Below are positions 1 to 45,219 of a DNA stretch of 45,219 nt, piece after piece. Location of the stretch: assembly GCA_018333535.1 (NCBI GenBank), contig JAGXTA010000095.1, positions 1-45,219 on the forward strand. The letters run 5' to 3'. The position numbers and the translations under genes were made by a program. The notes under the pieces are model-generated. The model was not told the DNA's origin, searched no databases, and worked only from the letters and a program-made list of their open reading frames with translations. This DNA is from Deltaproteobacteria bacterium (GTDB lineage: Bacteria > Desulfobacterota > BSN033 > UBA1163). Within the stretch, counting starts at the first letter, position 1. The number at the start of each line of letters is the position of its first letter.

Positions 1-1
1 G

Positions 2-223
2 GATCAATGGGATGCCCCACATGTATCCAAAGATTTCTTCAGGGGATTAGAGGGTGATATCCGTGTGCAGCGTGATTCGATTGTCATAACCTATTATAAT
101 GCCCCTAATCCCGATCTCATGAAAAAGCACTATGAAAATATGCCTGAAAAACTTTCTTCAGAGGGGATCAATCCAACGATCCCCTGGCTTTATGATTTTA
201 AACTTGATTTCCGGTTTAAGTAG
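2..223 (+). CDS. 3' end of an unidentified protein, truncated by the window edge
   Basis: An open frame enters at the left edge and runs 73 codons to a TAG stop. The tail is rich in charged and aromatic residues, with a segment reading ITYYNAPN and the ending PWLYDFKLDFRFK. I have the impression that such endings occur on large transposase-like proteins of IS or ISNCY type, but no catalytic motif lies inside the window, so this is a weak guess. The gene must begin outside the window. The codon pattern and the clean stop support real coding. Confidence 0.5.
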   Translation, partial: DQWDAPHVSKDFFRGLEGDIRVQRDSIVITYYNAPNPDLMKKHYENMPEKLSSEGINPTIPWLYDFKLDFRFK

Positions 224-737
224 GGACTATGTAAAATAAATTGCACCATTAAAATCTCTGCATTCGCGGGAATGACACCCCCGATGTGTTATTATAAATC
301 AACTTTCATCGTTTGTGCCTGCCTGCTGGCAGGCAGGGGTGGGTAATTGGCCATGACTAATTTATTTATAATAATAGTGATTTTTTGAAAAATTTGGATA
401 TCAGAAACAGGATTAAATTGGACTAAAATGCAATATTTTGCATAATAGTCATGACTTTTGTGCAAAGTAATGACATAAAGCCATCATGGACCGTTATCAG
501 TTTAATCCCATGAAAAGGGATCTTTCCCCAAAATGGTTTTATTGACTGGCCCCCGGCAGGAGAGAGTCATGGGCTATACCATGGGACTCCACGTCTGATG
601 ATTGGAGGCATGCTATGCCCTGTATGTTCTGTATTGTGATGGTTAGCGAAAAGGGAGAATGAATTGGTTTTGTGAAAATAAAAATAAGTAGAAATAGTGA
701 GCAACGTCCTTATCCTCATCTTTTCTTTATTGTTTGA
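224..737. other. Intergenic stretch without a convincing gene
   Basis: About 500 bases with stops in all frames and no good ribosome binding site. It contains a short palindrome (318-337), a fragment reading GCGGGAATGACA near 267 that resembles one arm of the palindromic element at 5965-6032, and an imperfect inverted repeat around 565-592. It looks like decayed intergenic or mobile-element DNA. Confidence 0.5.
318..337. repeat. Short palindrome of the CCTGCC/GGCAGG type
   Basis: CCTGCCTGC, a two-base loop, then GCAGGCAGG: a perfect 9-bp stem. Related CCTGCC...GGCAGG hairpins occur at 8009-8042 and 34460-34480, so this is a small dispersed family, always in non-coding DNA here. Confidence 0.7.
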
Positions 738-766
738 TTGACCTCCAGCGGCTCATCTGATATATT
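738..766 (+). promoter_or_regulatory. Sigma70-type promoter for the nucleotidyltransferase gene
   Basis: TTGACC at 738-743 and TATATT at 761-766 are separated by exactly 17 bases. The predicted transcription start is about 30-40 bases before the GTG start codon at 810. Confidence 0.6.
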
Positions 767-809
767 TTAAATAGATTTCCTTAGCTATTAACCGAATCCG
801 CGTGTCTTG

Positions 810-1259
810 GTGAAAAAGCTTGTGATACCTGAATTCAACATTGATGGAAATCTTCCAGAAGGTATTCATTCAGTCGACACTGAAGAGTTTCTGAATAGAT
901 TTTCGACCTATTCTGCGAGGAGGAAATGGCTGGGAGAGAGGTTGAGAGAAATTTTTACTATAGCAAGGGCAACAGGTAAAATAGAACGGATCTTCGTTTG
1001 GGGAAGTTTCGTCACTGCTAAAGAATCTCCGAATGATGTGGATATACTTCTTATTATGACTGAGGATTTTCAGCTTGGGGAAGTACCTATAGAATCTAAA
1101 CATCTATTCGACTATATTACGGCCAGAGTGAGGTTTAATGCAGATATCTTTTGGTGTAAAGCTTCAATCGGGGAAGAGGTTTTGACACTCTTTCTGGAGA
1201 CCTACCAATTGACAAAAGATTTTAAACGCCGTGGAATTGTGGAGGTGAAATTATCATGA
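810..1259 (+). CDS. MNT-type nucleotidyltransferase-fold protein (DUF6932-like)
   Basis: A 149-residue protein. Near its middle it has the polymerase-beta-like motif GSFVTAKESPNDVD, that is GS followed by the D-x-D pair DVD (metal-binding acidic residues), within a hydrophobic strand FVWG..VDILLIM. This is the signature of minimal nucleotidyltransferases, many of which work as antitoxins or as nucleotidyl-transferring toxins beside a small partner. The stop overlaps the start of the next gene (ATGA), so the two are translationally coupled. No Shine-Dalgarno sequence is evident. GTG at 810 is chosen, though TTG at 807 in the same frame is equally possible. The exact family (DUF6932) is from memory of the sequence style; the fold assignment is firmer. 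Confidence 0.7.
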   Translation: MKKLVIPEFNIDGNLPEGIHSVDTEEFLNRFSTYSARRKWLGERLREIFTIARATGKIERIFVWGSFVTAKESPNDVDILLIMTEDFQLGEVPIESKHLFDYITARVRFNADIFWCKASIGEEVLTLFLETYQLTKDFKRRGIVEVKLS

Positions 1260-1456
1260 TTACGAATGACGACCAGCTCATATCTGCCCAACAAGCAATT
1301 TTTAATTTAGAAAAGGTCCTTTTGGAAGCTAGAAAAGTCCACTCGGTAACAGAATATCGAGCCATGTCGGAGCCCATTTTATTAGAAATTCAACAGCGCG
1401 AACAGGAAATTCTTTCTTATCTATCCACAACAAGAGCTGAAATTTCTGTTGGGTAG
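1256..1456 (+). CDS. Small helical partner of the nucleotidyltransferase
   Basis: A 66-residue, strongly alpha-helical, charged protein starting MITNDDQ and likely a coiled coil (heptad-like LEKVLLEA and ILLEIQQREQEIL). It overlaps the upstream gene by four bases (ATGA). It resembles the N-terminal helical portion of small proteins that start MITNERQY and sit in toxin-antitoxin-like pairs, but no DNA-binding domain is present. The coupling to a nucleotidyltransferase suggests a two-gene module. The biochemical role is unknown. Confidence 0.6.
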   Translation: MITNDDQLISAQQAIFNLEKVLLEARKVHSVTEYRAMSEPILLEIQQREQEILSYLSTTRAEISVG

Positions 1457-1603
1457 ACCAGAGTGATGGGCCCTTCTAGGTCTAACAGAATAATTTTCTG
1501 TTCACCACAGACGATGATTTATTACGTAAGGCATCGTACAAAAAGAAGGCTCTTAAAGTCAGGGTGGAAAATCGAGTAAACATGTTGATGGAGAGAATGA
1601 AAA

Positions 1604-1813
1604 ATGGACATCCAAACATTAAATCCAGCTGCCTTAAGGAAATTGGGGATAGAGGCTCTCACTAAGGCCCTGGGGCCCGTCGGGATGGTGCGATTTCTTC
1701 AACAATTCGAGACGGGGGTGGGCGACTATACTAAAGAAAGAGAGCAGTGGCTAAAAGAATCGGATATTAAAAGCATTGCAGATCAAATAAAGAATAGACG
1801 GAAGAAGAAATAA
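1604..1813 (+). CDS. Small conserved-type protein of unknown function
   Basis: A 69-residue protein with ATG at 1604 preceded by GGAGAG at about 1590. The N-terminal half contains a hydrophobic segment (LGIEALTKALGPVGMVRFL) followed by GDYTKEREQWL and a basic C-terminus ending RRKKK. I recognise the pattern (ALGPVGMVRFLQQFE..GDYT) as a recurrent small bacterial protein found in accessory regions, often near toxin-antitoxin or phage-defence genes, but know of no function. It has no partner close enough to suggest an operon. Confidence 0.55.
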   Translation: MDIQTLNPAALRKLGIEALTKALGPVGMVRFLQQFETGVGDYTKEREQWLKESDIKSIADQIKNRRKKK

Positions 1814-1881
1814 CAGAATTATTCAAAGAAAGCCAACCCACGAATAAAACCGATTTCGGCACATCATCTGGACATCTTTTG

Positions 1882-1900
1882 AAATATTCGTGCCAATCGA
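1882..1900 (+). repeat. Direct repeat, copy 1 (flanks the DUF5678/retropepsin pair)
   Basis: The pattern AAATATTCGTRCCAWTCGA (R = A/G, W = A/T) occurs here and again at 2631-2649 with two differences. The two copies bracket the two-gene unit. Confidence 0.45.
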
Positions 1901-1977
1901 GCTTATTTACTAAATCACCAGATCCCCACTGCTGATGGTCTTGGGGCCGGTAGAATTATACCGAACGAGAATTTAAA

Positions 1978-2006
1978 TTGACTTTCTATTTTGGATTTTT
2001 TAAAAT
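1978..2006 (+). promoter_or_regulatory. Sigma70-type promoter for the DUF5678/retropepsin pair
   Basis: TTGACT at 1978-1983 and TAAAAT at 2001-2006 with a 17-base spacer, 40 bases before the start codon at 2046. Confidence 0.6.
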
Positions 2007-2045
2007 TTAATTAGTTCCAATCATTTCAGAAGTATGGAGAAGGCC

Positions 2046-2255
2046 ATGGATAAGGATGATTTTTGGATTGTCGAACATTTTAGTGAACTCGTAACCAAAT
2101 ACGCCGGCAAATATGTCGCTGTTGTGAATGAAAAATTAGTAGCTGTTGGCAAGTCTGGTAAAGAAGTAGAGGATAAAGCTCGTGAAGTTGAACCGCATAA
2201 GATACCCTCTGTACTCCGAATACCTCGCGAAGAGGATATGGCGTGTCTCTTATAG
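2046..2255 (+). CDS. DUF5678-type small protein
   Basis: A 69-residue protein of the DUF5678 type: W near the start, then a beta-rich core (FSELVTKYAGKYVAVV, LVAVGKSGKEVEDKA) and the ending LRIPREEDMACLL, which I recognise from this family. ATG at 2046 is chosen because GGAGAAGG lies six bases before it; an in-frame ATG at 2034 lacks a ribosome binding site. It overlaps the next gene by 13 bases. Proteins of this kind are commonly paired with a retropepsin-like protein, as here. The function is unknown. Confidence 0.7.
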   Translation: MDKDDFWIVEHFSELVTKYAGKYVAVVNEKLVAVGKSGKEVEDKAREVEPHKIPSVLRIPREEDMACLL

Positions 2256-2626
2256 AATTTCCCTATACCTTCCATAAAGGTTACCTGATGCCGATCATCC
2301 CAATTACCATCTTGGGTCATCGAGTGTGGGTATTTGTTGATTCTGGGGCGACCTTTACTATCCTGAGCACGGATGACGCACTACGAATGGGAATAGAATG
2401 GGAAAGGGGAAGTCAACAAATGATTGTCGTCGGGGATGGAAGCTTCATCCCCGCATATTTTCACGACCTCTCCATCCAAATCGATCAATGGCAAATTACT
2501 GCCCCAGTTGGATTCTCTGAGCGTCTTGGAGTTGGCTTCAATTTCTTAGGTCGTAAAGGAATCTTTGATCAGTTTCAGATCTGCTTCAACGATCATGCTC
2601 GCAAAGTAACCTTCCAAAAACTCTAA
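2243..2626 (+). CDS. Retropepsin-like aspartic peptidase-fold protein
   Basis: A 127-residue protein with a GTG start inside the end of the DUF5678 gene. At about residues 30-40 it carries VWVFVDSGATFTIL. The DSGAT triad (D-[ST]-G-A) is the catalytic aspartate motif of single-domain retropepsin-like proteases, which act as dimers with one aspartate from each subunit. The later segment NFLGRKGIFDQFQI matches the second conserved part (LG...F..F) of these domains. It has no signal peptide or membrane helix, so it is likely cytoplasmic. Overlap with the preceding gene suggests that the two products act together. The substrate is unknown. Confidence 0.75.
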   Translation: MSLIEFPYTFHKGYLMPIIPITILGHRVWVFVDSGATFTILSTDDALRMGIEWERGSQQMIVVGDGSFIPAYFHDLSIQIDQWQITAPVGFSERLGVGFNFLGRKGIFDQFQICFNDHARKVTFQKL

Positions 2627-2630
2627 CTCA

Positions 2631-2649
2631 AAATATTCGTACCATTCGA
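2631..2649 (+). repeat. Direct repeat, copy 2
   Basis: Second copy of the 19-base pattern seen at 1882-1900. It starts just after the stop codon of the retropepsin-like gene. Confidence 0.45.
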
Positions 2650-2748
2650 ATTGAAAACCTTATTGATTTTGACCAGAGATAAGTAGAATAATGCGTTGCG
2701 GCCGGCGAAGGCATAGACGATTAGAGATCGTGTTAACATAGGAACCGT

Positions 2749-3792
2749 TCATTTCCTCTTCCTCTGGTCCTTTTGCTCAAGTTGCCTGGCGATCTTCTCA
2801 AATTCCTCTTCCTCCTTAGCCGCTTCTTCGACAAGGCGACGCCGGTTAAATTTCTCGTATGTCTCAAGAACCAACGCCTTGGCAACCTCCATGGATACCT
2901 TTCCTGCGTCTTCCAGAATGGCACGCTCGTTGAATTTCAGAAAAGCGTCGATTTTCTCGCGCCAATCACGCATATAAAGGGGTTTCCGGCGATGGGCTTG
3001 ATCCTCGGCGTAATCAAGGTACATGACGACGATCCTATTAAGTTCGCCCATTTCCTTGATGCTCAAGTAATTCTTGGCAACGGTAACATCGGTCCTTCGG
3101 ACCTTGGACCCTCTCCAACTCGTCAGTCCCATGTTTGGTTTGGAGGAGTCCGCACGTTCTGAAATCAACTCCGCTGCCGTCTTACCGGTAATGGCCCAAT
3201 GAAGTTTGTTCTGTACGATCTGGAAGAACTCTTTTGTTTCTTCCGCCTCGGGGTCGTAGTCAATCGCCAATTTATAGATGTCCCTGATTTTTTGGTAAAA
3301 TCGTTTTTCGGATGCACGGATGTCACGAATGCGCTCAAGCAGTTCATCAAAGTAATCTGCCCCGATGTTCCTGCCTTCCTTGAGCCGCTCATCGTCCATC
3401 GTGAAGCCTTTGACTAAATACTCCCGCAACCGTTCGGTCGCCCACCTTCTGAACTGCGTGCCGCGATGGGACTTCACACGGTAGCCCACAGCGATAATGA
3501 TATCCAGATTGTAAAAATCAACGATCCTCCCAACCTCGCGTTTTCCTTCGTTTTGAACTATCCGGAATTTCCGGATAGTTGCCTTGGGAGCCAGCTCTCC
3601 CTCCTCGTAAATATTTTGTATATGCTCGTTAATGGTGCGTACATCTTTCTGGAAAAGTTCCGCAAGTAACCTTTGGGATAGCCAGACAGTATTCTGATCC
3701 AGCCTTACTTCGATTCGGTTCCGTCCATCTTCGGTTTGGTAGAAAAGGATCTCTGAAGAGGATTTCCGTTTTTCGGGAAGATGATCAGTCAT
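2749..3792 (-). CDS. RhuM-family protein
   Basis: A 347-residue protein of the RhuM family (named after a Salmonella pathogenicity-island gene). Recognisable features are the N-terminal LFYQTEDGRNRIEVRLDQNT, TVWLSQRLLAELFQKDVRTINEHI (a DNA-binding-like helical segment), FYNLDIIIAVGYRVKSHRGTQFRRWAT and LKEYL-like text typical of phage antirepressor or KilA-N-like regions, then a helical C-terminal half ending in a highly charged tail. The family occurs in mobile and defence islands and its biochemical role is unsettled. The gene is alone on the minus strand, divergent from aspS. Full length for the family. Confidence 0.85.
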   Translation of the reverse strand: MTDHLPEKRKSSSEILFYQTEDGRNRIEVRLDQNTVWLSQRLLAELFQKDVRTINEHIQNIYEEGELAPKATIRKFRIVQNEGKREVGRIVDFYNLDIIIAVGYRVKSHRGTQFRRWATERLREYLVKGFTMDDERLKEGRNIGADYFDELLERIRDIRASEKRFYQKIRDIYKLAIDYDPEAEETKEFFQIVQNKLHWAITGKTAAELISERADSSKPNMGLTSWRGSKVRRTDVTVAKNYLSIKEMGELNRIVVMYLDYAEDQAHRRKPLYMRDWREKIDAFLKFNERAILEDAGKVSMEVAKALVLETYEKFNRRRLVEEAAKEEEEFEKIARQLEQKDQRKRK

Positions 3793-4015
3793 TTCTTTTA
3801 CCGCCTTTCCCTCCGTTCAGGTCAAAAAGAGCAGTCTGTCTTGGATGATGGTCAGTCTTCCCTCTGCGTCAGGAGGCAATTCAGACCGGTCTTCCGGCTC
3901 CGTTTCTCTGACCTCTGTGTGAACATACTAACAATATATGGCTTGGATGGGCTTAATCTATCAAAATTTCAAAAAGAATTCAAATCATTGTGATTTTCAT
4001 GTGATTTTCAAATCC

Positions 4016-4044
4016 TTGACCTTCATATGAGATTCAGTTAATAT
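4016..4044 (+). promoter_or_regulatory. Sigma70-type promoter for aspS
   Basis: TTGACC at 4016-4021 and TAATAT at 4039-4044 with a 17-base spacer, about 110 bases before the aspS start. The divergent spacer 3793-4152 also holds a tandem GTGATTTTCA pair (about 3990-4010) and otherwise nothing I can identify. The RhuM gene promoter must lie in the same spacer on the other strand. Confidence 0.6.
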
Positions 4045-4152
4045 TCTAAATTATTCTGATGGTCTTTTTACTTCGTATTCGTATCGTCAATAAAAAACGA
4101 TTAGATTATGGGACGATTCAACAATCAAACTATAAGACAATAGGACCAAACA

Positions 4153-5931
4153 ATGATCGATTTTTTAGGTAACTGGAAGAAGACGGATTACTGCGGGGAA
4201 CTCCGCAAGAAGGACGCAGGTCGCACAGTGACCCTTCTCGGATGGGTGCAGAAGAGGAGGGACCTGGGAGGCCTCATCTTTGTTGAAATGAGGGACCGGC
4301 ATGGGCTTGTTCAGGTGGTCTTCAATCCAGAGGCGAACCGGGAAGTTCATGAGAAGGCTCAGGCTCTCCGGAGCGAATATGTTATCGGAATAATGGGAGA
4401 AGTCGTATTAAGACCTGAAGGAACGGCTAACCCCAAACTGACCACCGGAGAGATTGAGGTGGCTGTCAAAGAGTTGAGGATCCTCAATATCTCCCAAACA
4501 CCGCCATTTCTCATCGACGATGAGGATGAGGTGGCTGAAAATACCCGGCTCAAGTATCGTTACCTTGATTTAAGAAAACCGGGATTGCAAAAGAAGCTAA
4601 TTCTCCGGCACCGTTTGGCCAGAGAGGTGAGGGACTATTTCGACCGGCTGGGTTTTCTCGAAGTCGAAACACCGATGCTCACCAAGTCCACCCCTGAAGG
4701 GGCAAGAGACTTTCTCGTTCCGAGCCGCCTCAGCCCGGGCCATTTTTACGCCCTGCCACAGTCTCCTCAACTTTTCAAACAGATTCTAATGGTAGCCGGT
4801 TATGACCGGTACTTTCAGATTGTGAGATGTTTCAGGGATGAAGACCTCCGCTCGGACCGTCAGCCTGAGTTTACACAGATCGATGTGGAAATGTCTTTTG
4901 TGACCGTTGAGGATATCCGAAAGACGATGGAAGGGCTGATGGTTCACCTCTTCAAAGAGGTCATGGGAATGGAACTTAAGACTCCGTTTCCGGCATTGAG
5001 CTACGGTGAGGCGATGGACCGGTACGGCCTGGATAAGCCTGATATTCGGTTCGGGCTGGAATTGAAGGATCTCTCAAAGATATTAAAAGGCTCAACCTTC
5101 AAGGTGTTTCAGGATGCGCTGAACGGAGGAGGGATCATCAAGGCGATTAACGTGAAGGGAGGAGCGACCTTTTCGCGGAAGGAGATCGATGACCTCACCC
5201 ATTTTGTCTATGACTTTGGAGCGAAAGGGTTGATTTCTGCCAAAGTGGGACGGGAGGACTGGCAATCGCCCATGCAGAAATTCATCACCGATCAAGAGCG
5301 AAGATCCGTGGAAAAAATGATGGAGGCATCGGAGGGCGATCTTCTCCTCTTCATCGCCGGTCCTTCAAAAGTGGTGAATCAGTCGCTGGCAAACTTACGC
5401 CTCCATCTCGGCAAGAAGTTGGGGTTGATCCCGGAAGACGAGTACAGGTTTGTGTGGATTCTGGATTTTCCCTTATTGGAATATGACGAGGCAGAGAAGC
5501 GGTATGCGGCTGTTCATCATCCCTTTACCGCTCCGAAGGATGAGGATATCCCCTTATTGAAGGAACACCCGGAGCAGGTGAAGGCCAAGGCTTATGATCT
5601 TGTTTTAAACGGTTCTGAGATCGGAGGAGGAAGCATCCGGAACCACTTGAAGGAGGTCCAATCCCTTCTTTTCGAGAAGCTGGGGATGGAAGAGGAAGAG
5701 GCGAGGGATAGGTTCGGGTTCCTGCTGGAGGCGCTCGAATATGGGACTCCTCCTCATGGAGGGATCGCTTTCGGGTTCGACCGGCTCGTCATGATCCTGA
5801 GCCATTCGGAGTCAATCCGGGATGTGATCGCCTTTCCAAAAACCCAGAAGGGAACCTGCCTGATGACCGACGCCCCTTCGAAAGTGGATGGAAAGCAACT
5901 CGATGAGCTGTGGATTAAGTTGAAGATGTAA
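4153..5931 (+). CDS. aspS: Aspartyl-tRNA synthetase
   Basis: A 592-residue class II aminoacyl-tRNA synthetase of the long bacterial type, charging tRNA-Asp (possibly also tRNA-Asn) with aspartate. The N-terminal OB-fold anticodon-binding domain ([19 protein letters not shown]) is followed by the catalytic domain with motif 2 ([18 protein letters not shown]), the bacterial GAD insertion (about residues 290-420), and motif 3 near the C-terminus ([10 protein letters not shown]). The active-site segment [11 protein letters not shown] is intact. Length is normal. The start at 4153 has only a weak ribosome binding site (TAGGACC). Whether it is discriminating cannot be judged from these residues alone. 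It is monocistronic as far as can be seen. Confidence 0.97.
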
Positions 5932-5964
5932 TCACACATGAGGACTTTGAAAAGTCTCTTTTTT

Positions 5965-6032
5965 CGTCATTCCCGTGAAAACGGGAATCCAGAATCTAAA
6001 ACCTCTGGATTCCTGCTTCTGCAGGAATGACA
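5965..6032. repeat. Palindromic intergenic element with two nested hairpins
   Basis: TTCCCGTgaaaACGGGAA (5970-5987) and TTCCTGCttctGCAGGAA (6010-6027) lie inside an outer inverted repeat. GTCATTCC pairs with GGAATGAC at the ends, and GGAATCCAGA pairs with TCTGGATTCC in the middle. This is the layout of short palindromic, MITE-like elements spread through many proteobacterial genomes. It may end aspS transcription structurally, but there is no T-run. Confidence 0.75.
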
Positions 6033-6111
6033 AGCTTATTGGGCTATATTAAAAAATAATTTTCAAAGCGCTAAATTAATACAAAAGTTATTTTTGTTTG
6101 GAGGAGAAAAC

Positions 6112-7926
6112 ATGGCTATCACAAAAAAGAAGAAGGCATTTCAAAGCAAGGTAGCAACGATCCAATTTCCACTTCTGGATAGCCAGGAGCCTAACCTCTA
6201 CCGGCATGTCTTTCCCTACGATGAGGTTTGCCGGATCGAATTTGACAATCGTTTTGTCTTCATCGATCCTCCGGAGGAGATTTTTATCACGGACACCACG
6301 TTCCGGGACGGCCAGCAGGCAAGACCTCCCTATACCGTGGAACAGATTGTTGACCTCTATGAGATGCTCCATAAGCTGGGGGGCTCCAATGGAGTGATCC
6401 GGCAGTGCGAATTCTTCCTTTACAGCGAGAAGGACAAGGAGGCGTTGCGAAGGTGCCAGGAAAGGAATTACCGCTATCCTGAGATCACCGGATGGATCCG
6501 CGCCGTCAAAGAAGATTTCAAACTGGTCAAAGAGATGGGGTTGAAGGAAACAGGCATTCTCACATCGGTTTCGGATTATCACATCTTCTTAAAATTGAAG
6601 AAGAACCGGAGGGTGGTTTTAAGGGAATACCTCTCCATTGTTTCTGCGGCCCTGGATCTGGGGATCACCCCAAGGTGCCATTTTGAGGATGTGACCCGGG
6701 CGGATATCTACGGGTTCTGCGTTCCCTTTGCTCAGGATATTATGCGCCTCTCTGAGGAAGCGAAATTGCCGGTCAAGATCCGGCTCTGCGACACCCTGGG
6801 ATATGGCGTGACCTATCCGGGCGCGGCCCTTCCGCGATGTGTGCCGAAGATCATCCGGGCCTTGATAGACGATGCCGGGGTGCCTTCGGAATGTCTGGAA
6901 TGGCACGGTCATAACGATTTCCACAAGGGATTGATCAATGCGACCACAGCCTGGCTCTACGGATGCTCGGCAGCCAATGGGACACTATTGGGTTTCGGAG
7001 AGAGGACGGGCAATGCGCCGATTGAAGGGCTCATCATGGAATATATCAGCTTTGTGGGGCACAACAACGGCATTGATACCACCATGATCACAGAGATCCG
7101 GAATTATTTCGAACGGACCATCGGCGCCCACATTCCTCCCAACATGCCTTTTGTCGGCGCCAATTTCAATGCCACCAGCGCCGGCATCCATGCGGACGGA
7201 ATTCTGAAGAATGAGGAGATCTATAACATCTTCAACACATCTAAAATTCTCAACCGGCCCATTTCGATCTCTGTCAACGACAAATCAGGGTTGGCTGGCA
7301 TTGCCCAGTGGATCAACTCCCACTTCTCCCTTACCGGAAAAGACCGGATCGAGAAGACCCATCCGGGGGTGGCGAAGATCAATCGCTGGGTGACCAAACA
7401 ATATGAGGATGGAAGAACAACCGCCATCTCCGACCCGGAGATGGAGAAAGTGGCACGGAAATACCTTGCCGAAATCTTCATCTCAGAATTTGACATGTTA
7501 AAGGCAAGGGCGCGCGAAATGGCTTACCATATCATCGAACGGGTGATAGAGGAGCCCGGAATGAAGTCCATGAATGTGGAGCAGATCGAGCCCATCCTGC
7601 AATCGATGGTAGACGAATATCCCTATCTGCAGTATGTCTATGTGGTCAATATCCACGGGATAAAAATTACAAGGACCATCTGCCAGCCCGTGGATCAATC
7701 GAAATTTGCCCATGTGGGAATAGGGGAGGATTACGCGGACCGCTCCTGGTTCATCGACCCCCTGAAGGATGGAAAGATCCATGTCACCGACCTTTATTCT
7801 TCAAAACATACAGGCGCACTCTGTATCACTCTTTCTGGCCCTATCAGAAATGAGATGGGAGAGATCAAGGGGATCCTGGGTCTGGACATTCGATTCGAAG
7901 ATTTGACCAAGAGCGAACAGGAGTAA
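6112..7926 (+). CDS. DRE-TIM acyltransferase (Re-citrate/homocitrate synthase type) with C-terminal Cache domain
   Basis: A 604-residue protein. ATG at 6112 is chosen because GGAGGAG lies five bases before it. Residues about 55-420 form an HMGL-like (DRE-TIM) barrel: DTTFRDGQQ (about 60, catalytic Arg and metal-binding Asp), HGHND (about 264, metal-binding His pair) and GIHADG (about 359). These fit enzymes condensing acetyl-CoA with an oxo-acid: isopropylmalate, homocitrate or Re-citrate synthase. Residues about 470-600 are not the LeuA regulatory fold. They read as a Cache (PDC) sensor domain: DYADRSWF, then TGALCITLSGP, then GILGLDIRFEDL. No transmembrane helix or signal peptide flanks it, so the sensor would be cytoplasmic. 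With TCA enzymes nearby and no other citrate synthase in the window, Re-citrate synthase is my preferred role; the substrate is not proven. Most likely monocistronic. Confidence 0.8.
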   Translation: MAITKKKKAFQSKVATIQFPLLDSQEPNLYRHVFPYDEVCRIEFDNRFVFIDPPEEIFITDTTFRDGQQARPPYTVEQIVDLYEMLHKLGGSNGVIRQCEFFLYSEKDKEALRRCQERNYRYPEITGWIRAVKEDFKLVKEMGLKETGILTSVSDYHIFLKLKKNRRVVLREYLSIVSAALDLGITPRCHFEDVTRADIYGFCVPFAQDIMRLSEEAKLPVKIRLCDTLGYGVTYPGAALPRCVPKIIRALIDDAGVPSECLEWHGHNDFHKGLINATTAWLYGCSAANGTLLGFGERTGNAPIEGLIMEYISFVGHNNGIDTTMITEIRNYFERTIGAHIPPNMPFVGANFNATSAGIHADGILKNEEIYNIFNTSKILNRPISISVNDKSGLAGIAQWINSHFSLTGKDRIEKTHPGVAKINRWVTKQYEDGRTTAISDPEMEKVARKYLAEIFISEFDMLKARAREMAYHIIERVIEEPGMKSMNVEQIEPILQSMVDEYPYLQYVYVVNIHGIKITRTICQPVDQSKFAHVGIGEDYADRSWFIDPLKDGKIHVTDLYSSKHTGALCITLSGPIRNEMGEIKGILGLDIRFEDLTKSEQE

Positions 7927-8222
7927 TCGGGAAAAGACCTAACCCGGCATAGCGGGGACCAAACAGGCTTTTGTAGTTGAAAAAATTCGAAATCCGAATA
8001 TCGAAATCCCTGCCTTAGCCGAAGCGGCTTCGCGCAGGCAGGCGAAACAAATTCGAATTTTCATAATTCAAATTTCTTAAAGGTTTTTTTGGTTTTGAAC
8101 ATTTGAAATTTGGTCATTTGAGATTGTTTCGAATTTCGGATTTCGTGCTTCGGATTTAAAATCCGCTCGATCTAAAATAACTTTGTTGCCATTTTGCGTA
8201 CAATTTCATTTCTAAGGAACTA
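7927..8222. other. Spacer with inverted word-repeats, no gene
   Basis: About 296 bases before the ligase gene. They hold a CCTGCC...GGCAGG hairpin (8009-8042) and AT-rich inverted words (CGAAATCCGAA near 7990 against TTCGGATTTCG near 8135). No open frame of interest. The start of the ligase gene has a modest AAGGAA ribosome binding site. Confidence 0.5.
8009..8042. repeat. CCTGCC/GGCAGG hairpin, second copy
   Basis: CCTGCC at 8009-8014 pairs with GGCAGG at 8037-8042; an inner stem AGCCGAAgcGGCTTCG-like extends it. Same family as 318-337 and 34460-34480. Confidence 0.6.
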
Positions 8223-9803
8223 ATGATTCTCACAGAGACTTTAAAAAAGGCGAGCAAATTATTTCCTGAAAAGCAGGCCATTGTCTGCGGAGGGAGGCGG
8301 TGGACCTACAGGGAATTCCATGAGAGGGTCAACCGGTTCTCCCAGTGTCTCAAAGCCTTTGGAGTAGGGAAAGATGATAAGGTCGCCATTCTTCATCCAA
8401 ACTGCCACGCTTTTTTGGAAGTCTATTATGGGATCGCTCAGATCGGGGCGATTTCGGTTCCCATCAACATCAGGCTTTCACCCGGAGAGATTGCGTTTAT
8501 TCTCCAGGACTCGGAGTCAAAGGTGTTGATTTCGGACCCGGCCTTTCAAAAGCAGGTCGATCCGATTAGAGAAAAGATATCAGGAATTAAAAAGATTCTC
8601 TGGACAGGGGATGGAATAACCGCTCAGGAAGATCGCGACCTCCATTATGAGAAGGTCCTGAAACAGGGAGACCCGGAGGAACCTTCCGAGACACCTATCA
8701 CCGGCGAGGACATCGCCCAGATCTACTACACGAGCGGCACCACGGGTCGGCCCAAGGGTGTGATGCTCTCTCACAAAAATGTGACGACCCATGCTCTGGG
8801 AACGATTGCGGAGATCCATCTGACGGATCAGGATGTCTGGATTCATGTCGCTCCTCTGTTTCACCTTGCCGATGCCTGGGCCACCTGGGCCATCACCTGG
8901 GTCGGCGGGACACATGTTCTGGTGAGAGAATTTGATGCGAAGACCGTCCTCGAGACGATTGAAAGGGAGAAGATTACGCTCACCAATCTTATCCCCACCA
9001 TGCTCAACCTCATGGTCAACTCTCCTGATGTGGGGAAATATGACTATAGCAGTTTAAGGGTTCTCCTCAGCGGGGGAGCGCCCATTGCTCCCGAGGTAGT
9101 CCGAAAGATCGTCGAGACCTTCAAATGCGACTACATTCAGACCTACGGAATGACAGAGACGAGTCCTTATCTCACCCTCTCCATCTTAAAAGAGCATCTG
9201 AAAAGATTGCCCGACAAGGAACAGCTTAAGTTCAAGTCGAAGACAGGAAGGGAGTTCATCGGCGTTGAACTGAAAGTAGTCAATGACAAGGGGGAGGAGA
9301 TCCTGAAGGATGAGAAAGAGGTGGGCGAGATCATCGTCAGAGGGGATATTGTGACAAAGGGCTACTGGAAGCTTCCCGACGAGACGACTAAATCGATCAG
9401 AGACGGTTGGCTCCATACCGGCGATATGGCAGTGATGGATGAGGAAGGATATGTGACTATCGTTGATCGAAAGAAGGATATGATTTTGACCGGCGGAGAG
9501 AATGTCTATTCGACAGAGGTGGAGAACGTGCTCTATATGCATCCGGCCATTTTAGAGTGTGCGGTTGTTGGTGTGCCGGACGAAAAGTGGGGCGAGGCGG
9601 TCAAGGGTGTCGTCGTTTTAAAACAGGGGCATAAAGCCACCGTGGAAGATATCATCCGATTCTGTAAGGAACATATCGCCCACTACAAGGCGCCCAAATC
9701 GATCGACTTTATCGAAGCCCTTCCGAGAACCGGCTCCGGCAAGATCCAGAAAAAGGGATTGAGAGATCAATACTGGAAAGGCTACGAGAAGAAGGTTCAT
9801 TAA
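8223..9803 (+). CDS. Acyl-CoA ligase (AMP-forming, class I adenylate-forming enzyme)
   Basis: A 526-residue AMP-dependent synthetase/ligase that would activate a carboxylic acid to its CoA thioester through an acyl-adenylate. The P-loop-like motif YYTSGTTGRPKG is at about residue 168, YGMTETSPY (A5 motif) at about 307, GWLHTGD (A7) at about 394, and the catalytic lysine region RTGSGKIQKK at about 502. Length and motifs are those of medium/long-chain fatty-acyl or aromatic acid CoA ligases; the substrate cannot be read from sequence. It is followed after 65 bases by a fumarate-reductase-like flavoprotein, perhaps co-transcribed. Confidence 0.88.
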   Translation: MILTETLKKASKLFPEKQAIVCGGRRWTYREFHERVNRFSQCLKAFGVGKDDKVAILHPNCHAFLEVYYGIAQIGAISVPINIRLSPGEIAFILQDSESKVLISDPAFQKQVDPIREKISGIKKILWTGDGITAQEDRDLHYEKVLKQGDPEEPSETPITGEDIAQIYYTSGTTGRPKGVMLSHKNVTTHALGTIAEIHLTDQDVWIHVAPLFHLADAWATWAITWVGGTHVLVREFDAKTVLETIEREKITLTNLIPTMLNLMVNSPDVGKYDYSSLRVLLSGGAPIAPEVVRKIVETFKCDYIQTYGMTETSPYLTLSILKEHLKRLPDKEQLKFKSKTGREFIGVELKVVNDKGEEILKDEKEVGEIIVRGDIVTKGYWKLPDETTKSIRDGWLHTGDMAVMDEEGYVTIVDRKKDMILTGGENVYSTEVENVLYMHPAILECAVVGVPDEKWGEAVKGVVVLKQGHKATVEDIIRFCKEHIAHYKAPKSIDFIEALPRTGSGKIQKKGLRDQYWKGYEKKVH

Positions 9804-9868
9804 ACCCTCATTGCAAAATAGTCAATTAGCAATAACCAATTAGCAATTCCTTCCAAAAGCGAAATCCG

Positions 9869-11539
9869 ATGGCTTACACACCTGAGCTAAAACAACTGAT
9901 CCGAAAAGTGGAGCAGACCCGGCCTCTGAGATTGGCTAAGAGGGGAGAGGGTTGGGAATTTCCGAGGATGAGTCTCGCTGAAAAAGAGGACCGGGTGAGG
10001 CTGTTTCATCCCTCTTATAAGGAGGGTTCGTTACAGGAATTAACGGTTGGGCCAAGCAAGGGCTATTCTGTCCCACCTGAGATCTTCGAGATATTGGAAT
10101 CCTGGAGCCGGATCGATCCTGATCGAATCGACCTTTCGAAGATTGCCTATGAGATGGATGTTCTCATCATTGGAGGAGGCGGAGCCGGGACAGCGGCAGC
10201 CCTTCTGGCTCAGGAGAATGGCGCCAACACCCTCATTGCCACAAAACTGAGACACGGCGATGCCAATACCATGATGGCTGAGGGCGGCATCCAGGCGGTC
10301 TCTCAACCGGGCAAAGATTCTCCTTATTACCACTACCTCGACACGCTTGGAGGCGGACACTTTGCAAACATCCCTCAATTAGTGTTTACTCTCGTGACTC
10401 AAGCCCCTTCTGTCATTCAATGGTTGGAGGGGCTGGGCGTCATGTTCGATAAAAAGCCGGATGGGAATCTCAAAGTATTCCATCTCGGCGGGATGTCGAG
10501 AAAAAGAGATCACGTAGCCGCAGATATCACCGGAACCGAGATCATGCGGACGATCCGGGATGAAGCCAGAAACAGGGATGGGATTCGGGTCCTTGAATTT
10601 TCTCCTGTCGTGGAACTGGTCCTGAATGAGCAGGGTCATTGTGCGGGGGCTATTCTTTACAATCTTGAAACGGAAGAATATTTTCTGGTGAAAGCAAAGG
10701 CTGTGATTCTTGCAACAGGCGGCTCCGGTCGGCTTCACATCGGCGGCTTCCCGACAACCAATCACTATGGGGCAACAGGAGACGGCCTTGTCCTTGGTTA
10801 TAGAGCCGGGGTGGGCGTCTGTTTACTTCATACGACCCAGTTCCACCCCACAGGTGCGATTTTCCCCGAACAGGCTGAAGGGCTTCTCATATCTGAGAAA
10901 TTCAGGGGAGTGGGCGTCCATCTACTCAATACCGATGGGGAGCAGTTCGTCTGCGAGACAGAACCAAGGGATGCCTGTGCCTCTTCCATCATCAGAGAAT
11001 GTGCCCGGATGGGAAAAGGAGTTCTTACTCCGGTGGGAAAAGCGGGTGTCTGGCTCGATACGCCTATGATCGATCTCCTCCACGGAGAAGGTTCCCTGAT
11101 TAAACAATTTGTCGGGAAATATAAACTTTTTAAGAGATATGGGATTGATATTGCCAAAGAGCCGATTCTCGTCTATCCTACGCTCCACTACCAGAATGGG
11201 GGCCTGAAGTTCGATGAAGAGGGGGAGACCACTATCCCGGGACTCTATGCTGCCGGAGAGGTGACCGGAGGGGTTCACGGTGAAAACCGGTTGGGAGGGA
11301 ATTCGCTCATTGATGTCCTTGTCTTCGGAAGGATTGCAGGGAAGAATGCGGCCATTTATGCGAGGGAGAAGGCTCAGGGAGGCCGCCTCACGCTCGATCA
11401 TGTCAGGAAATTCCATCAGGAGTTGAAAGGGGCAGGGGTTGACCGAAAGAAGATTTCGCCCATTTTACTTCCAGACTACTCGAATCCTCTGGTCAGGGAT
11501 AGGCAGTTGACCACAAATTATGAAGGGACCATCAGGTAA
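9869..11539 (+). CDS. Fumarate-reductase/succinate-dehydrogenase-like flavoprotein, paralogue 1
   Basis: A 556-residue FAD-binding protein. A characteristic N-terminal extension of about 95 residues is followed by the dinucleotide-binding motif IIGGGGAGTAAAL (about 101), the family FHPTG motif (about 324) and the C-terminal HGENRLGGNSL (about 470). Compared with covalent flavoproteins (SHTxAAxGG), the aligned segment reads NTMMAEGG, so the histidine that carries the flavin covalently appears absent. This resembles soluble thiol:fumarate reductase (TfrA) or NadB-like proteins. It is closely related, block by block, to 32706-34379. The ribosome binding site is weak. It has no Fe-S partner gene next to it, so its electron partner may be that of the second copy. 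Function is inferred from the family. Confidence 0.85.
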   Translation: MAYTPELKQLIRKVEQTRPLRLAKRGEGWEFPRMSLAEKEDRVRLFHPSYKEGSLQELTVGPSKGYSVPPEIFEILESWSRIDPDRIDLSKIAYEMDVLIIGGGGAGTAAALLAQENGANTLIATKLRHGDANTMMAEGGIQAVSQPGKDSPYYHYLDTLGGGHFANIPQLVFTLVTQAPSVIQWLEGLGVMFDKKPDGNLKVFHLGGMSRKRDHVAADITGTEIMRTIRDEARNRDGIRVLEFSPVVELVLNEQGHCAGAILYNLETEEYFLVKAKAVILATGGSGRLHIGGFPTTNHYGATGDGLVLGYRAGVGVCLLHTTQFHPTGAIFPEQAEGLLISEKFRGVGVHLLNTDGEQFVCETEPRDACASSIIRECARMGKGVLTPVGKAGVWLDTPMIDLLHGEGSLIKQFVGKYKLFKRYGIDIAKEPILVYPTLHYQNGGLKFDEEGETTIPGLYAAGEVTGGVHGENRLGGNSLIDVLVFGRIAGKNAAIYAREKAQGGRLTLDHVRKFHQELKGAGVDRKKISPILLPDYSNPLVRDRQLTTNYEGTIR

Positions 11540-11771
11540 CGATTTAGGTCATCGGTGCACCGCGGGCGAGGCGCGTGGTTTTACACGCGTCGCCTCCATC
11601 CTCTTGCTCTGCCTCTCTCTTTCCTCACGATCTCAACAAGTTCCTCCGTAGAAACAGTTGCGTTGATTGAAGGAACATCCGGAGGGGAGCTACGTGTCTG
11701 CTCAGGGGTCAATTCGAAGGCTCTTCCATACGCTCAAGGGCAAGATCCAGGGTCAGCAGAGGTGCTAAGTG
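11540..11771. other. Spacer with possible minus-strand gene remnant
   Basis: On the minus strand an open stretch of about 50 codons ends at a stop at 11581-11583. Its charged end (STEELVEIVRKERGR) looks protein-like but has no start, and an upstream stop breaks it. It may be a decayed gene. A plus-strand reading at 11555-11830 lacks a ribosome binding site and family resemblance. I annotate no gene here. Confidence 0.35.
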
Positions 11772-12044
11772 TTATCCTGTTTTTGAAATCAAATCTCCTT
11801 CAATATATCGATGGATTATGCCGGAAATGAGCGTTTGGTAAGGGATCCCCATTTCTATCGCTCTTTTTTGAATGCCCTGATAATCATGGGCATAGAGACG
11901 TATGGTAATTCGTTTGTCTTTTACTAACGTCTTTCGTGCCGTTGCCTTGATTGCCTCCACTTCCTTTTTTGTCGGAGTGGAAAGAGCCATTCTTCCTTTC
12001 TCGTAGGCATCAACAATAGCTTTTTCTTCCTTGTCGTATTTCAT
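11772..12044 (-). CDS. CopG-like antitoxin of a type II toxin-antitoxin pair
   Basis: A 90-residue protein beginning MKYDKEEKAIVDAYEKG, with RITIRLYAHDYQGIQKRAIEMGIPYQTLISGIIHRY in the second half. The ribbon-helix-helix pattern (a strand KRITIRL, then two helices, ending in PYQTLIS) identifies the CopG-like antitoxins that accompany small toxins with the ending LKTIIPSRKAT. The toxin lies immediately upstream on the same strand, as expected, but is broken (12048-12263). The antitoxin itself looks intact and in frame. Confidence 0.75.
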   Translation of the reverse strand: MKYDKEEKAIVDAYEKGRMALSTPTKKEVEAIKATARKTLVKDKRITIRLYAHDYQGIQKRAIEMGIPYQTLISGIIHRYIEGDLISKTG

Positions 12045-12047
12045 ATG

Positions 12048-12263
12048 TTAGCCCCCCTGCTCGCCCTTGTATGCCCTGGTTGCCTTTCTGCTGGGAATAA
12101 TCGTTTTCAAAAAAACACAGTCCTTTTCGACAACATGAGGCACAAGATAAATGTAATCTTCTACAATGACGAAGTATACTCTTTGCCTGGGATAGTTCTC
12201 CTGGTCAGGATGATCTGCAAGTTTCCATACATCACCTTGAGACCTCGCATAACAATAATTGAA
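12048..12263 (-). pseudogene. Remnant of the cognate toxin, N-terminus lost
   Basis: Reading the minus strand, a 71-codon open stretch ends with a TAA four bases before the antitoxin start. It carries the toxin-family core DHPDQENYPRQRVYFVI, YLVPHV and LKTIIPSRKATRAY. A TAG stop lies directly upstream (12264-12266), there is no ATG, GTG or TTG near its beginning, and the usual first 30 or so residues of the family are missing. I conclude a decayed toxin gene. Confidence 0.7.
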
Positions 12264-12322
12264 CTACAGACTGTAATTTCTTAAAATCCTATACTTGATG
12301 GTCAATTTTGTCAAAAGTTTGT

Positions 12323-12351
12323 TTGAATATTCATGTTATATTGAATATAAT
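12323..12351 (+). promoter_or_regulatory. Sigma70-type promoter for the MmgE/PrpD gene
   Basis: TTGAAT at 12323-12328 and a perfect TATAAT at 12346-12351 with a 17-base spacer, about 50 bases before the GTG start at 12403. Confidence 0.65.
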
Positions 12352-12402
12352 TAGGCTCACTAATTCATCATTGATGGATAGTGTCGGACAGAGAGGGACC
12401 CT

Positions 12403-13776
12403 GTGGGCATTACTCAAGACTTGGCAAAATTTTGTGGCGAATTGAAATATCGTCAACTTCCTGCTGAGGTGGTTGATCGAGCGAAGTATTTTTTTCTTGA
12501 CTTCATTGGCGTGGCTTGTCGTGGCTCCAAGGAAGATTCATCCAAGAGTATGTACCGGTTCATCCAGGAGACGGGAAGTACCAACAAGGGTGGGGTACTC
12601 ATCGGAACAAAAAAAAGAGCTCCCTTTGTCTATGCGGCGCTAGCCAATGGAACAGCAGGCCATGCGATTGAGATGGATGATGTGAATAACGAAGCCTCGC
12701 TCCACCCCGGAGTGGTCGTTTTTCCTTCTGCCCTTGCTACTGGTGAAATGATGGGATCAAGCGGAAGAAGCTTTATCGAGGCCGCTGTCACAGGATATGA
12801 AGTGATGATTCGCCTGGGAAAAGCGATTGGACCCGAGAACAGTTATCAACGGGGATTCCATCCAACAGGCACCTGCGGAACCTTTGGGGCAAGCGTGACT
12901 GCCTCAAAGCTGCTGGGTCTTAAGAAGGATGGAATGGTAAGCGCCATGGGAATCGCAGGGAGTCAGGCATCCGGTTCGATGGAATATTTGGCTCAGGGGG
13001 CATGGACGAAGCGTTTCCACGCAGGGTGGGCGGCTCACAGCGGGATGATCGCGGTCCTGCTCGCACGGAAGGGGTTTAAGGGACCCACTTCGATCATTGA
13101 AGGCAGAGATGGATTCCTGCATGCCTATTCCAATGGAGTGGATGCAGCCAAAGTGTTAGAGGGAATCGGTTCCGGATTTGAAATCCTTCTCACATCGGTG
13201 AAACCCCATGCCTGCTGTCGTTACATGCAGCCTCCCATTGACGCTATCCTGAAGATAATGACGGAGCGTAATCTCAGGCCCGATCAGGTGGAAAAGGTCA
13301 GACTGGGACTTCTGAGCGCAGGCGCCTCCCTGATTGCCGAGCCTGCAGAGAAGAAGTATGACCCTCGATCGATTGTGGATGCCCAGTTCAGCATGCCTTT
13401 TGGAGCAGCGGTTGCACTCCTTTATAGGAAGGCAGGACTGAGAGAGTTTCAGGTCTCCAGGATCAAGTCTGAAGATGTGAAGGCAATGATGAAAAAAGTG
13501 GAGTATGCCGTTGATCCTGAACTGGATAAAACCTTTCCCAGGCAGTGGTGTGCCACGGCTGAGGTTTTCACAAAGGACGGGAAGCGATATTTCACGAAGA
13601 TTGAATTTCCCAAGGGCGATCCTGAAAATCCCCTCTCCTGGGAGGAATTGATTGTGAAGTTTCATGACCTGAGCGGCCATTTCTGGACAAAACAACGACG
13701 AGTTAAGATTGTTGAACAAGTAAGGAACCTTGAAAAGATTCGAGACCTGCGGGAATGGTCCTCTTTATTGTTATGA
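12403..13776 (+). CDS. MmgE/PrpD family protein
   Basis: A 457-residue member of the MmgE/PrpD family, which includes 2-methylcitrate dehydratase, cis-aconitate decarboxylase and related dehydratase or epimerase-like enzymes. The conserved N-terminal block (ALANGTAGHAIEMDDVNNEASLHPG broken over residues about 85-110) and the block FHPTGTCGTFGASVTASKLLGL (about 150) are clear, as is SVKPHACCRYMQPPIDA in the C-terminal half. It starts at GTG, with AGAGAGGGA upstream. Its exact substrate cannot be decided. The role could be in 2-methylcitrate metabolism, but no methylcitrate synthase or lyase lies here. It is followed after 35 bases by the DUF1847 gene. Confidence 0.88.
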   Translation: MGITQDLAKFCGELKYRQLPAEVVDRAKYFFLDFIGVACRGSKEDSSKSMYRFIQETGSTNKGGVLIGTKKRAPFVYAALANGTAGHAIEMDDVNNEASLHPGVVVFPSALATGEMMGSSGRSFIEAAVTGYEVMIRLGKAIGPENSYQRGFHPTGTCGTFGASVTASKLLGLKKDGMVSAMGIAGSQASGSMEYLAQGAWTKRFHAGWAAHSGMIAVLLARKGFKGPTSIIEGRDGFLHAYSNGVDAAKVLEGIGSGFEILLTSVKPHACCRYMQPPIDAILKIMTERNLRPDQVEKVRLGLLSAGASLIAEPAEKKYDPRSIVDAQFSMPFGAAVALLYRKAGLREFQVSRIKSEDVKAMMKKVEYAVDPELDKTFPRQWCATAEVFTKDGKRYFTKIEFPKGDPENPLSWEELIVKFHDLSGHFWTKQRRVKIVEQVRNLEKIRDLREWSSLLL

Positions 13777-13811
13777 AATAGATAGCCAATCATAAGGAAG
13801 GAGAAAGATGT

Positions 13812-14543
13812 ATGGAAGACGTTGGATGTAATTGTGCGAAGTGTGCGGTGGTGGAGAAGATCTGCAGGCTGGAGAAGGGAAGGGGGCCTTCGTCGTGTCC
13901 TACAAAGAAGGAAGGTCCAACCCTGACAGAGGCTCTATCAAGATATGATGATCCGGAGATCAAAGAGTTTGCGCGCATGGCTTCGGTTCAGGAAGGGTCC
14001 TGTTATGCCCAGCGGGATGCAAAGCCGTTTGTGATGATTCCCACCAAGAGCCGGATCGAGGAGTTGATCGAGTTCTCACAGAGGATGGGTTATAAGAAAC
14101 TTGGCCTGGCCTTTTGCGGGGGACTGACCCTTGAAGCTTCGATTCTTTCAGAGATATTGGAGAAACATGGTTTTGAAGTCATTTCAGTTTCCTGCAAGGT
14201 GGGAGGCATTCCAAAGGAGAGGATCGGCATCAAGGATGAGGAGAAGATCCAAATCGGCAAGTTCGAGCCGATGTGCAACCCCATTGCCCAGGCAAAGATC
14301 TTGAATCGGGCCGGAACCGATTTCAATATCATGCTGGGACTCTGCATTGGCCATGATTCCCTCTTCTTGAAATTTGTGGAGGGCCTGACGACCGTCTTTG
14401 CCGTCAAAGACCGGGTTACAGGCCACAATCCGGTAGCCGCACTTTATACCTCACGATCCTATTATCAGCGGGTAATGAAGTTGGAATTCGGCAGTCCGGA
14501 GGAGATGAAGGGCAGATTAATACCCGAAGAGAATGGAAAATAG
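13812..14543 (+). CDS. DUF1847 family cysteine-rich protein
   Basis: A 243-residue protein with a Cys-rich N-terminus (CNCAKCAVVEKICRL..SCP), suitable for metal binding, followed by an alpha/beta region with KLGLAFCGGL, SVSCKVGG, MCNPIAQAKILN, GLCIGHDSLF and VKDRVTGHNPVAALY. The pattern MCNPIAQA..LN..GTDFNI.LGLC.GHDS is characteristic of DUF1847. The cysteines (CNCAKC, C..C, MCN, LCIGHD) suggest an Fe-S or zinc centre. The ribosome binding site GGAAGGAG lies about 12 bases before the start. Its function is not established. Co-directional with the MmgE/PrpD gene, probably one transcript. Confidence 0.8.
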   Translation: MEDVGCNCAKCAVVEKICRLEKGRGPSSCPTKKEGPTLTEALSRYDDPEIKEFARMASVQEGSCYAQRDAKPFVMIPTKSRIEELIEFSQRMGYKKLGLAFCGGLTLEASILSEILEKHGFEVISVSCKVGGIPKERIGIKDEEKIQIGKFEPMCNPIAQAKILNRAGTDFNIMLGLCIGHDSLFLKFVEGLTTVFAVKDRVTGHNPVAALYTSRSYYQRVMKLEFGSPEEMKGRLIPEENGK

Positions 14544-14555
14544 CAATCTTTTAGC

Positions 14556-14584
14556 TTGACAAATTTTCATAGAGGCGTTAACGT
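14556..14584 (+). promoter_or_regulatory. Promoter of the oadA-lacI-mdh-fum operon
   Basis: A perfect TTGACA at 14556-14561, then 17 bases, then TAACGT at 14579-14584. The -10 is imperfect and falls inside the operator at 14575-14590. Confidence 0.6.
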
Positions 14585-14590
14585 TAACGC
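14575..14590. promoter_or_regulatory. LacI-family operator (perfect 16-bp palindrome)
   Basis: GCGTTAACGTTAACGC is a perfect palindrome with the central AACGTT and CG pair typical of LacI/PurR/CcpA-type sites. It overlaps the -10 element of the promoter, a repressor position. The cognate regulator is most likely the LacI-family gene at 16181, two genes downstream, implying autoregulation. Confidence 0.75.
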
Positions 14591-14636
14591 ATAAGCTAAA
14601 ATGAATCGAGTTTAAAGAATGAAAGGAGGTTTAAAA

Positions 14637-16124
14637 ATGGAGGGAATGGATAAAGTAGCAAGGAAGCCAATCGGGATAACAGATACAACCCTTCGTGACG
14701 GCCATCAATCCAATTTGGCGACACGCATGAGAGTCGAAGATATGGTCCCCATTGCCGAGGAACTGGATCAGGTGGGATTTCATTCTGTGGAGGTGTGGGG
14801 AGGAGCGACTTATGATGTCTGTCATCGTTTTTTAGGAGAGGACCCGTGGGAGAGGGTGAGAATTTTAAAGAAACTGATGCCAAAGACCCCCTTTCAGATG
14901 CTTCTCCGGGGACAGAACCTGGTGGGTTATCGTCACTACGCCGACGATCTGGTGGAGGCGTTCGTAGAAAAATGCGCTGAAGTGGGTATCGATATCTTTC
15001 GAGTCTTTGATGCGGTCAATGATGAGCGCAACTTTTGGACGGCCTTTAAAACGATCAAACGATGCGGCAAACACATTCAGGGAACGATCTGTTATTCTCT
15101 GACAGAGACACGGATGGGCGGGCCCATCTACAATATCAATTACTATCTTGACAAGGCAAAAATACTGGAGGATATGGGGGCAGATTCGCTCTGCATCAAA
15201 GATATGGCCGCACTGATCGCTCCGTATGACGCCTATGAGCTCGTTAAAGCGCTTAAAAAAGTCGTAAAAATTCCCATTCAGCTCCATACACATTATACGA
15301 GCGGGATGGGAACCATGACCTATCTGAAGGCGATTGAAGCTGGAGTGGATGTCGTCGATACATCGCTTGCCCCGTTTGCCCTCCGTTCTTCCCAGCCGGC
15401 CGTGGAACCTCTTCTTGTCGCCCTTCAGGGAACGCCCTGGGATCCGAAGATTGACCTTTCGAAACTCCTCAAATTAGGAGACTATCTGGAGTCGATTGCT
15501 CCCAAGTATCGCGACTTTCTGGATACGACAAAGATGTCCGTGATCGATACTGGAGTGCTCAAACATCAAATCCCCGGCGGGATGATTTCAAACATGGTGG
15601 GCCAGCTCAAACAGCAAAATGCCATCCACAGGATTTCAGAGGTCTATGCGGAACTGCCGCAGACCCGGAAAGACCTTGGGTATCCTCCATTGGTGACGCC
15701 GACTTCGCAGATCGTGGGGGTTCAGGCCGTGCTCAATGTTCTCTTCGGCCGTTATAAGATGCTGTCAAAGGAGACGCAGGACTATGTCTATGGCCTCTAT
15801 GGAAAGTCTCCTGTTCCGATATCGGACGAAATCAAGAATATTGTTCTCAAAGGATATAAGAAAGGGAAGGAACCGATCACCTGCCGTCCCGCGGATGTTA
15901 TCGAACCTGAGTTAGAGAAGGTGAAGGAGGAGTCGAAAGAACTCGCAAAAGATCTTTATGATACGTTGATTTACGCTCTTTTCCCCCAGACCGGGACTCA
16001 GTTCTTAAAGTGGAAATATGGCCTGGAGCCTGTTCCGGATAAAGTGAAGCCCAAAACGATGGAGGATGTGAAGCGGGAAGACGAAGCCATTGCCAAGGCA
16101 AAGGTAGAAGCTCAGAAAAAATAA
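14637..16124 (+). CDS. Carboxyltransferase subunit (pyruvate carboxylase B / oxaloacetate decarboxylase alpha type)
   Basis: A 495-residue protein carrying the carboxyltransferase domain shared by PycB, OadA and the transcarboxylase 5S subunit. DTTLRDGHQS near residue 20, IKDMAALI (the lysine that becomes carboxylated) at about 180, HTHYTSGM (metal-binding His) at about 207, and a conserved PycB-OadA C-terminal region. No biotinyl (AMKM) domain is present, so a separate biotin carrier protein is needed. ATG at 14637 is preceded by AAAGGAGG; an ATG at 14619 sits at the ribosome binding site and is rejected. It links pyruvate and oxaloacetate, or methylmalonyl-CoA if a transcarboxylase. It is the first gene behind the LacI-type operator. 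Confidence 0.9.
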   Translation: MEGMDKVARKPIGITDTTLRDGHQSNLATRMRVEDMVPIAEELDQVGFHSVEVWGGATYDVCHRFLGEDPWERVRILKKLMPKTPFQMLLRGQNLVGYRHYADDLVEAFVEKCAEVGIDIFRVFDAVNDERNFWTAFKTIKRCGKHIQGTICYSLTETRMGGPIYNINYYLDKAKILEDMGADSLCIKDMAALIAPYDAYELVKALKKVVKIPIQLHTHYTSGMGTMTYLKAIEAGVDVVDTSLAPFALRSSQPAVEPLLVALQGTPWDPKIDLSKLLKLGDYLESIAPKYRDFLDTTKMSVIDTGVLKHQIPGGMISNMVGQLKQQNAIHRISEVYAELPQTRKDLGYPPLVTPTSQIVGVQAVLNVLFGRYKMLSKETQDYVYGLYGKSPVPISDEIKNIVLKGYKKGKEPITCRPADVIEPELEKVKEESKELAKDLYDTLIYALFPQTGTQFLKWKYGLEPVPDKVKPKTMEDVKREDEAIAKAKVEAQKK

Positions 16125-16132
16125 GTCGAGAA

Positions 16133-16166
16133 GAGGGGAGGGGGGCAAGATAGGGCCCCTCCCCTC
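16133..16166 (+). terminator. Strong G-rich hairpin between carboxyltransferase and LacI genes
   Basis: GAGGGGAGGGG (16133-16143) pairs perfectly with CCCCTCCCCTC (16156-16166), an 11-bp GC-rich stem. There is no T-run after it, so a true intrinsic terminator is doubtful. It may attenuate or process the operon transcript and set lower expression for the regulator and downstream genes. Confidence 0.5.
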
Positions 16167-17238
16167 ATGAACGCAACGAGATGAATAAAAAGGTCAATAT
16201 AAAAGATATTGCCAGGATTGCAAAAGTTTCGCACACCACCGTTTCAAGAGCCCTCAATGACAAATCTCGAATTCGCAATGAGACCAAAGAGAAGATTCTC
16301 ACCATCGCAAAAGAGTTGGGTTATCGGCCCAATTTTATCGCCAGAAGTTTGGTGATGAGGCGAACTATGACGCTGGGCCTTGTCATAACAAATATTGCCA
16401 ACCCTTTTTACACAGAACTCGCACAGGGGATTGAAAAGACAGCCACAAAGTTAGGATATAGCATCATCCTCTGCAGCACCCAGTCCAACATCACCACTGA
16501 AAAGCAATACATTGAAATGCTTCGAAGCAAGGGAGTGGATGGAATCATTTTTTCCTCAGCCCACATGGAAGATCCGAACATCGTTGCTCTGGCAGAGGAG
16601 GAATTTCCCATTATCATGGTCAATCGAAGGACCTACCATCCAACCGTAAAAGAGAAGATCGATTATGTAGGAGTGGATAATATCCTTGGGGGATTTATGG
16701 CTGTGGAGCATCTGATCAGGCTCGGCCATAATAGAATCGGAGTGATTGGCGGGTCTGCGGAATCCTCAGTGGGCCTCGAACGTCTCGATGGCGGGAAAAA
16801 AGCGCTTGAGGCCTATGGGGTGGAACAAAGGGACGATTTTTTTCTCGAAGGAAATTTTTTAAAGAGGTCGGGTTATCAGAGAGCAAAACAATTTCTTAAA
16901 ATGGCGGAGATGCCCACTGCCATCTTTGCCACCAATGATTACATGGCATTGGGAGTCTATCAGTCGATCCTCGAAGAAGGTCTCAGGATACCGGAGGATG
17001 TCGCCCTGATCGGATTCAACGACATCGAATTTTCCTCGATGCAGGGAATCGAGCTGACCACGATCGGCCAAAAAAAGTTTGAGATGGGAGCCATCGCAGT
17101 TGAGATGCTGGCCGGAAAGATTGAGGAGGGTGATGACAGGCCATCAGCCAAGGAGATTTTTCTCGTGCCCGAACTGATCATCCGGAAGACCTGTGGGTTT
17201 CATCTGAAAGGGTATCAAATGGAGTCGCGAAATGAACT

Positions 17239-18355
<1,117 letters not shown>

Positions 18356-18390
18356 TTAAGGGTTTAAGGAACGTCCTGCTTTGCAGGACT

Positions 18391-18493
18391 CGAGGATCGG
18401 CCTTCGGCCTTGAGGATAGAGGCAAAAGATAAAAACTCTCCCTCCAGCGAAGCGTTCCTCAAACGGAGTGCTCCTAAAGCGGAGCGATCCTTG
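18391..18493. repeat. Dispersed spacer element, copy 1 (GGCCTTCGGCC type)
   Basis: GAGGATCG at the left and CGATCCTT at the right pair as an outer inverted repeat; inside are CGGCCTTCGGCCTTGAGG and AGAGGCAAAAGA. A clearly related copy occupies 22944-23042, also between two genes of the same run. Confidence 0.75.
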
Positions 18494-18510
18494 ACTAAAA
18501 GAGGGGAAAG

Positions 18511-19350
18511 ATGCGAGAGATTGATGTCAAACTGATCACCGAGAAGGTGAGAGACCTCTGCATCGAGGCGAATACCGATCTGGGAGAGGATGTGCTTGAG
18601 GCCTTTGATCGGGTCATACAAAAAGAAGAATCTCCCCTGGGAGTGGAGATATTGAAGGAGTTGAAGGAGAATGCCCGGATTGCAAGGGACGAAAGAGTGG
18701 CCATCTGTCAGGATACGGGTTTTGCAGTGGTCTTCATCGAATTGGGGCAGGATGTTCATCTGGTCGGGGGAGGCCTGAAAGAGGCGATCTTTGAAGGGGT
18801 TCGTCAGGGATACCGTGACGGGTATCTTAGAAAGTCGATCTGCCATCCCTTCACCCGGGCAAATACCGGCGACAATACTCCCGCCATCATCCATACGGAG
18901 ATCGTTCCCGGAGATCAGGTTAAGATCACTGTGGCTCCGAAAGGAGGCGGCAGCGAGAATATGAGCCGGGTGGTGATGCTTACCCCATCGGATGGGATTG
19001 AGGGGATCAAACGATATGTCGTCCAGAGGGTGAAAGAGTCCGGTTCGAATCCCTGCCCTCCGACCATTGTCGGAGTGGGAATCGGAGGGACATTTGAAAT
19101 GGCTGCATTCCTTGCGAAGAAGAGCCTTCTCCGCCCTCTCGGGAGGAAGAATCAGGATCCGGAGCTGGACAAGTTGGAATCAGAGATCCTCGAAGAGATC
19201 AACAAACTGGGAATCGGGCCACAGGGTTTGGGAGGGCGAACCACCTCGCTGGCAGTTCACGTCCTGATGATGCCCTGCCATATCGCCAGCTTTCCGCTGG
19301 CAGTCAATATCCAGTGTCACGCCCAGAGACATAAGGAGATTGTGATTTAG
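18511..19350 (+). CDS. Fumarate hydratase class I, alpha subunit
   Basis: A 279-residue alpha subunit of a two-subunit iron-sulfur fumarase, interconverting fumarate and malate. The three Cys that bind the catalytic [4Fe-4S] cluster are visible in ICQDTGFAVV (about 70), PCPPTIVGVGIGGTFE (about 178) and MMPCHIASFPLAVNIQC (about 255). GGGSENMSR is present. Length is normal. The ribosome binding site AGAGGGGAAAG is seven bases from the ATG. The beta subunit gene follows. Oxygen-sensitive enzyme of anaerobes. Confidence 0.95.
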   Translation: MREIDVKLITEKVRDLCIEANTDLGEDVLEAFDRVIQKEESPLGVEILKELKENARIARDERVAICQDTGFAVVFIELGQDVHLVGGGLKEAIFEGVRQGYRDGYLRKSICHPFTRANTGDNTPAIIHTEIVPGDQVKITVAPKGGGSENMSRVVMLTPSDGIEGIKRYVVQRVKESGSNPCPPTIVGVGIGGTFEMAAFLAKKSLLRPLGRKNQDPELDKLESEILEEINKLGIGPQGLGGRTTSLAVHVLMMPCHIASFPLAVNIQCHAQRHKEIVI

Positions 19351-19436
19351 GGAGATAGGGAGATGAGGAGGTGGGGAGATAAAAAAATCTATTAACACCC
19401 CATCACCCAATTCCCCTATCTCCCCATCTTTTTTAT
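19351..19436. repeat. Inverted-word spacer between fumarase subunit genes
   Basis: GGGGAGATA (about 19373) is mirrored by TATCTCCCC (about 19420); GATAGGGAGATGAGG-type words are repeated. It would form a stem in the transcript between the two subunit genes. Confidence 0.6.
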
Positions 19437-19447
19437 CCGGAGGATTT

Positions 19448-20005
19448 ATGACTGAGCCTATTCGTTTGAAGACGCCCCTGACCGATAAGGATGTGGAGGG
19501 ATTGGAGATCGGGGATCGGGTTCTGATCAATGGGGTGATTTATACGGGAAGGGATGCCGCACACAAAAGGCTCTCCGATCTCTTGAAAGAGGGGAAAAAA
19601 TTTCCTTTTGACATTCAGGGACAGATCATATACTATGTCGGCCCGACACCCGCAAGACCCGGACAGGTCTTCGGGTCTGCAGGCCCTACGACCAGTTACC
19701 GGATGGATGCCTATGCCCCTGCTTTGATTGAGAAAGGTTTGAAAGGGATGATCGGAAAAGGGATGCGATCCGATGCGGTCAAAGAAGCGATGAAGAAACA
19801 TCGAGCTGTCTACTTCGCGGCCACCGGAGGGGCAGGCGCTCTGCTGGCCAAAAAGGTGAAAAAAGCAGAGGTGGTGGCCTATGAGGATCTTGGCCCGGAG
19901 GCCATCCGGAGGCTCGAGGTTGAAGACCTTCCGGTGATCGTCATCAATGATGTTCGAGGAAACGACCTCTATATTGAAGGGGAGAAGAAATACCATAAAG
20001 GTTAA
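19448..20005 (+). CDS. Fumarate hydratase class I, beta subunit
   Basis: A 185-residue C-terminal/beta subunit of class I fumarase (or L(+)-tartrate dehydratase type). IYTGRDAAHKRL, GPTPARPGQVFGSAGPTTSYRM and GKGMR are family hallmarks; the serine/arginine block GPTTSYRMD helps bind the substrate carboxylate. ATG at 19448 follows GGAGG. Together with the alpha subunit it forms the fumarate/malate step adjacent to malate dehydrogenase. Confidence 0.95.
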   Translation: MTEPIRLKTPLTDKDVEGLEIGDRVLINGVIYTGRDAAHKRLSDLLKEGKKFPFDIQGQIIYYVGPTPARPGQVFGSAGPTTSYRMDAYAPALIEKGLKGMIGKGMRSDAVKEAMKKHRAVYFAATGGAGALLAKKVKKAEVVAYEDLGPEAIRRLEVEDLPVIVINDVRGNDLYIEGEKKYHKG

Positions 20006-20116
20006 GGTCAAGGTTCAGGTTGAGAAAAATCTCCTTATATCAACTCCGCCCTCACTCATCTTATCACCAGGGATGTCTGATGATTAATATGTGAGCCTAT
20101 TTTTGGAGAACAAGAA

Positions 20117-20530
20117 ATGAAAATTGAACTTACACGTGAGAAAGTTCACAACGAATTTACGAAGAAGGTTGAGTTGATCAGCGGGCAGAACCTCTTCGCC
20201 TGTTATCAGTGCGGAAATTGTACGGCCGGTTGTCCGGTGGCCTTTGCCATGGAGGTCGGCCCTCATGAGGTCATCCGTTATACGCTTCTCGGTCTCGAAG
20301 AAGAGGCGCTTGGAGTCAATACCTTCTGGCTCTGCGCTTCGTGCCTCCAGTGCACGTCGAGATGCCCGAAAGGGATCGATATCGCAAGGGTGATGGACGC
20401 CTTAAGAATGGTGATCCTGAGGAAGAAGGACCGGAAGGATCATATCCAGATTCCGGACTTCCCCGAAGGCTTTCTGGAAAGGCTGCCGCAGATCGCCTTC
20501 GTCAGCGGATTCCGAAAATTTCTTTCGTAA
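20117..20530 (+). CDS. hdrC: HdrC-like iron-sulfur protein, unit 1
   Basis: A 137-residue HdrC-type electron carrier with two [4Fe-4S] motifs: CYQCGNCTAGCPV (about 29) and CASCLQCTSRCPKG (about 76). It lies directly before an HdrB gene, the usual order. It is shorter than its paralogue at 25138 (184 residues), missing part of the C-terminal helical tail. The role is to wire electrons between HdrA flavin modules and HdrB in a soluble heterodisulfide-reductase-like complex. The ribosome binding site TTGGAGAAC is near. Confidence 0.9.
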   Translation: MKIELTREKVHNEFTKKVELISGQNLFACYQCGNCTAGCPVAFAMEVGPHEVIRYTLLGLEEEALGVNTFWLCASCLQCTSRCPKGIDIARVMDALRMVILRKKDRKDHIQIPDFPEGFLERLPQIAFVSGFRKFLS

Positions 20531-20573
20531 CGCTATGCGCTATGCCCTATGCGCTCTGCGGGTAGGAGTATTT

Positions 20574-21443
20574 ATGGATTATCTTTATTTCCCGGGATGC
20601 ACCCTCTACACCAAGGCCAAAAATTTCGATCAGACAGCCCGGGACTGTTCCCATCTCCTCGGGTTTGAATTGAAGGAACTTCCCAACTGGACCTGCTGTG
20701 GAGCGACCTTTCCATTAACCACAGACAATATCATGGCCCTTCTCCCGCCATCGAGAATTTTAGCCAAGGCGAGAGAAGAAGGGACAACGCTGACGACCCT
20801 CTGCGCCATCTGCTTCAATGTGATCAAGAGGACAAACCGGTTGATTCAGAACGATGGTGAGAAGCGAGAGAAGATCAACAACTTTATCGAGATGAACTAC
20901 CAGGGAGACCTCCGGATCCTCCACTATCTGGAGATACTGAAACAGGAGATCGGTTTTCCTCAAATCAAAGAGAGGGTGAAGAAGCCGTTAGCCGGACTTA
21001 AGGCGGCGGCCTATTATGGGTGTATGCTCCTGCGGCCGTTTGATGAGATGGGATTTGACGACAAGGAGAGCCCCACCCTGTTTGAAGAGTTCCTGGAGGC
21101 CATGGGCGCAGAATCGGTTGATTTCCCTTATAAGATCGAATGCTGTGGGTCTTTCCAGTCCGTGGGTTCTCCAGAAGTGGCCACAGAGTGTAGCTATAAG
21201 ATTCTGGGTTCTGCCATTAAGAACGGAGCAGAGGTCGTTGTTTCAACCTGTCCGATGTGCACTTTCAACATCGACCATAAACAGTCCGATATTAAAGAAA
21301 AATATCTGGGCTTCAAGCCCATTCCGGTCCTCTATTTCACCCAGCTCTTAGGTATGGCCATGGGACTCGATTATCAGTCTCTGGGATTTGAACAGAACTT
21401 TGTGGATCCCTTGCCTCTTCTAAAGGAAAAGGGTTTTATCTAA
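20574..21443 (+). CDS. hdrB: HdrB-like catalytic subunit, unit 1
   Basis: A 289-residue protein with two complete CCG domains (C, then CCG, then CxxC). The first comprises YFPGCTLY, TCCGATFP and LCAICFN; the second comprises YYGCMLLRP, ECCGSFQ and STCPMCTFN. These are the ligands of the two noncubane [4Fe-4S] clusters that reduce a heterodisulfide in methanogens; in bacteria the substrate is usually unknown. ATG at 20574 follows GGTAGGAG. A longer reading from 20535 runs through a short tandem word repeat (GCTATGCGCTATGCC) and is rejected. Confidence 0.93.
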   Translation: MDYLYFPGCTLYTKAKNFDQTARDCSHLLGFELKELPNWTCCGATFPLTTDNIMALLPPSRILAKAREEGTTLTTLCAICFNVIKRTNRLIQNDGEKREKINNFIEMNYQGDLRILHYLEILKQEIGFPQIKERVKKPLAGLKAAAYYGCMLLRPFDEMGFDDKESPTLFEEFLEAMGAESVDFPYKIECCGSFQSVGSPEVATECSYKILGSAIKNGAEVVVSTCPMCTFNIDHKQSDIKEKYLGFKPIPVLYFTQLLGMAMGLDYQSLGFEQNFVDPLPLLKEKGFI

Positions 21444-21479
21444 ATGAAGGTATCAATTTAGCGGTTTGAAATAAACTTG

Positions 21480-21592
21480 TTAAAATCCCTCCCCACCTCC
21501 CTTTTCCAAAGGGAGGAGAAACATTTCCCCCTTTTGCCCTCCGGGTCAGAGACCGCTCTGGGTCGGAGACCAAAGGGGGATGAAGGAGGATT
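21480..21592. repeat. Palindromic spacer element (CTCCC/GGGAGG type), copy 1
   Basis: CCTCCCTTTTCCAAAGGGAGG forms a hairpin and CCCCCTTTTG is mirrored later by CAAAGGGGG; outer words AAATCCCTCC and GGAGGATT also pair. A closely related element is at 26751-26826. The CTCTGGGTCGG part contributes a third stem. Confidence 0.65.
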
Positions 21593-21626
21593 AGATAACT
21601 TTTTTCAAAGAACTAAAGTGTCACAA

Positions 21627-22937
21627 ATGAAGAATAATGGAAGATTCATCAAGAGGGCGATGGTCATTGGCGGAGGCATTGCCGGAATCTCCGCATCCAT
21701 TGACATCGGGAATGCGGGTTATGAAGTCGTTCTGGTGGAGAAGCTTCCCTCCATCGGAGGAAGGATGCTTCAACTCTCAGAGACCTTTCCCACGCTTGAT
21801 TGCGCCCAGTGCACCCTGACTCCCAAAACAGTGGAGACAGGCCAGCATCCTCATATTAAACTTCTCACCTATTCTGAGGTGGACGAAGTGAAAGGAAAGG
21901 CGGGCGACTTTACCGTAAGGGTACGTAGAAAGGCGGCCTATGTGGACTGGGAGAAATGCAATGGCTGTGGCCTCTGCCAGGAGAAGTGCCCTTCGAAAAA
22001 ACCTTCTGAATTTGACCGGGCCATGGGGCTGGGAAAGGCGATCTATACGCTATCGCCGCAAGCCGTTCCGAATAAACCCGTGATCAATCCCTCCAACTGC
22101 CGTTATTTCTTGGAGAAGAAGTGCAGGGTCTGTGAGAAGGTCTGTCCGGTCGGAGCCATTGACTACGAACAGCAGGACCGTTTTGTCGAAGAGAAAGTCG
22201 GAGCCATCATCGCGGCTGTGGGTTTTGACCTGATGCCAAAGGAGACGTTCGGCGAATATGGTTATGGAGTGATTCCGGATGTGATCGATGGTTTGGCCTT
22301 CGAGAGGCTCAATTCCGCGTCCGGGCCGACCACGGGTGAAATCAAAAGGCCTTCGGATGGCAATATCCCGAAGGAGGTCGTTTTCATCCAGTGCACGGGG
22401 TCAAGAGACCCGGAACGGTATATGCCCTACTGCTCGCGGGTCTGCTGTATGTATACAGCCAAGCATGCCAGGCTCTACAAGCATAAAGTCCATGACGGGC
22501 AGGCCTATATTTTCTATATGGATATCCGGTCAACAGGCAAGGGTTATGAAGAGTTCATCCAGCAGGGGATGGAAGAGGAGGGGATCCTCTATCTCCGCGG
22601 CAGGGTTTCCCGGATCTTCAGGGATGACGGGAAGATCGTGGTCTGGGGGGTCGATACGCTGACAGGAAAGAAGGTGGAGATTTCTGCGGATATGGTCGTT
22701 CTGGCCACGGCCATTCAACCCCAGGGGGAGGCAAAAGGGCTGGCCCAAAAACTGGGGATCAACACGGATGACTATGGGTTCTTCACGGAGGCGGAGAGGA
22801 AACTCCGGCCTGTGGAGACGAATATAGAAGGGATCTACATTGCAGGCTGCGCCCAGGGGCCGAAAGATATTGCCGATGCCGTGGCCCATGCCAACGCTTC
22901 GGCGAGCAAGGTACAGGGATTGTTTGCAAAACATTAA
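21627..22937 (+). CDS. hdrA: HdrA-like flavoprotein without the N-terminal domain (QmoA-like), unit 1
   Basis: A 436-residue HdrA/QmoA-type protein. A FAD-binding GGGIAGISAS at about 15 is followed by TLDCAQCTLTPK (a CxxC motif), a ferredoxin insertion (CNGCGLCQEKCP and CRVCEKVCP), the IQCTGSRD...CSRVCC cluster-binding segment, and the C-terminal GCAQGPKDIADAV. It lacks the N-terminal CHCG domain that the next protein has. ATG at 21627 is chosen because the longer reading from 21477 is encoded by the repeat. HdrA binds FAD and, in methanogens, bifurcates electrons. Confidence 0.9.
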   Translation: MKNNGRFIKRAMVIGGGIAGISASIDIGNAGYEVVLVEKLPSIGGRMLQLSETFPTLDCAQCTLTPKTVETGQHPHIKLLTYSEVDEVKGKAGDFTVRVRRKAAYVDWEKCNGCGLCQEKCPSKKPSEFDRAMGLGKAIYTLSPQAVPNKPVINPSNCRYFLEKKCRVCEKVCPVGAIDYEQQDRFVEEKVGAIIAAVGFDLMPKETFGEYGYGVIPDVIDGLAFERLNSASGPTTGEIKRPSDGNIPKEVVFIQCTGSRDPERYMPYCSRVCCMYTAKHARLYKHKVHDGQAYIFYMDIRSTGKGYEEFIQQGMEEEGILYLRGRVSRIFRDDGKIVVWGVDTLTGKKVEISADMVVLATAIQPQGEAKGLAQKLGINTDDYGFFTEAERKLRPVETNIEGIYIAGCAQGPKDIADAVAHANASASKVQGLFAKH

Positions 22938-22943
22938 GAATGC

Positions 22944-23042
22944 TGGAGGATAGAGGAGCGGCCTTCGGCCTTGAGGGAAGAGGCAAAAGAACAAGAGAAT
23001 TTGCCTTAAGTGAAACGCTCCTCAAGCGGAGCGATCCTCGAA
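22944..23042. repeat. Dispersed spacer element, copy 2 (GGCCTTCGGCC type)
   Basis: CGGCCTTCGGCCTTGAGG, AGAGGCAAAAGA and GGAGCGATCCTCGA match the element at 18391-18493 in order; GAGGAT at the left and ATCCTC at the right pair as outer arms. Confidence 0.75.
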
Positions 23043-23059
23043 CCTTAAGCGAAGCGATC

Positions 23060-25009
23060 ATGAAAAAACTTGGTGTTTTTATCTGCCATTGCGGAGTGAA
23101 CATTGCGGGCACGGTTGATGTCAAATCGGTGGCTGGCAAAATGGGAGAAGTGAAAGATGTGAGCCATAGCGCCGATTACATCTATATGTGCTCCGAACCC
23201 GGGCAACAGCTCATCCGGGATGCGATTCGGGAGAAGGGGCTGGAAGGGGTTGTTGTCGCCTGCTGTTCGCCGAGCATGCATGAGAATACCTTCAGAAAGG
23301 CGGTTAAGTCGGAAGGGATGAACCCCTATCTCTGCGAGATCGCCAATATCCGGGAACAGTGCAGTTGGGTTCACCAGAAAGAGAAGCAGAAGGCGACAGA
23401 AAAAGCCGAAGAGATCATTCTGGCGACCCTGAAGAAGGTGAGAGAGAATGAGAAACTTGAAGCCATTTCGGTTTCCATTAACCGGAGCGTGCTGGTCATC
23501 GGCGGAGGGATTGCCGGAATGACTGCGGCCCTCGATCTGGCAGAGGGAGGTTATGAGGTGATCCTGCTTGAAAAGGAGCAGGCCCTGGGCGGACACATGA
23601 CCCAGCTTTCAAAGACCTTTCCCGATCTTCATCCCGCGCTTCCGGATCTCTTTACAAAGGCAAAGGGGATTGAGATGCATCCGGGTATCGATCTCCATTG
23701 CTATTCGGAGATGGAAGAGGTGAAGGGCTATGTGGGAAATTTCGAACTGACGATCCGGAAGAAGGCCACCTATGTCGACTGGGAGAAGTGTAATGGTTGC
23801 GGTCTCTGCATCAGGGACTGCCCCGTAGAATATGTTTCCCAATTTGAGAGAGGGCTGGGCGTTCGAAAGGCGATCGATCTCCTTTATCCGAAAAGCGTTC
23901 CCGATAAGCCCGTGGTCCATCGCGTCCATTGCCGATATTTTATTGATGGAAGTTGCAGAAAATGCGAAGAGGTCTGCCCTGAGAAGGCGATTCGGTTCAA
24001 CCAGGAGGATGAACGGATCGGAAAGAAGGTTGGAGCCATTGTCGTAGCCACAGGATTTGATCTCTATCCACGGGAGAAGCTGGGGGAGTACGGCTATGGA
24101 GAGATTCCGGATGTGATCGATGGCCTCACCCTGGAACGGATGCTCTCAGTCGATGGGCCCACCAAAGGAAAGATCATCCGGCCCTCCGACGGGAAAGTCC
24201 CAAAGGAGATGGTCTTTATCCAGTGTGTGGCATCGAGGGACCCGGACCGTTATATGCCTTACTGCTCCCGCATCTGCTGTATGTACACCGCCAAACAGGC
24301 GAAGATCTATAAAGAGCAGGTCCCGGACGGACAGCCCTATATTTTCTATATGGATATCCGGTCGGATGGCAAAGGCTACGAGGAATTTTTACAGAAGACG
24401 ATCGAGGAGAAAGGGCTTCTCTACCTCAGGGGCCGTGTCTCCAGGATTTTTCAGGATAATGGGACGGTGAGAGTGTTGGGGGTGGATACCCTTACGGGCA
24501 ATATGGTTGAGGTGGCGGCAGATATGGTCGTATTGGCTACAGCGGTTGTTCCAAGCGACGGAGTGAAGGATCTCGCCGCCAAGCTGAGAGCGACTGTTGA
24601 TCGGCACGGATTTTTAACAGAGGCCCATATCAAACTCTATCCCGTGGAGAGTTCTACAAAGGGAATCTACCTGGCCGGCTGCGGCCAGAGCCCGAAAGAT
24701 ATCTCCGATACGGTCTCGCAGGCTTCGGCCACGGCCAGCAAGATTCAGGCCCTGCTTTCAACGGACCAGCTCCTTCAGGACCCCTTGATCGCTTTTGTTG
24801 ACGAACATATTTGCAGCGGGTGCGGCATCTGCGTTGAGATCTGTCCCTATGAGGCCAGAGAGATGGACTCCCGCCGGGGGATCTCGGTTGTCCATAGCGC
24901 GCTTTGCCAGGGATGCGGAGCCTGTATTGGGGCTTGCCCAAATTTTGCCTGTGAGTTAAGAAATAGTTCATCCATCCAGACCCTTCGGATGATGGATACG
25001 TTTGTATAA
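23060..25009 (+). CDS. hdrA: HdrA-like flavoprotein with CHCG and ferredoxin domains (QmoB-like), unit 1
   Basis: A 649-residue HdrA-type protein. The N-terminal domain contains FICHCG (about 8-12) and continues with CSEPGQ and ACCSPSMHE. A FAD motif GGGIAGMTAAL is near 147, a ferredoxin insertion (CNGCGLCIRDCP) near 243, IQCVASRD...CSRICC near 390-420, and two C-terminal ferredoxin clusters CSGCGICVEICP (about 585) and CQGCGACIGACP (about 616). Where the first HdrA has TLDCAQC, this has DLHPALP: the CxxC is lost. ATG at 23060 is taken; the longer frame from 22940 is repeat-encoded. Confidence 0.9.
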   Translation: MKKLGVFICHCGVNIAGTVDVKSVAGKMGEVKDVSHSADYIYMCSEPGQQLIRDAIREKGLEGVVVACCSPSMHENTFRKAVKSEGMNPYLCEIANIREQCSWVHQKEKQKATEKAEEIILATLKKVRENEKLEAISVSINRSVLVIGGGIAGMTAALDLAEGGYEVILLEKEQALGGHMTQLSKTFPDLHPALPDLFTKAKGIEMHPGIDLHCYSEMEEVKGYVGNFELTIRKKATYVDWEKCNGCGLCIRDCPVEYVSQFERGLGVRKAIDLLYPKSVPDKPVVHRVHCRYFIDGSCRKCEEVCPEKAIRFNQEDERIGKKVGAIVVATGFDLYPREKLGEYGYGEIPDVIDGLTLERMLSVDGPTKGKIIRPSDGKVPKEMVFIQCVASRDPDRYMPYCSRICCMYTAKQAKIYKEQVPDGQPYIFYMDIRSDGKGYEEFLQKTIEEKGLLYLRGRVSRIFQDNGTVRVLGVDTLTGNMVEVAADMVVLATAVVPSDGVKDLAAKLRATVDRHGFLTEAHIKLYPVESSTKGIYLAGCGQSPKDISDTVSQASATASKIQALLSTDQLLQDPLIAFVDEHICSGCGICVEICPYEAREMDSRRGISVVHSALCQGCGACIGACPNFACELRNSSSIQTLRMMDTFV

Positions 25010-25011
25010 AC

Positions 25012-25120
25012 ACGTGACACGTGCCCGTGACTCGTGTCCGGAAAAGAGAATGAAAAAAGAGAATATAGATGGTATGGCAAGGTTAACCGACACGGTCACG
25101 CGACACGGACACGAAAGTGA
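25012..25120. repeat. Spacer built from CACGTG/GTGTC words
   Basis: CACGTGACACGTGCCCGTG near 25013 is echoed by CGACACGGTCACGCGACACG near 25088. The words are partly inverted and partly direct. No gene. The next gene has GGAGG a few bases before its ATG. Confidence 0.5.
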
Positions 25121-25137
25121 TCTTAATGGAGGAATGA

Positions 25138-25692
25138 ATGGAAGCCCTGACCAACATGGAAAAGGCTAACAAGACTTTTCTGGAGGAAGTTTCTAAACGG
25201 AGCGGAGAAAAGCTCAGCCTCTGCTATCAGTGCCTCAAGTGCACGGCTGGTTGTCCCACAGCCCCTAACATGGAATTCCGGCCCAACAGCATCATCCGGA
25301 TGATCCAGATGGGGAAGAAGCAAGAGGTTCTGGGAAGCAGCGCCATCTGGTTCTGTGTTTACTGCCAGACTTGCGGCACACGTTGTCCGAATGAGATCCA
25401 CATCGGGGTTCTCATGGATGCTTTAAGAGAGATGGCCATGGAAGAGGGGGTCCACGCAAAAGAGAAAAACATCCATCTCTTTCATGAGGCTTTTATCCAG
25501 AGCGTCCGAAGGGGAGGAAGGGCGCATGAGGTAACCATGCTGATGGAATACATCCTCCGGAGCAGAGACTTGATGAAGGGTTCTCTCATCCCTGGCGTGA
25601 AACTCTTTTTGAAGGGTAAATTCCCCTTGCTCCCCAGTTTTGTAAAGGGGAAAGGAGAAATCAAACGAATATTTGAGAAATGTAAAAAATAA
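25138..25692 (+). CDS. hdrC: HdrC-like iron-sulfur protein, unit 2
   Basis: A 184-residue HdrC-type protein, near normal HdrC length. Two [4Fe-4S] motifs: CYQCLKCTAGCPTAP (about 38) and CVYCQTCGTRCPNE (about 80), then a long helical tail (LFHEAFIQSVRRGGRAHEVTMLMEYILRS). It is the start of a second, separate Hdr unit, upstream of HdrB2. The N-terminus MEALTNMEKANKTF is preceded by GGAGGAAT. Confidence 0.92.
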   Translation: MEALTNMEKANKTFLEEVSKRSGEKLSLCYQCLKCTAGCPTAPNMEFRPNSIIRMIQMGKKQEVLGSSAIWFCVYCQTCGTRCPNEIHIGVLMDALREMAMEEGVHAKEKNIHLFHEAFIQSVRRGGRAHEVTMLMEYILRSRDLMKGSLIPGVKLFLKGKFPLLPSFVKGKGEIKRIFEKCKK

Positions 25693-25794
25693 GAACGAGG
25701 AATAATGGAACGATGGGAAAGGAGGTTTTTTTGAATTTCGACCCAATATTCCAGTATTCCAATATTCCATGAATTATATTTTGGAGGTTTTATA

Positions 25795-26640
25795 ATGCGA
25801 TTCTCATATTTTCCGGGTTGTACGGATCATTCTTCGTCTTATGAATACGGTCGGTCCACGGAGGCTGTTCTCGAAACACTGGGGGTGGATCTGGTGGAGA
25901 TCGAGGATTGGAACTGTTGCGGAGCGGCGGCGACTCATAGTCTCAATCGCCTCCTTTCCCTCTGCCTTCCGGCCAGGAATATCTCCAAGGCGCAGTCGGC
26001 GCAGGTGGGGCCTCTGGTGGTTCCCTGTGCAGGATGTTTTAGCTATTTGAAAAGGACGGAGTATGTTTTGCAACATGATGAAGCGGAGCGAAAGGAGATA
26101 GAAGGGATCGTCGGATTTACCTATGAGCCTTCGCTTGAAATATTGGCGTTGATGGATGTGTTTCTGAATCGAATCGGTCTGGGGAAAATAGAAGAAAAGG
26201 TGAAGAAGCCTTTGAAGGGATTAAAACCTGTTTGTTACTATGGATGCGCTCTGGTTCGGCATCCTAAGATCACTCAACTGGATGATCCGGAAAATCCGCA
26301 ATACCTGGATCGTCTGATGAAGGGCCTTGGAGCCGAGCCAGTGGATTGGTCTTATAAGACGGATTGTTGTGGCGCGGACCTTGCCATGACGTATGCGGAT
26401 GTGGTTAAAAAACTGGTGGGGAAGATTGTATCGATGGCGAAAGAGGCAGGGGCTCACTGTATCGTAACTTCCTGTGGCCTTTGCCAGATGAATCTGGAGA
26501 TGAGGCAGGACATCGGCCTTCCCATTTTTTACTTCACCGAACTGATGGGAGTGGCCTTTGATGTTAAGAACCAAGAGAAATGGTTGAAAAAACATTTAAT
26601 CAATCCGAAAGGATTGCTGGAATCGTTAGGGCTATCATGA
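25795..26640 (+). CDS. hdrB: HdrB-like catalytic subunit, unit 2
   Basis: A 281-residue HdrB with two complete CCG domains: YFPGCTDH / NCCGAAAT / CAGCFSYL, and YYGCALVR / DCCGADLA / SCGLCQMN. All the ligands for two noncubane clusters are present. The ribosome binding site TTGGAGG is eight bases before the ATG. Sequence divergence from HdrB1 suggests that the two units are old duplicates with different substrates or partners. Confidence 0.93.
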   Translation: MRFSYFPGCTDHSSSYEYGRSTEAVLETLGVDLVEIEDWNCCGAAATHSLNRLLSLCLPARNISKAQSAQVGPLVVPCAGCFSYLKRTEYVLQHDEAERKEIEGIVGFTYEPSLEILALMDVFLNRIGLGKIEEKVKKPLKGLKPVCYYGCALVRHPKITQLDDPENPQYLDRLMKGLGAEPVDWSYKTDCCGADLAMTYADVVKKLVGKIVSMAKEAGAHCIVTSCGLCQMNLEMRQDIGLPIFYFTELMGVAFDVKNQEKWLKKHLINPKGLLESLGLS

Positions 26641-26750
26641 CCTGGGTATCTCAAGGTTTTAACCTTGATCAGTATAAGAGATAGAGGCTTGATTCTGGAT
26701 ACTGGATGACCGGTTAATAACGGTCTCAAAATAGGAAAGACATCGATTTG

Positions 26751-26826
26751 TAAAATCCCTCCTGACCTCCCTTTGCGAAAGGGAGGAATTACCCCTCTTT
26801 GGCAAAGAGGGGTGAGGGGAGATTTT
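26751..26826. repeat. Palindromic spacer element (CTCCC/GGGAGG type), copy 2
   Basis: A 9-bp stem CCTCCCTTT/AAAGGGAGG (26766-26774 with 26778-26786), a second stem CCCCTCTTT/AAAGAGGGG (26792-26800 with 26804-26812), and outer pairing of AAAATCCCTCC with GGGGAGATTTTT. Related to 21480-21592. Confidence 0.75.
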
Positions 26827-26934
26827 TCAATGTTCATGTCAATTCAATTATGAGACTGTAAATAATGTCAAGTATTCAGCATCAAGAATCCAGTATCATT
26901 TGAAATTATCAATTTATTAAACAGAGGATAACAA

Positions 26935-29900
26935 ATGGCACAGGGAAAGATTAAGGGTGACAAAAGTTCGGCATTGGTTGTGGGCGCTGGGATTGCCGGA
27001 ATGCAGTCGGCGTTGCTCCTTGCAGAGATGGGGAGGAAGGTTTTTCTCCTGGAACAGGGGCCGGCCATCGGAGGCTATTTTCCTCTTCTTGACAAGACCT
27101 TTCCAACGAATTCGTGCGGCGTCTGTTTTATGAGCCCCACGCCTCCGGCATTCTGTCCGATCTATGAGTGTCATCTTCACGACAATATCGAACTGTTGCC
27201 CTATTCGGAAGTGAAGAAGGTGGAAGGGGCCGCAGGGGATTTTAAGGTCTCCATCGTTCGGAAACCCAGATGCGTGGACCCGAAACGGTGCACCCTGTGC
27301 GAGGCGTGCATCAAAGTCTGTCCGGTGGAGGTGGAGAGGGAATTCGGAGGCGGCCTGGAGAGGAGAAAAGCGATCTATCTTCCCTATCCGCAGGCGATTC
27401 CTCACAGTCTTGTGATTGATCCCAAGACCTGTACCCGATGCGGAGAGTGCGTGAAGGTCTGCGCTCCGGGCGCCATCGATCTTGATATGAAGGAAGAGGA
27501 GGAAGCGATCGGGGTAGGGGCCATCCTGCTCGGATTTGGATTCGAACCTTTCTGGGCGCAGAAAAAAGGGGAATACGGGTTTGGCCGGCACGAGAATGTC
27601 TTGACCAGCATCCAGTTCGAAAGGCTCATCTCCACCTCAAGCCCCACGCAGGGATTTCCAATCCGTGTCTCCGATGGGAAGAAGATGGAGCGAATCGCTT
27701 TTATCCAGTGCGTGGGATCGAGAGACCCTTCCTGCGGTCAGGACCATTGTTCGACCATCTGCTGCATGTATGCCACCAAGCAGGCCATGATCGCCAAAGA
27801 AAGGGATCCTGGTTTGAATGTCACTTTTTTCTATATGGACATCCGGCCAATGGGGAAGGATTACGAGCGGTATTATGAGAGGGCGAAGGCAGAATACGGG
27901 ATTGAATATATTCGAAGCGCCATTTCAACCGTCAAGGAGCTGCAGCAGACCAAGAACCTTCTCATCACCTACGTGAAGGAGGATGGAGCCTTTGAAGAAA
28001 GAGAGTTTGACAGCGTTGTTCTTTCCGTTGGATTTACGCCTCCCCAGAACATCAAGGATTTAGCCTTTGGGATGGGCCTCCGGTTAAATCCGCAGGGGTT
28101 TTGCGAAACCGATGAGTTTCATCCTGCCAAGACCTCGGTCAATGGAATTTTTGTCGGTGGTGCATTCCGGGGTCCGAGAGACATTCCGGAGACCGTTGTC
28201 GAGGGGTCAAGCGCGGCCGCGGCTGTCGCTTCATTTCTCGGTCCGAATTCCCTCCTGATTTCAACGCAGGAATATCCTGCTGAGGGAGCGCTATCCAACG
28301 AGGTTCCGAAGATCGGCGTCTTCATCTGCCACTGCGGCGGCGAATTGAAGGAAAGCCTCTCCATCCCTGAATTGATCGAGGGAACCAAACAGTTGGGAGA
28401 GGTCTCGCATGTGGAAGAGATGGGTCTGGCCTGCCTTCCTGAAGATCTCAACCAGATTAAGATGAAAATAGGAGAACAGGGAATCAACCGGATCGTCATT
28501 GCAGGTTGCACCCATCGGGAGATTCGAAAGACGATGGAGGAGATGGCAAAGGGGATGGGTTTTAATCCCTATCTCATCGAATATGCCAATATCCGGGAAC
28601 AGTGCGCCTTTGTTCATCGGGATCTTCCTAAGTTGGCAACGGAGAAGGCAATGGCTCTCATTAGGATGTCCGTGGAAAGGGCGAGAAGGATTCAACCCAT
28701 CCGAAAAGGGAATCAAAAGGTTGAAAGGAAAGGATTGGTCGTGGGAGGGGGAGTGGCCGGTATGACCGCCGCTCTCCGCATGGCTGAACAGGGTTATGGG
28801 GTGTATCTGATCGAGAAGGAGAAGGAACTCGGAGGCAATCTGAAAAATTCCTTCTATACCTTGAAAGGGTCCGATCCCCAGTCTTTGTTGAAGGATCTCA
28901 TTCAAAAAGTGAAAGATCAACCCTCCATCCGTTCTTATTTAGAGACGGAGGTCATCGGTTTTGAAAAGAAGAATGGCCATTACCAGACGAAAATCAGGCG
29001 TCCGAATGGAGAGGAGATTCTGGATCACGGAGCCCTGGTTTTTGCCACCGGTGGAAGGGAAGTGACTCCGAAAGAATATCTCTTCGGGCAAGACCCCAGG
29101 GTCATCACGCAGAGGCAGCTGGAAAAGATGATACATCTTAAGGATGCGGGATTGAAAGAGATCCGTTCGGCGGTCATGATTCAGTGCGTGGGGTCAAGAG
29201 ATGAAGAACACCCTTATTGCAGTCGCATCTGCTGCGGTCATGCGGTGAAGAACGCTCTTAAATTAAAAGAACAGGATCCGTCTGTCCAGGTGTATGTCCT
29301 CTACCGGGATGTGAGAACTTATGGATTCTATGAAACCTATTACCACGAGGCCAGGGGTAAGGGAGTGATCTTCATCCGGTACGACCTGGAGAAGAAGCCG
29401 AAGATAGCCGTTGAAAATGGCCGGCTTCGTGTTTCTCTCTTCGATCCGGCAATGGGAAGTCAGGTCACGCTTCCTGCGGACCGTCTTATCCTCAGCGCCG
29501 GTGTCGAACCCAATGACCACCTGGATCTGGCGAAGATATTCGATGTCGATCTAAACCCGGACGGTTTCTTTATGGAGGCCAACCCAAAATCTGCCCCTCT
29601 CGATTCGGTGGACCGCGGGAAGTTCTTCTGCGGACTCTGCCATTCTCCCAACGGGATAGAAGATGCCATCTCCCAGGGAAATGCGGCGGCGGCCCGGGCA
29701 GGGGCAATCCTTGCTAAGGAGACGGTGGAAGAGAAGGCCTATCTGGCCTATGTGATCAAACGACTCTGTTGCGGGTGCGGACTCTGCGTAACCACCTGTC
29801 CGTATGGGGCGAGGGTGCTTAATGAAGAAGAGGTGAAGGCAGAGGTCGTGGATGCGCTCTGCCAGGGATGCGGGAACTGTGTCGTCGCCTGTAGGAATGC

Positions 29901-29967
29901 GGCTTCACAGCAGAGAAATTTTGAAAAAGGATTGAATCTGACTGTTCTCAATGAAGCGATTGATTAA
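26935..29967 (+). CDS. hdrA: HdrA-HdrA fusion flavoprotein, unit 2
   Basis: A 1010-residue protein equal to the two HdrA proteins of unit 1 joined end to end. Module 1 has the FAD motif VGAGIAGMQSA (about 16), NSCGVC (CxxC like HdrA module 1 of unit 1), and a ferredoxin insertion (CTLCEACIKVCP and CTRCGECVKVCA). Next come FICHCGG (about 460), a second FAD motif VGGGVAGMTAAL (about 601) without the ferredoxin insertion, IQCVGSRD...CSRICC, and two C-terminal ferredoxin clusters CCGCGLCVTTCP (about 945) and CQGCGNCVVAC (about 975). Two flavins and several clusters make it a candidate electron-bifurcating core. MvhD follows. Confidence 0.92.
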   Translation: MAQGKIKGDKSSALVVGAGIAGMQSALLLAEMGRKVFLLEQGPAIGGYFPLLDKTFPTNSCGVCFMSPTPPAFCPIYECHLHDNIELLPYSEVKKVEGAAGDFKVSIVRKPRCVDPKRCTLCEACIKVCPVEVEREFGGGLERRKAIYLPYPQAIPHSLVIDPKTCTRCGECVKVCAPGAIDLDMKEEEEAIGVGAILLGFGFEPFWAQKKGEYGFGRHENVLTSIQFERLISTSSPTQGFPIRVSDGKKMERIAFIQCVGSRDPSCGQDHCSTICCMYATKQAMIAKERDPGLNVTFFYMDIRPMGKDYERYYERAKAEYGIEYIRSAISTVKELQQTKNLLITYVKEDGAFEEREFDSVVLSVGFTPPQNIKDLAFGMGLRLNPQGFCETDEFHPAKTSVNGIFVGGAFRGPRDIPETVVEGSSAAAAVASFLGPNSLLISTQEYPAEGALSNEVPKIGVFICHCGGELKESLSIPELIEGTKQLGEVSHVEEMGLACLPEDLNQIKMKIGEQGINRIVIAGCTHREIRKTMEEMAKGMGFNPYLIEYANIREQCAFVHRDLPKLATEKAMALIRMSVERARRIQPIRKGNQKVERKGLVVGGGVAGMTAALRMAEQGYGVYLIEKEKELGGNLKNSFYTLKGSDPQSLLKDLIQKVKDQPSIRSYLETEVIGFEKKNGHYQTKIRRPNGEEILDHGALVFATGGREVTPKEYLFGQDPRVITQRQLEKMIHLKDAGLKEIRSAVMIQCVGSRDEEHPYCSRICCGHAVKNALKLKEQDPSVQVYVLYRDVRTYGFYETYYHEARGKGVIFIRYDLEKKPKIAVENGRLRVSLFDPAMGSQVTLPADRLILSAGVEPNDHLDLAKIFDVDLNPDGFFMEANPKSAPLDSVDRGKFFCGLCHSPNGIEDAISQGNAAAARAGAILAKETVEEKAYLAYVIKRLCCGCGLCVTTCPYGARVLNEEEVKAEVVDALCQGCGNCVVACRNAASQQRNFEKGLNLTVLNEAID

Positions 29968-29968
29968 C

Positions 29969-30015
29969 CCTTCACTCCCCTCTCCCATTAGGAGAGAGGG
30001 ATAGGGTGAGGGGAA
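29969..30015. repeat. Inverted-word spacer (CCCTCTCCC / GGGAGAGG)
   Basis: CACTCCCCTCTCCC is mirrored by GGAGAGAGGGATAGGGTGAGGGG, forming a stem between the HdrA fusion and MvhD genes. The family resembles common GC-rich dispersed elements. Confidence 0.6.
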
Positions 30016-30030
30016 ATGGAGGAGGTTAAC

Positions 30031-30453
30031 ATGGCAGACTTTGAACCGAGGATCGTTGCTTTTCTTTGTCACTGGTGCACCTATACCGGAGCGGATCTTG
30101 CAGGGACCACCCGGCAACAATACCCTCCCAATATCCGTGTCATCCATCTGATGTGTTCCGGAGCAGTCGATTCCATTTATGTGCTGAAAGCCCTGATCGA
30201 CGGTGCGGATGGCGTCTTGCTCGGAGGATGCCACCCCGGCGACTGCCATTACCAGACAGGCAATTATAAGGCGCGAAGAAGGGTGGCGATTCTGAAAGGC
30301 ATTCTTAACCAGATGGGGTTTACCGAAGATCGAATCTGGTTGAAATGGATCAGTGCCAGTGAGGGAAAACTTTTCGCTGATACGGTGACAAAGATGACCA
30401 ACGATTTGAAGAAGATGGGACCCAATCCCATGAAACAGTTGTGGAACGCATAA
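30031..30453 (+). CDS. mvhD: MvhD-like [2Fe-2S] electron-transfer subunit
   Basis: A 140-residue protein of the MvhD (methyl-viologen-reducing hydrogenase delta) family that connects hydrogenases, formate dehydrogenases or other donors with HdrA. CHWCTYTGADLAG (about 11-23), IRVIHLMCSGAV and GGCHPGDCHYQTGNY provide the Cys ligands for a [2Fe-2S] cluster. ATG at 30031 follows GGAGGAGG; a start at 30016 is rejected. It sits between the fused HdrA and a FrhB/FdhB-like protein, which suggests that this pair feeds electrons to HdrA. Confidence 0.93.
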   Translation: MADFEPRIVAFLCHWCTYTGADLAGTTRQQYPPNIRVIHLMCSGAVDSIYVLKALIDGADGVLLGGCHPGDCHYQTGNYKARRRVAILKGILNQMGFTEDRIWLKWISASEGKLFADTVTKMTNDLKKMGPNPMKQLWNA

Positions 30454-30460
30454 TCCTCGT

Positions 30461-30580
30461 TTACCCTCCCCCTTGACGGGGGAGGGCGAGGGTGGGGGTG
30501 AAAACGATTAACGCCCCCCACCTTCATCCTCCCCCGCAAAGGGGGGAGGAGATTTTGAGGGTGATTTTATAATAGGAAAG
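30461..30580. repeat. G/C-run inverted spacer
   Basis: CCCTCCCCCTTGACGGGGGAGGG (near 30464) and CCTCCCCCGCAAAGGGGGGAGG (near 30529), with GGTGGGGG/CCCCCCACC pairing between them. The 139-base gap holds only this and the next ribosome binding site GGAAAGGAGAA. Confidence 0.6.
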
Positions 30581-30594
30581 GAGAATGACCGAAC

Positions 30595-31743
30595 ATGGCA
30601 AAGCAGACAGTGTTGAAAGTTTCGGGAGGAAGGACAGAAGAGACCATCAAAGGTTTTCTTAAATCGCTTTTAGAAAAGGGAGTTGTAGAGGCCATCCTCA
30701 TTCCCAAGAGGCTTCCTTCCGGAGATGGATTTGCTCAGACCTTGATCCACGATCCTGAAAAGATGGATGGCGCTTGCATCCTTTCCCTGACCATGCCCGT
30801 TCAGTCCGCAAAGGTTGCCTCCAATCTCTCCATAAAGAATTTAAACAAGAAAGTCGCAGCCGTATTGAAAGCCTGCGAGATCAGGGCCATCGTGGAACTG
30901 GCTAAATTTCTTCAGGTCAAACTGGAAAACCTTATTGTCGTCGGCGTCGACTGTCCGGGAACGTTTGAAGTTACGGACTATGCAAAGATGGTTCAGGAGG
31001 GGAAAGAAAGCGGTAAACTGGAGGCAGAGATGTTGAAAGAAATGGAGAAGAGAGGGCCGATGGCTCCCCAGGGATATGCTTTCCGGCCTGCCTGCCAGAT
31101 GTGTGAATATCCTGTTCCAAAGGCCGATATTCATATCAAACTCTTCGGTTACAAAACAGAAGAAGAGGTCGGACTTGAGATTGGAGATAAATTGGAAAAA
31201 GAACTGGAGGAGAAAGGACTCCTCTCTGCTTCAGGAAATGAACCTTCTTCGAGAAAGGAAGTTGTGGACAGGGTGGTTGCAGAGAAAGTGAAGAAGAGGG
31301 ATGCAGCTTTTCAAGAATTTAGCGGGGGAGTCAAAGACCTCCAATCCTTTCTGGACCGGTTCTCAACCTGCATTCGATGCCACAACTGCATGGTGGCCTG
31401 TCCGATCTGTTATTGCAAGGAGTGTGTCTTCAGGACGGCCATCTTTGAGCATGAGGGAGACCAATTCTTAAGATGGGCGGATCGCAAAGGGGGGATCCGG
31501 ATGCCCACCGATACTCTCATCTTTCACCTCATCCGGATGACCCATATGGTCACCTCCTGTATCGGTTGCGGACTCTGCGACAGCGCCTGCCCGAGCCGGT
31601 TGCCGGTCGCCACTCTCTTCCGGAGCGTTGGAGATAAGATCCAGAAGATGTTCAACTATGTTCCCGGAAGAGATGTCAATGAGGTGCCCCCTGTGGCCAC
31701 CTTCAAAGAGGATGAACTGAAGATCGAATCAGGAGCGATCTAA
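30595..31743 (+). CDS. FrhB/FdhB-like subunit with C-terminal ferredoxin clusters
   Basis: A 382-residue protein. The N-terminal two thirds resemble the coenzyme F420 hydrogenase/dehydrogenase beta family (FrhB, FdhB): VAAVLKACEIRAIVELAKF, VVGVDCPGTFEVTDY. The C-terminal part has two [4Fe-4S] motifs, CIRCHNCMVACP (about 258, followed by CYCKEC) and CIGCGLCDSACP (about 321). F420 itself is uncommon in this group, so the flavin in this subunit may use another carrier or ferredoxin; that is inference. Its place next to MvhD and before a fumarate-reductase pair suggests that it is the second electron entry or exit of the Hdr complex. Confidence 0.8.
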   Translation: MAKQTVLKVSGGRTEETIKGFLKSLLEKGVVEAILIPKRLPSGDGFAQTLIHDPEKMDGACILSLTMPVQSAKVASNLSIKNLNKKVAAVLKACEIRAIVELAKFLQVKLENLIVVGVDCPGTFEVTDYAKMVQEGKESGKLEAEMLKEMEKRGPMAPQGYAFRPACQMCEYPVPKADIHIKLFGYKTEEEVGLEIGDKLEKELEEKGLLSASGNEPSSRKEVVDRVVAEKVKKRDAAFQEFSGGVKDLQSFLDRFSTCIRCHNCMVACPICYCKECVFRTAIFEHEGDQFLRWADRKGGIRMPTDTLIFHLIRMTHMVTSCIGCGLCDSACPSRLPVATLFRSVGDKIQKMFNYVPGRDVNEVPPVATFKEDELKIESGAI

Positions 31744-31744
31744 T

Positions 31745-31826
31745 TAATCCCTCACAAATTCCCCTCTCCCCGGTAGCACAGGCGTGACGCCTGTGGCCAC
31801 CAGGGTTAGGGTGAGGGGGACATGTC
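31745..31826. repeat. Inverted spacer with nested CAGGCGTGACGCCTG palindrome
   Basis: CCCCTCTCCCCGG is matched by CCAGGGTTAGGGTGAGGGG, enclosing the perfect CAGGCGTGACGCCTG hairpin (about 31779-31793). Confidence 0.6.
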
Positions 31827-31837
31827 AGGAGGATGTC

Positions 31838-32578
31838 ATGGAAGTCGAGGCCAATAAGAAGGAAGAACTGGTTCCCATCTTCATCATGGGAAAGAGGTAT
31901 GAGGTGCCTGCCTCTCTCACCATTCAGAAGGCGATGGAGTATGCCGGATATCAACTGATCCGGGGATGCGGATGCCGCGGAGGGATATGCGGAGCCTGCG
32001 GGACGGTTTACCGATTTCCAGGAAGCTATAAGATCGAGGTGGGGCTTGCCTGTCAGACCGTTGTCCAGCCCGACATGTATCTGACCCAGATTCCCTTCTT
32101 TCCGGCTACCAAGAGCATCTATGACATAGAGAAGGTCAAGCCTGCGATCGAGACCTTGGTCAAAAATTATCCCGAACTCCTCCGGTGTCTCCAGTGTAAT
32201 ACCTGCACGAAGTCTTGCCCGATGGATATTGAGGTGATGGATTATATCGCCGCTGGGATGAGAGGGGATATCACCCGATTGGCAGAGCTCTCTTTTGACT
32301 GCGTCATGTGCGGTCTCTGTACCTCCAGGTGCCCCGCGGAAATCTGTCAGTATAACATCGCCATTCTGGGCAGGCGGTTATACGGAAAGTACGTTGCGCC
32401 CAGAGCGGAACATCTGGCCTCGATGGTCAGAGAGGTTGAGAAAGGGAAATACGAACAGATGCTCCGTCAGTTGATGGACACCGATGAGGAAACATTAAAA
32501 AACCTTTACAGCGCCAGAGAGATCGAACCAGAGCAGGGGGATGAATATTGGACCCCAAAGGATAAAACTTATCTGTAA
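31838..32578 (+). CDS. SdhB/TfrB-like iron-sulfur protein
   Basis: A 246-residue protein. The N-terminal [2Fe-2S] domain has the ligands CGCRGGICGACG and LACQT (about residues 46-75). Two further motifs, CLQCNTCTKSCPMD (about 116) and CVMCGLCTSRCPAE (about 155), can bind [4Fe-4S] clusters. This corresponds to the N-terminal two thirds of methanogen TfrB, without its CCG part, which HdrB supplies separately here. No membrane segment is seen. ATG at 31838 follows CAGGAGGA; a start at 31784 runs through the repeat. It would pass electrons between the downstream flavoprotein and the Hdr module. Confidence 0.85.
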   Translation: MEVEANKKEELVPIFIMGKRYEVPASLTIQKAMEYAGYQLIRGCGCRGGICGACGTVYRFPGSYKIEVGLACQTVVQPDMYLTQIPFFPATKSIYDIEKVKPAIETLVKNYPELLRCLQCNTCTKSCPMDIEVMDYIAAGMRGDITRLAELSFDCVMCGLCTSRCPAEICQYNIAILGRRLYGKYVAPRAEHLASMVREVEKGKYEQMLRQLMDTDEETLKNLYSAREIEPEQGDEYWTPKDKTYL

Positions 32579-32582
32579 AGAT

Positions 32583-32697
32583 CATTGCAAATTGCAAAAT
32601 GTAAATTACAAATTGGAAAATGGGGACCGCTTAAAAGAAGATTGTGAGAAATTTTGCATTTTGCATTGCTAAATTTGCAATTTGCACTGTTATTTTG
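32583..32697. repeat. Spacer with CAAATTGCAAAATG inverted words
   Basis: GCAAATTGCAAAATGTAAATT is mirrored by ATTTTGCATTTTGCATT and ATTTGCAATTTGCA on the right side. No gene; the flavoprotein ribosome binding site TTGGAGG is at the end. Confidence 0.6.
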
Positions 32698-32705
32698 GAG
32701 GAATT

Positions 32706-34379
32706 ATGCCCTATACAAGTGAGTTGAACGAGTTGATCAAAAGGGTTGAGGCAACGCGCCCCGGCAGGGTGGAAGCCAAGAGAAGAGGGGAAGAGTTTCC
32801 TTTGCTTACCTTGAAAGAAAGGGAGGAACGGCTAAAAAAGTATCATCCCGATTTCAAAAAAGGTTCACGAACGGAGATTCGTGTGGGTGTCAATAAGGGT
32901 TATTCGATCTCCCCGGAAATTGTTCATCTTCTCGAAGCCAAAAGTCGTGTCAACCCTGATGTGATTGATCTGAATAAAATCGCTTATAAAACCGATATCC
33001 TTATTCTCGGCGGAGGAGGCGCGGGAACGGCAGCTGCGTTGACCGCGCAGGAAAATGGAGTTAAGGCCCTGATCGCTACCAAATTGAGGCACGGGGATGC
33101 CAATACGATGATGGCGGAGGGCGGCATCCAGGGAGCCACGAAGGGAACGAAAGACTCCCCCTATTACCACTACCTCGATGTTTTGGGGGGGGGGCATTTT
33201 AAAAATGTTCCGGAGCTTGCCTATACCCTTGTCACGGAGGCTCCAAAGGTCCTGGCGTGGTTGGAAAATTTGGGGTGTATGCTGACGAAATTACCGGAAG
33301 GGCAGCTGAAGTCACTTCATGGGGGCGGTACATGCCGGAAGCGGATGCATTACGCTGCCGATATTACCGGCGCCGAGATCATGAGAACCCTGAGAGATGA
33401 GGCAAGAAACCGGGCAGAAGACATTAAGGTTCTGGAATTTTCGCCGGCTGTGGAACTGATCTTGAATGAACACGGCCATTGTGCGGGGGCGGTGCTTTAT
33501 AACCTGGAAACGGAAGAATATTTCATCGTAAAGGCGAAAGCGGTGATTATGGCTACGGGAGGTTCGGGAAGACTTCATATTCAGGGATTCATGACCACCA
33601 ACCATTACGGTGCGACCGGGGATGGTTTGGTCATGGGTTATCGGGCAGGGGTGAAGTTATGTTTTCTCCATACCGTCCAGTACCATCCAACCGGTGCGGT
33701 CTTCCCTGAGCAAGCAGAGGGTCTCCTGATCACAGAGAAGTTCAGGGGGGCAGGAGCCAATGTGCTCAACATTGATGGCGAACAATTCGTCAACGAACGG
33801 GAACCGAGAGATGTGGAATCCGCCTCGTTCATTAGAGAGTGTGATGAGGTTGGAAAGGGAATCCTGACGCCTACGGGTAAGTTGGGCATCTGGCTTGATT
33901 CTCCGATGATCGACATCCTTATGGGGGAAGGGGCGGTGAAGCGGGAATTCCCGGGCAAATTTATTTTGTTTAAGCGATTCGGGATCGATATCTCAAAGGA
34001 TCCCATGCTGGTTTATCCCACGCTTCATTACCAGAACGGAGGCCTGGAATATAACAGCCTTTGCGAAACATCCGTCCCGGGATTTTTCGCTGCGGGCGAA
34101 GTTTCGGGTGGAGTCCATGGAGAAAATCGTTTAATGGGGAATTCGCTTCTTGACGTCACGGTCTTCGGCAGGATTGCGGGAGTAAGTGCATCGCTCTATA
34201 CGAAAGACAAAGCGAAAGAAGGAAAATTGAACCTGGACCATGTCCGAAGATATCATAAAGAACTGGAAGAAGCAGGAATCATCACAGATCGCGTGGCTCC
34301 CATGCTCCTTCCCGACTACTCCAATCCCAAAGTGAGAGAGCGTCAGTTAACCGCCCACTATGTAGGCACAATCCGGTAA
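32706..34379 (+). CDS. Fumarate-reductase/succinate-dehydrogenase-like flavoprotein, paralogue 2
   Basis: A 557-residue FAD protein like 9869-11539. It keeps the N-terminal extension, ILGGGGAGTAAAL (about 101), the HPTG motif (YHPTG here, FHPTG in copy 1) and HGENRLMGNSLLD near the C-terminus. The segment aligned with the covalent-flavin motif reads NTMMAEGG, again without the histidine. It stands last in the run, directly after the SdhB/TfrB-like protein, so this pair is the likely succinate/fumarate enzyme. No cytochrome b or membrane-anchor subunit follows. ATG at 32706 follows TTGGAGG. Confidence 0.88.
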   Translation: MPYTSELNELIKRVEATRPGRVEAKRRGEEFPLLTLKEREERLKKYHPDFKKGSRTEIRVGVNKGYSISPEIVHLLEAKSRVNPDVIDLNKIAYKTDILILGGGGAGTAAALTAQENGVKALIATKLRHGDANTMMAEGGIQGATKGTKDSPYYHYLDVLGGGHFKNVPELAYTLVTEAPKVLAWLENLGCMLTKLPEGQLKSLHGGGTCRKRMHYAADITGAEIMRTLRDEARNRAEDIKVLEFSPAVELILNEHGHCAGAVLYNLETEEYFIVKAKAVIMATGGSGRLHIQGFMTTNHYGATGDGLVMGYRAGVKLCFLHTVQYHPTGAVFPEQAEGLLITEKFRGAGANVLNIDGEQFVNEREPRDVESASFIRECDEVGKGILTPTGKLGIWLDSPMIDILMGEGAVKREFPGKFILFKRFGIDISKDPMLVYPTLHYQNGGLEYNSLCETSVPGFFAAGEVSGGVHGENRLMGNSLLDVTVFGRIAGVSASLYTKDKAKEGKLNLDHVRRYHKELEEAGIITDRVAPMLLPDYSNPKVRERQLTAHYVGTIR

Positions 34380-34459
34380 AACGTATAGCGCTTCTAATTA
34401 CCACTTCACCATCATAAAAAAATTCCCCTTCCTCTTGGAGACTTTGTCGCACTGTCATT

Positions 34460-34480
34460 GCCTGCCTGCGGTAGGCAGGC
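34460..34480. repeat. CCTGCC/GGCAGG hairpin, third copy
   Basis: GCCTGCCT at 34460-34467 pairs with AGGCAGGC at 34473-34480, a perfect 8-bp stem with a five-base loop. Third member of the family seen at 318 and 8009. Confidence 0.7.
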
Positions 34481-34517
34481 GAGGGGGTGAAGCAACCGAA
34501 GCAATCTCATAAGAGGC

Positions 34518-34690
34518 TTACCGGTGAGCGAGCCAGAGGCCGAGGACAACACAGGCAAGTCCCAGAAATAACATCATTGAAATTCTCTCCGCAAGAAACA
34601 AAGCTCCCAGCCCGGCTGCGGTAATAGGACTGAGCGACAGGAAAACGGTGACCCTCGTTGGGGTCGTGTTGTTCAAGGCCCACAGCCAGA
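34518..34690 (-). pseudogene. 3' fragment of an EamA (DMT-type) transporter gene
   Basis: On the minus strand about 57 residues remain, reading TRVTVFLSLSPITAAGLGALFLAERISMMLFLGLACVVLGLWLAHR in part: the last two membrane helices of an EamA drug/metabolite transporter. The gene is cut where the IS element begins (34691). The rest of the gene is not found on the far side of the element, so the insertion was accompanied or followed by a deletion. Confidence 0.75.
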
Positions 34691-34732
34691 GTAACAGTTT
34701 AGTCCTTATCTTATCCGTTGGCCGTCGAGAGA

Positions 34733-35783
34733 TCAACTTGAATTATTATACAAGGCAGCTTGAGCCGTTGGGGTATCAGCAGTGAGTAGGGTTTGGAAAA
34801 ACTTTCTTGGATGGACACCTTGCCTTCTGGCGGTTTGGACCAGAGAGGGAAGGATGCTGTGGGTTTTGAGTCCGCTTTGGGATCTTGATCCGAAGCATAT
34901 CTTTCGGAAGATCACCAGATGTCTGAGAGACTGTTCTGCGTGATTGTTGGTGGGCGGTACACCGGGGCGCCGGAGGGACCACCTCGGAGGTCTTGATCTT
35001 GTCGCGCAAATCCTCATAGATCGGTTCTCCCCGCGTTGCCGCTCTGCGGTCGAACCCCAGGGCGGAAGCAGGAACAAACTCAAGGCCGAATAGCTCCCGG
35101 AACAACTCGGTTGTTTTCCGATAGGAAATCCCAATCCGATAGCGTAAGTAGATCGCCACGGACTTTGCGACCGGCCCGATAGGGGCGTTCAACAACTCAC
35201 CCTTGCCTGCCTGAACCACCGGGCGATTGCAGTGCGCACAGAATGCCTGCCCATGCCGATAGCATGTGACCAGGGTCCGGGGCTGGATCACGATATCTTC
35301 CTGAACGTGCTCCGTCGTTTCTTGGATCGGCCTCAAGTCCTCGGATTGACAATGGGGACAGATCCTTGGAGCAGGCACATCAACGGTCCTATCAATATGG
35401 TCTGGCTTGGGCCGTACCCATCCCGGATGTCCTATCGGCGCTCCACGTTTTTTCTTCTTCCCCTCATGGGACGACGAGGGACTCTCAGCATTGTTTTCAC
35501 CTGTTTCCACTTCTTTCTTCTTATTCGGCTTAAATTGCCGTCGATGCAATGCCTGAAGTTTTGCCCTGAGCTGCGCATTGTCCCGCTCCAGAACCCATAT
35601 CCGCTCATCCCTGGCTTTTAAGTCGCCATCAAAGAGATCGATGATTCGTAGATGCTCCTGATACACCTCATGGGCCCGCCGGTACTCTTCCAATACCCAC
35701 TGGGTGGACAATCCATCCAGATACGGGCAACTGTGCCTGTATAAACATTCAAAATCATGCGGCGGATAGGGGTAACGCGGCAC
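34733..35783 (-). pseudogene. IS66-family transposase, core deleted and frameshifted
   Basis: The N-terminal half is normal: helical region LERDNAQLRAKLQALHRRQF, a zinc-finger part CPHCQSEDLRP..., YRHGQAFCAHCNR, and LYRELFGLEF-like text. The frame then continues with DLRDKIKTSEVV and passes (near 34970) into the other frame with PPTNNHAEQSLRHLV, FGSRSQSG and LVQTARRQG, which is the C-terminal part of the family with the last catalytic Glu (NNHAE). The intervening segment, with both catalytic Asp residues (roughly 150-200 residues in relatives), is missing. Not active. Confidence 0.85.
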
Positions 35784-35785
35784 GC

Positions 35786-36064
35786 CTACTTGTTCTCCAG
35801 GTTCAGGATCTCCCAGTTGACTTTGGAAAGCGCCTGGATAAGCACCCAGAGCCTCTGGTAGCGCCTGCCCATCTCCAAAGCCTTCGGAACAATGTCCTTT
35901 CGTACATAGAGCGTTACGGTTTTTCTTTCTACCTTGGTCGTCAGGCTATGGCCGCTCATGGAGGGCGACTTTGAGATCGTTCCGATCAGGAAACGATCGA
36001 GCATTGCCGCAATGTCCTCCCTCAGCCGGGCCTGGCGCTTCTTCAGGATATCTGCTCGGCTCAT
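35786..36064 (-). CDS. Accessory protein of the IS66-type element (DUF6788-like)
   Basis: A 92-residue protein starting MSRADILKKRQARL, followed by a basic strand-rich part (TVTLYVRKDIVPKALEMGRRYQRLWVLIQALS) and ending in LNLENK. Such a protein precedes IS66-type transposases of this subgroup; the DUF6788 name is my recollection. It stops two bases before the transposase start and appears intact, although the transposase is not. Function unknown. Confidence 0.6.
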   Translation of the reverse strand: MSRADILKKRQARLREDIAAMLDRFLIGTISKSPSMSGHSLTTKVERKTVTLYVRKDIVPKALEMGRRYQRLWVLIQALSKVNWEILNLENK

Positions 36065-36182
36065 CTGGTCTCCCTTCTAATGTGAGTATTTATACTCATA
36101 TATTTAAACCACAAAAATACCCACATGTCAAGAGAATTGTGGGCGCGTGATCAAAAATAATACAAAAGGACTAAACTGTTAC

Positions 36183-36343
36183 AGACAGAGATAGCATTAA
36201 AGAGGGTCAGGTCTTTAATTTTGATGTTCATGAATTATCAAAAAGCAAGACTTGCCCCTAGGATTGCCATTTTTGAATGGATAAAGTTAAACGATATTGA
36301 AATATAGCAACCCCCAATCCTTTTCTGGGCGGCGAGGATGCGG
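36183..36343. other. Spacer right of the IS element, REP-like text
   Basis: The text GAGGGTCAGGTCTTTAATTTTG near 36199 resembles ends of REP-associated elements. No EamA-coding sequence follows the element here, as it would after a simple insertion. No gene. Confidence 0.35.
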
Positions 36344-36508
36344 TCAACCTTGGTGAAACGACCGCCGCCGCAGAGGATTTGACGCAATCGCCAGACTGCG
36401 ATCGCGAAGTTTTTCCAGAATCTTGATCTTCTCAGAAAAAGGAAGTGTGGCGATTTGCTTTAGCATCTGCCGTTTGCTTTCCAAAACTTTGCGCATCCAC
36501 TCGCTCAT
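36344..36508 (-). CDS. Small helical protein, antitoxin-like
   Basis: A 54-residue protein beginning MSEWMRKVLESKRQMLKQIA and continuing TLPFSEKIKILEKLRDRSLAIA. It resembles small proteins found upstream of AbiEii-type nucleotidyltransferase genes (LPFAEKLRLLEKLRDRSL), but here no such gene follows downstream on the minus strand; the IS element lies there. The start overlaps the stop of the small reading frame at 36505-36690 (ATGA). This could be the surviving piece of a toxin-antitoxin operon. Confidence 0.55.
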   Translation of the reverse strand: MSEWMRKVLESKRQMLKQIATLPFSEKIKILEKLRDRSLAIASNPLRRRSFHQG

Positions 36509-36690
36509 TTGTCATTACCAAAAAATCTGCGCCCGAATTGCTCCCATTTAGCAAACAACCCGTTTTGAGAAAGGATCGAGTCGAGCCTGTTTGTATCAAG
36601 GATGCTTTGATTCTCGAGTGTAATATACACCTTTTTTGAATTTTTTGAAGTAAAAATTTGGGAAATACTCCTCGGGGGCAAGATATTCAA
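36505..36690 (-). CDS. Small open frame, possibly a truncated gene, overlapping the antitoxin-like gene
   Basis: A 61-residue reading frame ending in ..LFAKWEQFGRRFFGNDK, overlapping the next gene by ATGA as operon partners do. The start MNILPPRS has no clear ribosome binding site, and the N-terminus resembles no known family. It may be the 3' end of a larger gene whose beginning has been lost. Low confidence as an independent gene. Confidence 0.35.
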   Translation of the reverse strand: MNILPPRSISQIFTSKNSKKVYITLENQSILDTNRLDSILSQNGLFAKWEQFGRRFFGNDK

Positions 36691-36759
36691 TTTATAAACC
36701 CAAAATACTCATTTCAATTTGGCCATCATTTTACCCTTTTTTAGGTTGATGAAATCCGT

Positions 36760-36765
36760 TATAAT
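36760..36765 (+). promoter_or_regulatory. Likely -10 element for sucC
   Basis: TATAAT, 33 bases before the sucC ATG; the -35 region (TTTTTT at about 17 bases) is poor. The ribosome binding site GAGGGGGAGG follows. Confidence 0.5.
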
Positions 36766-36798
36766 ATGTCCTCCTATTTTTAAGAGGGGGAGGACGCA

Positions 36799-37968
36799 AT
36801 GAAAATTCATGAGTATCAGGCCAAGGAGATTCTCAGGGGATACGGTATTCCTGTTCCAAAGGGAAGGGCGGCTGAAACGCCTGAAGAGGCGAGAAAGGTT
36901 GCTGAGGAGATTGGAGGAAAGCCGATCGTTGTCAAAGCCCAGATCCATGCAGGAGGCCGGGGCAAAGGAGGAGGTATTCGAGTTGTAAACAGTCCTGCAG
37001 AAGCTGAGAAGGCTGCGAAGGAAATTCTCGGGATGACCCTCGTTACTCATCAGACCGGACCTGCGGGCAGGGTGGTTCGGAAGATATTGGTCGAAGAGGG
37101 GGTGGAGATTAAAGAAGAACTCTATCTCGGTGTTGTGATGGACCGCTCCAGGGAGTGCCCGGTTATCATGGTCAGCCGTGAAGGAGGGGTGGAGATTGAA
37201 AAGATTGCCGCAGAGTCCCCTGAAAAGATTGTAAAGGAATGGGTGGAGCCTTATGTGGGATTAAGGCCTTTTCAAGCAAATAAGATCGGCTATGAACTCG
37301 GATTTGATCCCGGCCAGGTTGGAAAATTGAGAAGCGTGGTGAGCGGCCTTTATAAAACCTTTTACGAGAAGGATTGTCTTCTTGCAGAGATCAACCCTCT
37401 GGTACTCACCGGAGGCGGGGATTTGATCGCCCTCGATGCCAAAATCAATTTCGATGATAATGGCCTTTTCAGGCACAAGGAGGTTGCTGCCCTCAGGGAT
37501 CTTAATGAGGAAGCCCCTCTGGAGATTGAAGCCTCAAAATATAATCTGAATTATATCAAGCTCGATGGAAATGTGGGATGCATGGTCAACGGTGCAGGGC
37601 TTGCCATGGCCACCATGGACATCATCAAGGTGTTCGGAGCTGAACCAGCCAACTTTCTCGATGTCGGCGGAGGCGCAACGGTCGAGATGGTCAAGAATGG
37701 GTTTAAGATTCTCATGTCAGATCCGGCGGTGAAGGTCGTCTTTATCAACATCTTCGGCGGGATCCTTCGATGCGATACGCTTGCCAGGGGAGTGACGGAG
37801 GCGGTTGAAGAGGTCAAGGTGAATGTACCTATTGTGGTGAGATTGGAAGGGACGAATGTGGAAGAGGGAAGGAAGATCTTAAGGGAGTCAGGTCTTAATT
37901 TCACCGTTGCCTCCGGCATGCAGGAGGGGGCCCAGAAGGTGGTGGAAGCGTTGAAAACAAAAGGTTAA
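36799..37968 (+). CDS. sucC: Succinyl-CoA synthetase, beta subunit (ADP/GDP-forming)
   Basis: A 389-residue ATP-grasp protein that converts succinyl-CoA and nucleoside diphosphate to succinate and triphosphate, reversibly. [15 protein letters not shown] (nucleotide-binding lysine and loop) is near residue 45, LYLGVVMDR is conserved, LEINPL-type AEINPLVL binds metal, [11 protein letters not shown] is conserved, and FLDVGGGA and [12 protein letters not shown] are hallmark segments. Length is normal. The alpha subunit gene follows after 92 bases. This supplies the substrate-level phosphorylation step adjoining the fumarate/succinate arm of the pathway. Confidence 0.97.
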
Positions 37969-38047
37969 GGTTGAGGTCAAGGTTAAGATAACGAATAATT
38001 TCCTGGCTCATGCATATCTCAACCTAAACCTTAGTCTAAACCTAATT
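37966..38047. repeat. Inverted spacer of GGTTAAGGTT words
   Basis: GGTTAAGGTTGAGGTCAAGGTTAAG is mirrored by CTCAACCTAAACCTTAGTCTAAACC, and TGAGGTCAAGG by the same words reversed. Similar words occur at 20002-20025. The mirrored arms would form a stem between sucC and sucD. Confidence 0.6.
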
Positions 38048-38060
38048 CCGGAGGAATTCT

Positions 38061-38936
38061 ATGAGCATTTTAGTTGATGAGAATACGAAAGTGGTGGTTC
38101 AGGGGATTACAGGTAATGAGGGCCTTTTTCATACGAAACAGATGACGGAGTATGGAACAAAGGTTGTTGCCGGAGTGACTCCGGGTAAGGGAGGTCAGAA
38201 GGTTGAGGGAGTTCCTGTTTTTAATAGTGTCATGGAAGCGGTTAAGAGTACCGGCGCAAACGCTTCAGCTATCTTTGTCCCTCCCGCCTTTTCTGCTGAT
38301 GCGATCATGGAAGCCGCTGATTCAGGGGTATCTTTGGTTGTCTGTCTCACAGAGGGGATCCCGACGCTCGATATGGTGATGGTTCGAAAATATCTCAAAG
38401 AGAAGGGGACGAAGTTGGTTGGCCCAAATACTCCAGGAATCATTTCTCCAGGGAAGTGCAAAATCGGAGTAATGGCTGGATATATTCACAAACAAGGAAC
38501 AGTGGGAATTATGTCCAGGAGTGGAACACTCACTTACGAAGTGGTGGATCAATTGACGAAGAAGGGGATCGGGCAGTCGACCTGTGTGGGTATCGGCGGG
38601 GATCAGATCATCGGTCTGAACTATGTGGATTTATTGGACCTTTTCGAAAAAGACCCAGGCACTGAAGCCCTGATCATGATTGGCGAGATCGGGGGAACGG
38701 CCGAAGAAGAGGCAGCCCAATTTATTGAGAAGCATGTGAAAAAACCTGTAGTCGCTTTTATCGCGGGATTGACCGCTCCTCCTGGCAGAAGGATGGGGCA
38801 TGCGGGAGCCATCATTTCCGGAGGAAAAGGCACAGCCGGAGAGAAGATGAAAGCATTAGAGAAAGCAGGGGTCAAAGTCGTCAGGAATCCCGCATTGGTC
38901 GGAAGTGAACTTTCGGGTTTGCTGAAAAAGGCTTAA
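38061..38936 (+). CDS. sucD: Succinyl-CoA synthetase, alpha subunit
   Basis: A 291-residue protein. An N-terminal CoA-binding Rossmann domain ([28 protein letters not shown]) and the C-terminal phosphohistidine domain with [12 protein letters not shown], the histidine phosphorylated during catalysis. GNCPGIISP-like text ([16 protein letters not shown]) is intact. ATG at 38061 follows CGGAGGAATT. It partners with sucC. Confidence 0.97.
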
Positions 38937-39042
38937 TCTATATAAAAAACAATAATTATTTTAATAAGTTCTTAAAAAATGTTTATCTTTTTTTTAATTT
39001 ATGTTATTTTAATGCTAAGAATTTAAAAGGAAGGTGATAGAT

Positions 39043-40138
39043 ATGATTGTTGAATTGAGAGACCGTTTAAAGGGACTGAGCAATCGCCTTGAAATTCTTC
39101 GGGGCTATCTTTGACATTGCAAAGAGACATGAAAAACTCGGTGAAATTGAAAAGATGATGCTGGAACCTCATTTTTGGGAAGGGGGTGAGGCCACACAGA
39201 AAATTTTGAAAGAAAGAACCTCCCTGCTTGATGGCCTATCGCCATGGGAACAGGAGAAAAAGGGGCTTGAGGAGATGGAAATCCTCCTCCAGTTGATTGA
39301 GGAGGAGAAAGATGATGGGGAAGCCCAGGAATTATTGGATAGGATAAAGAGGAGTGAAGAAGCGATTGGCCAGATGGAATTCAAAAGAATGCTGGGCGGG
39401 GAGAATGACGAAAGAAATGCGATTGTCAGCATCAATGCAGGCGCAGGCGGTACAGAGGCGCAGGACTGGGTTGAGATGCTCCTTCGAATGTATCTGCGGT
39501 GGGCGGAGAATAAGAGATACCGGACTGAGATCATCGATATCCTTTCCGGTGATGAGGCGGGATTGAAGAATGTGACCTTTACGGTCAACGGGCAATATGC
39601 CTACGGATATTTAAAGGCAGAGGTGGGAATCCATCGGCTCGTCCGGATTTCGCCCTTTGACGCGGGGGCAAGGCGACATACCTCATTTGCATCGGTTTTT
39701 GTCATTCCAGAGGTCCCGGATGATATTATGATTGAGATCGATGAGAAAGATTTGAGAGTTGACACCTACCGGTCGAGCGGGGCAGGGGGGCAACATGTCA
39801 ACAAGACCGATTCAGCGGTCAGGATCACCCATCTTCCAACCGGAATGGTTGTCCAATGCCAGAATGAGCGATCTCAGCATAAGAATAAGGCGACTGCCCT
39901 GAAGATATTGAAGGCCCGCCTATACGAAAAGCAGATGGAAGAGAAGTCTGAGAAATTGGGGGAACTTCACAGCAACAAGAAAGAGATAGCCTGGGGAAGC
40001 CAGATTCGTTCTTATATTATGCATCCTTACAAAATGGTGAAAGATCACCGGACCGATGCGGTCATCCACCAGGTGGATCGGGTGATGGATGGAGAGATCG
40101 ACGGGCTGATCCGGGCCTATCTGCTTAGCCCCTCTTGA
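39043..40138 (+). CDS. prfB: Peptide chain release factor 2 with programmed +1 frameshift
   Basis: The gene is read in two frames. From ATG at 39043 (ribosome binding site AAAGGAAGGTG) 23 codons run to an in-frame TGA at 39112-39114. Skipping the base at 39112 continues in the +1 frame to 40138, giving 364 residues (normal RF2 length). The second part carries the SPF tripeptide motif (ISPFDAGAR) that recognises UGA and UAA, and the GGQ motif (AGGQHVNK) that triggers hydrolysis. The shift site reads TAT CTT TGA C after GGGG. A start for the second part alone at 39089 would lose the N-terminal portion and is rejected. Confidence 0.97.
39101..39115 (+). promoter_or_regulatory. Programmed frameshift site of prfB
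   Basis: GGGG (39101-39104, anti-Shine-Dalgarno contact), a four-base spacer CTAT (39105-39108), then CTT TGA C (39109-39115). The ribosome moves from CTT to TTT one base later, bypassing the in-frame TGA. The mechanism is well established for prfB and senses low RF2. Confidence 0.95.
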
Positions 40139-40167
40139 TTTAACATAAGAGAAACAATTGACTTTCT

Positions 40168-40443
40168 ATGAATGAAGACATATCATTAAAGGGACCATTA
40201 GAAAAGACGATGCCGGAAGAGGAGAGAAATCTATTCGGAGCGCTGGAGGAAAAGATCGGTTATCTCCTGACGAAATATCAGGAGCTAATAAAGGAAAAAG
40301 ACCGGTTGGCGGCTGAGGTCGATGCGGAAAGGGATAAGAGGGTTCGTTTGGAGAAGAGGATGGAACTCCTCTCCCAGGACAGGGAAAGTGTCAAAACCCG
40401 GATTGACCAGCTCCTTCACCGTTTACGAAGCGTCGATCTATAA
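40168..40443 (+). CDS. Small coiled-coil protein, probably ZapB-like
   Basis: A 91-residue, almost entirely helical protein (LEEKIGYLLTKYQELIKEKDRLAAEVDAERDKRVRLEKRMELLSQDRESVKTRIDQLLHRL in part) with heptad-like leucines. Position directly before zapA and a similar size suggest ZapB, which joins ZapA at the division ring; the sequence itself is too simple to prove it. ATG at 40168. Gap of 61 bases to zapA. Confidence 0.6.
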   Translation: MNEDISLKGPLEKTMPEEERNLFGALEEKIGYLLTKYQELIKEKDRLAAEVDAERDKRVRLEKRMELLSQDRESVKTRIDQLLHRLRSVDL

Positions 40444-40504
40444 GTTCTCTGTATAGTTATTGAGATTTAAGACCTGTGATCGAGTCGGGCGAGAAGGTTG
40501 GGTG

Positions 40505-40825
40505 ATGGGAAAAGAGAGGTCGGTTGAAATTAAAGTTTTCGGGCAAACCTACACGGTAAAGACGGATGCCGAAGAGGGCCATATTCAGGAAGTGGCCAGG
40601 TATGTGAATGATAAGATGAACGAAGTTCTGAAGAAAACGAGAAGCGTCTCTACCTTGAATGTGGCGATATTGACGGCCCTCAATATTGCCGATGATCTTT
40701 TGAAGGAAAAAGATTACCGAGCGGCGATTCTTCGAGAAATTGAAGTAAGATCAAAAGACCTGGCCGATAAAATTGATATCCAGATAGGAGGAAAGGAATC
40801 AGGGAAGATTAGCATTACAGGCTAA
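40505..40825 (+). CDS. zapA: Cell division protein ZapA
   Basis: A 106-residue ZapA: VEIKVFGQTYTVKTDAEEGHIQEVARYVNDKM (N-terminal strand-helix), a central NVAILTALNIADDLLKEK region and a charged C-terminus. It binds and crosslinks FtsZ filaments at the division site. ATG at 40505 follows GAGAAGG; an earlier TTG at 40460 is less likely. The stop is directly followed by a structured RNA region, the order seen for 6S RNA in many bacteria. Confidence 0.88.
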   Translation: MGKERSVEIKVFGQTYTVKTDAEEGHIQEVARYVNDKMNEVLKKTRSVSTLNVAILTALNIADDLLKEKDYRAAILREIEVRSKDLADKIDIQIGGKESGKISITG

Positions 40826-40941
40826 AGTTCCCCTGGGGTGGTTATGATGGCCGGACAAGCCGAAATAAAACAGCCCGAAAAGGGAACCCTCCCCAATGGG
40901 TTGTTTCGGGCGGCCGACCGGATGACACCTCACGGGGAATT
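40826..40941 (+). ncRNA. Candidate structured RNA, possibly 6S RNA, downstream of zapA
   Basis: AGTTCCCC (40826-40833) pairs with GGGGAATT (40934-40941), and TGGGGTG with CACCTCA continues the stem. A bubble follows, then GGCCG with CGGCC, then an inner hairpin in which GCCCGAAA (40873-40880) pairs with TTTCGGGC (40904-40911) and AACCC with GGGTT. This long rod with a central bubble suits 6S RNA, which often follows zapA. It is shorter than usual (116 against about 180 bases) and I cannot check consensus bases, so the identity is uncertain. Confidence 0.45.
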
Positions 40942-41346
40942 GCAAGGAACACCGTCGTGAGAAGATTGAAGGTGTGATGGGATAGAGAAGAGGATTGAGT
41001 TTTGAATCCTGAGGCGAGAAGAGAATGGCTTTGATACGGATTTTGATTTTGAATATGATTGAAATTCTTGGCAGGTCCTTCCAACCGAAGGTCCATCTGG
41101 AAAAGCGTCTCCGGGATGTGAGGAGATTAACAAACCAGAGAAAGCGTCATATTTTCCCCTTGGGAAGGCCGGCAGAATTTCATGATATAAAAAAGGCGAG
41201 ATGGAAATTCCCCCCGGGATTTTCCATGTTACTTTCTCCCTCTCGGATAACATCAAACCCTGGTTATTCTCTCTCCAATCTTCATTGCCTTTCTCCTCTC
41301 ATTTGACGAACCTTTTTTCAGCAAAGAAAAGGAGGTGAGTTAAACG
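40942..41346 (+). other. Spacer between the RNA and rny; no convincing gene
   Basis: About 400 bases. A palindrome ATGGAAAttCCC...GGGAttTTCCAT lies near 41200-41227. A 93-codon frame (41025-41306) is open but has no family resemblance and ends in a low-complexity stretch; I do not call it. A strong ribosome binding site AAAGGAGGTGAG (41329-41340) belongs to rny. Confidence 0.5.
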
Positions 41347-42915
41347 TTGAACCTATCCGTGGGATTTTATATCATTGTGGTTTTAGGTATGGCTTTTCTC
41401 GGAGGAATCATCGGATTTCTTCTGAATAAAAGGTACTCTGAGGCTAAAATAGGCGCAGCCAAAGAGGCTGCTAAACGGTTGATCGAAGAGGCGAAGAAAG
41501 CGGCTGAGATCTTAAAAAAAGAAGCTCTGCTCCAGGCCAAAGACAAGTTCTATCAGGAGAAGGCAGAGTTCGAAAAAGAGACCGTAGAGAAAAAACAGGA
41601 ACTCCAGAATCTGGAGAGAAGGATCATCCAGCGAGAGTCCCATCTGGACAAGAGGATCGAACTTCTTGATTCAAAAGAAAACGAGATCACACGCAAAGAA
41701 AAGACGATGATTCTGCAGGAGAAAACAATTCAAGAACAGGAGAAGAAGGTGGCTGAACTGATTCAGAAACAGCGAATCCAGTTGGAAAACATAGCCAAGA
41801 TGTCTTCTGAAGAAGCTAAGCGCCTCCTGATGGAATCGATGGAGGAAGAGGCGAAACATGAGGCAGCGAAAGGGATCAAGAGGATTGAGGATGAAGCAAG
41901 AGAGACGGCTGACAAGAAAGCAAAAGAAATTATCAGCTTAGCCGTTCAACGTTATGCTGGAGAATATGTGGCTGAACAGACGGTTTCTGTAGTCAGTTTG
42001 CCAAACGAAGAGATGAAGGGGCGAATCATCGGCCGGGAGGGTCGGAATATCAGAGCCCTTGAAGCGGCTACAGGAATTGATCTGATCATCGATGATACCC
42101 CTGAGGCTGTCATTCTTTCGGGATTCAATCCTGTCCGCAGGGAGGTCGCCCGGGTTTCCCTTGAACGATTAGTGAGCGATGGCCGAATCCATCCTGCAAG
42201 GATTGAAGAGATCGTCCAGAAAGTGGAGCAGGAGGTGGAGACCACGATGCGCGAAGCCGGCGAACAGGCCACCTTCGATGTAGGAGTACATGGCATCCAC
42301 CCTGAATTGATCAAACTGATCGGGCGCCTTAAATATCGTACGAGTTATGCTCAGAATGTCTACCAGCACTCTCTGGAAGTGGCGTTCCTTACCGGAATCA
42401 TGGCCGCAGAGTTGGGCATCAATGTGAAACAGGCCAAGAGAGCAGGGCTTCTCCATGATATAGGGAAAGCAGTAGATCATGAGGTGGAAGGACCCCATGG
42501 CCGGATCGGAGCGGATTTAGCGAGAAAATATGGAGAATCGCCTGCGATCGTACACGCCATTGCCTCCCATCATGAAGAGGAAAAACCGGAGTCGATTCTG
42601 GATGTTCTGGTAGAAGCCGCGGATGCCCTTTCGGGCGCGAGGCCAGGGGCAAGGCGCGAGATGCTGGAGACCTATGTCAAACGGCTGGAGGATCTGGAAA
42701 AGATTGTCCAGTCGTTTCAGGGGGTGGAAAAATCGTATGCCATTCAAGCGGGAAGAGAGATCCGGGTGATGGTCCAGCCCGACCGGATCTCAGACGAGGC
42801 CTCTGCGATTCTTTCAAGAGACATCGCCCGCAAGATCGAAAAAGATCTCACCTATCCCGGTCAGATCAAGGTGACAGTGATACGTGAGATGAGGGCGGTG
42901 GAGATCGCCAAGTAA
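41347..42915 (+). CDS. rny: Ribonuclease Y
   Basis: A 522-residue membrane-anchored endoribonuclease. An N-terminal transmembrane helix ([19 protein letters not shown]), a long charged coiled coil (about residues 30-205), a KH RNA-binding domain ([26 protein letters not shown]) and an HD domain with [12 protein letters not shown] (metal-binding His-Asp) and SHHEEE are in the normal order and length. The start is TTG at 41347, seven bases after a very strong AAAGGAGGTGAG. It initiates mRNA decay. Confidence 0.97.
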
Positions 42916-42919
42916 TTAA

Positions 42920-42990
42920 AGTGATCAGTCACCAGTAATCAGTGACAATGACGTCAAATACTGACGACTGATTACTGATAACTGATCACT
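42920..42990. repeat. Inverted spacer of AGTGATCAGT words
   Basis: AGTGATCAGT (42920-42929) pairs with ACTGATCACT (42981-42990), and AGTAATCAGT with ACTGATTACT inside. A stem of about 20 bp could form between rny and the next gene. Confidence 0.7.
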
Positions 42991-43009
42991 GTTTTCAAAG
43001 GATTTAGGC

Positions 43010-43810
43010 ATGCGTATTCTTTTTATCGGAGACATTGTCGGGAAACCTGGCAGGCAGGCGATCGATCGACTTTTAAGAAAAGTCGTCAGTGACTATGGAA
43101 TTGAGTTTGCGATCGCCAACGGGGAGAACGCCGCAGGGGGAATGGGAATAACCCCTGCCATCGCCCTTGAGATTCTGGAGCAAGGAGCGGACCTTCTGAC
43201 TTCAGGAAACCATATCTGGGCCAAGAAAGAGATTTTCCCTTTCCTGGATAAGGAGAGCAGGATCTTAAGGCCTGCAAATTATCCGCCTCATGTCCCGGGT
43301 CGAGGTGCGGGTGTTTTTCAATCGAAGAACGGGGAAAAGATCGGGGTGATCAATCTTGAGGGAAGGGTCTTTATGAAACATCTTGATTGTCCCTTCCGCG
43401 TTGGAGAAAAAGAGATTGAACCATTAAGAAAAGAGACTCCCATCATCGTGGTCGATTTCCATGCGGAGGCCACTTCTGAGAAGGTGGCGATGGGATGGTT
43501 TTTAGATGGTAAAGTGACGGCTGTACTGGGAACCCACACTCATGTTCAGACCAGTGATGAAAAGATTCTGGATGGAGGGACAGCTTATATAACAGATGTG
43601 GGGATGACCGGGCCGCTGGATTCGGTCATCGGGATACGAAAACAGGTGGCTGTAAATCGGCTCTTAACACAGATTCCGTGGAAATTTGATGTGGCAACGG
43701 ATGAGGTTGAAATGCAAGGGGTGATCGTTGAAGTTGACCCACTGACAGGGAAGGCAAAAGGGATTCAGAGGATCAGAATTTCCTTGGACCAACGGAGCGG
43801 ATTGCCATGA
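43010..43810 (+). CDS. YmdB-type metallophosphoesterase (2',3'-cAMP phosphodiesterase family)
   Basis: A 266-residue protein of the TIGR00282/YmdB family. Metal-binding motifs are visible: GDIVGKPGR at the start, NGENAAGG near 40, GNHIW (GNH) near 67, VDFHAEATSEK (H) near 150 and GTHTHVQTSD (two His) near 178. In Bacillus YmdB is a phosphodiesterase encoded next to rny; here the gene likewise follows rny. The stop overlaps the tyrS start (ATGA). Confidence 0.9.
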   Translation: MRILFIGDIVGKPGRQAIDRLLRKVVSDYGIEFAIANGENAAGGMGITPAIALEILEQGADLLTSGNHIWAKKEIFPFLDKESRILRPANYPPHVPGRGAGVFQSKNGEKIGVINLEGRVFMKHLDCPFRVGEKEIEPLRKETPIIVVDFHAEATSEKVAMGWFLDGKVTAVLGTHTHVQTSDEKILDGGTAYITDVGMTGPLDSVIGIRKQVAVNRLLTQIPWKFDVATDEVEMQGVIVEVDPLTGKAKGIQRIRISLDQRSGLP

Positions 43811-45069
43811 GCAGAGTCAAACATAACGGAAAGATAACGGTTTTCGACATTTTTAAAGAGAGGGGCTTCATAGAGCAGGTGACCGATGAGATAAATGTTC
43901 CAAAAATATTGGGAGGCAGGATTACCTGTTACATCGGCTTTGATCCGACGGCTTCCAGTTTTCATGTGGGAAACCTGGTGCCCATTATGTCATTGGCTCA
44001 TATGCAAAGACACGGTCATCGACCGATTGCATTGGTAGGGGGAGGGACAGGTCTTGTTGGAGATCCCAGCGGAAAAGATGAGATGCGGCAGATTTTAACC
44101 TATGAAGAGATTAATAAGAATGCCGAAGCTCAGAAGAGGCAATTTTCACGGTTTTTAGATTTTTCAGAGGATAAGGCTCTTCTATTAAACAACGCTGACT
44201 GGTTAACCCGGCTGAACTATATCGATTTTCTTCGAGATATTGGCGTTCACTTCAGCGTCAATCGGATGTTGGCAACAGAGTCGATAAAGACCCGGTTGGA
44301 GACAGGGCTCTCCTTTATCGAATTCAATTACCAGCTCCTCCAGGCCTATGATTTCTGGCATCTTTTTAAGAATTACGACTGTTTGATGCAGATGGGGGGA
44401 AGCGATCAGTGGGGGAATATCGTAGCCGGAACCGATCTGATTCGTCGTCTCGAAAGCAAACAGGCTTATGGAGTGACTTTTTCGCTCATCATGACCGCAG
44501 ACGGAAGAAAAATGGGCAAGACTGAGAAAGGAGCTGTCTGGTTAGACCCTGAACGCACATCTCCTTATGAATATTATCAATTCTGGATCAATACGGATGA
44601 TCGGGATGTGAGGAGATTTTTGGCTCTCTTCACTTTTCTCCCGATGGAAGAAGTTGAGGAATTTGGGAGGCTAAAAGGGGCTGAAATTAGAAAAGCCAAA
44701 GAAATTCTTGCATTTGAAGCGACAAAAATTGTTCATGGGGGAGAACAAGCAAGCAAAGCAAGGGCAGCATCCAGGGCCCTTTTTTCCAAAGAGAAAACAG
44801 ATGAAGGCTCAATTCCAACTACCCATCTGGGGGAAAAGGAATTTGTTCAGGGAATTCCAATATTTAAGTTGTTTGAGACAACCAACCTCTCAACCTCTGG
44901 TTCAGAAGCAAGGCGATTGATTGAACAAGGGGGGGGGTATTTAAATGAGAGGAGGATTGAAAAATTTGACCTTATGGTAACCCTTGAAGATTTCAATGAA
45001 AAGGGCGAGGTCCTGTTAAGAGCAGGAAAAAAGAAGTTTCATCGAATAATAATACTTGACAATAATTAA
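43807..45069 (+). CDS. tyrS: Tyrosyl-tRNA synthetase
   Basis: A 420-residue class I synthetase. The HIGH-type motif is HVGN (in SSFHVGNLVPI), the KMSKS-type motif is KMGKT (in DGRKMGKTEKG), GGSDQWGN binds tyrosine and tRNA, and a C-terminal S4 RNA-binding domain (SEARRLIEQGGGYLNERRI) completes it. Full length. Start overlaps the preceding stop by four bases. The AT-rich sequence after the stop contains no clear terminator. Confidence 0.97.
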   Translation: MSRVKHNGKITVFDIFKERGFIEQVTDEINVPKILGGRITCYIGFDPTASSFHVGNLVPIMSLAHMQRHGHRPIALVGGGTGLVGDPSGKDEMRQILTYEEINKNAEAQKRQFSRFLDFSEDKALLLNNADWLTRLNYIDFLRDIGVHFSVNRMLATESIKTRLETGLSFIEFNYQLLQAYDFWHLFKNYDCLMQMGGSDQWGNIVAGTDLIRRLESKQAYGVTFSLIMTADGRKMGKTEKGAVWLDPERTSPYEYYQFWINTDDRDVRRFLALFTFLPMEEVEEFGRLKGAEIRKAKEILAFEATKIVHGGEQASKARAASRALFSKEKTDEGSIPTTHLGEKEFVQGIPIFKLFETTNLSTSGSEARRLIEQGGGYLNERRIEKFDLMVTLEDFNEKGEVLLRAGKKKFHRIIILDNN

Positions 45070-45134
45070 AAATTAATTATAATTATAAGGTTTTGGTTAA
45101 AGTTGAAATAGAATAGTTTGAGAAATTTTTCTCC

Positions 45135-45163
45135 TTGACAAAAAGGTGGATTTGGTTTATACA
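45135..45163 (+). promoter_or_regulatory. Strong sigma70-type promoter at the right edge
   Basis: TTGACA at 45135-45140 and TATACA at 45158-45163 with a 17-base spacer. The best promoter in the window. It is followed by a boxA-like site (45182), so an rRNA operon may start just outside. Confidence 0.75.
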
Positions 45164-45181
45164 TTAAAATGGTTTAGAGTC

Positions 45182-45194
45182 GTTCTTTGAAAAG
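45182..45194 (+). promoter_or_regulatory. boxA-like antitermination leader
   Basis: GTTCTTTGAAAAG resembles boxA (TGCTCTTTAACA-type) in rRNA leaders; it lies just after the strong promoter and ends near the window border. The rRNA itself would be beyond 45219. Confidence 0.5.
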
Positions 45195-45219
45195 AGAATA
45201 GGGGTTATTGATTCTGGGT

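Follow-up and report, generated by a model that had tools for sequence, protein, structure and literature searches.

The 604-residue protein encoded at positions 6112-7926 of the window, the whole 45,219-nucleotide stretch of DNA under analysis, joins a DRE-TIM enzyme to a C-terminal Cache domain, and this architecture is confirmed by profile searches and structure prediction. With a probability of about 0.6, it is a cytosolic Re-type citrate synthase whose Cache domain would replace the LeuA regulatory domain as an allosteric ligand switch, an amino acid being the likeliest ligand. The kind of enzyme and the kind of sensor are both known; their fusion is what appears to be new. The open reading frame lies on the forward strand and starts with an ATG at 6112, just 5′ of which GGAGGAG forms a good ribosome-binding site, and AlphaFold2 models the full-length protein with a mean pLDDT of 90. 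The coordinates of the gene, its domains, and its neighbors are collected in Table 1.

Table 1. Features of the Cache-bearing synthase and of its surroundings in the window
Feature	Position	Strand	Evidence
Cache-bearing enzyme, 604 aa, most likely a Re-type citrate synthase	6112..7926	+	ORF, Pfam, 80 relatives in genome contigs, AlphaFold2
HMGL-like DRE-TIM catalytic barrel, residues 58-331	6283..7104	+	Pfam E=8.1e-31
Post-barrel subdomain, HCS_D2-like (residues 348-397) and helices up to residue 451	7153..7464	+	Pfam, AlphaFold2
Lead helix of the Cache unit, residues 459-479	7486..7548	+	AlphaFold2
Cache domain, residues 492-600	7585..7911	+	Pfam, profile search, fold comparison, dN/dS
R544-x-W546 of the amino-acid motif	7741..7749	+	Alignment; R 90%, W 100% of 96 sequences
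Y562, opposite PctA Y144	7795..7797	+	Alignment; Y 82%, F 16% of 96 sequences
D592, opposite PctA D173 and a KinD alanine	7885..7887	+	Alignment; D 100% of 96 sequences
aspS, conserved upstream neighbor	4153..5931	+	32 of 144 related loci have aspS in front of the gene, same strand, within 1.2 kb
pycB, pyruvate carboxylase subunit B/oxaloacetate decarboxylase alpha type (oxaloacetate metabolism)	14619..16124	+
mdh, malate dehydrogenase (oxaloacetate supply)	17342..18355	+	TIGR01763, above cutoff
Fumarate hydratase, alpha and beta subunits	18511..20005	+
sucCD, succinyl-CoA ligase beta and alpha	36799..38936	+

The catalytic part carries the hallmarks of DRE-TIM metallolyases, namely the HMGL-like barrel, R65-D66 near the N-terminus, and the HxH motif H265-G-H267. 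The segments FRDGQQ (residues 64-69) and HGHND (265-269) occupy invariant columns across 57 sequences. Homocitrate and isopropylmalate synthases are the top Foldseek matches of the barrel, and in a search of solved structures with the whole protein the front part retrieves 2-isopropylmalate, homocitrate, and citramalate synthases and the tail weak Cache-sensor matches. The barrel is followed by an HCS_D2 match (E=0.0006, under the cutoff) and by helices predicted at residues 393-404, 418-432, and 441-451, and the preliminary description, which had placed residues ∼55-420 in the DRE-TIM family, is upheld. It had also described a protein that lacks a membrane helix, with a Cache domain that could serve as an allosteric switch for a small organic acid or amino acid in the role of the LeuA domain. 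The architecture agrees with the present results, and the switch is a proposal: the highest 19-residue hydropathy mean of the whole protein is only 1.31, within the catalytic part, so no membrane helix is found, and Pfam detects no LeuA_dimer domain in the 604 residues, the Cache fold lying C-terminal to the barrel and the post-barrel part.

Cache domains, which the literature ranks as the largest family of prokaryotic extracellular sensors, usually occur in an extracytoplasmic position on signaling proteins; the present one is fused to a metabolic enzyme that has no membrane segment. Its identification relies on the Pfam family PF22673 (MCP-like_PDC_1), which matches with E=1.1e-14 and 55 bits against a curated cutoff of 27, with a further dCache_1 match over residues 493-599 (8e-8) that falls under its own cutoff. 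The C-terminal region had been proposed to be a Cache domain over residues ∼470-600; the domain stands, and the boundaries were slightly short, as the single unit of ∼145 residues extends over 459-604 with its lead helix. A long N-terminal helix is a typical Cache feature (PMC4822843). Modeled alone (residues 453-604), the Cache domain reaches an AlphaFold2 pLDDT of 87. A profile of 96 tails matches solved Cache sensors, including Tlp3 (2e-10), KinD (4e-10), PctA (6e-7), PctC (4e-5), and the cytosolic YkuI (6e-4), with McpA and Mlp24 significant too. The ligands of the nearest solved relatives are amino acids (Tlp3, PctA, PctC, Mlp24) or pyruvate (KinD).

In the binding site, the retained R-x-W...Y...D positions shift the likely ligand class towards amino acids. 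Pocket positions were read from alignments rather than from model coordinates, and the HMMER alignment with PctA pairs R544 with R126, W546 with W128, F547 with Y129, Y562 with Y144, and D592 with D173. PctA D173 holds the amino group of the ligand. The published amino-acid motif assigns carboxylate binding to R126 and a key ligand contact to D173, and it places W128 and Y144 inside the pocket (PMC10104139). The set of arginine, tryptophan, aromatic residue, and aspartate is kept in 84 of the 96 relatives, and R544 is substituted in 10. The simplest reading is a putative ligand that has a carboxylate as well as an amino group. The domain falls short of the full published motif, and of the strict dCache_1AA definition, because PctA Y121 has no conserved counterpart (position 539 is a glutamate in the window protein and variable among relatives); the protein also has one Cache unit where dCache_1AA sensors have a double module. 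A purine-type (dCache_1PU) site was rejected on two grounds: R129 and W140 of McpH are 11 residues apart as against 2 for R544 and W546, and the D173 position, conserved in the window family, is a glycine in McpH.

A different ligand is suggested by the fold comparison, in which the best match of the AlphaFold2 Cache model is the pyruvate binder KinD (Z=16.4, 141 residues, rmsd 3.7), followed by WalK (16.0), Tlp3 (14.7), the citrate-binding CitA (14.6), and the succinate-binding DctB (13.7-13.8). The Cache domain of a Re-citrate synthase could accordingly sense a carboxylic acid, such as pyruvate, another 2-oxo acid, a C4 dicarboxylate, or citrate, with feed-forward activation or product inhibition as examples of the outcome. 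KinD and the window Cache share the stretches DR-x-[WF]-F and S/T-D-x-Y-S-S-x-x-T-G, and pyruvate, oxaloacetate, and citrate all occur in the pathway. However, D592, the amine-binding position of the amino-acid receptors, is invariant in the window family and an alanine in KinD, which keeps the arginine and for which a solved R131A mutant exists; moreover, CitA and DctB match by fold only and are absent from the sequence-profile search. We consider a carboxylic acid an unlikely ligand on this balance, and an amino acid the preferred one.

The Cache domain is under purifying selection, with dN/dS values of 0.02-0.15 in close pairs, near that of the core. W546, S564, L570, and D592 are invariant in all 96 Cache sequences, and F547, T573, T567, G554, and G516 nearly so. 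Some of these residues (S564, L570, G516) could be structural, and PAS and Cache domains are described as dimerization domains too (PMC8694187). A ligand-free Cache domain with a purely structural or oligomerization role in the citrate synthase would also be consistent with the existence of intact-looking relatives that have no Cache domain. Such a domain would nevertheless have no need of a charged pocket, and R544, W546, Y562, and D592, which line the pocket in homologs, are conserved. A purely structural role is therefore distinctly improbable in our estimate.

The fusion is old and widespread. In the window's phylum, ∼142 of 147 family members extend through the Cache domain, the remainder being three that have none and two that are cut by contig ends. 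Nearly all family members of Nitrospirota carry it, as do named members of Elusimicrobia, Omnitrophota, Lentisphaerae, Fibrobacteres, and Termititenax. The domain is present in 13 and absent from 21 members in Spirochaetota, and it is found in none of 19 in Planctomycetota, so the switch would be dispensable in other lineages. Relatives that have no Cache domain stop at window residue 455-480, at or shortly before the lead helix. Two Spirochaetota genomes, G524 (L099/L139) and G560 (L098/L140), each encode one Cache-bearing and one Cache-less copy, which makes a natural test pair. A simple single origin of the Cache domain is a borderline case: the tree of the catalytic part, for which three outgroup synthases were too distant to serve in rooting, requires five to six changes of Cache state, and the AU test of a single origin with 46 sequences gives p=0.0496. 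A plasmid search for relatives retrieved only two, from Deinococcus, at 38%.

The preliminary description left the enzyme as one of citrate- or homocitrate-synthase type; operon partners, avoidance of the Si-citrate synthase, and the presence of separate leuA, cimA, and homocitrate-synthase-like genes narrow it to a Re-type citrate synthase, which is most likely the correct reading of the catalytic part, its Re stereochemistry being predicted by homology and from published assignments. The NCBIfam models for LeuA, CimA, and NifV give weak and mixed scores, at best 148 bits against cutoffs of at least 413, so the enzyme is none of these named equivalogs; the genome has genuine LeuA and CimA genes, and a homocitrate-synthase-like one, at other loci. 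An aconitase gene lies 10-50 bp downstream in close relatives (L007-L010) and also in L015, L018, and L110, loci that represent Syntrophorhabdus-type relatives and some Nitrospirota. A malate dehydrogenase gene follows within ∼240 bp in L036, L054, L064, L119, L132, and L144; the lineages concerned are Elusimicrobia, Nitrospirota, a single member of Spirochaetota, and a single Cache-less one from the window's phylum. In the last of these (L144, genome G013), the malate dehydrogenase gene is adjacent with a gap of zero.

Published assignments point in the same direction. Relatives from Planctomycetota, which share 63-65% identity with the window core, have sucC (succinyl-CoA ligase) directly downstream of the synthase gene, and the anammox-type relative L083 has this neighbor just as the published Kuenenia gene does. 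The product of the Kuenenia gene is 55% identical to the Clostridium kluyveri Re-citrate synthase and has been proposed to be a Re-citrate synthase (PMC8027424). Endomicrobia homologs have been placed inside the clade of characterized Re-citrate synthases (PMC11257099).

The distribution of the family across 296 genomes of the window's phylum argues for the same assignment: 117 genomes have only this family, 128 only the Si-citrate synthase family PF00285, 30 both, and 21 neither. This avoidance is strong (odds ratio 0.04, Fisher p=2e-31 in a test that ignores relatedness) and spans many taxonomic families; one PF00285 genome was left out of the tally. The window's own genome is among the 30 with both, as it encodes a TIGR01800 protein of PF00285 (citrate synthase II or 2-methylcitrate synthase), near which aconitase-type genes lie, and the window enzyme may thus not be the sole citrate synthase there. 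The possibility that this PF00285 protein provides the citrate, together with the NCBIfam scores, none of which exceeds its cutoff, could be taken to mean that the window enzyme makes homocitrate, isopropylmalate, citramalate, or another product under the control of the Cache domain. That alternative is very improbable, since aconitase or malate dehydrogenase genes adjoin the synthase gene in several phyla, the two families avoid each other, the genes for the sister synthases are separate, and the Kuenenia and Endomicrobia relatives are published as putative Re-citrate synthases. At G000:C150:21185-23851 (L002, L153), a homocitrate/isopropylmalate-synthase-like gene of ∼410 aa is directly followed by an aconitase-family gene; it is separate from the LeuA gene on C112.

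The surroundings of the gene in the window include a large anaerobic TCA cluster on one strand (9869-38936). Besides pycB, mdh, and the fumarase and sucCD genes, it holds two fumarate-reductase-like flavoprotein genes (9869, 32682) and Hdr/MFR-like genes (20117-29967). The presence of pycB, mdh, fumarase, and sucCD in the window also favors the citrate assignment. Between pycB and mdh (16181-17311) lies the gene of a LacI-type regulator whose sensor domain resembles periplasmic binding proteins; there are no sugar genes alongside, and the regulator may control the TCA genes. A cysteine-rich DUF1847 protein is encoded immediately upstream of pycB (13812-14543). Intergenic repeats, for example tcattcccgtgaaaacgggaatccag, occur at 5950-6035 and 7980-8075 and also in L085; repeats of this kind yield spurious open reading frames that read VTPAKAGVQ.

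The reaction of the enzyme would be the condensation of acetyl-CoA and oxaloacetate to citrate. Since the Cache domain retains much of an amino-acid-binding site, it may directly signal to the enzyme whether to lower or raise its activity. Leucine, isoleucine, and lysine are the end products that inhibit LeuA, CimA, and homocitrate synthase, respectively, by feedback, and the citrate synthase of such anaerobes often serves mainly to supply 2-oxoglutarate and glutamate. Binding of a small metabolite in the Cache pocket, its carboxylate held by R544 and W546 and its amino group by D592, could alter barrel activity by way of the lead helix and the helices that follow the barrel; the lead helix, which connects directly with the final helix of the catalytic region, would be the obvious transmission element. 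We favor an amino acid, perhaps glutamate, as the allosteric effector: glutamate or an amino acid of its family would be the most attractive candidate, as it would provide end-product feedback on the branch from citrate through 2-oxoglutarate to glutamate, the same logic as in the sister enzymes with an unrelated domain. The binding of a ligand, its identity, and the sign of its effect are inferred. In its full form, the proposal that the Cache domain has taken over the job of LeuA_dimer as a cytosolic amino-acid feedback sensor, gating carbon into the oxidative TCA branch to glutamate in many anaerobic phyla, is tentative and falls somewhat short of even odds.

If correct, direct action of a Cache domain on an enzyme of the TCA cycle would put the fold to a new use, and it would give sulfate reducers, syntrophs, and other anaerobes a readily testable regulatory logic for their Re-citrate synthases. 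The ligand prediction is concrete, an amino acid with R544 and D592 as test residues. For annotation, proteins that combine Cache and HMGL-like domains should be taken as enzymes, not receptors. In a partial coverage of the literature, no relevant paper on a Cache domain with isopropylmalate, citrate, or homocitrate synthase was found, nor any published discussion of a Cache domain on a metabolic enzyme; domain databases surely display the architecture already. A 2016 survey lists signal-transduction domains as the outputs of Cache proteins and two small families as mainly intracellular (PMC4822843).

Among known systems, the closest enzymes are the Re-citrate synthases (EC 2.3.3.3) of C. kluyveri and Syntrophus aciditrophicus, which share the homocitrate/isopropylmalate-synthase superfamily with the window protein and, by the operon and co-occurrence evidence, probably citrate synthesis; the window protein adds a C-terminal Cache domain that is undescribed in the literature found. 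The C. kluyveri enzyme, at ∼450 aa, has the Cache-less length, and the Syntrophus enzyme is reportedly of ∼72 kDa, a mass that would be compatible with a Cache-bearing enzyme. LeuA and CimA have the barrel and the post-barrel subdomain in common with it and a C-terminal domain at the place of amino-acid feedback, which is LeuA_dimer in their case and Cache in the window protein. The dCache_1AA receptors PctA, PctC, Tlp3, and Mlp24 share the Cache fold, significant sequence similarity, and the equivalents of PctA R126, W128, Y144, and D173, whereas the window Cache is single, cytosolic, and fused to an enzyme, with the Y121 equivalent unconserved and Y129 replaced by phenylalanine. The sensor domain of KinD, a Bacillus sporulation kinase, is the best structural match and has motifs in common, but it is extracellular, sits on a histidine kinase, binds pyruvate, and has an alanine opposite D592. 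YkuI_C, a cytosolic Cache domain on an EAL protein, matches the profile weakly and sets a precedent for an intracellular Cache domain; it belongs to another Cache family and is joined to a c-di-GMP signaling domain, whereas the Cache domain of the window protein is joined to a metabolic enzyme.
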